Origin: Allomyces macrogynus ATCC 38327
Taxonomy: Eukaryota > Blastocladiomycota > Blastocladiomycetes > Blastocladiales > Blastocladiaceae
NCBI GenBank assembly: GCA_000151295.1
Contig: GG745350.1
Span: 800,336 to 859,332, forward strand
Reading direction: 5' to 3'
Length of the DNA: 58,997 nt
Made by a program: the position numbers and the translations under genes. Under the pieces are notes generated by a model that had not been told where the DNA came from, made no database searches, and saw only the letters and a program-made list of their open reading frames with translations. Positions 1 through 58,997 of this stretch are shown here, piece by piece. Within the stretch, counting starts at the first letter, position 1. Each line of letters begins with the position of its first letter.

Positions 1-2121
1 TTCCCGTTCAGGTCCATTTCAAACTCGGTCGGGTAGAAGTCAATGATCGGCGAATTCGGCGAGAGCATCAGTTCGTGCAGCGGCGCCGGCACGTGCTGGC
101 GACTGGCCGCGGGCAGCACGCCCATGAGCTGCTCGAACGGACGGAACGGTGTGCCGAGCTCAAACTCGAGATCGAGGTCGGCTTCCGTGAGCTGCGCGAA
201 ATCGGAAATGTGCGGGGAGTAGTGGTACGGGTAGAACCAGCCCCACGAGGCGACGCCGTCGTAGTAGTACCGCAGCACCCACTGCAGGCCGCGAATGTAC
301 TCGCACAGCAGCGCCTTGAGCGCGGCCGGGTCCGCGTCCACGTCAAACTCGAGCTTGGCCTGGTAGTAGTTCTTTTTCCAGTCGTGCAGCATGGCCTCGT
401 ACGACGGCCGGTCAACGTCGGGCACCGCCGGCTCGGGCTCAACGATCGGCTTGCGAATCATTTTCTCGAGGTGGTCCTTGCGCACATTGTCGCCCTCGTC
501 GTCCGACAAGTCCTCGTCCTCGTTGCGCATCACGACCCACTGGCCGTCGCCCGTCACGTCCAGGTAGAGGTTGAGCTTGAAGCACAGGTTCTCGAGGAAT
601 GGCGCGTCGGTCGTGGTCACGGCCATCGACAGTTCTTTGGTGTCGAGGAAATTGAGCACGTCGTCGAGAAGCAGCCGCTGTTCCATGGTGATGCCGTCGC
701 GCGGCTGCTGCTTCTTGGCTTTCTTGCCGCCGCCGCCGCTCCCGCGGCCGTTGCGTTGACCGCCGCGGCCGCCACCTCGCCTCCCCCCGCGCCCTCTGCG
801 CCCACCACCACGATCGTCGTCGTCGCCGTCATCGTCGAGCTGGTTCCCGTCCTCGTCAATATTAGCAAATGCCTGGAACGACTTGGCCTCGACCGATTCG
901 AGTTCCTTGAGCATGGCGAGCAGCGTGGGCACGTGAATCGTGCCGTCATTGTTGATATACGAGTCGGACGTGGCCATGACGCGCTTATAGAGATCAAACA
1001 TGACGGCGAGCGCACCCTCGTTGATGTGCAGGTTGGGCAAGTGCGGCAAGAAATCGTTGCCTACAAACAGCGAAATCAGAACAAAGTCGTCGATGACGCG
1101 TTCCTGGTTGAACTCGATCTTCATCGTGTCGCGCAACCCCTGGAACTCAAGCCCGAGGTACTCGCGGAACAGACTCAGGTGCATCAAGAAGAAATTCTGC
1201 GACTCGAGCGTCGCGGCACCGGCGCGCTTCTTCTTAGGCCCAAACGAGACTTCTTCGCGCAGCAGCGAGAAATGCGGCTCGTGCGTGACGAGCCCGAGCA
1301 TGATCAAGTCAGCATCGAGCCCATACAGGCAATGCCGCGTGTTCGGGTCGAAATCGTCCTGTGCCTTGGCGTTGCGAATGTACTCCATGATCTTGTGTTC
1401 GCCCTCGCCGGGCGTTTCGTGGCCCGACAAGATGACCTTGACGTTGCGCCAATTCGCGTCTTCAGTCATTTTACTGCGCACGAAGTACTGCAGATGTTCC
1501 GAGAGCCGTTTCATGAACGGGGTGCCGGGCGTAATGCAGTTGGAATCAAACGCCTCGGTCTTGTCGTCAATGTCCTCGCCGTTGCGCTGCGCCTGCGCAA
1601 TCCGCCGCTGCGTGTCGAGCGCCGTGCGGAACCGACGCGAGCGCTGCTGGTTCATTTTCGCGCGCGGGGCGACACCGTCGACGGCCATGAAGAAGACTTT
1701 CTTGGGCTTGATCTTGTTGAAGAGATGGTCAATGTAGTCGAAGATGGCCTGGAACATTTGCTCGTCGGTCAGGCGGAAGTTGATGTCGTCGTCGTTTGGG
1801 TGCGAGCAGTTGTGGATGATGCCGTTCATGTCGAGATAGAGGTTGTCTGCAAGGAAATGAGGGCGAATCGCCGTCAGTTTTGGTCGAGATCGTCGGGAAC
1901 GCGCAGAAAGAGCCGCGTACCAAACTCGGGAATGCGCTTCTCGGTGATCAGCTCGCTGCACATCGGGTAGCGCTCGCTATGAACAGGTCAAGACGTCGTC
2001 AGGTCATGAACGGGCGCGCCCACACCATCAAACCGGGGATCATCCACTCGAACGCGATCACCACGGCAAGAACAGAGCCGAGCGGTACCTGATCCAGCGA
2101 AAGAACTTTGGGATCCCCATG
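1..2121 (-). CDS. XRN1: 5'-3' exoribonuclease 1 (Xrn1/Kem1), N-terminal part, runs off the left edge
   Basis: Cytoplasmic 5'-to-3' exonuclease that degrades decapped mRNA. I read three exons on the minus strand: 2121-2090, 1976-1921 and 1846 to the window edge, giving about 644 residues of a protein that is usually about 1,500-1,700 long. The protein opens with MGIPKFFRWISERYP, the family start. Diagnostic XRN blocks follow: DMNGIIHNCSHP, GEGEHKIM, LDADLIML, QNFFLMHLS, GNDFLPHLPNLHI and the CEYIRGLQWVLRYYYDG segment. Acidic residues of the two-metal active site lie in these blocks. An Asp- and Gly/Arg-rich low-complexity insert (plus-strand positions about 720-850) interrupts the catalytic region. 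Both introns (113 and 74 nt) have GT..AG ends and preserve frame. The long plus-strand open frame across the same DNA is an antisense shadow. The gene is head-to-head with the Spc25-like gene. Identification is secure; only the C-terminal part is missing. Confidence 0.95.
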
Positions 2122-2830
2122 ATGGCGTCGTATTGGGCGTGTTGCGCGGCGGTCGGTCAGTCAAGCGAGAGAGAGCGTGTGCGCGGGTCCTTGGCGAGGT
2201 ATGGGGCCTTTTTGGGCAAGGGCGGTCGTTTTACGGCGAGTTTCGCGGGTCGAGTCTCGAGGCCGTTGGCCCGAGCAGGTGACGCAGTTGATTTGCGTGT
2301 CGGACCGAGCGCAGTCGAGTCGACGGTTGGTCAAATCAGCCTGCGGTTCAAGCAGAAAGTACTCGACTCGTCGTTGCTTGGACGTGACTGGCACTGTAGC
2401 GGTCGCCAACTTGCGTGTCGTTGAGCTCGCGGCCGCAGGTTGCAGCGGGTTCGCTTCAATATGGACGCTTGCAGTCGCGGCAGAGAACACCGTTCGCAGG
2501 AGCGTGGGCAGGTCGACGGCGAGCCGGACGAGCAAGCTGGACGAGGTCACTGCAGCTTGAGGTGCGGCCTCGTGTGCGCAGTGGCCTTCACGAAAGACTG
2601 CAGGTGCTGCGTTGCACGTGACCGTGGTTTGCTTGACTCGATTGCAGAGTAGCAGGATCGTGAGCCGGAAGTCTTGAACGGACGTGAGTGTGGGATCTTG
2701 CATCCCGCCTAAGACCCTCGCAACACCGAGCGTGAAAACCCAAATCCCAGATTCAAGTCCCAGGACGATTCTCCTTGTCACCAACCTCCTCCTCCTCGTC
2801 GATCCATTGAAATTGGTCCCTTCTGCGACC
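2122..2830. other. intergenic region between divergent XRN1 and Spc25-like genes
   Basis: About 700 bp that should contain both promoters. Open frames here have no family resemblance and lack convincing starts. I see no TATA box or RNA gene that I would defend. Confidence 0.5.
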
Positions 2831-4127
2831 ATGACAACGCCGCGACTACCCGCATTCGGCCCAGCACAAACACCCGGCGCACCGACTACGCGCCCGCTGA
2901 CCCTCGCCGGGTCGGTCTTCGCCATGCGCCGCCGGGCCCCGACTGCGACCACCACGCTCCTCGGCGCCCGTGCCGCCGCGCAACCGTATGCACGCCCGCC
3001 CGTCCTGCCCGTGCGGCTCCCCTTCGATCTGGGCCTGGGATCTCGGCGGTCCACGTTGACAGGGGCGCCCGCGAATCGGCGCCTGTCGATGCCCGCGCCG
3101 GCTGTGAGCCTGCTGGGCAATCGCCGCATCACGCTGGGCGCGCCGCCCGTCCCGGACCGCGTGCGAGTCCTGGCGGCGTTTGACGACATTGACGACGGAA
3201 TCGAGCAGCCGAGGTTGCATCAGACGGAGCCGCTGCTTGCGCAAGTGGTCGAGTTTGGACGGAATATTGTGCGTGCGACGCAGCTTGCACGCCGGCATGC
3301 GCTGCGGCTGCAGTCGGCGCAGATTGAGGCCGATGCGCGCGACAGAGGTTGGTGCCTTCTTTTTGTTGCTGACGGTCCTCGACGGGCCACACGCGCACTC
3401 GGTGTCCCCTGGCTGATGCGACGTTGCAATGTGTCTAGCGAGAATCAAGGCGTGCGAGCAAAAACGGCAAGACATTGCCAAGTGGTTCCGCGCCGAGCAG
3501 GAAAAGCACGAGCAGCACAAGCAGCAGGTCGCTGCGCAGCAGGCGAAGATCACGACCCAGCGCGACGCGACGGAGCTGGCCGTGCACCGTAAGCACCTGG
3601 CCGACGATGCCAACAAGGCACTCGAAGCGCAGATTGCTCAGGTCAAGCAGCAGCTGGCCGAGAAGGCGCAAGAGCGTGCTAAGCACATTGCCGCTGCCGA
3701 CCGCGACATTGCGCTCTACGCCAAGTTGACGGGCCTGACCATTGCCGTGGCCAAACCGCGGCCGGGAACACCGCCCTCGACGGGTCCCGACGCCTCGGCA
3801 CCCGCGCACCCGATGGTGTTTACGTTTGCGATTCCGGGACTGCGCAACAAGGCCGTGGTCTCGCTATTGTTTGGCGACGCGGCCGTCCAGGCTACCGGTG
3901 AATCGGATGGACCCGGAGCGTACCGGTGCGAGAGTGCCGCTGTCGCGCAGGCGCTGGTCAAGGCCAGGATACGGATCGTGCAGTGCGTGCCGCTGGTCCC
4001 GCTCGACGATGCTCTGCTCGAGCTCGCCGTGCAGCGCAACGTGTTCCAGTTTCTCAAACGCGTGCGGCGCGAAATGGCCGAGTACGCGGCGCGGCAGCTG
4101 GCGGCGGGCGGGCGGCGGGTGCTGTGA
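2831..4127 (+). CDS. SPC25: Spc25-like kinetochore protein (Ndc80 complex subunit)
   Basis: Two exons, 2831-3347 and 3439-4127 (91-nt intron), encode 401 residues. Residues 1-140 are a Pro/Ala/Arg-rich, probably disordered extension. A long helical, Lys/Gln/Glu-rich coiled coil follows (about 150-285). The C-terminal third looks like the Spc25 globular (RWD) domain. It has LYAKLTGLTI at the coil-to-globe junction, a VFTFAIPGL strand, the IRIVQCVPLVPLDD segment, and the final helix FQFLKRVRREM, which matches the family pattern ending F-L-K-R-x-R. Known Spc25 proteins are near 220 residues, so the extension is unusual. In the Ndc80 complex Spc25 pairs with Spc24 and links microtubule-binding heads to the inner kinetochore. 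The ATG at 2831 is the first in frame; the frame is open further upstream but without another ATG. Spc24, its RWD partner, is the main alternative. Confidence 0.7.
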
Positions 4128-4739
4128 TGACGAGCAGTCGTTGTCGTGGCGGCGACATTGTACATAACAATTCATTCATTTTGCTTTTGCTGGACCGTGC
4201 ACATCAATGGAACAGATGGACGTTGTTTCTCGTGGCCACTTGATTTCCTCGGGATTTGCACAATGGAGACACGGCGGCACAGGCGTCTCTTCGCGTGATC
4301 AGCGTCGCCCTCGTCGTCCTGTGCATCTCGTGGGTCGCCGGCTGATCGCTGCTTGCGGCCTCACTCGGCCGTCTCCCAACCCCGCTCTCCCCTGGTCGAG
4401 CGGCCTTGTTTAACTTGCCGCATTCGCGTTCTGCTCGTGCTGCACCCTCCATGGCCGAATGACCGGCGCGCCGGCCAAGATTTTGCGGCTCTGGCTCGGC
4501 CAACGCTCGCGTCGCGCGCCGATCTCCTTTCTGCTCGCCGGCCTCCTCATCCACGTTTCTCGCTTTCCACTTCGGCCCTGGCACTCCATCGAGCTCGTTT
4601 TTCCTCGTCGCGCCGCGCTTCGCTACCGTGGCCGACTTTCCGCGGTGCTTTTGGGGCTCCTCTCTCGTGATCACCGTCCTGTTGCTCGGCCCGCGGTTAT
4701 TTGCTCGACGTGCTCTGAAACGACGCCGCTGTGCCTTTC
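4128..4739. other. intergenic region, nothing recognised
   Basis: 612 bp between two plus-strand genes. It should hold the Spc25-like 3' UTR and the promoter of the zinc-finger gene. Several overlapping open frames exist but none looks like protein. Confidence 0.5.
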
Positions 4740-7700
4740 ATGGACCCACTCGCGCCTGCCGCTGTCCCGGGTGAAACGATTGATCCGCGAGTCGATGGAA
4801 TGGGCTCGACGCAGCCGGCCACAATCGTCCCGGCGAGCACGCCCTCGGTCCAAAAGCTAGCTGCCGCCGCACGCGCCCCCCCACCGCCGCCGCCCAACAT
4901 CGCCGCGGGGCCCAACGTGATTCTTTCTATGCGGCACGCGTCGGCGCCGGTACCGCGCGTGTGTACGCCGGCGCAACCGGCCCAGGCGGCCTTGTCGGCA
5001 AAGGACTCGACGACGACCGCTGATCATAATTTTCGTCACGGGACCGCGTCGCGTGCATCGGGAGACAGTGTCGCCGCGCCCATTCCTCGCCGCTCTTCTC
5101 TCCCTCCTCTTTCGGAGACTGGGACCACACCGGCGTGGCCGCGGAGCCTTGCCGTGCAGCGGCAACTGTCGCGGTCCAGCGCCAGCCCAGCCCCGCCGCA
5201 CGACGCGACTGCCGAACACGCCCATCCCACCCCTGCACCCTTCGCGCCTGGCTCGCATCCTCCAGCCGGAAGCGCGGTCGCGGGCATGGACGCGTCCGCG
5301 AGCGCGCTGTACGCCGGCACTCTCCCCGTGCAGTCCGTTCCAGTAGCACCCGGCACTCACGCCGGGCCGACCCCGCCCATCACCTCGGCTGATCCAGCGA
5401 ATGCGCGGCCCTGGCTCTACTTGGGATACCAGCAGTACTTGCGCCGCGATTCGATGCTCGACGGTCGGTGCTTTTTTTTTTCCTTCATGCACTTCGCGTC
5501 GTGCCCACTCTGATTGTTAGCGGCACTGCAGGCCCGACACATTTGTTTGGTTGCATTCCTCCTTTCCTCCAGCAACATCCATTCCAGCACATTCCCGTCT
5601 TCACCACCCCTGCGGTTTCCTCGTCGGTGCCGTCCACGATCCCGGCACGTGTGACCACGTTGTTCGGCACCTCCACTATTGCACCTTCAACCTCGGCGCC
5701 GCCGTCGAGCGTCGCCACGGCGCCATCCACGACACTCGTCGCAGATAATGCCACCCCGGCGCCATCGGATCTACCCGACGCGCTCACCGTTGCTCCTCTC
5801 TCGCACCCTCCGATTCCCACATCGCACTCGTCCACGGACCTACCTGCGACCCGCGGCACCCCGACACCCGTCCCATTGTCACTGGCGTCCAGCTACTCGG
5901 CACTGCCGACGGCCATGTACTCGGCGGCCCAGCTCACGTCGTACCAGTCGCTCGTCGCCAATGCCACCGCGGCATCGGTGCAGTATTACTCGAACGCGGC
6001 GTTTCTCTCCACGTACCACCCGCACGCGGCGCACGGCGTGCTCACGAGCACGCACGCGGCAACGCCTCCCCCAACGGCGGCCGCACCCGGCGCGTCGAAG
6101 TCCGGGCCCCTCCCGACGGCCGACGCCCTGCTTGCGTACTACTCTTCGTTGGCCCCGAGACCCAGGGACTCGGCTACCCCCGTCGCCGCACCTGCACCGC
6201 CAACGCTCCCCACCCCTACCCGTGCCATTCCGGTGCCAACTGAGTCCGCGACGCCGACTGCCCCGACAGCAGCCGTCACGACGGCCGCGAACGGCACGCG
6301 CCGGTACCTGTGCCCCGTGTGCAGCAAGGGCTTTTCGCGTCCCTCGTCGCTGCAAACGCACTTGTTCACGCATACGGGCGAAAAGCCCTTCCCGTGTCTC
6401 GTCGACGGGTGCGAGAAGCGGTTTTCGGTGTTGTCGAATTTACGCCGGCATCAGAAGATTCACGCGAAGAATGATGAAGCTGCTGCGGCGAAAGCGGCAG
6501 CAGCGGTCAAGGCGGTCGAGGTGGCGGTCGAGGTGGCCACAGTGAGTACGGGGACGTCGGGGGTCGCGATGGCGCTTGCTGCGCCGGACACGGTGGCACC
6601 GTCCGTACCCGCATCCTCGTTCGGCCCCGCTCCGTTGTCTGACGACCCGATGGACATTGACGCGCCCAGCACCACCGCCACCAGCATTGAATCGGCTGTC
6701 GACGGTGACGACCAGACCGTTTCCAGCGCATGGACCGACGCCGAATCCATTTCGCCCGACCCACCAGCCCCTGCACCGCAACCCACCCAGGCCCGAGATT
6801 CCAATACGGCCATGGACCCGCCCGTCCCGCCCACCACCACCACTGTCCCGATCCTCCCAAAGCGCGGCCGCAAGCGGGAAGCGTCGGCGTCGGTCGTTCT
6901 CGTGCACGCGATGCCCAAGAAGGCTGCGGTCGACCCGGCACCGCGGTTGCCCGTCAAGGGGCGGCCGCCGAAACGGACGGTTGCGGTGGCGGCAGGGGGG
7001 CCGGTCCCGGTACCCGCGACGCGAAGCAAGTCGACGCACACGGGGACGCGGGCTCGGGGGAGGACGCGGATGACGGATTCGGCGGTTTCGTTGGTGGGGA
7101 AGGATGGGGTTGGAGAGCGTGAAGTAAAGCAAGAGGAGGAAGATGAGGAGGCGCGGGATACGGATGACGATGACACGGACTCGCTCAGTTTCGGGGTTGC
7201 AGGGCGTGTCGTCACGCGCCGGCTGGCGGGGCTCCAGCTTGGCTCGAGCGTGAGTGCGAGCGCGAGCGGGGCCGCGCAGGTCACGGCGGCCAAACGCAAG
7301 CGCAAGACCCGGACCAAGCGCGCCGCCGTGACCGTGGAGCAAGAGCACGACTTGGTCGATGCCGAATCGCAGATTGAGCAGCCTGGTGCTGTCGACTCGG
7401 AGCGCCCTCATCAACCTGAAGACGACGACCACATGGCCGATCCACACGCCCCCGCGCCAAGCACGCCCCACCTTTCGCCGCAGGACCAGCTCATGACCGA
7501 CCTAGCAATCGACCCGCGGCTGACACCCGACACGGCCAGCACCCCACCAGCCAGCAGCGCCCTCGGACTCACGCCCACTGCCGTCGCCGCCTATGCGACC
7601 CCCTCGTCTCCACTCGAACTTCTCGTACAAGCCGCCGCGGCCGCTGCAGCACACGGGCACCTCGACACTTCGACCCCACCCTCTGTCCGCGCCGCGCTTG

Positions 7701-8431
7701 GCATTTCCGCCGACTCCCCGCACGACTTACCCAACACGCACCGGCTACGTCACGCCATGGTCATGCTGCGCAGCACGTCCCCGACCCCGTGCGGATCGCC
7801 CATGCAGCTCACGCTCGCGGCCGGCACCGGTGGCGGTGCCATTTGGCCGCACGCGAGGCAAGAATCGGGCGCATCGGTCGCGACCACGCCGTACTTTGCC
7901 CCGCTCGCGCTCGGGCGCGGACCGCGGCGCGCGTCCGCTTCGGCGACGGCGCGCGTGCGGCTTGATTCGATCGAGGCCGCGGCGATGGGTGTCCTCGGGA
8001 GCCCGCCGATGAATGTGGATGGCGACGGGGTTGCCGGCGCGTTCTCGATTGGGCCGCTGTTGTCGGAGTATGTGAACGCGGCGCGGAACTCGAGTGCCGT
8101 GGGGGCGGGGAAGGCCCTGCCCGTGCGGCCGGTGGATGGAGCGACCGAGAATGAAGTGGTAACGCCCGTGCCTGCCCCGCGCCGCCGCGGCCGGCCGCGC
8201 AGATCGACTAAGCGGGTTGCCGAACCGATGGTGGAACCGCCCTCGTCGGCCGAGGGGGTCTCGTCGTCCCTGTCGTCCCCACCGTCGTCGCCACCGCGGA
8301 CGCGCGCGGCGGCGGCGGCGCGTCGTGCGGCGGCCGCTGCCGCTGCAGCATCTTTGGCAACGACCAACACGGCAGATGACGCAACGCCAACACCGCCAAT
8401 ACTGCGGCGGGAACGGTCCGGTCGGGTGTGA
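4740..8431 (+). CDS. large C2H2 zinc-finger protein, putative transcription factor
   Basis: Two exons, 4740-5467 and 5521-8431, give about 1,212 residues. The 53-nt intron has a T-run after the donor; an alternative pairing (5463/5532) is also in frame. The only folded part is a tandem pair of C2H2 fingers near residues 505-560: [21 protein letters not shown], the canonical linker TGEKPF, then [20 protein letters not shown] ending in IH. The spacing and linker mark sequence-specific DNA binding. The rest is Ala/Pro/Ser/Thr-rich. It carries basic AT-hook-like patches ([23 protein letters not shown]), acidic patches ([15 protein letters not shown]) and a final poly-Ala run. The start is the ATG at 4740; an upstream in-frame GTG at 4731 is not a likely start. 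The target genes cannot be read from sequence. Confident as a zinc-finger protein, not as any named factor. Confidence 0.85.
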
Positions 8432-8991
8432 TGTGCGATGGGGATGAACAGATGGGGTCAAGGAGCAGGGCGTACGGAGGGGAGCAGACTTTCAGCTGAC
8501 GATATCGACATAATGCGCGAAGCGCTGACGCGCCGTGGTACAGCGAACGGGACACGGTCGGTTGGGACGTAGAGACCGGCGGATTTAGTTGGAGACTGGC
8601 TTAGAACTGCGCACCGTTTACATACCCATAATTCTAGTCGTGGTGCACTTTGGTTTCTTGCGCCTTGGATCGGTCGTGATTTTTTTGCCTTGGCGTGGAG
8701 GCATACCTTCTTGCGTCGTGTTGTGTGCAGCACGGGGTTCGAACGTGGGGCCATTGCATTGCGCTGGATGAGCTGGTCCACGTCGATGGCATGACTAATC
8801 TGTCGCCACCGCTGGCTTGGTCAACCGCATTTGCGAACCATTTCTCGCTGGCTTGGCCACGAATCAACACAAAACTTGCTGCAGTCCGAAACACCCGCGA
8901 CAAGGACACCGTCTTTTCGTACCCGACCGACCCGCGTCGGTCGCCCTGCCGTCCACTGGGATATCCGTCGAACAACAAAAAGTTCAAGATC
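8432..8991. other. intergenic region upstream of KNTC1
   Basis: 560 bp. It contains a tRNA T-loop-like string (GGTTCGAAC near 8738), but the flanking stems do not pair, so no tRNA is called. An in-frame ATG at 8791 could be an alternative KNTC1 start. Confidence 0.4.
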
Positions 8992-11900
8992 ATGATGCGC
9001 CCGCCACCCTCTTCACGACTTGCCACTGGGCACGATGCATCGACTTCGAGCGGGCGCAGTCTGTACACGATGCAAGGCGGTATCACTGTGCCCGTCGCCA
9101 CAGTCGCCTCGCATCAACAGCTTGACGGCGCACCGCCTGCCGCGATCCCGCCGTCGCACGTCCAGGGCGTGTACCACCCGTCCATGATCGCGCTCGGTAT
9201 GGAGCGGTCAGCGCAGATTGTGTTCCCCGCGTCCGGCAAAGTTTCGGTGATCCAGTCGGGTAGGTTAGTAGAGTCTTTTTCGTCGCTGATTTGGTTCTGT
9301 TCAGTCCTGGAATTGAATTTTTGGTTTCTCGCGTTGTGTTGGTTGATTGAACAGAACACGACAGGTCAACCATGGTGGTCGCCATGTCGCCCGACACGAC
9401 CGTTCCGATCATCGCTGTCGGCGACACGCGCGCGGGCCGCATCAGCATCGTCCATGGACCGAGCGAGCTCGTGTGCATCACACGCGAACTCGGCCAGCAT
9501 TTCCCAGACTTCAAGTTACGCGGCATGGTGCTCTGCTGCGTGCCCAGTACCGCGACTGGTTCGGCATCAAAGTGCGTCAGACCGACACGTCGACCTCCGC
9601 TTGAACCTTTGATTGACTTTGTTTGCGGAACCGTGCTTTAGGTTCGAATTGATCGCCTGGTCGCAGCACCTCGTGATTCGGTTCTACGACCTCGACTTGC
9701 GCGCCATGTGCCGCGCCGTCGATGCCAGAGAATACGACGCATTTTCGCAGGTATGGAGTTGGTGGTCGCGGACCTTGACAGGTCGAGATGTCTTCTGCCT
9801 TAGCCTGACGACCTATCGACTTTGTCTAGATTGAAGATTGAAGCGTCAATGGGGGCCGAGCTGCTCATTTTCCCGGTCCGAGGCGCGTTGAAGGCCGGCC
9901 AGTGCCACACGGTCGTCACCTCGGTAATTCCGATTCCGCCGCACTGTGACCCGGCCGACATGGTGCCAGGCCGGCACTATTCGCACCTCTTGGTCGTTGG
10001 CGAGGGCCCGAACTGCATGTCGCTCTGGACCCGCACACCCAACGCCTCGACCGCACACTGCGTCAACTGCGTGTCGTTGTCGTCATTGTATTCGCCGATT
10101 CGACAAGCGCACGCGGCACCCAACGGCATTGGCGTCTACACGCTCGACGCGGCCGGCCATCTGGCGTTTTGGACGATCACGAAAGCGTGCCGGATACGGC
10201 TGCTGCGCCAGTACGGCAAGCCTGTCGAGGACTTCGCGGTCCATGCGCTCGCTGCGGTCACGGCTGTATCGGCTGACCCGAACGTTCGGGTTGCGTCGAG
10301 CCACTTGGTCATGGTCGCGCAGCGCCGCACGTCGACCAAGGGCGACAAGCTGGGCCAGATCCGCAACGAGGGCGAGAATGTTGGGTCGCCGTGCATTCGA
10401 CTGCTCGATTCGCGAACATTTGACGAGGTGGACCGGTTCGACCTGCCGGAAATGGCGCGGGTTTGGTTGCCGACGACGATTGCACCAGCTGCGGCCGCGA
10501 AAGCGCCGTCGGCTGTGAATGCGCGGTCATTTGCAGGTGCCGTCGTCCTCCCCGTCGTCGGTTTGCTCACGGAAACGCACAACGGCGCGCCGTGCCTGCA
10601 GATTCGCGAAATTTTTGAGACGCAGTCGCGGCAGCAGCTGAGAGCGCTCATGCGCAACGGCGACTGGACCGCGGCATTGACGTTTGCGACGCAGTTTGGC
10701 ATGGACGTGCAGGATGTGCACGAGGCGCGTGCCACGGCTATGCTCGACGCGCCCGTCACGGCCGACCAAATGCTCGCGACCATTCAGCCCGTGGCCGACA
10801 CGGTCATCAAATGCAAGGTGTGTTTGCGGGCCAAATGCGCGATGCTCGCGGACGTGCGCCGATTGCTCGAAGCGGCCAAGGAGTATGGTACAGATGCACT
10901 CGCTGCGCTGCGCAACGAGGCCGAGTCACGCGGGATCTCGGCCAAGTCATCTCGTTCCGATGACGAGACTGGGTCGGTGGCGGCGGTGGCCAAGTCGAAG
11001 GGCCCGTTGGACGACGACTCGGCGAAGCGTTTGCTGGCCTAGATTGCCGAACTCGAGCAGCTTCAAAACAACGTCAACGACGCGATGCTGCGGCTCGGGA
11101 CCTGGTGCCTGTTCAACCGCTCGTACCAGATTGATTTGTGGCGCCGGTTCATGAACGAGGATCTGGTTGTCTCGGCGCAGGCGATTGCGGGATATGGGTT
11201 TATTCGCGACCTCAAGTTGCTCTGGACACGACACGACCCGGTTGCGCGACGCGATCGAGACCATTGTCACTTCCATCCCGCTCGACGTGCCCTCGGCCAA
11301 AGTAATTCCGTGGCTCCAGCGCGACGTGTTTCCTGCCACGAAGCCCGACGCAACCGCGGCACTGTTCAAGTGGCTTCAGTCGCGCGCAATTGCTGTCGAG
11401 GAGCTGCCGTCGCGCGGCCCGCAGGAAGCACTGCAGTTGATTGAGCTGATTTTGGCGGCCGCGACACCATCGACGCATTTGCAGACGCCCTTGGCCTGCT
11501 TCAAGTATGCCCTGAGCGTGGCATCGCCAGCCGTTCCGCCCGAAACGTTGCGGCTCGCGCAGTTGCTGCGTGATATCGTCTACCTGCACGAGACGCACGG
11601 ATACTCGATTTCGCTCGCGGCCTACCAGAACAAGTCGCCAGAGGAGATTGCCATGGCGCTGCTCGATCGTGCGGCGGTGCCGGAACTGCTCCCAATGGCC
11701 GTGAAAGAACATTTTGACCCGTACGTCGCACGGCACGACCTCGACCGCGACATGCTTCTGCGCGACTATTGCGTGCAGGTCCTCGATGAACGTGTCGCAG
11801 GCGCGTCGGCGCAGTGGGAACCGCGCGTCATGACGCTGCTCGAGTGCCTGTCGAGCGCGCAGCGGCGGTGCACGGTCATTGCCAACTTGATGACCTGTGT

Positions 11901-14900
11901 CGGCGTCCCGTGGAGCGACCAAGTCAACGCCCTGATCCGTGGCGCACTCGCACTCGATCCGGGCGCGTCTGGCACCCCTGCCGGCAGCGAAATGACTGCC
12001 GAGGACACGCCGTCGCCCGAGCAGCTGAGCGAGATTCGCGGCCACTACCAGCGCATGCTGATCCGACGCATGGTGCAGGCGTACCACATTACGGGGTTCG
12101 ACGTGTCCAACACGTGGCAGGCGCGGCAGCTCGTCAAGTTCTTCGTGACACGGCTCGATCGCACGCCGCTCGGCGGCACGGGACGCGCCGAGAGTCCGCA
12201 CGCTGACCGCGACTGCGTGCCGACCCTCGACCCGCTCGCCGATGCGCTCCAAGTTGCGGTATCGTACACGTCGCTATCGCGCGCGTTTGTGTTTGAAACG
12301 TTCTTGCTGCACCATGCCGAGACTCGGGGGCCGCACGTTCTGCGTGCTTACATGGACCTGCTCAACCAGCATCCGCGCCGGCTCGAGATTGCAGTCGCGG
12401 CTCGCGCTCCGGCCGCGTACATGGCGTCGTTAGTCGATCGTGCAACTGGCGCAGCGGGATCTACGGGTACTCGGCCCCCACTGGCCTCGGCTCGCGCGCC
12501 TAGTGCCGTGCTGCACGCCTCGAGCTCATTGAGAACGCGCTGGTCCTGTTTGAATATATCGAGCGGCATCTCGACCGCGCTGGTGTCGACCTTCACGCAA
12601 TGACCCAGGCCGCGCTTGTCAAGGCGCAGCGGCTCCAGATTGAACTCGATTTGGCCGCGCCGCTGTACAAAATGAAAACTGAGGACGCGTGTCTCGCGCT
12701 GTTCAAGGATATGGTCGAGACGTGGCGTGCGTCGGTCACCCGAGGGGACAAGGACGGCTCGATGTTGCAACTCGTCATTGGCCAACTCGCCGATATTCTC
12801 GCCATTCAGATCCCGACGGCGCGTCTGACCTTGATCCGGCATGCGCTCCAGGAGCGCAACGTTGCCGACGCCGTTTTGCTCGTGCAAACGTGCATCCAAG
12901 AGGAGGTTGTTCTCGACGTGCACGCGGTCATGCAGGATTTCGAGTCGTTTGTGGTTTCGAATCCACGATTCGTCACGGCCGACTTGGTCGCCAGCCTGAC
13001 CGCTCTCTCGCAATGCGCTGTGCTGCATGCCGAGGAACGGCAATTGCCCGCGGCTTTGGACCTGTATCGGCTCGTTGCGCTGCAGCAACTCGTCTTTGAC
13101 TTGACCGAGCTCTGTGATTATGGTCAGCATTTGCGCGCGTCGGCGGCAAGAACGGCGGGCGTCGAGACCTCGGCTGCAGCTTCGGATGCGGGCCGACCTG
13201 GATCGCCTCACTTGCCCGTGGAGGTGTTCCCGCACCAGTACGACTCAGATTCGGGTCTCGTGCTCGACCCGGTCACCGCCATCCCGCCGTGTGCGCGACT
13301 GATCCAACGCGGGCTCGAGGCGCTTGCTGCGATCCACCCGCAGTCGCTCCTGACCAAGCTCGGCCATTCGCGCAAGAAGAACAAGGGGCGTCAAGTCGAT
13401 CCCATGGCGATGCTGCACGAGGCCGTGAACGACGTGTCGCGGCTGCTAACTCGAGCCAAGCACTTCCAGACACGGCTGCTTCTCGGGGCTACGTTTGCCG
13501 AATTGGCGACCCGGTGTGTGCTCGACGGCACGCGCGAAGTCGACACCCTCCTGCACCTCCAACAGCAGCTGCAGGTGGTGGAAGGGACACGCGAAGTGTG
13601 CCAGTCGCTCGCCGGCGCCCGGAATCTGGACATGGCGCTCATTTTCGGTCATTTGCTCGAACTCGGATCCGTCGAGAGTGTGCGGGTCGTGCAAGAGTGT
13701 CTTGGGCAATTTCTCCAAGTCGCATGTCCTCTGCTCGATTGGCATTGCCTGCGGCACGTTTTGGCAACACCGCGCGGCCATCGCATTTTTTCTCGACTAC
13801 ATTGCCATCACGACGTGGACCGAGCAGCTCAGCCTCCTCGACATTCCGTTCCGGCAAAGCGACTTCAGTGATGAGACTGACCGGCAGACCAAGCTGCTCG
13901 AGTACGTGCCGCCGCTCCTCGACAAAACGGGGCTCGACTTGCTCGTCGCTCTCGAGTTTGCACGGCAGTTCAAGATTGACGAGGATCTGGTGCTGATCAT
14001 GTACATTCAGCAGCAGCTCAAGCATGGCAAGTCGAGGAGCAGAAGCGGCAGCAGCGGCTGCGCGAGTGGCGACAGTGCGCGTGGGCTCAATCGCGTCTTG
14101 TCTACGCCCTCACCCATCAACTACGAGTACCAGAACGCGATTGCTGGCGTCCACGGCGAGGTGCTGCGCAAGAAGCTGCTGGCCGGGGTCTACATGGCCG
14201 CATTCAACTACTCCGACCCGCACGATTACGACAAGATTCAGTTCATTTGCGAGCAGCTCGCTGATGTGGCGGCACACGACGGGGTCGACCTGTCGCACGA
14301 ACAGATTCATTCGTTCACGCTGGCGCGAACGGTGCTTGACGTGATTAGGCCGTTCAAGAAGCCTGCTGTCGGCGAGCTGGCCACGGTTGTTGCCGAGGAC
14401 GTGCGTGTCGCGCACGAGAACGGGTGGGATGTCGAGTGGGCGGAGAAGCGCGTGCAGCTACACGCGCTGTGCCATTCCCCGTGGGCATCAAGTCGCCGGT
14501 ACCTGTGTCCGGCCACGGTCGACCAGCTGCTTCCGATTGGCGCCGTGTTCAACCTTGATCCGGACACAATTTTTGGCCAACTCGTGACGCAAATCACGGC
14601 CCAGAAGGGATCGAGTTTGCGGTTCGCCGACGTGCGGCCCTACCTGCGCCAAATGCGCGGCAGCGTGGCGTTCAGCGTCGCGAAACTGGTCGGCGAAACC
14701 ACGCGCGGCAAGAACAAGGTGCAGGCGCTGCGATTTGCGTTTCAGTCGCTCGAGACGAGTCCCTTGCCGCCACCCGACGTGACGGCTGAGGCGGCGGACG
14801 CACGCCAAACCGTGACCGACCAAGCTGGTCGGCCGCCAAACAGGAGCACAACATGTCGGATGCAAAACGGCTACTTCTGGTCAAGGCGCTGCTTAACCGC

Positions 14901-16894
14901 GCCGAGCTCGAATGTCTGCTCGAGGACCAGCATCTCGACAAGTCCATGCCGCTCGTCACGCAACAAGACGTACTCATTGAGGCCTTGTATCGAAACTATC
15001 GCGATATTCTGCAAAGATCCAGCGTCACGATGACTGTACACGAGCTAACCGCGCAAATCGCCACCAAGTGCGCGATCAACATTCAAACTTTCCGCCGCCA
15101 GCTCTACAAGGTACACATCTCTTCGGGCATTCCATTTGACAATTCCGAAGTCACGGTGCTGACGATTTTGTTTCCCAAAGAAATACCTGAACGCCGAGGA
15201 GGTCCTGGTTGAAGGTCAATTGCCGTCGGCCACGTTTCATGTACGTCTGCCCCAAGCAAGCGTTGCTCGATTGACCCGTCGACGCCGTTGCGTCTGTGCT
15301 GACGCTTTGACATTGCAACGCTCTAGAAATCCGGGTGGGCCCATCACGACGTTATTCTGCACTTGCTCGATACGGCGCCGCGCCAGGAAATGATCAAGGA
15401 GCTCCTCGAGATTGCCTACGTATGCACGTCCGCCCGCTCCCAACTGGTCAGCAGAGGCAACACAACTTACATGTCTGTCTCTCATTTTCATGATTATCAG
15501 GATCGCACCTCGGCTCGAAAGTCGCACGTTCGGATTCGCGCCCTGAGCATTGTGCTCAAGTTTGCCGAGCCCCAAGAGCTCAAGCAGGTGCCCATTACCC
15601 GCGTCAAGTTGCGCCGGTCACTCCGCAGCTTCTTGCATTTTCGGGACTGCCAGTATCTGGACATTCCGCACACATCCAAAGATCTCGGCAACTGCAACAA
15701 GGCGCTGTTGCAGTCGCTGTGGTACAGCTCTCGGAGCCACGCCTAATACCCGCTGGTGCGTCTTTCCCAACTCTCGGGTTCCCGCGGTTTGCGAGGTCAT
15801 TGTTGAGTCTCACGACCACGACTCATTCTATTTAGGTTCTCCACCTGATTTGCAACTTGTCGCTCGACTACAGCATCTGCGACGACACGCTCATGAAGCA
15901 GTGTCTGGCGGACCTGCTCCGGCACCAGCAGCACACGTACCTGCTCGTCAATCTCGGCACGCTGTCGAAGCTCTATGGCAACCCGTCGTGGATGCTGACC
16001 GTTTGGGACCAGTTGTTCTGCGCCGCGGTCGCGCACCCGATCCCGGCCAACACCGACGCGACGGCGTGGTTCGAGTCAATTCACGAGGCTCTCGTCTCCT
16101 GCCCGGTCACATCCAGTCTCTTCCCAATTGCCGACGACGACGATGATGCAGGATCGGCCTCGATGGAGCCAAATCCAAGGAAAAACGGCGGCGCACGCCC
16201 ACCATTGGCCGAGGCGCTCCTCGACATTGCATGGTCGCGCGTGTCGGTCGCTGCTGGTCTGGTCTTCCTCGCGGCCATGCCCATGAGCGAAGCGCGCACC
16301 GTTGCGGTCATGGACCGAGCGCGACTCGATCCAGCCGACGTGGCTCGCGCAGTCGTCGCGTTACCGGAGCGGGACCGAGTTGAGGCCGTGCAGCACTACA
16401 CGTTTGCGTACGCTCTCGCCAAGGATGCGGGGCCCGAGGTGGCCGAGGCGGCGCCGAGTCTGGTCCCGGCCTTCTTTGAGCACTGTCTCGCACGCAATGT
16501 CCTGTACGATGTGGTCCAGGAAGCAGTCATGTCGGATCGGTACGCTGAATTTCGGCATACCGCTAAGTCCCTTCCCTAGCATCCGTGCCTGGCTAACTGT
16601 GCGGTGCGGATTGAATTTAGTTTGACGTTTGCCGAGACGTTTGCGCAACTCTTCACGAAGCACCAAGGGTGGGAAGTGTTGGAGGGGCAGTCGCTCTTGC
16701 AAGTTGCGCTGGCGCAGTTCGCTGCTGCTGCCGCCCCCGCTTCTGCTGACGCTGACCAAGGCGATGGCGTACCAGACTCCGGGGCGAACGGCGTTGAGGG
16801 CGATCGGCCAAGTTCAGCGGGCCAAGTCGACGCAAATCACGCTCCGCTGGCTGATCAAGACGGCCCAATGGGTGGCAGCAGAGCGCTGTCGTAG
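8992..16894 (+). CDS. KNTC1: ROD/KNTC1 kinetochore protein (RZZ complex), frame broken in several places
   Basis: Rod is the large scaffold of the Rod-Zw10-Zwilch complex that recruits Mad1-Mad2 and dynein to unattached kinetochores. Exons read: 8992-9259, 9355-9571, 9642-9750, 9804-10976, 11043 to about 12432, 12504 to about 14778, 14844-15110, 15181-15207 (27 nt), 15327-15419, 15501-15755, 15836-16539, 16621-16894. An N-terminal beta-propeller (to about 10600) is followed by an alpha-solenoid. Family landmarks in order: WTAALTFATQFGMDVQDVHE, the DLKLLWTRHDP helix, VPWSDQVNALIRGAL, SPINYEYQNAI, and the ROD C-terminal region (HDVILHLLDTAPRQE, FLHFRDCQYLDIPH, LDYSICDDTLMKQCLADLL). Defects: a one-base frameshift near 11240, a frame change near 12433-12503 that an intron might explain, another near 13700-13745, and an in-frame TAA at 15744. 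Either the gene is decaying or the assembly has errors. The last exon ends in low-complexity sequence, and an alternative frame reaches 16907. Confidence 0.8.
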
Positions 16895-17379
16895 AATGCA
16901 TTTTTGAATGAAGTGTTATTGCTAAATCTATCCGACGCGGCGAACTGCGAGCAACAGTCAGCAGCACGTCCGCAAATAATTTGAGATGTGGAACGTGACC
17001 GCGCCGTTCATGTGCACTACTCTTCCCTTCGCCACGCTGCGACAAGTGTTCGAGGCCGACGTCAACCCGCGTCGTCTCATTGCACTTTCTGCTCAACAAA
17101 CAGCAGTGCACGCCCGCAACCTGCTGCACTCGACGCGTGTGCGTCGTCCAAGGCCGCGGTCGGCATCCCAGAGAGGGCACTGACGGCAGCACCAACTCTC
17201 ACTGCGCGATTTGCGATTTGGAGACGACTTCGCTTGCTCGAAAGCATCACCCGATTACGACCACGACTGTCAGCTCATTGGAACTCTTCGGCCGACATTA
17301 CCCGGCCTGCTGATTGGGAAATAATCGGCGACAGCACGCTGTCAATCACGACAACAACGGGCGCTCGTCACGCAAAATC
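16895..17379. other. intergenic region between KNTC1 and the SLC35C2-like gene
   Basis: About 485 bp, likely terminator of the upstream gene and promoter of the transporter. Small ATG frames such as 16986-17183 show no recognisable domain. Confidence 0.45.
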
Positions 17380-18977
17380 ATGGACAAGAGCGCGTATCTC
17401 CGCAACGCCGTGTTCATCACGGTGTGGTACACGTCGTCGACCGTGCTCAGGTACAATGAATTGCAGCGGATTCTGACGCGGTTTGGCCAATCTACAAGCC
17501 GCTCTGCCGTCGCTACGGTTGACCATGACCTTGCAACGCGTCGCTAGTCTCTACAACAAGCAGTTATTTGGAAAGGAGTACTTGGACTTCAAGGCACCCG
17601 CGGCCGCGACGTGTGTGCATTGCAGTACGTCCACGGCGCGCCAAGGTCCAAATCCGAGCCGACGAGCGATCTGACCGTGATTCTGGACTCGAACACTAGT
17701 AACGCAATTCGCTTGCGCTTGGCTCGCGATTCACGTCGTGCTTCGCAAGCAGTTTGAGGCGTTCCGCGCGTCCTTTTCATTTCGAGATTGGCGGAGCGGG
17801 TATCTTCGTTACGCGCTGCCCACTGCCGCTGCCGCTGCCGCTGGTTCGTTTTGTTTCCCCGCGACTGAAGATGACGCTGTCGATGCGTGTGATTCTGATT
17901 TCGCACCTTCACCCGTTTGCTAGACGTGGCCCTGTCCAACACGTCGCTCGGCTACATCTCCATCACGACCTACGTGCTCGTCAAGAACTCGGCGCCCATT
18001 TTTGTCCTGCTCTCGTCATGGCTGCTCGGTCTCGAGCGCATCACGCCAAAGCTGCTCGTGATCATGGCCACGATCCTGTCGGGCGTCTACATGGCCGTCA
18101 CGGGCGAAATTTCATATAGTCTCTCCGGCATGCTCATGGTCCTGGGCGCCGCGGCGTGCGGCGGGATGCGGTGGGCGCTCACGTCGTGCTTCTTGACGTG
18201 GCACGCGAATCGAAGCGCCGCGACCTTGCCTGGCGGCCCACAGGCCGATACACCCGCGCCCAGCGTGATTGGCGGTCCGATTGTCACGCTCTACACGCTG
18301 ACGCCGTTCATGTCGGTGTTCCTGGCCATTGCGTCGGCGATCATTGAGCCACAGGACCCACGCATTCTTGAGGGTGACTGGGCGCTCATGTCGGTGTTGT
18401 TTGCCGGTGGGTTCCTCGCGTTCATTATGCTCACGAGCGAGTTTGGGCTCATTCACAACTCGAGTGTGCTGGCGCTATCTGGTACGCACACAGGTTTGCT
18501 GTTTCTCGACGCTGCATCGCATGAACACTAACGATACCGCACATGAACACGCATCCTCGCCAATTTGCGTGTTCCGTCATCAGTCGCGGGTGCGTTTTCG
18601 TCCTCCCGCTCGTCTTGCGCTTTCCTTCACTTTGCTCAGCCCCACTCACGCTCCCTTCTCCCGCAGGTCTCGCCAAGGAAATCGTTTTGATCAGCAGCAG
18701 CATGCTCGTCTTTGGCGACACGCTCACGCCGCGCAACGTGCTGGGCCTGCTCGTGTCGATGGCCGGGATTTGGTGGTACAACTCGTATCGGCAAACGTCG
18801 CGGTCCTACCGGCGCGTGCATGACGCGGAAGAGGATAGCGACAATGACGATCTGTTGGCTGACGTAGCCGTGCAGGGGGAGAGCTCGTCGATTGCGTCGA
18901 CACGGGGCGCTGGCCGGCCGGGCCAGAGCCCCGTTGTGGGCACGAACGGCGAAGGTGGGAAACCACGAATGGAGTAG
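17380..18977 (+). CDS. SLC35C2-like transporter of the nucleotide-sugar/triose-phosphate translocator family
   Basis: Five exons: 17380-17450, 17548-17624, 17700-17843, 17924-18481, 18667-18977. All junctions are GT..AG and in frame; total 386 residues. The membrane protein shows the SLC35C2/Ymd8 signature order. These are an early SLYNKQLFG helix end, the FKAPAAATCVHCITQF helix, YLRYALPTAAAAADVALSN, TTYVLVKNSAPIFVLLSSWL, GGMRWALTSCFLTW, and the last pair LALSGLAKEIVLISSS and FGDTLTPRNVLGLLVSMAG. About ten hydrophobic helices are expected. The tail after residue 330 is polar and acidic (EEDSDNDD) and presumably cytosolic. Members sit in Golgi or ER membranes and exchange nucleotide sugars or phosphorylated metabolites; human SLC35C2 affects Notch fucosylation. 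The substrate cannot be inferred. A roughly 66-residue Ser/Pro loop lies between two central helices. Confidence in family is high, in substrate none. Confidence 0.85.
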
Positions 18978-19145
18978 CGGCCGGCCGTCGCGTTTGCGTG
19001 CCGTGTACAAATATATTGTTGGGATGTTGGTCCAAGGCTTGCTCATGATTGCGCGTCAATCGCATCAGCTGTAAAGCAAAGAACGACGTGTCTCATTTCT
19101 TTCGTTTCCAGATCCGTTCTTTCCCCACAACGTATCTACCGGCAT

Positions 19146-19743
19146 CTACCCCTTCGCGACCCAAATGTTCTTGCAGCCACGAATGTGTGGCATAATGTGC
19201 GTCCTGAACGCTTCAATCGTGATGTACCAGCGCTCCGAAAACTTGCAAATGCCTGGGAACGGGCCGCCCGCCGTCTTGTCGAACCCATAGTCCCGCACTT
19301 GCCGCGAAATCGTGTTGTTGGCGGACCGCAGCGACGAGTAGGTGCCCGTCAGGAACCCCAGCACGTCCGCTGCCACATAGAGCTTGCCATATGGTCGGAT
19401 TGGCAGCGTCGCACCCGTCTTTTCCAGTGCCAAGCGGCACGCAATAACAATTTCCTTGGGGTAGGGCAGGTCGCCGGTGCTTTACCGCTGCCGTCTGCGG
19501 CCGGGGATGGCATTGTCGCTTGGATCATCTTTTGGTCGTGCGAGTGAAAAAAAAATGGACACGATCATGAGGGCGATACGTCAGGTCGCGGAGCTGTGCG
19601 AGTCGAGCGTGGTGCTGGCTAAGCACCGTGTTGGCGGCCACGAGCTTGGTGACCGCTTGGGTTACGTCTTGGAGTGCGCCGCTCACATTGGTCGAGAGGC
19701 CCGCGTCGTTGGTCGTTGTGGATGGAATGGGTGGGGCGATCAT
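19146..19743 (-). CDS. small uncharacterised protein, two exons
   Basis: I propose exons 19743-19561 and 19454-19146, joined by a 106-nt intron with a weak donor (GTCCAT), giving 163 residues. The first half is helical and rich in Ala/Leu/Val (NVSGALQDVTQAVTKLVAAN) and could be a short coiled coil. The second half contains conserved-looking hydrophobic and aromatic stretches (LYVAADVLGFLTGTYSSLRS, FSERWYITIEAFRTHIMPH) and ends at KNIWVAKG. I do not recognise the family. The gene is convergent with the SLC35C2-like gene 168 bp away and lies 480 bp downstream of DNMT1 on the same strand. If the intron is wrong, the second exon alone is still an open frame of at least 95 codons. No function is assigned. 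Confidence 0.4.
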
Positions 19744-20223
19744 CGAGTCGCTGCTTGGAGGGTCTGGTGCTGGCGGGGATGAGCGGGGATCGGTCGCCTT
19801 TTATTGTCCATGGCTGAGGTGTCTGCGACGCTGTCTGCAACGTGGTTGTCGTCGTCTTGTCCGATGTTGGTACTGGTGGCGTCGCAAAGCCACGCACTGT
19901 CTGCGATTTGACGCTGGATTGACGGCAGGCTGTCCGGCGACTGGGCCTTACAGCAAGTCTGGAACAAACCCGTCAATCCGCTTTCGGCTCAGTTTGTGCG
20001 TTGCTGTACATTTGTAAGTTGCGGTGATCGGCGTCGCTCCTCGTCTCGCGAGCGGCAAGGGCAACGGGAATGAGGCATGTCCAGTGGGGCCCTGAAGGAG
20101 CTGAAGGTATTGAAAGGAATTGCCGAGGGCTGGCGAGCAGGAATGCACCGATCACAACCAAATCTGTTCCAATGCAGCAAACTATGCAAAGTTGAAAGAA
20201 AAGAGCACAACCTCTCCGCCTAC
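19744..20223. other. intergenic region between DNMT1 and the small gene
   Basis: 480 bp on the 3' side of DNMT1. Short antisense frames have no recognisable content. Confidence 0.4.
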
Positions 20224-23200
20224 CTACTCCTCCACCATCACCTCATCCTCTTCCTGCTGTTGCTGCTGCAATTCCACGAACGTGACCTCTTCCTCGGTCA
20301 GGACGTGCAGCGGCGACACAGCGAGCGCGCGCACTAGCGACCGGTTGAGCGCGGCCGCGAGCACGGGCGGGACTGCGTTACCGACCTGGAAGTACATGAG
20401 CTTGATCGCGTTGCCGTAGCAGTGGAACGTGAAGTTATCCGGGAAGCCCTGGCTGCGTGCGGCTTCGCGCACCGTGATAATACGGTCTTGCTCTGGGTGG
20501 AGAATGGTCTCGAGGCAAAGAAGAAGCGCGTGAGCCAACCGGATCCAGGAATGCACGGCAAAAACGAAAAAAAATGAAGAGGCAAGAACGTACCCCCGTC
20601 TTGCCCATCGGGTTCATTTCCGTAGTCGCCGTCTTGAACGTGCCCTCCCACTGCAGACGCCCGTAGAGCCCCTTCCACCCGGAGTGCCGCGCTGCGGCCG
20701 AGTCCTCGTGCGAGAGGGCCCACGGCTTGAGTTCGTCGGGCAGGCTCTGGTGGTCGCACCCGGGCGGGTCGCGCGGGATCCAACAAATGCGCTCGACGAT
20801 TTCCGACGACGTGAACTGGCGCGTCATCTGGTTCTTGACCATTGACAGATACAGGTCCGACTCGTCATTGTTCTCCTCTTCCTCCTGGTTGTCGTCGTCA
20901 ATATCACGCGCGTCGACGCCGTTCGCGCGCCGCTGCTGCGCCTCGTTCTCGTGGTCGAGCCGCATCCGGCCGAACCGCGTGGCGACGCGGCGCATGAGCC
21001 GTTGGTAGTGCGACTTGGGCCGCGAATTGTATGGCGCCGGCCGTGTGTACCCGACCTCGGTCAGGGACCGCAGCGTGGGCTCGTACCCCTTGACGAGCTT
21101 GACGGCCGGGTTATGTCGCATCGCCTGGACTTTACTGCGCGACAGTTTCATGGCCACGTTCGGGTTCTCAAAGTCGAACGCCGGCAAGTCCGAAATCGCG
21201 TCCTTGACGGTCGTGTTCGGGTACAGAGCGCGCGTGACCTTGCAGTAGGACGTGACATGGTGCACGAGCCGTGCCTTTGCCGCGGCGCGCGCCTCGGCAT
21301 CGAGACAAACGGCGAGATTGCACGTCTCCGTCTTGAAAATGTGCGTCGGCTCGGGCCAGTCGGGCAACTTGATATGCGGCAGCGTCGCAAACACGAGCAC
21401 GCGGCGCCGCGACTGCGGCGTGCCGTAGTTGCCGGCCTGCGCGACGTGCCAGGTCACTTGGTACCCGAGCTCCACGAGCACGCGCAGAATGAACGAGAGC
21501 GTGCCCGTCTTGTGTCCGCCCTCGACGCGGTGCTTGGTCGCCTGCTGCCCGCCAAACTTGAACGTCAAGAGGCCGACCACGTTTTCGAGCAAAAACACTT
21601 TGGGCCGGTAGAGCTCGACGTACGAGAGCGCCGTTGCAATCAGCGCGTTCTTCGGGTCGTCCGACTTGCGATTGTTGTTGAGCCCAGAGAAGCCCTGGCA
21701 GGGTGGGCCGCAGTAGATGAAGTCGACGTTGCGCGCGTCGGGCGCGACCTTGGTCGACTTGGTGATTTCGGCGGGCGTGATGGGCGGCGGCGCGTCGGTA
21801 CCAAAAGTTGCGATGCGCTGCTTGATTGCGTCCTCGAGCAGGGCGTTGCAGTCGACATTATAGACGGTCGAACCCGGGAAGTTGTTGTGGAAAGTGAGCG
21901 ACGCGTGCTCGTCCCACTCGATCGTCCACTTGGTGTCGGCGCACGCGACCAAGGCGGAGTCGAACCCGGCCGTCAGACCACCGCAACCGCTGAACAGGTC
22001 AATGGCCTTGAGCCGTGCGAGTCCCTTGGGCTTGGCCGTCGGGTCGGCCGCGGCCAAGTCCTCGAGCGACTCAGCGGGGGTCTCGGTGAAGTTGAGCAGC
22101 GCGACCTGCTCATTGAGCTTGAGAATGTTGCTGACCGACTGGTTCTCAAACTCGTCGTCGGCGGTCCACGGCTCGAGCTTGGCCGGATCGACCGAGTCGC
22201 GCAGCTTGGTCGGCGACGTCGCCATGTGCTCAAGGAACTTTGTCGGGTTGTGCGACGGGTGCAGCCCGTGGAGCACGAGGTTGTGCTCGTACTGGAAGTA
22301 CTTGTTGGGCAGCTCGAGCCCGTGCGGCACGACGACGAGATGGCCGCGCAACTTGTCGACCGGGACCGTGTCGGAGATGTTGGTCATGAACACACGCCGC
22401 GGGTTGCTCTCGGCATCGGGGTTGTCGCCGTGATAGAGCGAGTTCCATCGCCCGAGAAGCCGAACCTTGACGTACGCACACGCGGCGCGCGACGAGGACT
22501 TGCCCTTTCGTGGGGGCGGCGGCGTCGCGCGCCCCTTGCGACCACGCGACGCGGTGGCGACGGCGCGGCTACTCGCGGGGACCGACTTGAAGTCGTTCTC
22601 CTCTTCGTCCTCGTCATCATCCGAGATATCCATGGCGTCGACGCCGTTGCTAAAGAGGTGGTTGCTCGACGAAAGCTTGACAATCTGCGCAAACAAGTAG
22701 AGGCCAATGTTGGCCTTGTCGTGGTCAAAGTAGATAAAGTCATGTTCAAAGTACTTCACGCCGCCGACCTCGATGCTGCGAATGGTCGTGGTCGTGAGCG
22801 GCGGGAACGCAGCGACGCCGGCGCGTGTGAGCAGCGGGTGGCGGCGTGTATGCTTGAGCTCGACAACGTCGGGCAGGGCGACGGGCTTGTGCCCGCGCTG
22901 GCAACCGGGGCACACGGCCAAGTCGAGTTTGACAAACCGGTCGCGCAGAAACATGGCGCGCACAGGCTGCGGGTCGTGCTGCAAGCCGGTGAGCGGCACC
23001 ATGCGGCACTCGGCGATCGGGTACATGTACTCGTGCTCGGCCATGGCGCCCATTTGCGTCTGGTACCCGTAGAGCATGATGACGACGTGCGCGCGGTCGC
23101 CGTCGATGCTGTGCACCAAGAACCGGCGCGCGTTTGCCGCAGAGCCGCGCGTGCGCACCGTGTCGCCCGCGACAATCGGCGCGTCGGACGGCTTGACGAC

Positions 23201-23760
23201 GGCCTCGGGCATACGCGGGTAGGTGAAGACCTCCTTGGAGCCCACGACTTGCCGGCCAACCTGGTAGACGCCAAACTCATCGGCAATCTCGGCAACGAGC
23301 GGCGTGAACGTGGCAAGCGCGTCCTTTTTCAGTTGCGGGGCCCGCTTCTGCACTTGCTGCACGCGCGGAGCACGGTCACGGTTCGACGCGCGACTCGTGC
23401 GGCCGCTTCGGCTGCGCGACCTGCCGGTCGCCTTCTTGAGCCACATGTCGAGCACCGGGTGCCGGTACGTGATCTTGCCGGTGCCCATCCATTCCACAGT
23501 CGTTTGGATGATCTGGTCCTTCAAATGGTCGAGCGCCCATGCCTCAATGGCGTAGACCTTGCTGCCGAGACCAAATTGGTGATTGGTAAGACGGTCCCAC
23601 ACCTGGTCCTCTTTCGGAAATGCCGGCCAAAAGCTTGGCGCACCGCGCGCTCGGCGACATTCGAGAGAGTATCGAAGAACTGCGGTGGTACCAGCAGCAC
23701 TTGTTCGTTCCGATCGAGTAAATTCTGATCACCATGCCGAATTGATTTCCCTAAACACAT
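20224..23760 (-). CDS. DNMT1: DNA (cytosine-5) methyltransferase, DNMT1/Dim-2 type
   Basis: Three exons on the minus strand: 23760-23681, 23633-20594 and 20508-20224. The 1,134 residues have consistent phases; the first intron would be only 47 nt. Order: short N-terminal region, BAH-like segment(s) ([40 protein letters not shown]), then the catalytic domain. Methyltransferase motifs are complete: [34 protein letters not shown] with the catalytic Cys, [63 protein letters not shown]. The tail is Gln/Glu-rich. It methylates cytosine in DNA; the layout fits a maintenance-type enzyme, though Dim-2-like and DNMT1-like fungal clades cannot be separated by eye. No CXXC zinc finger or clear RFTS domain is seen, so the N-terminus is shorter than in animals. 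The ATG at 23760 lies only 34 bp past the PSMD5 stop; the first exon is the least certain part. Confidence 0.92.
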
Positions 23761-23794
23761 CAGCTTAATCTGGACACACACACTGCAACCAACG

Positions 23795-25652
23795 CTACGC
23801 GGCATCCCCCAACGCAACCGCCGCATCCCGCACCACATAAAACGGGCCTTCGCGCAAATACTCGCCGAATCGGTTCTGCGTCGCGACATCTGCATCTTGC
23901 TTCACCATCTCGCTCGCCGCCAAGAGTTCCACCACCGTATACCGCGCGCGCTTGGCCGCGGGTGACCCGTCGTCCGCGGTCCGATCCAGCAGATAATTCA
24001 CGCGCTCAGGCTTGCCCAACTCCGTCTGCCCCCACGGCACCTGCGCGATCCCGCACTGTGCGGCGTACGCGGCCGACCGCACATTCTCGTCAATATGCGT
24101 CGTGGCTTGCACGGTCGCAGCGACCAGGACCGCCGCCGGATCGGCCGCGTTGGCCGTGATGACGCGCACGAATTGCGCGTCGCGGTCGAGCGGCGCCCAC
24201 GCGCAGAGCAGTTGCAGGAGGCCCACAAACCACGCGGCCGACCCGTGGTTGCCGCCGCGGAGTGGGGCGGTGACCTTGGCCAGTGCCTGCACGAGCCGCG
24301 CGTGTGCGAGGACCGGTGCGAGAGTGGGGAGGGCACTGAGCCCGCGCAGGGTCGCAAGGGCGACAATTTCGTGAGCGTCGCGCTGGACCAAGTCGGCGTT
24401 GTCCGGCGGGAGGAGCGCGGTCGCGGCTACGTCCAAGATGCGCGGGACGTAAGCGTCGTTTTCGGTCCCGACGGCGGCGACGTACGCGAGCAGGAACGTG
24501 AGCGACGGGATCAGGTGGCGCGCACGACTTTCCGGGTGAATGGATTCGGTGCGCTCCGTAATGGCAGCGACAACGCCGGCCTGCACGAGGAATATTCGAG
24601 CTTCTGTGGGGGTACCCGCGTCGGCGGTCGAGGTCGGGAGGATGAGGGAAGTGGAGAGTTCGGTGAGGACGGCGTACTCGAGGTCGCCGTCGTCGAGCGG
24701 GAGGAAGAATTTGGCGAGGTGGAGTTGTTGTGCGGCGGCAGCCGACAGGCGCGCTGCGAGTCCCACGATTTCGAGCACGCGGAAGCGGTCGAGCGGGTCG
24801 CTAGATGGCATGAGATTCAGGGTCAGTGCGACGATCTGCTGGAAACGCTTATCGATGAGGACGCACTGGGCGAGTTGAAGCAGAACTTCGAGACAGGGCG
24901 GTTGCAGCAGGACGTGGATCATGGTCTCGCTGTTGAGAAGCGACTTGAACTGCTCAAACACGCGCAGACTGCCCGTCAATGCGCCCTTGAGCGCGGCCAC
25001 GGCGAGCTCTTGCGTCTACAAAGTAAGCGCGGCGGAAATCAGATGGACTGTCCAGGCCGGCGTTGATTTGCGTGTCAGGAGCACGCGCCCATTGGCTTGG
25101 CTCGAGCTTCTTTAGGAGCGAGAGGACCAAGTTGCGAACTGCGCTTTCCGGATGACCGAGACCGGCAACGAGGTTGTCCTAAATGAAATCAAGGTGAGCA
25201 CAAGAAGATGGTGCGCAAATCGATGGGCAAAAGACCGCATACGTGTGCCTCGAGAATCGTCGCAGCAGGGAATGGCAGCGTGATCTGCTCGAGCAGCCTG
25301 ACGGTGGCCTCAACGACCTCCTCGTCGGGAATGGCGAGGAACATGAAGATGGGGTCGAGCGATCCGTTGAGTCCTTGCAGAATCTCTGCCCTTGCAGTCG
25401 CGCCAGTGGGGCCTGGAGCTAACGGGTCAGGTTAGTGATCATCGATGTGGTGCGCATTTGGTAAGATTGCGGCGCACTCTTGACATGGAAAGTCAGCGAC
25501 TCGAGGATAAAGGCCACGAGCGCACATTCGGGCTGCCCCGTCTCGGCCTGGGTCGGGAACTCGTTGTTGGGCGAGAGAAGGCGAGTGACAGCCGCGATCA
25601 GGTCGCCCGTCGATGCGCTTTGCAGCGACGCGCGGTCGAGAGCGTTGACCAT
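23795..25652 (-). CDS. PSMD5: 26S proteasome assembly chaperone PSMD5 (S5b/Hsm3-like)
   Basis: Four exons on the minus strand: 25652-25478, 25418-25243, 25178-25085 and 25008-23795, giving 552 residues with all phases consistent. An intron at 25477-25419 contains a CTAAC branch-like motif. The protein is an all-helical ARM/HEAT-type solenoid. The C-terminus is diagnostic: a helix with AAYAAQCGIAQVPWGQ, VNYLLDRTADDGSPAAKRAR, then RFGEYLREGPFYVVRDAAVA, which matches the closing YLSEGPYYV block of PSMD5. The first exon (MVNALDRASLQSASTG..) and the LVAGLGHPESAVRNLVLSLL helix also fit. PSMD5 binds the Rpt1-Rpt2 part of the proteasome base during assembly and is released from the finished particle. 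The gene shares a 325-bp divergent promoter region with POLK and lies 34 bp upstream of the DNMT1 start codon. Confidence 0.9.
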
Positions 25653-25977
25653 GATCTTGTTTCGAGTTCTTGCAGCGGCACTGGACACTTTCACTTTGCA
25701 GCTTGGACGTCAAGCAGGTGCTGGTGGCGAACGGCGGTGGTCGCGGCGGCAGCAACGTCAGTAAGAGTGGCCGCCGAGAGCGATCAGCGCGGCGGCATCA
25801 GAATAGCAAGAGCAGGACGCGACGCGCTCACGTCTTTTGGAGCAGGTCAGGCGGGAATGAGGCACAGCCCGATAGGTCTGACAGGAAGCCTCTCACCGCA
25901 CCGGCTTGCCGAGTGAGTCAGATAAAGCTCATGGCCTCACGACTGGATGCGCGTTGCACTCGCTCACGACATTGCTG
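25653..25977. other. shared promoter region of PSMD5 (-) and POLK (+)
   Basis: 325 bp between divergent start codons. No TATA box stands out. If POLK starts at the second in-frame ATG (26035) the region is 382 bp. Confidence 0.5.
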
Positions 25978-28515
25978 ATGGCCAATCATTGCCGGCCACA
26001 AGGCCAGAAACCGCCCGCATTGAGACGCTCGTCCATGTCCGACAGGAGAACAAGCATCTCAATCGACGAGCGGCCGTCTCCGCCGCGCCGCGACGGGATT
26101 GCAGCTGGTGGCCGCAATCCCCAGCGCGCCAACGGAATGGAATCTGTGGGAGCTGCGCCCGACCCTCCTACTGAATGGAACCACGAAGAGTTACACGTTG
26201 AGGGCGAGCTCGCCGGGTTTGGCGACGACGAGGGCCTTCAGGGCGTATTCTCGCAAGATTTCGCGTGGCTATCGCAAGAACACGACGGCGACCAGGATGG
26301 CGCGCTCGCATCCACATCTACGCACGACGACCGGGCTGAGACCTCTGCCACCGAGGGCGACGGCGCGACGGGCTACCGTTTCAGCTATTCCGCGCACAAG
26401 GCCGGCATGAGTACGCGCTCGACGGGTTGTTTGTCCACGACGAGAGCATGTTCCCTCACCACGCTTATCCAATGCAGACCAAGTGGACCGCGCCAAGATC
26501 AACGCGCGCATCGCCGAGCTTTCCAAAGGGTCGGCCTACTACGAGAACGAGGAGCGCAAGTCCGAGGCCAACCGGCAGCGTGAGCTGCGCTTACTCGACC
26601 AAGTGCGCGAAATGCGGCCGATTGCTCAATCGGAACCTCACCGCGCCAAGATTGCACGCCGGATTGCCGAGCTCGAGGCGACGCGCGATTTGACCCAGAC
26701 CATTGTCCACCTCGACATGGACGCGTTCTACGCGTCGGTCGAGGAGCGTGACTTGCCGGAACTCAAGACCAAGCCGATGGCTGTCGGGTCGACGATGATG
26801 CTGTGCACGGCGAATTACGAGGCACGCAAGTACGGCGTGCGCGCAGCGATGCCTGGTATGGAAGTTGATTCGCTTCTCGTTGTTGGAGCTGGTTGAGCAC
26901 CAGTTGCTGATCCTCTCTCATCCGCTCGTCAAAGGCTACATTGCGCAACAGCTTTGCCCCGAACTCGTCATCATCCCGCTGCATTTCGACAAGTACCGCG
27001 CCATTAGCGAGCAAGTTCGTGCAATCCTTCGGGTGCGTTCTTGTTTGATGTGATTCCAGCCCGCTACCCTTGCTAATCGCTCGTTTGTCGACCAGGATTA
27101 CGACCAGGATATGCGCACCGCAGGGCTCGACGAGTGCTACCTGAACCTGACCGCCTACATGCAGTCGCACGACCTGTCGGACCCGCAGCCGATTGTGCAA
27201 GAAATGCGCGACCGCATCGTCGAAAAGACGCAGCTGACCGCATCCGCCGGCATTGCACCCAACGCGTCCGTATTTTCCTCGTCCCTTGGGCCCAGGACCG
27301 CCCCCTTTCCTCCAATTGACGCTTCTCCTGACTCTCAGAATGCTCGCCAAGGTGTGCTCGGACCTGAACAAGCCCAACGGCCAGTATTACCTCGCGCCCG
27401 AACACGAGACCGTTGTGAACTTCACCAACAAGTTGCTGATGCGGCGCATCAGCGGCGTCGGGCGCGTGACCGAGCACTTGCTCAAGACACTCGGTGTCGA
27501 GACGTGCGCCGACTTTGTGCGCGAGGCCGCGATCCTGTCGCTCGTCTTGTCGGAAAAGGCGTTTGGGTTCTTGCTCCAGTCGGCGCTCGGACTCGGCAAC
27601 TCGTTCTGGTCGTACGTGTTGGCCCTGTTCCTGCACTCCCACTCCACCTCCCGATTTTGACACACCGTCAACGTCTACAGAAACACCAGCCCGCAAAAAT
27701 CCATCTCCACGGAGCGCACGTTCCGCGCGACGCGCGACGCCGCCGCCTGGGACTCCACCTTGTCCTCGCTCGTCGCCGAACTGCACACGGAACTCGAATC
27801 CTCGTCGCGGCTCACGCGGCACTTGACAGTGAAAGTCAAGTCGGCGTCTTTTCGTGTCCGGCAGGCCGGGCGCACACTGCACAAGTACACGACGCAGACG
27901 ACCGATTTACTACCGGTCGCGCGCACGCTGCTGGCCGAGGCTGTGGCCGCAGTCACCGCACAGGATGGTGGGGCCGAAATATCGATGCTGCGGTTGCTCG
28001 GCGTGCGCGTGTCGGATTTGATTGACCGCGGGGTGTTGGAGAAGAGGGGGATTGCGCGGTTCTTGATTCGGCCGGGTGCCGAGACGGGGACGGCGAGGGC
28101 TGCAGCAGCGACGGTGGAGTCGGTCAAGAGCGCAGCGGGGTCCGATAGAGCGATGGCCGAGGCGTCATCGTCGGCGGACGCGCCGCGTGACCGTGACCCG
28201 GTGGACGAGGCCGTGTGCCCGGTGTGCCACGTCGTGTCGTTCCCCGCAAGCATGACCGAAACTGCGATGGTCCGGCACATTGACGAGTGCCTGAACCTCG
28301 CGGCGTTGCGAACGCGCGGTGCCTCGACCGTAGCCGAACCGGAGGTCGCGGTCGTCGCTTCCCCGAGGAAACGCGCGGCACCAGCAAGCGGTCCACCGTC
28401 GCCCGCTCGTCCAAGTAAGAAACCGGCACGACTGTCGACGCGGTCCGACAAGCGCAAGGGCGGAAGCAGTGGTTCGCGCAAACTCGACGACTTTTTTGCA
28501 CCGGCCGACGCGTGA
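25978..28515 (+). CDS. POLK: DNA polymerase kappa (Y-family, DinB)
   Basis: Six exons: 25978-26410, 26478-26855, 26935-27032, 27096-27265, 27339-27602, 27681-28515. With the ATG at 26035 the product is 706 residues; the in-frame ATG at 25978 adds 19. The N-clasp typical of kappa is present ([32 protein letters not shown]). The Y-family catalytic blocks follow: [14 protein letters not shown] with the metal-binding acids, [20 protein letters not shown], the [10 protein letters not shown] acidic motif and TASAGIAPN. The helix-hairpin-helix thumb ([20 protein letters not shown]) and the little-finger domain come next. Near residues 608-632 is one UBZ-type zinc finger (CPVC..H..EC), and the C-terminus [11 protein letters not shown] resembles a PCNA-binding PIP box. 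Pol kappa carries out translesion synthesis past minor-groove adducts. Animal POLK usually has two UBZ fingers; one is seen here. Gene intact. Confidence 0.95.
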
Positions 28516-28688
28516 ATAGGGAATGGGTGGTGAAGGTTGTGCACTTTGATTGCAAAGCATTTTGCGATTTTTTGCTGTTTGTGCGGTTGATAAATATTTC
28601 CACAGGAACCGATTACCGATCGCTGGATGCTATCGCTCAGGCTGTCGATGAAAAGGTATGGACCAAAATTGCCTTTGCCAATCTATTC

Positions 28689-30231
28689 CTAGTTCTCTTT
28701 CGGTTCCGGCTGCTCCTCCTCCATGATCCGTGCGCACGCGCCGTCCACGAGCATTGCCTCCATGAGCGACTGCGGGCTTAACCCGGACCCGTCCTCGGCG
28801 GGAGGTGGGGCCACCAGGTGCGACGTCACAAACGGCGTGCCGAGCGGCGACGCGCGCGCGTGGTACTTGTGGTAGACGTTGAGTTCGTTGGCGGGCCGGT
28901 GCGCAAGGAAAACCGCTGCGGACGAACCATTCTCGGCGGTAATGGTGAGCATGGCAATGAACAGACGCGCCTAGAGGAAGCGGGAGGTCGTGAATGGGTG
29001 GAGCTGTGAGACTGGGAATGAAGGGAACGTACAAAGTAGTAGACGGCCATCATGATGAAAGCCGGGACTGGGACAGCAATGATGCCCGTGTAGACGGTGC
29101 CCGGGCAGGTCGTGAAGAATTGCACGCCGCGGTCGCCGTACCGCTTGTTCAAAGCGACGGTGAGTACGTCCATGGCGTACTTGGACGACTGGTACGGACG
29201 TTCACTGGGAGGTCGGGGTGGATCAGTTGACAAGGCACGCCTACTGCGAGAGGTGGACGGAGACGAACCCCTTCAAGCACTCGACGTCGCGCGGGTCAAA
29301 GTACTCGCGATTGGCCGTGTAGGAGCTGGTGAAGATGACGCGCCCGTGGCCCGCCGTCAGGAGCGGCATGAGCTCGTGAATCTACGTCGACTGATCTGTA
29401 AACTCAACCGTCCATCCAGGCACAAAAGAGGAGGCATTACAGCGCACCAGAACATAATGCCCTGCCGTATTCGCCATGAACACGGTACCGTGCCCGTGCT
29501 TATCCTTTTCCCCAATCGGCTGCACAAACGCATTCGTCCCGACCGTCAACAGATCGTACGGGTCGAACACGAGGTCGCGCAGAATCGCGGGCCAGTTGAG
29601 CCCGACCGTAGGCATGATCCCGGCATTGCAAAACAAGTGCGTGATTTGGTCGAAGCGGGCGCGCAACTCGTCCCCGGCGCGCTCAATCGACGCGCGGTCG
29701 CTCACGTCCAGGATCACGGTTTGCACGTCGGCGCCCGGGAACTCGGCAACGAGGGCGTCACGCGCGGTCGCAGCGCGACCCGGGTTCCGGCAGGCGAGGA
29801 CGACAGTCACGGCCACGTCCGGCTGGAACGCATCGGCTGAGTTCAGGGGCGCGTTCTCGACGTGGTCGTCGTCCGAGTCGAGCACAACGTGGCAGGGTGT
29901 GCCGCGCGCGTCGACCGTCTCGAACCGGAACTGGCGGCGCAGGAGGCGGCGCGCGATCCCGAACCCGACGCCGCTACATGCGGATAGTGCCGAGCACGAG
30001 CACGAGCGTGTGAGCGACGTGTTGCGCGTGGTCGCTGAGGGTCGGCGAGGGTGAGCAGCACCTGTTGGCACCGGTGATCACAGCGACGAGGCGCGCTGGG
30101 AGCGGGGCGGGCGTGGTCGAGTCCTCGACCAGGTTCGCCTTGTGCGTGGCACGGCGAGCAGTAGTTGTCATGGTCGTCGTCGTCTTGGGCAACGGATCGG
30201 CAGCGCTGACAGCAGATGGCGACAAGCTCAT
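28689..30231 (-). CDS. ERG27: 3-keto-steroid reductase ERG27 (HSD17B7 family)
   Basis: Five exons on the minus strand: 30231-30062, 29973-29448, 29381-29269, 29204-29033, 28970-28689; 420 residues, phases consistent. It is a short-chain dehydrogenase. The NADPH-binding VITGANSGVGFGIARRLL spans the first junction, then VVLACRN, the NAGIMP block, FTSSYTANRE, and the catalytic YQSSKYAMDVL (Y-x-x-x-K), followed by FFTTCPGTVYTGI. NAGIMP, the post-catalytic CPGT and the overall length point to the Erg27/HSD17B7 branch, which reduces the 3-keto group during sterol C4-demethylation in the ER with Erg25, Erg26 and Erg28. An acidic insert (SDDDHVENAP..) separates the first two strands. A C-terminal hydrophobic patch (IAVPVPAFIMMAVYYF) may anchor it to membrane. 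An alternative start ATG is at 30171. Other ER short-chain reductases are less likely. Confidence 0.85.
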
Positions 30232-30700
30232 GGCGGTGCGTTGGCGGAGAAGCAAGTGCGAGACAGTGCGAGGCACCACGGGAAAGCGCGCGAAAAGACG
30301 GAAACGTGATTAACGCTGATCAAATTATGTTTGAAATGTACAAGCAGCGGACGCTTATCGTCGTCCGTGGCTCCTCCACCCCTCCAACGGGTCGAACAGG
30401 TTCGGGTCGGGTCGGGTTATTGACCCGCGGGACGGGTCAGCGACGGGTCGCGACCCCCACGGGTCAAAGGGCCCCAACGTTGTCTCGCGCCGCATTCCAA
30501 CCATCCCACCAACACTCGTTTATCACCGTTTTCGGACAGCGATCCACAGCGTAATAATTTTGGAAATAGCGCGGCCATGGTCGTGCTCGCCTGCATCGAT
30601 ATAAAACGGTTGATAACAATCACACCTGTCACCACCACCACTGCCACTGCCACCACCAACGCTCGGCGCTGTCACAGCAAGGCATGAAGCTGGTCATGCA
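30232..30700. other. intergenic region with a GGGTC/GACCC cluster
   Basis: Upstream of ERG27. Positions 30390-30472 contain many copies of GGGTC and its complement GACCC, including GGGTCGGGTCGGGTT and inverted copies around GACCCGCGGG. A CCACCA/TGCCAC simple repeat lies at 30630-30660. No gene is seen. Confidence 0.5.
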
Positions 30701-30724
30701 AGTCCCACCGCCAATCGACCATGC

Positions 30725-32050
30725 AACCATGCTGGGCAGCATGGCCACTCTCACAAGTCCTGTCTGATTCATCATGGGGTCATTTCCAACAGCTGCTTGC
30801 TTTGACCAGCTCGTGTCTGCCATTCTTGTCCCAACCTACAAGTGTTACACAGAAGGACTGGTTCCCCAACAGCACCTGAACTCTCAACTGTATTTACTCA
30901 TTGGCCTGATCACAAGCAGCATGATTCAACCTGGCACCAAGCAGGCTGTGATACCAATATGTGTGTTTCTGCCCATTTCTGCACCATTGTCAGCTTGCCA
31001 GTTTGCTGTGCAAGGATCCTGGCTGCCACCTAATCAATGCCAGCTGTTTGTGCTCAAGGCCATGTATGTGCACACGGATTTGTCAGGCTTTCAGCAGTGC
31101 CTCTGAAGGTAAGCACTGGGTGTTGTCATTGTTTTTTGAGGGCCTGTCAGTTGTGGCTCTGTGCTGGCTCCATGTTGACATCATTGGTGTGACAAAGAAG
31201 GGCCTGTACTTGGCCATGTTCCTGTTGCAAGTGCCGCATCTTGAGGACCTGTTGCTCATGTTTTGAGGCCTCAGGCAGCACCAGATCAAGACAGATTCTC
31301 ACTCCCATTCCACGCAACAATCTCAAGCAGCTGCAGCTTTACACTGGACGCATGTGCTCATTGATGAGTTCATTGCTATTTACCTGGCAGTTCTCACATT
31401 CCAAGTGGCAGATTTGGTCATGACAGTTGAGGTGGTTCTGGATGACATGCCATGCATGCCTGTGTGCCAGAAATGCTTGCTGCCATCTTTCAAAGCATGC
31501 TGCAATTGGATATGCTGTGCATTCTGTTCCCAATGGACATCGACCTGCCACCTGTGACAGTTGACATGGTGCACAATGTGGCCCAATGCCTCGACATCAC
31601 TGTCACTCCATGGAACTTTGGTGGCAGCAGTCCTATTCTGGGCTTCATCAACCTGGAATTTGTGCTCTTGCCACTCAGGTCACTGAGTGTCATGTCATGG
31701 ACTTGGTGGGTTCATGATGGGAGATGGACAATGACTCAGCAGGAAACATGGCTGGGAAGTAGAGATATAGTCAATAGGATTGTTGACAATGATTTGATTC
31801 AGTGGCATCAGCAGTCACAACAGCAACAGTGGCAGCAGCAAGTACACAGCACAAAATGATTGGTTTGAGTGACATGCACATGTGCATGGGTGCTGCATGC
31901 CTCAAGTGTCAATACAGTCCAGTTCTATGAGATGCACACAGCACCAGATACATATGACCGTGATCCCCAATGTGGAATGCAACACAGGTGACTGTTGTTC
32001 CTACTGGCTACTGCCACATACCTTTTGTTGATGGTGGGTGGAGGGATGAT
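30725..32050 (+). pseudogene. CpG-depleted relic, probably a Ty3/Gypsy-type retrotransposon pol fragment
   Basis: The stretch differs sharply from its surroundings: by hand I find about eight CpG in 1.3 kb, against roughly five to nine per 60 bp nearby, with matching TG and CA excess. Fragments in two plus-strand frames line up, in order, with reverse-transcriptase landmarks. GLITSSMIQPGTKQAVIPIC (about 30903-30962) resembles the 'GLI.PS.SP....P...V' entry. FEASGSTRSRQ/GLRQHQIK (about 31260) resembles the palm. LIDEFIAIYLAVLTF (about 31354) resembles EFIAIYLDDVLIFS with the catalytic YxDD lost. DMVHNVAQCLDITVTPWNFG and GFINLEFVLLP (about 31566-31670) resemble the post-RT 'W..P.....GF.N.YR.FIP' block. 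Stops and frame changes separate them. I see no LTRs. The retroelement assignment is tentative; the compositional anomaly is clear. Confidence 0.45.
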
Positions 32051-32873
32051 AGCAAGCGTCCACAGCTTACAGTCAATTCGCATGTGTCGTATCCTTTGGG
32101 TTGCAGTGGATCATGACTGACACGCTTGTCTCTAACGTCTTGAACATCTCCATCGTCTCCCCTGCTTCTCTCCTCTGCACATCAGGCACTGCCAACTGCT
32201 GTCGCCCATTGTGATCAATGCTGATCTCGCTGGCATCACGCCAAACGCGCCCATTTCCTGCCTTTAACTCCACTTGGCAGACCGTGTCCGTGCCTCTCGC
32301 CCTGAGGTCGAGCTCAGGATTGTCTTCCACAACGTCAAAATCATCTCGATGTCCAAGGGGACCTAAACGACGCGTCGATCGTTTGGAACACCCTCCAGTG
32401 CTATCACTACGGCTTCAAACCGGGTGGAGAAATCACCAAACTTGGTTCAAGCATCGTGGGGCTCAAGAATTCTGGTCCAAGGCATTTTTTGAGGTGGATC
32501 TGTGACGCGCCCACTTCAAACCACACACCATTCAGACGATTCTCACGACCGCTCAACAACAACTGTGGACGCGACAAGAGATGACATGTATTTTTGCAAG
32601 CGCGCCATCGACGAACCACAAAAGAATGAAGACAAAACCGAAATCGCTTTCACGGCCGCTGTTGCATGCGACCCCGCCAGGAGTCGGGCCAAAAACGCGA
32701 TGACGAATGTGAACGAAAGACGGGAGGAGAGAGACAACGGGAATACACACAACAGCGCCCCCTCACTGAACCGAACAACAACGAAGAAGGAGGGAAAAAA
32801 ACGATTTTGAACCTCAAGTCAAAAGAGCTGAGCCAACGACTGAAAACACCGCATCCCAACCGCACCGGGGCCC
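32051..32873. other. region without a confident gene; possible coding remnant
   Basis: Normal CpG content returns near 32050. In 32200-32510 the plus strand shows protein-like pieces (VELRIVFHNVKIISMSKGT, VWNTLQCYHYGFKPGGEITK) separated by stop codons, which could be a decayed gene or element fragment. I do not recognise it. The part from 32510 on is probably the Cut8 3' flank. Confidence 0.35.
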
Positions 32874-34002
32874 TCACTGCCGCCCCATCCCAAACTGCAC
32901 GCGCGGCCCAACCCCCACCACGGGCGACCGGCTCGCCGGCGACGACGACGGCTGGCCCGGCGTACCCCCCGCAAGCATCGACAGGAACGCCGGCTGCGTC
33001 GCGCCAAACAGGAACGAGGCCGGTGCTTGCGGTGCCGGTGCGGGCGTTGGTGGCGGGAGCGGGGTCGCGGCAATCGCGCATGGTGCGCCCACAGCGACAG
33101 GTGGCGGCGCGATCCCAAAGTACCACCCGAGCCGTGCGGCAAAGTCGCGGACCACGTCGGTGAGTTGGCCGCCGGTCACGGCGTTCGCGTCGGTCAGGCT
33201 GGAGGGAAGCAGAGTGGTGGTGAGTATTGTGATCGAGTGAATGAAATGAATACGCGTACCATTTCCCCCACGCCTCGACGACCCCCGGCGGCATGTACCG
33301 CGCCTGCTCGTGCGCCCACTGCGCGACATGATGAATCGCGGCATGCCAGGCCTCGCGCACGCTCGAGACTAGGTTCGCCTTGGTGCGGCGATGACTCGCA
33401 TTCTCCCAGTCGGGCAGCCGCACGACCATGTTAATCGCGAGCGCCAAGTACTCGAAGAGCGTCGCAATTCGGTCCAGCTTGGTCTCGGCGGGTTCGAGCG
33501 CCATGGCCTGCGCGTAAAAGTACTCGAGGAAATCCATGGCCGCATCCTTGATTGTCTCGAGCACGGGCGCGACGCGCGCGAACGCGTAGTCGTTGGCAAT
33601 CGGCCCGGTGCGCGAGTACGGGAACGCGTCGCGCAGGTCGCGCTCGAGCCGCGTCAGGTGCGCCGCGACGGCAGCGATGGTCGGTTTCGGGATGACCGTG
33701 TGCAAAGCGACGGCCTGGTCCGGGTTGGCGGATTGCGCGAGGTCGAGCAGGATGGAAACGAGCTGGTCCTTGTCGAGAATCGACAGGTACTTGGCCAGCA
33801 TCCGGTGCGTCGCCGCCGACGACGCGGTGTTGGAGCCGGCACCGGTGCTTGGTGGATTCGTCGGCGTTTGTGGAGCCGTATGCTGCCGCACGCGCTTGGC
33901 GGTCGGGAACGACGGCGTCGACAGGGCCGCGCTGGTCGGGGAGTCGGTCTCGTCGTCGGCATTGTAGGCGCGCTTACGGCTGTACGCTTGGGCCATGGCC
34001 AT
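32874..34002 (-). CDS. STS1: Cut8/Sts1 tethering factor for nuclear proteasome
   Basis: Two exons on the minus strand, 34002-33260 and 33198-32874 (61-nt intron), give 355 residues. Cut8/Sts1 anchors 26S proteasomes to the nuclear envelope and is itself short-lived. The N-terminus has a Lys/Arg-rich patch (AYSRKRAYNADDETD, KRVRQH), as expected for a nuclear protein whose N-terminal lysines are ubiquitinated. The helical core follows: DKDQLVSILLDLAQSANPDQ, LERDLRDAFPYSRTGPIAND, YAFARVAPVLETIKDAAMDF, INMVVRLPDWENASHRR, REAWHAAIHHVAQW. These match the Cut8 six-helix domain, including the AFPY and LP.W landmarks. The final exon gives LTDANAVTGGQLTDVV, an aromatic end (LGWYFGIAPP) and a Pro/Gly-rich tail that is longer than in yeast. 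The family is fungal, which supports the host assignment. Start chosen at the first of two close ATGs. Confidence 0.85.
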
Positions 34003-34604
34003 GGTTGGACCGGAATTGAAGGTTTCAGGGAGCGCGGAGGGTCGGATGGCGGAGAGGGAGAGAGAGAGATGATCTGGAGAGGAAAGGGGAGGAAAAGCGC
34101 GGGAGGCGGTCGCGGAGAGACGAGGAGAGAGGGTGGAGAGAAGAGATAGGCGTCGGTCGGCACACTCGGCCGAGCGAATCCGTGCGTGGAAAGTGGCGGC
34201 AGGGAAGAACGGGCGGCGCTCGCGGCGGCAGCGGCGGCGTCGAGGGCGAGGAGGGCGACGATGGGGGGCGATGTAGAGTCTGGGATGTGCGGAGGCCGAC
34301 GGCGAGCAGAATGCAGCAAGTTGGGCCGGGTGGCGACTGGAGAGGAGAGAGAGCACCCGCGTCGTCGTCGTGGGGAGCGACCGAACGTTAACGGCGGTGA
34401 CAGCTCCGTCATGGCGCCGTGTGAGTCTGACTTGGCTACCGAAGAACGCGTCGGAGCCACTTTCCTCGCTGCTTCTTCACCTTCTCACCTTTTCCCCAAA
34501 ACACCATGGGAATGCCATGAACAAACGACCCACAACAACACTAATCGAACAGCAGCAACGTCAACAATCCACTGGAACCAATCTGACAACACGCACGCGC
34601 TTCT
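34003..34604. other. intergenic region between G3BP-like gene and Cut8/Sts1
   Basis: About 600 bp, pyrimidine-rich on the minus strand just upstream of the Cut8 start (GAGA-type tracts at 34050-34145 on plus). It should contain the Cut8 promoter and the G3BP-like terminator. Confidence 0.4.
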
Positions 34605-36236
34605 TTACCCGCGCGGGAACGGCGCCCCACGCCCACGTCCACGACCACGCGGCGCGCCACTACCGCCCGCAGCAGATCCCGGCCGCCCCTGATCAAACGC
34701 GGCCCCACCACGCCCAGCCCCACCGGCAATCCCACCGCGTCCACCCATGTACCCGCCGCGCCCGGTCCCGCCGAGGGGCTTCCCGCCCTGCCCCTGCCCG
34801 CCGCCGTACGGCAGGCCGCCCGGATGCATGCGGCGCTGCTCAATCACAAGCATGCGGGGACCCGCCTGCGCCTGGCGACCCATGATCCCGGGTACGACAT
34901 TCGCGTCGGCCACGTACCCGACAAACCCGCCGCGGTTGGCCTCGAGCCGCGTGAACTGCACGTGGTCGGCAAACGCGGAGCGCACTTCTTCCTCGGTCGG
35001 GATTGCGCCGTCGTAGCTGCGGAACTTGAGGAAGACAGACGTCTGGTGCGGCGCATAGTCGCTCGTCTGCGACGCGGCCGAAGGGGTCGGCAACGGGACC
35101 GGCTGGATCATCGGTGCCGCGGGCGCGGCAGTCTCCGACTTCGGTGCCGCCTCCTTGGCGGGCGCGGCGGCGGCAGCAGGGGCTGGCGTCGGGCGCGGCG
35201 CTGCGGGGGTCTTGGCCATATCGGCCCACGACGTGGGCTTGGGCGGACCTGCCGGCTTGGGTTCCGACTTGAGGTCTGCGGTCGCAGGAGCCGCCTGCTT
35301 GGTCGGCGACTTGGTCCGTGCGGCCTTGCCAGACGCAGCAGGTGCCGGCTGCTCAGTGGCAGCAGGCTTGGCTGCCGGCGCGGCGGCCTTGGTCTCAGCG
35401 GGCTTCGTCTCGGCCGCGGTGGGCTTGGATTCGGCTGTCGCTGGGGTCGGCTTGGCGGCCTCGACGGGCTTAAACTCCGCAACCTGCTTCTTGGCGGGCG
35501 ACGCGTCGCGCGACTTGGCCGGCATCTCCTTGACGGGGGCCGCAGCGGGCGTCGGAGCGCCTTCCTTGGCCGGGGACAGCGCGCGGGCCGGGGACGCCGC
35601 CTTCTTCACGGGCGACGGCGGGCGGACGGGGGCCTCGACCACGGCGGGCGCGGAGGCGACCGGTGCGGGCACTGGGTGCGGCGTCTGTTGCTGGGTCGTC
35701 GTCGGCTGGACCGACTTGGCCGACGCGGCCGAGACCGTATCGTCGTGCGCTTCCTCGTCATCCGTTTCGACCTCCTCGCACAAGAACCGGAACATGTCGT
35801 TCAGGATGTAGTACCCGCGCGGCTGCTTGGCCAAAAAGAACGTCTGCACAAACTTTTGCGACGGTAGGCCGCGGTTCGACAGTTCGCCAATTACCTGAAT
35901 CACGACGCCATCGTCGCGCGACGGCTGCGAGTCAACGTTGCTAATGAGCACGCGGCACTCGGACAGTTGCTGCGCTTGGAACAGCTGATGGATCGCCTGC
36001 TGCCCGTGCGCGGCCTCGATAGCCGCACCCTCCTGCCCGTGCTGCGCGTACGAGTCCTTGGCGTAGAAGCAGTGCAGCCGCTGCGGCTTGTGGTGCATGA
36101 ACGAGTAGTACTCGCGCACAAACATCCATCCGACCTCGTAGGCCGTCGCGGGCGCTGCGGGAAGGGCCGACGTGGTGGATGCGGGGGCCGTAGAGGCGGC
36201 GGGCGCGCCGGGCGCGGGAGTGGTCGTGGCCGTCAT
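34605..36236 (-). CDS. G3BP/Bre5-like protein with NTF2 and RRM domains
   Basis: A single exon of 543 residues starting at the ATG at 36236. Residues 30-155 form an NTF2-like domain: VGWMFVREYYSFMHHKPQRL, FYAKDSYAQHG, HGQQAIHQLFQ, VQTFFLAKQPRGYYILNDMF. A long Ala/Lys/Pro/Thr-rich linker follows, with repeated SPAK-type motifs (residues 170-400). Then comes an RRM (TSVFLKFRSYDGAIPTEEEV, GFVGYVADANVV) and a Gly/Arg-rich RGG tail. This is the domain order of G3BP and of yeast Bre5/fission yeast Nxt3. In those organisms the protein binds Ubp3/USP10 deubiquitinase through the NTF2 domain and takes part in stress-granule formation. The frame stays open upstream of the ATG as far as a TTG at 36287, so a longer form is possible only with a non-AUG start or an unseen exon. 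Confidence 0.85.
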   Translation of the reverse strand: MTATTTPAPGAPAASTAPASTTSALPAAPATAYEVGWMFVREYYSFMHHKPQRLHCFYAKDSYAQHGQEGAAIEAAHGQQAIHQLFQAQQLSECRVLISNVDSQPSRDDGVVIQVIGELSNRGLPSQKFVQTFFLAKQPRGYYILNDMFRFLCEEVETDDEEAHDDTVSAASAKSVQPTTTQQQTPHPVPAPVASAPAVVEAPVRPPSPVKKAASPARALSPAKEGAPTPAAAPVKEMPAKSRDASPAKKQVAEFKPVEAAKPTPATAESKPTAAETKPAETKAAAPAAKPAATEQPAPAASGKAARTKSPTKQAAPATADLKSEPKPAGPPKPTSWADMAKTPAAPRPTPAPAAAAAPAKEAAPKSETAAPAAPMIQPVPLPTPSAASQTSDYAPHQTSVFLKFRSYDGAIPTEEEVRSAFADHVQFTRLEANRGGFVGYVADANVVPGIMGRQAQAGPRMLVIEQRRMHPGGLPYGGGQGQGGKPLGGTGRGGYMGGRGGIAGGAGRGGAAFDQGRPGSAAGGSGAPRGRGRGRGAPFPRG

Positions 36237-36869
36237 GGTCGCGTTGGCCTGGCCGTCGGGGCAGAGCGTGTCAGTCTGGATCCCCAATCTCGCTCTTCAG
36301 GTCGGGCTCCGGGCGCACGACGGCAGCAGCTGCGGTCGCGTTCGCGTCGGATCGCGTGCCGGATCGCGTAATAGACCGCGTGCTGGCTGCAGCCGCCGCG
36401 AACCGGGTGTCCATGTCCGCATCGCGCGGGACGGTACCGTTGGCATTCGCGGATCGGGATCGGGCTTGTGCAAGCTCCAAAAGGGCCGGACAGCACGGCG
36501 CTTGTTGGTGGGCTCGTTGGACGGCGGGTGCGAGCGTGCTTATGCGGCCAGTTGCAGCAGCGTGGTGGTTGCAGCAGCGGTGCAGAACAGTCGTCAAAGT
36601 CGTCGCGGTGGTCGCGGTGCGGTTCGAAGCCGAGCTGCAAGCGGGGGCCGCTTTGATCGCTTTTGGCGACTGCGATGGCGGTTCAAGGCAGTCACGCGCC
36701 AGCCCGTCACACGCGTTGTGGTCAAGCCGCAGCGTCAGGTGCTCTACTGATACAAGCGTCCTCTGCTTTTTTCCATGGCCGTTCAGGCCTTTACCATCAC
36801 GACAAACCTGCAGCAGCCGTTCCACACCAAAAAGCAATAATATCATTCAACATCAGAACCACACCCACA
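36237..36869. other. intergenic region upstream of the G3BP-like gene
   Basis: 630 bp. A 191-codon minus-strand frame (36846-36271) covers most of it but has biased low-complexity content and no domain; I do not call it. Confidence 0.45.
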
Positions 36870-37958
36870 TCATTGTCCACCACTCGCCGCCCCCGCGTCG
36901 GCGCCGTCGCTCGGCAAATGCGGCCTATAGAGCCCCGCCAACGTCTCAGGGCAATTCTTGGTCAAGAACGGGTGCTCGAGCACGTCTGCCAGCGGCAACC
37001 GGTCCTCCGGTTTCCTCTGCAGCATCTTCTCAATCAAGTCCCTTGCCTCGGCCGAGACCTCCGGCGGAAAGCGCAGATCCACGTTCCGAATCCTCGAGTA
37101 TGTCTCCGGGATCGTGGGATCCTCGAACGGCGGGTGACCCACGAGAAACTCGTACAGGATCACGCCCAGACTCCACACGTCGACGGCGCGCGAGTACTCA
37201 ACGCCTTGGTTCTGGTCGGCCGAGACCAACTCGGGCGACAAATAGTCGATCGTGCCGCAAATCGTCGACCGCCGGTCGGTCGGCGCGTGCACCGACCACC
37301 CGAAATCCGACAGTTTCACGGAATCGTCGCCGGCAAGCAAAATATTTTCGGGCTTGAGGTCGCGGTGAATCACATTCTTGCGGTGCAGGTACTCCAGCGC
37401 GTTCACAATCTCGGCAAAGTACCGCGCGGCCCGTGGCTCGTCAAACGACCCGACTTCCTTGAGCAGCTTATACAGCTCGCCGCGCGGCGCGTACTCGAGA
37501 ATCAAAAATACGCGCTTCTCGTCGTAAAAGTACCCGTAGAGCCGCAAAATGTTGGGGTGCCGCAAGTGGGACTGGATCTCGACTTCGCGACGAAGTTGCC
37601 GCTCGAATTTCTCGCGCTTGATCTCGGTCTTGACTAGGATCTTGAGCGCAACAATAAAGCCCGACTCTTTTTCGCGCGCAACGTAGACGCGACCGAACCG
37701 GCCCTGGCCGAGCGGACGGCCAATGTCAAAGTCCTTGAGCGTCCATACACGCGACGGTTGCGCGTTGGTTGAGCTCGATGACGAGAATGTTGGTGCGGCC
37801 GAGGCGTTGGCAGGTGCGAGCGGGCGGACACGGGCAGTCGTCGTCGAGGCCGTGCCAGCCGTGCGCTTCATGGGGCCGGGGGCCCTGAAGCCGCCAGGTG
37901 TCGGGGCACTGTATTGGCTCGGTCCGCTGGCCGTGCCTGCGCTTGCCGAGGTCGCCAT
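36870..37958 (-). CDS. IPL1: Aurora-family mitotic protein kinase
   Basis: Intronless, 362 residues from the ATG at 37958. A Ser/Thr/Ala/Pro-rich N-terminus of about 75 residues precedes a complete kinase domain. It has the Gly loop [14 protein letters not shown], the VAIK lysine in ALKILVK, the HRDLKPEN catalytic loop and DFGWSVHAP. The activation loop [17 protein letters not shown] has the phospho-threonine/serine position typical of Aurora. [33 protein letters not shown] and [11 protein letters not shown] are Aurora hallmarks that separate it from PKA or Polo kinases. It acts in the chromosomal passenger complex, correcting kinetochore-microtubule attachment by phosphorylating Ndc80-complex and other outer-kinetochore proteins. 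The gene is head-to-head with STT4. The frame extends upstream to a GTG at 38156, but the ATG at 37958 gives the normal length. Confidence 0.95.
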
Positions 37959-38346
37959 GCTGGTCGTGCAGAGGCCGGGCGTGGTTCGACGAGCAAGACG
38001 GCGTGAGTTGAGTCGATGGACTGGCCGGTCGGTCGGCGACGAGCGAAATCGAACGGTCAAATGGGACGAGACAGTCGAAAAAAGCTGCGTGCGATTGCGG
38101 GCAGTGGTGCGCGTCGCCGTGGTCAGAGTCGGGCAAATGGACTTGTTGTCAAACAATGAAGTCGTGTAATGGACGAAGATAGTGGAGGCAGAAGAGACAA
38201 CGATGGGGATGGAGATCCCAGAACCCGGATCTCAACTTGGATTGAAAGTATTGAAAGGCTGCAGCAACACCCTTTCCGCTGTGAAATCCTGATCACGGCT
38301 CCGCCACAATCGCTTTTCGGCTGTGAATAGTTGCAAACAGCCAAGC
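37959..38346. other. shared promoter region of Aurora kinase (-) and STT4 (+)
   Basis: 388 bp between divergent starts, or 646 bp if STT4 starts at 38605. No motif that I can name. Confidence 0.45.
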
Positions 38347-38403
38347 ATGCCGCCGGATTCACGACCGACGCGCGCCGAGCTGCCTGGTCACGACAACGAC
38401 GAA

Positions 38404-38435
<32 letters not shown>

Positions 38436-41400
38436 CGACGCCCCGGACAAGGTCCGCGCGCTAGCCAACTCCCCGCACTGCCACCGCGCCCGGCGCCCGC
38501 GGTCAAGAGGGCGGCTCACGTACACCCTGCACGCTGTCGGTGCTCGCCGGCCTTGGATCAACCTAACACCAACAATCGCAGCCAATTTATCACGATATAC
38601 AACCATGCGCCCGCGCCTGCACGCCAAGTTGTGGAACGAGATTGCGCTTCTCGCCGCACACGACTCGCCCTCGCAGTCGGCCGACGGCGACTGGGACAAT
38701 GTCGCTGCCCTGATCGCCAAGACGGCGCACGCGTCGGTCCAGCAGCCCGACCGCCTGGCGCACGACGTGGCCGTCCTCTCGGCGCGCAACGCTGCCGCCA
38801 CGGGCCTCCCCGCCGCCGTTGACCGCGTTGTCGAGGCCGTCTGGACCACGACGCTCTCCCTCGTGCGCGATGTCGCACACGCGACCGACTTCCACAAGCT
38901 CACGGCCTCGTGGCTGCCCGCGCTGATTGGCCTGCTGCGCGCGCTCGCCGACATGGGCATCGATGTACCTGCTGCCACGCTCGCCAAGAGCTGGGATTTC
39001 CTCGTGGCCATTTCGCGCGACCCGCACTTGCTCGATGGCGTCTCCGACAACCTCGCCAAACTCGATGCCGACCCACTGCTCGCGCGGTACCGCCGCCGCC
39101 TCGCGACTTACTGGCAGCGCCGCCCCTTCTCGCCCGACGTCATGTATCTGCAGTGCATCGCATTTGTGCGCAACGCGCTCGCCATGTACATTACGCGCCA
39201 CCATCTCGCGCCCGCAACCGCCGATCCGCAGGGTACGCCCGCCTTGGCCGCTAAGCGTGCTGCAAATGCCGCTGCCAATGGCGTGCCAGACGGTGGGGAC
39301 GTGTCCGACGACAGCCAGGACGACCAGGGGTCGGGCGCATCACTGCAAGACGACCGATCCGGCAGCGGCAGCACCAGTCACGGCGGACCTGGCAGCAACG
39401 GGTCCCCCACGACCGACTCGCTTGCAGGCCTGACCGAATCGACGCCCGCATCCATGGCCTCCATGGGCCGTCCGGACCCCGACTTTGCCGCGGCCTGGGC
39501 GCGCCTGCTGACCTCACCGCAATTTGTGCACCTCGATGCGCACACAATGCCGCGAGCCGTCATGGAGCAAATCACCAAAGTGTGTCTGCAGCACTATGCC
39601 GTCAAGAAGATCCCCGAGATCATGGCCGTTAACTTGCAGACGTGCTGCCTCGCGTGGCTCCTCTCGCCGCTGACGCTCGACGCGGTGATCCCGATCCTGT
39701 TCGACACGTTTGCCAGCGCCTCGACACCCGACACGATTCACGCGCCCGTGCTCGTTGCCGCCGCCGAATCGCTCGCCATTCTGGTCTCGGCACTCGCCTC
39801 GCCTGCGGCCATTTTGCAAGTGCAGAGCTTTCTCGTCGACTTGCTCACGCGGCCGCATCCGGCGTTTGCGTTGCTCGCGCAGCGCAACCACGGCGACGAT
39901 CTCGCGCGACTGCGCACGGCCGTGATCCAGGCGCTCACGGCGTGCGCGCTCGCGTCGCCGCCCGGCACCCGACTTGACGGCACGCTCTACTCGCTGTTTC
40001 GCAACGCGGCCGGTGATGTGGCGCAGGTCAAGTTTGACAATTGCTGTGCTGCCGTTGCGGCACTCACCTGTGCGGTGCGGCCCGCCGACGACCTCGATGC
40101 GGTCGTCACGTTCTTCACGCGCATGTTTATCATGCCGGCGGCTGACGGGAAAGCAAATGCGCCCGGTGCCGCACGCACTGAGTCGACGCACCTCAATACG
40201 CTCCCGTGCCTGCGGTACCTCGCCGACATTGCCCTCGTGGCTCCGCTCAATCGGTTTGGCGAGATTGTGGGTTTCTTCTCGAAACACGCCAAGGAGAACT
40301 TGAATGACGATGCCGTCTCGCGCGTCGTCGTCGAGTGTGTCGACCGCATGTCGGCTGCCGCGACACCCGTGCAGCGCCGGATCGTGCTCCACACGCTACT
40401 GACGTTCTTTGTGGACAAGGCGTCGTATGTCTGGACGCAGGCGCGCGCGCCCGGGGCACCTGCCGCGTCCAAGGCCGACCGCGCCGATTTGAGCAAGCTC
40501 CTGTTCTTCATTTCGAAAATGTGTCATGCCGTGCACGACGACCGCAGCTCGGGTGGGTTCGAGGCGCTCACGGCGGCTGGGCCCAAGTCGGCCGTGAATG
40601 GGGTCGCGGACGGTGGGACCGAGTTGTTGCTCGACGATGGCAGTACCGGCGGTAGCGTGCCGACCAATCAGTCGTTCCAGGCGCTATTCCGGTCCATGTG
40701 GTACTTTATCGTCGTGCTCGACTTTGTCTCCGACGATGCTGCGCAGGACCACGTCGTCGACATTGCCCTCTACTCGCCGTACGTGCAGTTTGCGTCGGTC
40801 ATCGAGTCCTACTTCCAGTCGCCCGCGCACAAGGTGCGGCTCGCGCAACTGCTGGCCACGCCCGCGCTCGCGACACCGTTGACCGTCGAGCAGGCGCTCT
40901 ACCTCGTGACCATGTTCCATGTCATGTGCTGCTGCGCGAGCGAGTCAAAACTCGCGCCGCTCGCCCTGCTCGAGACCATGGTCCCACACAAGCAGTTGTT
41001 CCCGACGTTCTTGCAGTTGCTCGACCACGTCATGGCCAAGTTTTTTTACGGTAAGAAGCCGCCGCGTGGGGACAAGGCCGCACTCGTCACGCTGGCCACG
41101 CGCCTGCTTGAGGGCGCCATGCATCCACACGACCAGATTGCCGCAACGTGTCTCACGCACCTGGCCAAACTCGTCGAGCGGTACCCGGCGCTCCTCTACT
41201 CGCGCGCCGTCCTGTTCCCGGCCGTCAAGACCGCGACCGACAAGGAGCACGGCGCTGCCGTCATGCCCGTGCTCGCGCGGTGGATCGCGGCGGGTCGGCC
41301 GGCACTGCTCGTGACGCTGCTTGCAAGCTACATTGTCGACGACACGACGCGGCCCGTGGCCCCTGTCCTCGCGCAGCTGCCGGCCGCACAGGTCAACGAC

Positions 41401-44171
41401 TTGACGTGGTTCTTGTGCCAGTTGAGCGCCGCGCACGCGCAGGGGCCGTACTTGGACGTGGCGGGGGTGCTCGCGCAGTGCGATACCATGACCGCGACCC
41501 TGCAAGACTGTAATGGTACGGTACCGCACGACATGGTGCAGCTGCAGTCGCTGCTTCTCAAGCTCGTCGTGGTCCTGATCCACCGGCAAGTCGACATGGC
41601 GCTCGTCAAGCAACTCGTCTACTTGCCGCTGCGGTCATTTGCGCGACCCGTGCTCCACATGGCCGTGCGCGCCTGGCACGCGCTCCTCCTGCATCATCCC
41701 GACCTCGAATCGAGCCTGTTTGTCCTGCTGGAACGTGCGTGGCACCTCTACGTGATCCCTCACCGCGGCCTCTTCCGCGCCGCCGCACCCGTACCCGACC
41801 CGCTCGCCGACAAGGTCAACTACACGGGCGAAAAGTACGATGTTGCGCCGACGCCCATCGAAGAGGAATTCGCCGCGACCATGGACGTGCTCGAGTTCTT
41901 CGCCGATCGGCTCGAGTGCTCCCTGCAGTTGCCACAATCCTACCTGCAACTCCTTCTCGCGAGCCTCGACCCGGCGCATCTCGCCAAGCACGGCGAAGCG
42001 CGCGCACCGCGGTTCGCGCTCCTCGCGCTCGTCCTGCGCGCGTCGCAACACTCGGCGTGTACCGACGCCGTGCGCGAACTCCTGCGCGTGCGGGCGACAC
42101 AGTGCGCACTACACTGGTTCGCGCTCAACCCGCAGTGGGCGCGCACGCCCGCGGCCGACGCCGGGCACGTGTACGCGTTCTGGCGCATGATCGGGTCGGC
42201 ACTGCCGCGCGCGACCGCGGAAGTGAAACTCCTCCGGCTGCTCGTGGCCTCGGAACTCGACCGGCTTGCGACTTGGGCCAGTCCAGATAACCCGCCGCCC
42301 GTGGCCGACGACGTCGCCGCGGTCCTTGCCACAGTCGGAGCCATGCCCGCGGCTGCGTGGCGCGCGCACTTGCGCACGGCCGCCGCAGCGGCACCGGCGA
42401 TCGGGTACCAGCTCGCGGCGCGGTTCCATGCGCCGCCCGTGCTGGTCGCGGAACTCGAGGCGATGACACGCGCGCGTGCGCACGTGCCGGCTCTGCACGC
42501 GTGCACGCTGGCGATTCCGTACTTGGTCACCGCAAGCAATGTCGCGCGCGACGTGCCGGAACTGCGGTACCTCGCGTACTGGGCGCCCGTCCCGCCGATC
42601 CAGGCGGTGGGCCTGTTGCAGCCGGTCGTGCCGGAGACGGACCCGCACCCGGTGGTCGTGCAGTACGCGTTGCGGTCGCTGATGGCGTTCCCAATCCAGT
42701 CGGTGTTTTTCTTTGTGCCGCAGATCGTGCAGGCGTTACGGCATGACCCGTTGGGTTACGTGTTCCAGTATATCGTGCGGGCCGCACACACGTCGCCCGT
42801 GTTTGCGCACCAGATTATTTGGAATATGAAGGCCAACATGTACCGCGACGAGGTACGGTTGATGAGTCCGGTGGGCGGAGTTTGGGTTGATTGGGTGGCG
42901 GTTGCTGACTTCTCGATTTGCGCCCCTTCTACGTAGGCCGGCAACGAGCCCGACGCGCTGCAGCCCGTGTTCGACGCGATCATCAACCAAATCATCACGA
43001 CCTTCTCGCCGGGCGACTTGTCGTTCTACGAGCGCGAGTTTGCCTTCTTCAACAAGGTCACGGCCATTTCGGGCAAGCTCAAGCCGTACATCAAGCGGTC
43101 GAAGCCCGAGAAGAAGAAGAAGATTGACGAGGAGCTCGCGCAAATCCAAGTTGATGTCGGGTGCTACTTGCCGAGCAACCCGGAATCGACCGTCGTCGAC
43201 ATTGACTACCAGTCGGGCCGCCCGCTGCAGTCGCACGCCAAGGCGCCGTTCCTGGCCACGTTCCAAATCGAGCGGCAAACGCTCGTCGCACCCTTCCGCA
43301 CCGAACGTGTCTGGCAGTCAGCCATTTTCAAGGTTGGCGACGATTGCCGCCAGGACGTGCTCGCCCTGCAGCTGATAGCGCTGTTCAAGTCGATTTTCGC
43401 CTCTGCGCACTTGGACCTCTACCTGTTCCCGTACCGCGTTGTGGCAACCGCGCCCGGGTGCGGTGTGATTGAGGTGATTCCGAAGGCGATCTCGCGCGAC
43501 ATGATGGGCCGCGAAAAGATCAACTCGCTCTACGACTACTTTGTTGCCAAGTACGGGTTGCCGCACACGGCCAAGTTCCGCGCCGCGCAGCACAATTTCA
43601 TCACGTCGGTCGCGGGTTACTCGGTCATTCTCTACTTGCTGCAGATCAAGGACCGGCACAACGGCAATGGTATCCGCTTCTTTCTCTTTCCCCACAGCCG
43701 TTCCCGCCCCTTCGTTTCGGTTTCTAACCGTTCTCTCGTCTCCACCTAGTCATGATCGACGACGACGGCCACCTGCTGCACATTGATTTCGGGTTCATTC
43801 TCGACATCTCGCCCGGCGGGATCAACTTCGAGTCGTCGCCGTTCAAGCTCACGTCGGAAATGATTCAAATCATTGGGCCCATGGGCACCGACTCGTACAA
43901 GCATTTCCAGAACTGTGTCGTGCAGGCCTTCCTCGCCGCGCGGCCGTTTGCCGCCGAGGTCGTAGCCATGGTGCAGTTATTGGCCGAGTCGGGCCTGCCG
44001 TGCTTCAAGGGCGAGGCGACGCTGCGCAAGCTGCGCGCGCGATTCGTGCTCGACAAGTCGGACCGCGACGCGGCCAAGTTCATGATGGACCGCATCAATG
44101 AGAGCTACGAAAATAAGCGCACGGTCTGGTACGACGAGTTCCAGAAGCAGACGAACGGGATCCCGTACTAA
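38347..44171 (+). CDS. STT4: phosphatidylinositol 4-kinase type III alpha (STT4)
   Basis: Three exons, 38347-42852, 42937-43669 and 43750-44171, give 1,886 residues, close to yeast Stt4 (1,900). The large N-terminal part is a helical solenoid. The C-terminus holds the helical/PIK domain and the lipid kinase core. Landmarks are SHAKAPFLATFQIERQ, the FKVGDDCRQDVLALQLI hydrophilic block, FPYRVVATAPGCGVIEVIP, the catalytic loop KDRHNGNVMIDDDGH spanning an exon junction, the metal-binding HIDFGFILDISPGG, and FKLTSEMIQIIG. It makes PI4P at the plasma membrane, in complex with Efr3 and Ypp1/TTC7. The reading frame is clean over 5.6 kb. The start is uncertain: 38347 is the first in-frame ATG and includes an Asp run encoded by a (GAC)n repeat at 38398-38440; an ATG at 38605 would drop 86 residues of low-complexity sequence. 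Confidence 0.95.
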
Positions 44172-44609
44172 GGCGTGTGTGGTGGAGCTCGTTCGCGTGT
44201 CGATTGGTAGGTTGGAGTGGGATGGGGTCGGTTGCGGTTGCGGTTGCGGGTCGCGACCGTCTTTGGGGCCGCGCAGAGTTCGTGGGGTTGGTTGCATTGT
44301 ATTCTTGTTGGACGCAATCTAGGAGAGCGATTTGTTGTCTTCGTTCAGCAATCTTACAGTTTTTCCTGGTCAGAGAAGGGAAGCCGACAGATGTCTCGCG
44401 CAGGGCACGGGTACGTGAATTCCACGCCATAATTTTACGAGCCAACTATCAGCATCGGTCGCTGCGAAGTCTTGGTTCCCCTGTCGCTGCTTGTGTCGGT
44501 CGCTCGCAAGACGACTGTCAGAGCATTGAATGAACTGCGACCAGCCGCCTCGCTTTTCGTCGTGCACGGACCCCCCGCCCCTCCGCGCTCCTCGATTTCT
44601 GCAACGACC
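44172..44609. other. intergenic region after STT4
   Basis: 438 bp with a (TTGCGG)n-like stretch at 44225-44255. Likely STT4 terminator and promoter of the next gene. No gene is seen. Confidence 0.4.
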
Positions 44610-47600
44610 ATGGCCGAACTGAACCTCGAGACCCTCGACATGAACCAGGAAGAACGGGTCAGGTTCCTCCCCATCAGGCGCTGCCGGCAGCTTTCGCGTG
44701 CTGCTCACCTGCAATGACTGGGCAGACAGGACATCTGGAAAACGGCGGCTGTTTCGCTGCCAAACGCCCTTGCTGCTGCCGACGACGTTCGCACGGCGCA
44801 CAAGCGCCTTCGCGAATTGGAATTACACGATCGCGAGCACAAACTGCAGGTCGCGGATGCGGTCGAAGCGGTGTACCTCAATGGGTTTGGTCAACAATTG
44901 CACGTTCGAGGAGATTTGCCTGTCGCTCATCTGTTGATGTTTTACCTCTAGCTGTAATCCGGCCCAGGACGAAAAAGTCCGCGAAATCTCGGCCGCTGCG
45001 CCAGATGCGCGCCACCTCCTCAGAGCTCAGAAGCGCTGCGACCTCGCACTGCTCTACTTTCGGTCGAAGTTGAGCCCGGTATGCCTGACTTCAGCGTTTT
45101 TCTGCTTGTTGCTCAATGGCTGACTTCCCTGCTCTGTAGGCCGTGGCACCGGTGCATTCGGCCACCAACCAGAAGCTGCTTGCCGCGATTGCAGGGCTCC
45201 GGCAAGACTTTGCCGATTTTCGGCAAGACTTTGCTAATTTTCGGCGCGACGCTGCTTCCTCCAAGCGCGAGATATTGACGATTGCCGCGTTGGGGGTCAT
45301 TCAAGAGTGGAATACGCGGCGCGCCAAGGAGCGCAACCTGATGGCTTCCAATGCCTACCACTACGCGCTCGTGAGCGCTGCCGGGCTCACTCACGACTCG
45401 CTCGATTATCCCCTTTCCCCCCTCCACCCGTCCCATGATTGTCTGGCAGCTGAGCTTGACGGTGCTAGCTTTTTGGAACGGCACGAACAAGGTACTTGCA
45501 TTTCGGTGGATCTGAATCACGTTTCTCTTCTCCATTTGACTTGGGTCGTGATCACTCTAAATGGGTGTATATCGTGGCCCCAATGGGCCACGATACATAT
45601 CGGGTTTTTGGGATTGCTTACCCCGAGCGTTGCTTACCCCGAGCGTTGCTTACCCCGAGTAAATCCTAATATATCGGGTTTTTGGGATTGCTCACCCCGA
45701 GCGTTGCTTACCCCGAGTAAATCCCGATATCGGGATCCTGGGATGGCTTACCCTGAGCGACTCGGTCTGAATATATACCGTTCCCAATTGCTTACCCCGA
45801 GTAAATCCCGATATCGGGTTTTTGGGATTGCTTACCCCGAGCGACTCACAATCTGAACGCATGCCGTTCCCAATTGCTTACCCCGAGCGAATCCCGGAAG
45901 AGATCCTGGCCCATAACGTGCCTGGGCGGCCAATTGCTTACCCCGAGCGAATCCCGGAAGAGATCCTGGCCCATAACGTGCCTGGGCGGCCAATTGCTTA
46001 CCCCGAGCGAATCCCGGAAGAGATCCTGGCCCATAACGTGCCTGGGCGGCCAATTGCTTACCCCGAGCGAATCCCGGAAGAGATCCTGGCCCATAACGTG
46101 CCTGGGCGGCCAATTGCTTACCCCGAGCGAATCCCGGAAGAGATCCTGGCCCATAACGTGCCTGGGCGGCCAATTGCTTACCCCGAGTAAATCCCGGAAG
46201 AGATCCTGGCCCATAACGTGCCTGGGCGGCCAATTGCTTACCCCGAGTAAATCCCGGAAGAGATCCTGGCCCATAACGTGCCTGGGCGGCCAATTGCTTA
46301 CCCCGAGTAAATCCCGGATCGCACCTCAGCGCCCAGGGCTGGTCCGCGACTCTCAGCAAAAAAAGCGCGTGCGGTGATGCGCCCCGGGAACCTATGGCGA
46401 GCGGCCTTGGTGTGCTTCCCCGCGTCTTCTCCACCCGCGCTGACAACTCATGGGATGGGCCAAGGGGTTGCCCTGAGCACGACCTCAACCACGACCTCTG
46501 AGGTCGTCCTTATTTTCCGTGGCTTACCCTGAGTGTTTTTAGATATCCTCTTTAAGTTTTCTTAGTATGTTAATGTCTGGGGTAAACAAGTGAGTAAGGT
46601 CGTTTAGGTCGTGGTTTCCAGCACAAAGTTGGCCAGAGAGTGGGGAGGGGGGCGTGCAAAAAGCCAGGCAGTTTGGTCCGTGGAGGACGACCTTCACGAC
46701 CTCCCGCCGTTGGCCGCCCCGATCACGTCTGGTGGTCCCCGCCAACGGCCGTTGCTTACCCCGGGTGAGGATATTTTCGTGCCCTCTCCCCACGACCTCT
46801 CTGCGATGCGGTTGGCGAACCCAGGTGGCGAGAAAGGCATGAGGCTTTTTTCCCCAAATCGCCCTGGTGAATGGGCACAATTCGCCAGGGATCCTCTCAG
46901 CGGACGGCTGTGGATCCCGCGGGGCCCCATGCAGCGCAGCGGAATGGGGTGGCGGGCCGTGGACATGGTGCACGAAGACGGCCACTTCAAGTCAAGGGGA
47001 CTTTACTTGAAGCCTTAGTCAAACGTCATGGTGTACCGTCCCTTGCACAGTTCACGGAAGGCGAGGTACATTCGTGAGTCCGCCAGGCCGGCTCGCCGGT
47101 ACGTCTGCGGGAGTGCTCCTGGATGCGCTGTTGTCCTGGATGCTTGCGCGGCGCTCGTCCGCGGCTGATCCGTGGCTTTGGTCTCCAAGCACGACGCTGT
47201 TCTCGACCGGGGATCCTGGCTGTGGTGCGGCATGTTGCCTTGCAGAGAGACGCGCAAGAAAACACATCACGAACGCGTTACCTAACGCGCAAGAATCTTA
47301 ATGGATGACGGTCGTCCCGTTCGCCGATGCCACGATGACCCGATCGTGGGCAACCCACGAGTGGAAGTTGGTCTGCGGAGCGTTTGATGGGAGCTCGATC
47401 ATGACTTCGATCGGCAGGTTCGAGACAACGCCTGACGAGTTCCCGGACATGGCGGACCGGACAACGTCCAGATTGAGCGCCAGCAGGAACTGATTGCCGT
47501 CCTCGTGGTACCCCTGCATCGAGATGACGCCGCGCACGTTGTGGTTGAACGCCGAATTGAGGAGAGCCCAGGACTCCACGGACGATTTGATGGGCTTGTT

Positions 47601-49520
47601 GGGGTACACGGCGTTGCCAATCTTGAACTGGATCGACGAGATCCCTGCGTGAGTCCGGCCATACGTCTTGGAGACGGTCGTGACTGTCTGGGACGATGCC
47701 ACCGCAGCATCCTGAAGCGCGATCAGCAAGGTCGACTGGGACTTGTCGCGGTTGTTGATCACCACGGTGTTCTGCCCAGGGCTTGGCCAGGGATTTGCCC
47801 GTGTCCAGCGCCATGGTGGGGATGGAAGCATACAGGGAACAGATTCTGAGCCGCCTCCACGGCCCGCCACCCCATTCCGCTGCGCTGCATGGGGCCCCGC
47901 GGGATCCACAGCCGTCCGCTGAGAGGATCCCTGGCGAATTGTGCCCATTCACCAGGGCGATTTGGGGAAAAAAGCCTCATGCCTTTCTCGCCACCTGGGT
48001 TCGCCAACCGCATCGCAGAGAGGTCGTGGGGAGAGGGCACGAAAATATCCTCACCCGGGGTAAGCAACGGCCGTTGGCGGGGACCACCAGACGTGATCGG
48101 GGCGGCCAACGGCGGGAGGTCGTGAAGGTCGTCCTCCACGGACCAAACTGCCTGGCTTTTTGCACGCCCCCCTCCCCACTCTCTGGCCAACTTTGTGCTG
48201 GAAACCACGACCTAAACGACCTTACTCACTTGTTTACCCCAGACATTAACATACTAAGAAAACTTAAAGAGGATATCTAAAAACACTCAGGGTAAGCCAC
48301 GGAAAATAAGGACGACCTCAGAGGTCGTGGTTGAGGTCGTGCTCAGGGCAACCCCTTGGCCCATCCCATGAGTTGTCAGCGCGGGTGGAGAAGACGCGGG
48401 GAAGCACACCAAGGCCGCTCGCCATAGGTTCCCGGGGCGCATCACCGCACGCGCTTTTTTTGCTGAGAGTCGCGGACCAGCCCTGGGCGCTGAGGTGCGA
48501 TCCGGGATTTACTCGGGGTAAGCAATTGGCCGCCCAGGCACGTTATGGGCCAGGATCTCTTCCGGGATTTACTCGGGGTAAGCAATTGGCCGCCCAGGCA
48601 CGTTATGGGCCAGGATCTCTTCCGGGATTCGCTCGGGGTAAGCAATTGGCCGCCCAGGCACGTTATGGGCCAGGATCTCTTCCGGGATTCGCTCGGGGTA
48701 AGCAATTGGCCGCCCAGGCACGTTATGGGCCAGGATCTCTTCCGGGATTCGCTCGGGGTAAGCAATTGGCCGCCCAGGCACGTTATGGGCCAGGATCTCT
48801 TCCGGGATTCGCTCGGGGTAAGCAATTGGCCGCCCAGGCACGTTATGGGCCAGGATCTCTTCCGGGATTCGCTCGGGGTAAGCAATTGGGAACGGCATGC
48901 GTTCAGATTGTGAGTCGCTCGGGGTAAGCAATCCCAAAAACCCGATATCGGGATTTACTCGGGGTAAGCAATTGGGAACGGTATATATTCAGACCGAGTC
49001 GCTCAGGGTAAGCCATCCCAGGATCCCGATATCGGGATTTACTCGGGGTAAGCAACGCTCGGGGTGAGCAATCCCAAAAACCCGATATATTAGGATTTAC
49101 TCGGGGTAAGCAACGCTCGGGGTAAGCAACGCTCGGGGTAAGCAATCCCAAAAACCCGATATGTATCGTGGCCCATTGGGCCACGATAGTGTAAGCCGAT
49201 TGGCGCAATGTTCGCGATCGAAGATTGCTCGATCGTTTGTGTGCCACCGGCACTTGTTTGCGGTGGCGAGCACAGCATCTCCCCGAAGACGGTCAAGGAT
49301 CTGTTCACGTTACCGATCGACAAGTTGCAGAAGCTCGAAGGGCTATACAGCGTGCTTTTTGGTGCGGGCTTTCGACTTGGCTGCAATGCTTGGGGTTGCC
49401 CTTGCCTGACCCGATCTGTTCATCTCAGTGAATGCTCAGCACCCCACCGACGGTGCCCCAGCCCAACCTGGATCTCGCCAACCCGCATCGATGGCGCAAG
49501 TCGTCAATGTTGCTCAATAA
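44610..49520 (+). CDS. uncharacterised coiled-coil protein, 'CVPP' family copy A, with a transposable element in intron 5
   Basis: Seven exons: 44610-44657, 44730-44884, 44952-45078, 45140-45370, 45450-45491, 49196-49361, 49429-49520. All phases agree and the product is 286 residues. The first half is Ala/Leu/Glu/Arg-rich helix, likely coiled coil (RTAHKRLRELELHDREHKLQ), with a duplicated RQDFADFRQDFANFRRD stretch. The second half has a compact module, IEDCSIVCVPPALV... SISPKTVKDLFTLP...LQKLEGLYSVLFG, and a short Pro/Gln tail. The same module, with a phase-1 intron right after the final ..FG, is found in copy B at 52659-54256 (SISDTSLVCVPPKIA), so they are paralogues. I do not know the family. 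Intron 5 (45492-49195) is 3,704 nt because it contains the element at 45570-49188; without it and one target-site copy it would be 80 nt. If splicing works the gene is intact. Confidence 0.55.
45565..45569. repeat. target-site duplication, left copy (GTGTA)
   Basis: GTGTA directly precedes the left end of the element; an identical GTGTA directly follows its right end at 49189-49193. Removing the element and one copy restores a continuous host sequence. Confidence 0.8.
45570..45595. repeat. terminal palindrome of the left arm
   Basis: TATCGTGGCCC and its complement GGGCCACGATA are separated by a few bases, so each element end can fold into its own hairpin. The right end has TATCGTGGCCC..GGGCCACGATA at 49164-49188 with one centre base fewer. 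Confidence 0.8.
45881..46320. repeat. 60-bp tandem repeat array, left arm (seven units)
   Basis: The unit starts AGATCCTGGCCCATAACGTG and contains GGCGGCCAATTGCTTACCCC. It repeats with period 60 at 45901, 45961, 46021, 46081, 46141, 46201 and 46261. Units differ only at one two-base site (GAGCGAATCC versus GAGTAAATCC). Because 60 is a multiple of three the array is open in several frames, which creates spurious proteins. Confidence 0.95.
46480..46800. repeat. cluster of ACGACCTC/GAGGTCGT motifs in the left arm
   Basis: Around nine copies of the octamer or its core in both orientations, for example CACGACCTCAACCACGACCTC, TGAGGTCGTCC, TTTAGGTCGTGG, ACGACCTTCACGACCTCC and CCACGACCTCTC. The right arm mirrors them at 48025-48340. 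They may be protein-binding sites of the element. Confidence 0.7.
47015..47233 (-). CDS. small open frame in the element core
   Basis: 72 codons from the ATG at 47233, directly downstream (minus strand) of the capsid-like fragment. It is Arg/Ala/Thr-rich and ends in a more protein-like segment (RMYLAFRELCKGRYTMTFD). It could be the start of the next viral gene, cut off and closed by the left arm, or chance. I do not recognise it. Confidence 0.25.
   Translation of the reverse strand: MPHHSQDPRSRTASCLETKATDQPRTSAAQASRTTAHPGALPQTYRRAGLADSRMYLAFRELCKGRYTMTFD
47298..47855 (-). pseudogene. fragment resembling a double-jelly-roll major capsid protein (polinton-like virus/virophage type)
   Basis: The minus-strand frame gives about 170 clean residues to the stop at 47298. 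Landmarks are ISSIQFKIGNAVYPNKPIKS, SWALLNSAFN, FLLALNLDVVRSAMSGNSSG, LPIEVMIELPS and a final HDRVIVASANGTTVIH. The pattern 'G...YP..PI...E....L..AF', then 'F...LdL......SG', then 'hD.v.....G...v' is what I know from the second jelly roll of polinton-like and virophage capsid proteins; this is from memory of the family pattern, not a search. The N-terminal half is missing. Near 47770-47850 two other frames carry protein-like sequence (LYASIPTMALDTGKSLAKPW), so a frameshift may lie there. The upstream part of the open frame comes from the right arm. An isolated capsid fragment without ATPase, protease or polymerase cannot make particles. Confidence 0.5.
47856..49188 (-). repeat. right inverted arm of the element
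   Basis: 1,333 bp, reverse complement of the left arm but with six instead of seven 60-bp units, which accounts for the length difference of 61 bp. The inner boundary lies where the shared sequence TCCACGGCCCGCCACCCC starts. Confidence 0.9.
48541..48900. repeat. 60-bp tandem repeat array, right arm (six units)
   Basis: Same unit as at 45901 in inverse orientation, with period 60 at 48541, 48601, 48661, 48721, 48781 and 48841. The two units nearest the element centre carry the TAAATCC variant, mirroring the left arm. Confidence 0.95.
49189..49193. repeat. target-site duplication, right copy (GTGTA)
   Basis: Directly follows the element. The next two bases are AG (49194-49195), the proposed 3' splice site of host intron 5. 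Confidence 0.8.
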
Positions 49521-49551
49521 CGAGTTCTTGAGCAGGCGCGGCAGGCGTTCT

Positions 49552-49944
49552 TCACGTACATTGCGGGTAAGTAGCTGATGGTGGCGCTCTTTCGGGCAAT
49601 CGTACGTCATTTTCTTGCTCTCCAAATACGTTGCGTAAGCTAAGCTTGGACATTTCTTTCCAGGCACGCATGGAAATCGCGTCGTCCAGGCCGCTCCTCA
49701 CGTTTTCACCCGAGCATTTTTCATTCTTGTGCGCTCTCCAGTATTTCGAGCCCACCAGCTTGTTGAGCGATCCCCTAATCCCGCAACACCCTCGCACTAG
49801 CTTCTTTGGGAGCTCAACGTCGTTTAGCGTCTGCTCACGCCATTTGACTGCTCGACCTGAAGTATGGCTCTCTAGGACCCGACGCACCTGCACGCCCTCA
49901 GCTGACTCGTTTTTCGTTTTGGTTCGGCGTTTTGTAGCGGCCAA
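49552..49944 (-). pseudogene. unrecognised minus-strand coding fragment, weakly like a Gcr1_C DNA-binding domain
   Basis: About 130 codons, Lys/Arg/Trp-rich, with no ATG at its start (TTG only). The segment SLNKLVGSKYWRAHKNEKCS followed by SGLDDAI recalls the 'sl.eL....WR......R....I' pattern of the Gcr1_C domain found in many fungal proteins. The frame runs over the end of the convergent copy-A gene. It may be an exon of a larger gene, a remnant, or chance. Confidence 0.25.
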
Positions 49945-50403
49945 TTTTGTCGATCATCAAGCCCTGCACCTTGTCCACCAGACCATGTCGGCGTCGGACC
50001 TTGTCGGCCGTCGTCATTCATGTCCACACGTACGTTGTTTCCTCGCTGTTCTTGGCCGCGACTGGCACTGACCATTGTCTGCACGCCGAGGTAGAGTATC
50101 TCCATCACGCCAACCGTTCATGTTTTTCTCCATCAACCGTCGCGAGTCGTCCAAGTGTCCACATTGGTCGTTTTGTTGGTTCGCATTTGATTTTCCGCGT
50201 TTTGTCTCCGCCCTCTACTCCCCTTTCAAACAACCGTTCTGTTTCTTGATGCTTTGTTTCCTCCCTCGGACCGAGTCTTGTTCACGCGCCGCACCTTTGT
50301 TTTCGGCGCCATTCCTGGTCCCTGTCCGCAACAAGTGCTCATATCTCCATCCGTACATCCTCGATTTACGGTTTGCATCCATCGCTTTTATTTCCGTTTC
50401 CGG

Positions 50404-50830
50404 TCATGTCCTGTCAACATCTCTCCTCTCCACGCGCGCCGCATCCGGCCCTGCTGGCCCCGGCGGTACCCCTACCTGGAACCGAATTCCCTTATCGTCA
50501 AAGTAGACGCGCGTCACATTCCAGTGCAGCGAATGGCCCAAGTCGCTCCAGAACTTCGGGAACTCGGCCTCGACCTCGGCGGACGCTGCATCAAACGCAC
50601 GCTCGGTCTCCCCACCCACCCGCGCCGCCTGCTCCTGCAGCACAATCGCATGAAGGATCGACTTGACCATATCGCGCGCCATTGCATTGGTCTGGCGATG
50701 CGCGACCCCAACAGTAGCACCGCGCACAGGCGCGTCAAAGAGCCGGACGATGGAGAGGCCCAGGACGAAGAGGTGTGGGATAGTGTGGGGAAGCGCGCGC
50801 AGGCTTTTGCTCGAGCAGACGCAGACCGTG
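50404..50830 (-). pseudogene. truncated RUS1-family (DUF647) remnant
   Basis: The minus strand encodes a close copy of the C-terminal part of the RUS1-family protein at 55009-56900: [20 protein letters not shown], then [20 protein letters not shown] and [16 protein letters not shown]. Homology continues upstream to TIPHLFVLGLSIVRLF, but a block of about 45 residues present in the intact gene is missing. The core RUS domain is absent. Upstream sequence on the minus strand is unrelated and starts after a run of 16 G (about 50887-50902). The flanking non-coding DNA (50230-50510) also resembles 54840-55130, so the whole segment was duplicated. A short product cannot be excluded, but it would lack the family domain. 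Confidence 0.75.
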
Positions 50831-52658
50831 CGACTGGATCGTGAACTGAAGGATACGGCGTTGGATTCGAGGTCAACAGTGCGCGAGGGGGGGGGGGGGG
50901 GGATGGCCATGTTCAGACCATCGCAATCGGTGATTTGGTGCCGGGCGTATAGGCCTCGAGCGCGGTGGCGAGCGGGCAGCCGTGGCAGGTGGCGTCGGTC
51001 GCGGTGCCCGGGACGTAGTGCATGTCTGTTGACGGGCAGAGCGCGTGAGATCATATCGAATGTGAATGACGGACCGAGATGCGCGTCGGTCAGTCGCCAA
51101 AACTTGTACGATGGCGCATCGTCCTCGACATTAGCGGCTGCGCCCTCGATGAGCGCGCCCGCCCGCTCGGCCATGCCGCGACGTCATCATACTGTTGCTG
51201 CTGGTCGGTCCAAAGGCGGACGGGATGCACTCGGTCGCGATTTGCGGAGGTCGCGAACTCTGTGTTCATGAGGCGGCCGAGCGGGCGCCGCGGCGGCGAC
51301 GGCGCTGCCACTTGGTGCGGTGGAAGCGGCGAGGACGAGCGCGCAGATTATGATGGCGATCAGGCGTGGTAAACGAAGTGGTGAGTGTCGCCTGATGGTG
51401 ATGGTGTGACTATGGGTCGGTTGTCGTCGTTGTAAACAAGAAGAGAGGACCGGTCGGCGCGCGCAACGTGCTGAACTGGGCTTTTGCATGCGCCAACCGA
51501 CCGACCGCGGGCCTCGACATCAATGTTGACCCCGACGTCCCTGTGAACAAAACGCCAACCTGCTTCGCGCGCCCTTGCCGCACCATTAAGTTACTGACCC
51601 GCGTCGTGCGCGCAGACGCGATCCAAGCGGCCTCCGCGTCCCCTTGCCAAGATGTCCATGATGCTCCACGCCGCGCATCGACCGAAGATCATTGATGGTA
51701 AATTTGATGCCTGTACGCGCACACCGCGCGTCGCTTCTCTCATGCCCTCTGGGCCGCCGGCCAACCCGCGGCCCGACGAGCCCCATCGATCACCCCCACC
51801 CCTCTTCACCCGACCGCCGCCGCCGCGGGTCCAAACGCAGCGCGCGTCTCGCATCACATCATCCCCGACCATCGCACGCGCCGTCGCGAACCGCGTGCTC
51901 GGGTCAACGTGCCGGCGCAGGTGGACGCGAAACACGGGCGCTTGCGGCGTGTCGACTGTGATGGTCAACCTGGCGAGTGCGGTGGGCAGGGTGAAGAACG
52001 TGGACCGCGGCCTCGTAGGCGCGGTCTGCGCGCCCGACTAGTGCAGCCACGTGCGCGAGTCCGGTACCGTTGCGCTGGTAGTATGTTCGAACGCGACGCT
52101 CGCGCGCCGACTGTGCAAGCGCGACGCGTTCCAGTACAGGTCCATGTGCGCCGCGCCGACGCCCAACCCGCCCCCCGTCACCGTGCGCGTCGGCTGATGC
52201 GCCTGCTGCAAGTCTTCGGCACGTACGGTTCCGCCGAGGCTGCCACGTGCACGGCCGCTGCCATATTGGTCGCTGGCGAAGTCGGTTCGGTCCCATCCGT
52301 CGAAAACCACGCGACGAGCCGCGCGCCCGTAACGTGTCGCATCGACACGGCCATTGCGCGCCGTGTCGGGCACTGCCGCCAGGCGTCGCGGCACAATGCC
52401 TGGATGCAGTCCGCAACAGGTAATTGCCAGCGTCAGGTGTGAATGACATGGACTTGAGACCACCGCGTCTTGCTCGCTTCACGCCTCGTCATGCACGTTT
52501 GTGACGGGCAGTTGCGGTGTCCTGTCCGCTCGAGCTGCAAGAAATTCGACAACAACGACCGACAAGGACCCTCAATTGGTCAGTAACTGCATTCGGCGAG
52601 GGCAAGCGCATTTTGGTTCGAATTCTTGTCTCAACCCATCCGATTTCAGTCGACCACG
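50831..52658. other. 1.8-kb region without a confident gene
   Basis: It contains the G16 homopolymer at about 50887-50902. On the minus strand from about 52463 to 51591 one frame stays open except for a TAG at 52038, with protein-like parts (HMDLYWNASRL, FFTLPTALARLTITVDTPQ). That may be a broken gene of unknown type. I see no RNA gene. Confidence 0.35.
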
Positions 52659-54256
52659 ATGTCCGACACCAATTCCAACGACGACCTGAGCCGCATGGAT
52701 GTCGGCACAGGTTCCGACGAGGAGCTTGAAGGGGAGGAGGAAGGGCAGCAAGGAGGGGCCGACGCAGTGGACCACGAGGAAGAGACGGAAATGGTGTGCA
52801 TCTTGGCTTGTTCCCAATGCTGCTCTTCGATAAAGTTGACGCGAGTGGATGGCCCAGACCACAGCCATAATGGCCGGCATCAAGCTCTTGCCCGACCTAC
52901 TTTCGCACCAAAAGTCGGTCGACTCGACAGTGCTCGAGGCGGCCGAGCAGCGGATGGAGATTGCTGAGCAGAAGGTTTCGATTGCTGCTGCTGTTGAAGA
53001 GGCCGAGAATGAGAAGTGTGTTGTTTCTTGCCAAGATGGTGATTTTCATGCATTGATGCTCACACGTTCCATTAGCCGCAGCCCAAACATGGACGCCAAG
53101 ATTCGCCAACTGCGCCAAATCCACCACGACTTGCAGACGCACCTGCGCAACACCAAGCACGAGTACAGCCAGGGCGTGATTGAGTACCGTAACGTGATCA
53201 AGAAGGTACGTTTACGCCTTGCCCCCCCCCCCCCCCCATTCCATGCGTCCACAATGCTCACTGGTTTTGCTTCAGGCACTTCCGCGAGGCTCTCGCCAAA
53301 ATGTCCTCACCATGCTCGCCAACATTCAGCAGGAAATGGCCGGCATCAAGGGCAGTATCGCTGCTCTCACGAGCGACGTCGCTACCGTCAAGGTCGGCAT
53401 CACGGCTCTCCAGCGGCAGCAGGTCGGCACTCAGATCATGGCTTGGATATGCTCGCGCATAAGCAAAACATGAAGTCGTGGGCCAAGTACCATCGGCCGC
53501 AGGGCCAGCGTCCTTCACGAGGCGCCCCACTTCTCCCACTTCATCCAGATTCCGTGGTCCTTGCCCGTGCGCGCGGCAATTGACGTTTGAAGACATGCAT
53601 TCCGCGAGTACGTTCACGGCCGCAATTTCGCGTCCGGCCACTAACAAGCAGCCTAACCTTTTTTACCATCTACCCGTGCATAAAACACTGGATGTCGATT
53701 CACCCGGACTTCAGCATCTCCGACACGTCCCTGGTATGCGTTCCGCCCAAGATCGCGTTCCATGGCCCGCACAAGCTGTTCCCCCGCACGGTGAGCGACT
53801 TGCTCTCGCTGAGTCTGGCCGATTTGATGGACCTCGAGGCGATTTACGAGGAACAGTTTGGTACGGCTGGCTGCTTGTCGATGAAACTCCAATTACTTCT
53901 CTCACCTCGACCCAAACGCTCTGATAGTGCCCGGGCCGGACCTGGCCGGCGAGCATGTTCCTCTTTCGCCAGGAGCCGCGACACTGCCATCGGCCGCTGG
54001 AGCGTCTACGAGCGCAACGCCACCACCGGCCGCTACGAGCGCGACGCCGCCTCCAGCCGCTGAAGCGGCTTCGAACACTCGTCGCAGCCCTCGACGGTTG
54101 GCTATGAACGCGCGTGACGCAGCGAACGACCGCACTTCAGCTGGTGTCTCGACTGCCGCCCATGAACGTGCTGATCAGCAGGTTGCCGACACTATTGCCA
54201 TGCGCGGCCGGCTCACGTTCTTTGCGTTCATTACCGGCAAGCCGGCTCTGGGGTAA
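52659..54256 (+). CDS. uncharacterised coiled-coil protein, 'CVPP' family copy B
   Basis: Exons I can support: 52659-52793, 52858-53015, 53076-53205, 53276-53422, then an unresolved internal part, about 53715-53861, and 53930-54256. The N-terminus is acidic (SDEELEGEEEGQQGG). Next comes a long coiled coil (LEAAEQRMEIAEQKVSIAAA; IRQLRQIHHDLQTHLRNTKH; MLANIQQEMAGIKGSIAALT). The shared module follows: SISDTSLVCVPPKIAFHG, LFPRTVSDLLSLSLADLMDL, EAIYEEQFG. The tail is Ala/Pro/Thr-rich and ends GKPALG. The intron after ..QFG is in the same position and phase as in copy A. Between 53423 and 53714 every frame meets a stop or phase conflict; an exon such as the one after the acceptor near 53543 (IPWSLPVRAAID) is possible, or this copy is damaged. 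The intron at 53206-53275 contains a run of 16 C. Function unknown. Confidence 0.5.
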
Positions 54257-55008
54257 TGGATGGTACGTGTTTTACTCTGGACACGAACCGTCGTGTCCGG
54301 TTTGTCGTTGGTCTGGTGTTGACTTGATTCGTGGTCCAGGTCCGCCACGTTCTATCGTCGCACACGGCGACAAGGCGGCCAAGCACGCTGATTTCACATC
54401 GTGCGGGGTGCGGCCCAACGGTATGTACGCTTGCTATTGGTCCCGGCGCGCGTTCATCCCGCTGATTCAAATATCGGTTCATTCTTGCTCCCAGCCAACT
54501 CTCGTCTAGATTCCGTATTCCAAGCTCAACGACGCACCTTGTCCACCCGGCAATCCTTCCGCCAGGCCACGTTGGCCGTCAAGTCGCGTGTTGATCAATT
54601 TTCACGCGTACGTTGGTTCTTCGTCGCTCGCGGAGATAAATCGCAGCTGGAACTAACTGTTTTGACCGAACCGGCATCGTGCTAGTGAATTTCGGCACCA
54701 AATCAAGTCTCAACCATCTCCTGCAGCCGTAGCAAACCGTCCAAGTCGGTCGATTGTCTCGTTGTCTTATTTTCCACGTTGTGGTCTCTTTGTTTTGCAG
54801 CGTCGCCGTCCACCTTTCGATCATCCGTTCCGGTTCATGGTGGCGCTTCTCTTGTGCCGTTTCGTTGCTTCGTTCCCTCTCGGACCGAGTCGTCATGTTT
54901 TCGCGGCGCACCTGTGTTGGGCGCAGTTCCTGTCCCTGTCCACGACAAGTGTTTTTATCTCCACCCTGCATCGTCCATTTTTGTGCGTTCATCAATCTCA
55001 TTTTCATT
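54257..55008. other. intergenic region between convergent copy-B and RUS1 genes
   Basis: 750 bp. The right half (about 54840-55008) is similar to 50230-50400 next to the truncated RUS1 copy and marks the duplicated unit. No gene is called. Confidence 0.45.
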
Positions 55009-56900
55009 TCATTCCATTTCCTTTCGTGTCCCATCCACTACTGCCCTCCTCTCGCCATGCCCCGCATCCGACCCTGGCGGGACCCCCACCTGGAACCGAA
55101 TCCCCTTATCGTCAAAGTAGACGCGCGTCACATTCCAGTGTGGCGAATGGCCCAAGTCGCTCCAGAACCGCGGGAACTCGGCCTCGACCTCGGCGTACGC
55201 TGCATCAAACGCACGCACGGTCTCCCCACCCCCCACCCGCGCCGCCTGCTCCTGCAGCACAATCGCATGAAAGATCGACTTGACCATATCCCGCGCCGTC
55301 GCGTCAGAGCGGTACGCGATCCCGACCGTTCCGCCGCGCGACGGCACATGCCGGACTAGGTACCGCTCGTGCCGCAACACGTGCAATGCCTGCGCGAGGT
55401 GTCGCCCCGCAACGCGCGCATCGGCGGGCGCGCCGCGAATGATGGACGCGGGGGAGGCGAGAGTCGTCGGGTGGCCGAAGAGACGCGCGACAGAGAGGCC
55501 CGGGGCGAGGTGTGGGATGTTGGGTGAAGCGCGGAGCCATTCGCCGAGCGGACCGTGTTCGGGTCGCGACGCGAGGGTTTCGGCGCAGGGGAGGGCGATA
55601 TGGGCGGGGTCCGATGCCGGGTTAGCGGTGACCGCGCGCGAGCGTTCGCGCCATTCCTGCGCAAGCAACGCGACTTTCACGTCGTTGAGCACGTCAAAGT
55701 GCGCTTCGCGCAGCATCGAGACGGAGCACCAGAGCTGTAACGGCGCGAGCGCCGCGTAGCACGTGAATAGGAACGGCGCGTCGTGCCGCCAGAGCGCGAT
55801 CACGGCGACGCCCACGCCGGAACCGAGCATGTGCGCGACCGACAGTTGCGCCTCGTCTTTCGCGACAATGTCCCCGACGTTCCCACGGCGCGCGTAAATT
55901 CGCGCAATCGTCGTGTGCACCGCCGCCCAGACCGAGAAGTGAATCGACCGCAACGCGCCGCCGACCGAGGCCAGCGGGAGGAACCAGGCCGGGGACGGGG
56001 CGATGGCTGTGAGCAGCGAGACGAGCGCGCCGGTGACGCTGGCCACTTCGCCGACGAGTTTCCAGGACTTGACGCGCGCGTCGAATTGCGACGCGAACCG
56101 TTCGATGAAGAGCAGTTTCATGATTTCGCCGAGCCCGTCCTTGAGAATCCACCGGACGGCAACGGCACCACCCGCGGCCGCGGCCGCGTCAGTGGCCCCA
56201 CCGTGGCCGCCGATGCCGAGGGCCGCGAGCATGGCTTGGCTGCACAGGACGCCGATGCAGGACCCAGCGGCGGTTTCTGTGAATTTCCACAGGTGGAAGC
56301 GCAGGTAGGAAGGGTGGACCGAGTCGGGGTAGCCGACGGGGAGGAACTACGCATTGTTCAAACAGAGGAATTTGATCAGTGTTTCAGTTGTTTTGCTTCG
56401 ACCAATAACAAAAGGAGCCGTGTAAATACCGTCGACCGGAATGTCTGCATCGCGCGCCCCATACTGAGCAATCCACCGGACCAGCGACGCGCAGCTGCGG
56501 CCGTCGCGCCCTCCCCTACCTCGTCGTGCCATGTCCATTGCAACGTCGGGTCCGCGGCGGTCTCGGTGGCCGACTTGGTCCCGGGCACGCCGTGCAATGC
56601 GTAGATGCGCGTACGACCGTGCAGGTCTTCGTTGAGGTGCAGCGCGTGCGGAGCGAGGTCGTGGTTGACACGAACGGCCACGTCCGTGGGGGGTGCGGGA
56701 GTCGCGGGTGCGATGGCAGAGGGCGGGTTTCCGGTGGACGTTGGTGGGGGCGTGGTCAAGAAGCGCGCGAGCGCTTGGTACATGGGTACGGCTAGTGGGT
56801 GCGGCAGGACGCGGTGCGGGGTAGAGCTTGGCCAAGAAGATGTTGGGCACGCGGGGGTGCGATGTAGGAGCTGCCGCATGGCAGTTCGGTGCGGGAACAT
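55009..56900 (-). CDS. RUS1-family (DUF647) protein
   Basis: Two exons on the minus strand, 56900-56430 and 56346-55009 (83-nt intron), give 602 residues. The RUS domain starts at the second exon: [40 protein letters not shown], then [40 protein letters not shown] and [20 protein letters not shown], all core motifs. Several hydrophobic segments make it a likely membrane protein. Plant relatives (ROOT UVB SENSITIVE) act in UV-B and auxin responses and human C16orf58/RUSF1 is poorly understood, so no reaction is assigned. The first exon is Pro/Ala-rich with little conservation and could start lower. The C-terminal 120 residues are duplicated in the remnant at 50404-50830. The gene is divergent from the dynamin gene. 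Confidence 0.88.
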
Positions 56901-57489
56901 GGCGCTGGCCTCGTGCAGGCGTGCTGATGTTGACGGCGAGTTGTGCGGTTCTTTGGAGAGAAAGAGCGAGTTATTAGTCGGTCATGGCAGATCTTGTTGT
57001 GGCCGGCATGCCGCCGTCGCCGTAGTGATCAGCGGAGACAGAGCGGCGGGCGACACTGTCTCCCGTCTCCTGCCCGGCGCACGTGACCCGAAACTTGATT
57101 TTGCACATGAAAAAGCACGGTGGAAGCACAGCCGAAACCAGCGCGAAAGTCGAGCCGACCCCGCACGTCGCCACGGCCGCCACGACCAAAGCAGGGGAAC
57201 ACTGAAGCACACACCACCACCCCCGCATCCGGCTGGACCAACGGACACTGCGCGACGACGCGCCCGCGCTCCCCACTGCACTCGATACTCTCGCCACTCG
57301 CCGCAGTCCACCCGCGTGCCGCTCCGCTCCACGGCGTCGCCCGCCCCGCCGCTCCCGACTTTGCGCCTGCCTGCCCGCGCGCACCAACTCGGCCTGATCC
57401 AGCTCGCTTATCACGGGGCCGCCATCTGCCCCGCCCACCGTCGCCAAGACGCCGCTGCCGCCACCACCTGCGCGCCCGACCCGCGGCAC
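56901..57489. other. divergent region between RUS1-family and dynamin genes
   Basis: About 590 bp that should contain both promoters and the unidentified start of the dynamin gene. The plus-strand frame leading into the dynamin homology is open through this region, but the sequence is not protein-like. Confidence 0.4.
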
Positions 57490-58997
57490 GACCTGATCCC
57501 GCTCATCAACAAGCTACAGGATATTCTCTCGGCGATTGGCAACTCGCCGCTCGACTTGCCGCAGATCGCGGTTGTTGGGTCGCAGTCGTCGGGAAAAAGT
57601 TCTGTGCTCGAGGCGATTGTCGGAAAGGACTTTTTGCCAAAGGGCAACGGGATCGTGACGCGCCGTCCGCTGGTGTTGCAGCTGCGCAATGTCCCGCCGC
57701 ACGCGGTGCCCGAGGGCGAGGAGGCCGTGGATGTCGCGGTTCGTACTTTCCTTCGTTGACGTGCAGTCGACAATCCAGCAGCATCCTGATCGCCATCCGG
57801 CCATGACCAATTAGGAGTTCAGCCACTGCCCCGACCGCGTCTTCACCGACTTTGCCGACGTCCGGCGCGAGATCGAGGCCGAGACGGCCCGGATCGCGGG
57901 CGACAACAAGGGCATCGCGTCTGACCCGATCCGGCTGTGCGTGCGGTCGCCCAACGTCGTCGACCTGACGCTCGTCGACTTGCCCGGGCTGACCAAAATC
58001 CCCGTCGGCGACCAACCGTCCGACATTGAACTGCAAATCCGCGAACTGATCATGGGGTTCATCACCAAACCCAACTGCCTGATCCTCGCCGTCTCGCCCG
58101 CGAACGTCGACTTGGCCAACTCCGACTCGCTGAAACTCGCGCGCGAAGTGGACCCGACGGGCGACCGCACGCTCGGCTTACTGACCAAAGTTGACTTGAT
58201 GGAACCGGGCACGCACGCGCTCGATATCTTGGCGGGCCGCGTCTACCCGTTACGGCTCGGGTTTGTCGGCGTGGTCAACCGGTCGCAGCGCGACATCGAT
58301 CAGGGCAAGTCGCTCGAGTTTGCGCGCAAACGCGAACAGCAGTTCTTTGCAACGCATCCGGTCTACTCGCCCGTGGCGTCGCGGTGCGGGACGACCGTCC
58401 TGGCGCGCACGTTGAACCAGGTCCTGCTCGCACACATTCGCGACCGGCTGCCGGACCTCAAGGCCAAGTTGAATGCGCTGATCAACGCGAAACAGGCCGA
58501 ACTCGTCGCGCTCGGCGGCGGGGAAACCGCGCACTCGGGCCAGTCCCCAGCATCCACGGTCCTGCGGCTCATCACCAAGTACGCGGCCGAGTTCCAGGCG
58601 TCGGTTGAGGGCACCGTGACCGCATCCGCGACGACCTCCCTGTCCGGTGGCGCGCGCCTGTTCCAGGTGTTTGACCAAGGGTTTGGCAACGCGCTCGATG
58701 CCGTCGACCCGATGTCGACGCTCACCGTGCGCGAGATTCGGACCGCCATCCGTAACGCGACCGGTGCGCGTGCGGCGCTGTTCTTTGTCCCCGAGGCCGC
58801 GTTTGACTTGCTCGTGAAACCGCAAATCGCACGGCTCGAGGAACCGGCGCTGCGGTGCGTCGACCAGGTGTACGAGGAACTCCTGCGGCTCACGCACGAG
58901 TGCGGGTCGGCGGAACTGCGGCGGTACCCGATTTTGCGCGCAAGGGTCGTCGATGCGATCGCGCAGTTGCTCAAGGAGTACTGGACGCCGCGCGGAA
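57490..58997 (+). CDS. DNM1: dynamin-related GTPase, Dnm1/Drp1 type, truncated by the window edge
   Basis: Homology starts at 57490 ([20 protein letters not shown]); no in-frame ATG lies close upstream, so the first codon or exon is unresolved. Exon one ends at 57738; the next starts at 57815 and runs off the window. The GTPase domain is complete: [12 protein letters not shown] (G1), [14 protein letters not shown] (G2 region), [11 protein letters not shown] (G3), LLTKVDLM (G4), VVNRSQRDI (G5). The middle domain follows, with [20 protein letters not shown] and then [33 protein letters not shown] and [18 protein letters not shown]. The [10 protein letters not shown] and FVPE..FD.LVKPQI blocks favour Dnm1/Drp1 (mitochondrial and peroxisomal fission) over Vps1. 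The GTPase effector domain lies outside the window. Confidence 0.9.

Follow-up and report, generated by a model that had tools for sequence, protein, structure and literature searches.

Introduction

Foldback elements of animals and plants consist of long inverted arms, built of tandem repeats, on either side of a short core, and those of animals usually duplicate 9 bp of target sequence; the target duplication of classical Polinton/Maverick elements is 6 bp. MITEs are present as many short, near-identical copies, and solo LTRs mark places where an element has been lost and one of its repeats left behind. Parvoviruses have terminal hairpins. We know of no settled account of how polinton-like viruses without a protein-primed polymerase copy their ends.

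The terminal hairpins of poxviruses exist in flip and flop forms (PMC8956199). In bacteria, nearly precise excision of a Tn10-related transposon involves short direct repeats at its inverted repeats (PMC12524634). Sputnik and PgVV encode a fusion of TVpol with a superfamily 3 helicase (PMC4642659, PMC3671162). Polinton-like elements of fungi and oomycetes have been described with target duplications of 5-7 bp in three elements, and the same work already noted genes for a major capsid protein, an ATPase and a helicase in Allomyces macrogynus (PMC7805220). A D5 primase-helicase of this fungus has been taken as a sign of a giant virus (PMC5294986). According to a 2023 abstract, no dsDNA virus was known in fungi (PMC10640383); the assemblies of Bellas et al. 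2023 excluded fungi (PMC10120064), and the words non-autonomous, truncated and MITE are absent from the main text of PMC12220804.

Here we describe an insertion in a 58,997-nt stretch of A. macrogynus ATCC 38327 DNA (the window), and compare it with its relatives in the 54.0-Mb, 75-contig assembly of this genome.

Results

Structure of the window element

An insertion of 3,619 bp, the window element, occupies positions 45570-49188, downstream of a phosphatidylinositol 4-kinase gene, in which the open reading frames (ORFs) covering the kinase domain end at 44171. The sequence GTGTA abuts both ends (45565..45569 on the left, 49189..49193 on the right), and the sixth base does not match. The left arm (45570..46963, plus strand, 1,394 bp) and the right arm (47856..49188, minus strand, 1,333 bp) are inverted relative to each other and align over 1,333 positions with 0 substitutions and 61 gap positions. 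The gaps fit one C in the left tip and one copy of a 60-bp tandem repeat, present in 7.5 copies on the left (45870..46318, plus strand) and 6.5 on the right (48501..48889, minus strand). Perfect inverted matches of 1,034 and 680 bp cannot be due to chance. Each arm ends in a terminal palindrome, or tip, with an 11-bp stem; the left tip is 26 nt long (45570..45595, plus strand) and the right tip 25 nt (49164..49188, plus strand). An unpaired core of 892 bp (46964..47855) separates the arms. An earlier note on this DNA had described a foldback-like insertion with exact ends, GTGTA duplications, inverted arms and a short core, and our analysis confirms that structure. The terminal palindromes, which proved to be the most informative part of the element (see below), received no particular attention in the note.

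Near the left tip, the arm contains tandem repeats of 16, 58 and 84 bp, based on TTGCTTACCCCGAG (45614..45896, plus strand), which are about 89-92% identical, over the longest matching stretches, to those in the terminal repeats of a full-size relative on contig C66. A search of the whole assembly found the middle of the arm (46320..46906, plus strand) only in the two arms of the window element. A sensitive comparison with the fetched relatives gave only short matches to it, of at most 24 bp, and neither a full-length copy with the same arm middle nor an exact parent was found in the assembly. The GGGGTAAGCAATTGG / CAATTGCTTACCCC motif of the window arms was also seen beside a more distant capsid-candidate locus (C55:986000-988000) and in the flank outside another end, of the group that we call clade II below (C60:644889-644999). 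This motif may be dispersed in the genome.

From the inner end of the left arm, a stretch of 873 bp (46910..47782, minus strand) runs into a capsid-candidate gene; it is 96% identical to the subterminal region on the capsid side of the C66 element, and its first 54 bp lie inside the left arm. The earlier note had rightly placed the sequence in a fungus and recognised the core as viral. The 873-bp stretch includes the last 157 codons and the stop codon of the gene (47298..47771, minus strand), the sole conserved coding stretch that we found inside the element. A predicted open frame of 216 amino acids (47298..47948, minus strand) leads from the right arm into this fragment. Compared with the C66 gene, 23 of 158 codons differ (stop included), 15 of them silently and 8 with an amino acid change. 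Searches of Pfam, PHROG and PDB with the fragment returned nothing meaningful. The 873-bp stretch is followed by 74 bp at the deletion junction (47783..47856, minus strand) and then by the right arm; a search of the whole assembly found the 74-bp stretch only here and no source for it. The window element lacks a counterpart to about 11.9 kb of the C66 interior (12.76 kb against 892 bp). Apart from the capsid-candidate fragment, no genes of its own for replication, packaging or integration were recognised, and no integrase gene was found; the earlier note, too, had described an element without transposase or integrase. We class it as a derivative rather than as a virus.

Both flanks were searched against the assembly for an empty site, and none was found; apart from itself, the left flank had no match and the right flank had two partial ones, at 72-73%. 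The large phosphatidylinositol 4-kinase gene (38323-44171) has PI4K_N, PIK accessory and kinase domains according to Pfam. Other host ORFs with Pfam matches encode a C2H2 zinc finger protein (5468-8431), KNTC1-like ARM repeats (11167-12603), UVB_sens_prot (55009-56232) and dynamin (56605-57759); eight further ORFs flanking the element had no Pfam match.

A full-size relative on contig C66

The core of the window element has one other match in the assembly, at C66:358897-359715 (96% identity). This match belongs to a 15.5-kb element, C66:345735-361245, which shares both tips and core with the window element. The 25-bp tip recurs at C66:345735 with 1 mismatch and at C66:361221-361245 with 0 mismatches; the inner arm end recurs at C66:346877 and C66:359716, so that the inner arm boundaries of the two elements agree within about 9 bp. 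The C66 arms measure about 1.2 and 1.5 kb; their alignment covers 1,209 positions, with 31 mismatches and 330 gap positions. The element is flanked by ATGAT/ATGAT, again with no match at the sixth base.

The integrase of the C66 element matches PF00665 rve (4e-11, L011:8608-9498), and a piece of an A32-type ATPase matches Pox_A32 above the curated cut-off (2.6e-6). The ATPase (L012:4165-4976) reads in two overlapping frames, with the Walker A part, recognised by eye, separate from the part that matches A32. The helicase corresponds to AMAG_06705 (100% identity over 93% of the query) and matches DUF5906 (1.7e-19); a profile of nine helicase sequences matches two solved primase sequences (2.4e-25). 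Its assignment to superfamily 3 is putative, as is a polymerase-like front part, judged by eye from motifs. Another protein of the element is identical to AMAG_06710 of A. macrogynus ATCC 38327. By eye, a repeat-rich ORF of 683 amino acids is fibre-like, one of 388 amino acids is a possible penton, and a further ORF is HNH-like. Among the 19 distinct ORFs given to Pfam, none matched DNA_pol_B. Tandem repeats of 69 and 81 bp are present inside the provirus (L011:7098-7233 and L011:8321-8559), the latter in a long open frame beside the integrase.

An ORF of 406 amino acids is our candidate for the double jelly-roll major capsid protein of polinton-like viruses, on the basis of its neighbourhood and size. 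It matched no Pfam family, its profile had no meaningful match in the PDB, and a single-sequence structure model (mean pLDDT 31) was unusable. The candidate and a profile of seven sequences, searched against 5.8 billion protein sequences, found only the A. macrogynus protein itself. With the helicase profile, the 7,995 candidate sequences sharing most words yielded nine proteins, seven from A. macrogynus and two from A. javanicus. IMG/VR contained no relative by the capsid profile or by the helicase sequence, and one 17.2-kb contig by the helicase profile (23% identity), in which terminal repeats were not found.

With an RVE integrase, a helicase, an A32 ATPase, inverted repeats and a 5-bp duplication, the predicted gene set of C66 is that of a polinton-like virus, and the element is by its sequence a polinton-like provirus. 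This full-size relative, with the expected genes, supports the suggestion that the insertion in the window is a non-autonomous derivative of such a virus.

Terminal palindromes in three clades

The A. macrogynus assembly contains many polinton-like elements: the C66 helicase has 37 matching stretches in it and the C66 integrase 48, although other rve proteins are probably among the weak integrase matches. Elements of three clades (I, II and III) were found to end in palindromes of 25-27 bp. The window and C66 elements belong to clade I. A third clade I end lies on C75; its tip is degenerate, and no partner was seen in the 10 kb retrieved.

For clade II, a search with a 31-nt subterminal motif located 34 ends, all of which were read. 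The motif runs into a palindrome of 25-27 nt at 31 of them and lacks a tip at the other three, a tip being defined by pairing at at least 6 of 10 positions. This rule alone is lenient: among 18,687 random sites in the window outside the element, 2,459 pair at at least 6 positions. Pairing at 9 or more was seen at 11 of these sites and pairing at all 10 at none; of the 34 clade II ends, 21 reach at least 9 of the 10 pairs, and pairing is complete in 13 of the 31 tips. On C61, two clade II subterminal motifs lie in the same orientation 9.8 kb apart (C61:1234416 and C61:1244235), the first without a tip and both without a convergent partner, which suggests a rearranged element.

The two halves of the clade II tips covary. 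In the 28 unique tips, 245 of 280 possible pairs form. When the outer arms were shuffled in 10,000 trials, the mean was 213.2, the maximum was 231 and 245 was reached in 0 of 10,000, a count that is not a probability, as the shuffles ignore the relatedness of the elements. Both sides have changed at pair 3 in 7, at pair 6 in 10 and at pair 7 in 9 of the 28 tips. Pair 6 is C-G in 18 tips and G-C in 10; at pair 3, 21 tips have G-C, 6 have C-G and 1 has A-T. Neither position has a broken pair; pair 7 is broken in 6 tips. The exactly paired stems include GCGCC, GCGGG, GCGCG, CCGCC, CCGCG and GCGGC, and a single double change cannot account for several differently paired stems. A single transition would restore the pair in 31 of the 35 unpaired cells, which are A.C or G.T; this fits tips that were perfect at insertion and decayed later.

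The loop of the clade II palindrome also varies. Among the 31 tips it is TCAA-like at 14 ends, TTGA-like at 9 and symmetric or unclear at 8. The loops at the two ends of one element are opposite in C48 and C58 and the same in C61, C72 and C74; C41 and C55 are uninformative. In clade III (elements on C59, C60 and C67), the tip TGCGTATGCCCTTAAGGGCATACGCA is nearly constant at the 10 places where it was found with up to 3 mismatches, and these near-identical tips speak neither for nor against covariation.

Palindromes were also seen elsewhere. A 25-bp palindrome with TG..CA ends, TGTCCTATACCGTAGGTATAGGACA, lies downstream of a helicase in the C65:1230845 region (L039) and may be the tip of a further clade. 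Another palindrome lies beside the polinton-like locus L040.

Target duplications and solo tips

Matching 5-bp flanks were present in 11 of the 12 two-ended elements examined across the three clades: in both clade I elements, in all three of clade III (C59, C60 and C67) and in six of seven in clade II (C41, C48, C58, C61, C72 and C74, with C55 as the exception). The earlier note had held that a 5-bp duplication fits no known class; this part of it does not stand, given the 5-7-bp duplications in print for fungal and oomycete polinton-like elements (PMC7805220). The window element is the one short copy among the 12, and none of the seven and three convergent pairs in clades II and III, whose ends are 13.8-22.4 kb apart, is a short derivative.

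Some tips stand alone. When up to 3 mismatches were allowed, the clade I tip was also found on its own at C66:592900-592924, with one mismatch and with CCGTC/CCGTC as its flanks. The 10 places found with the clade III tip comprise the six ends of the three elements and four solo tips, which are flanked on both sides by CGACG, GAGCT, CTGAC and AATGC, respectively. All five solo tips, 25-26 bp in length, thus have a perfect 5-bp duplication of their own. They match the fetched elements and arms over at most 27-34 bases, that is, the tip and up to 8 further bases. Because the matches end so close to the tip, no arm sequence remains beside the solo tips.

Discussion

The window element is, in our judgement, probably a non-autonomous deletion derivative of a polinton-like provirus that was inserted by the integrase of a relative acting in trans, with tips copied through hairpins and with solo tips produced by recombination between tips. 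Some 12 kb of genes would have been lost while the element was extrachromosomal or replicating, and the RVE integrase of a relative would then have inserted the short form and created the 5-bp target duplication. Movement of a gutted copy by a relative's integrase is likely because its ends and core are common to the C66 element; with one short copy among the 12 two-ended elements, there is no family of copies to prove that the short form has moved. The main rival, to which we give a minority chance, is that a full-length provirus integrated at this site and then suffered an internal deletion of about 12 kb in the chromosome, so that the short form never moved. Such a deletion would preserve tips, arms and duplication unaltered, and it would account for the single short copy and for a junction that looks like a simple deletion with 74 unexplained bp. 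It sits less well with the state of the arms, which differ by 0 substitutions in 1,333 positions in the window element and by 31 mismatches in 1,209 in C66: identical arms leave little time for a later deletion, unless gene conversion homogenises them. The lack of any other copy with the window arm middle in the assembly also argues against deletion in place. A true, non-viral foldback family that captured a piece of the capsid-candidate gene would explain the long arms of tandem repeats and the short core, but the arms, the tips and the duplication length, beyond the core alone, match a full-size provirus, and the assembly searches found no other short copies. The C66 element has already largely refuted this very improbable reading, and a new foldback family, which the earlier note had considered, is not needed, since the virus has the same ends, duplication length and core stretch. 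We see just as slight a chance that the structure is an assembly artefact. Near-identical long inverted arms are difficult to assemble, but one repeat unit and one base in the tip set these two apart, and C66, an independent relative on another contig, shares the architecture and has a duplication of its own.

As regards the tips, the covariation of the clade II halves between copies makes it probable that the inner half serves, by way of a hairpin, as the template for the outer half while the element is in its mobile phase. A polymerase that primes itself on the folded end would yield covarying halves, and mismatches would build up after integration; host repair of a cruciform is another route by which the same pattern might arise. 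Covariation and the two loop orientations together point to hairpin copying, which, if true, keeps the halves of a tip matched while its sequence drifts and lets the loop flip. It is somewhat unlikely, in our view, that the palindromes are instead paired binding sites for a protein, the integrase or another, and that their halves covary by fitting the same protein. The tips do coincide exactly with the points of integration; in clade II, TG..CA at the outer edge and GACC/GGTC on the inner side hardly vary, and the clade III tips are nearly constant throughout, all of which would suit a binding site. A fixed specificity does not predict the many paired sequences found at the variable clade II positions. 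The loop, which faces one way in 14 of the 31 tips and the other way in 9, also speaks against a binding site. The solo tips suggest, in turn, that elements were lost by deletion between their tips. The palindromic form of the tips makes the left and right ones direct repeats of each other as well, and as such they can serve for deletion; slippage or recombination between them, aided by the inverted arms, would leave a solo tip. Alternatively, the tip alone might have been inserted, as a tiny hairpin DNA used by the integrase, in keeping with five solo tips of 25-26 bp that each have a perfect duplication and with matches that stop within 8 bases of the tip. We regard this as unlikely, reasoning that a 26-bp substrate would have to offer both ends to one integrase complex, and because nearly precise excision between short direct repeats has a precedent in bacteria (PMC12524634).

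Taken together, the covarying palindromes and solo tips suggest hairpin-copied ends and the loss of elements by deletion between tips. We tentatively propose, as a possible rather than a probable scheme, that the polinton-like viruses of Allomyces have linear genomes with hairpin telomeres, the 25-27-bp palindromes, which are re-copied in each cycle and joined to the chromosome by the integrase with 5-bp duplications, that solo tips are a countable record of their losses, and that the window element is a defective genome which depends on these ends alone to travel. Covarying tips in integrated copies would then give, from sequence alone, a concrete and testable answer, hairpin ends, to the question of how such viruses copy their termini. 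Solo tips would allow past insertions to be counted at sites that no longer hold the virus, in the way that solo LTRs are used for retroviruses, and a gutted copy whose ends are intact would amount to a natural non-autonomous passenger of a fungal DNA virus. The tip palindromes and the solo tips are the part that specialists would want to test.

Several known systems resemble these elements in part. The window element shares long inverted arms with internal tandem repeats with foldback elements, but its ends, duplication length and core are those of a provirus, and the duplication is 5 bp, not 9 bp. In contrast to a MITE, one short copy was found in the assembly. The 5-bp duplication also separates these elements from classical Polinton/Maverick elements, as does the lack of any match to a protein-primed family B polymerase in the C66 ORFs tested. 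The inferred loss of an element by joining of short direct repeats, with one left behind, is like the excision described for a Tn10-related transposon (PMC12524634); here, however, the repeats would be the terminal palindromes themselves and the element a eukaryotic provirus. A terminal palindrome with its loop in both orientations recalls the hairpins of poxviruses, as described in PMC8956199, and of parvoviruses, although the Allomyces tips are known from integrated copies alone. The C66 replication protein resembles that of Sputnik and PgVV (PMC4642659, PMC3671162) in the predicted fusion of a polymerase-like domain, recognised by eye, to a helicase, and the Allomyces elements differ from both in their RVE integrase and 5-bp duplications. 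In the titles and abstract openings covered by our searches of the open literature, neither covarying nor solo tips were described, nor any gutted polinton-like copy. Close to these elements are the fungal and oomycete polinton-like viruses, with which C66 shares the RVE integrase, helicase, ATPase, inverted repeats and 5-bp duplication (PMC7805220). Polinton-like genes in Allomyces were already known from that work; new, relative to the description given there, are a copy that has lost nearly all of its genes, terminal palindromes whose halves covary, and solo tips.
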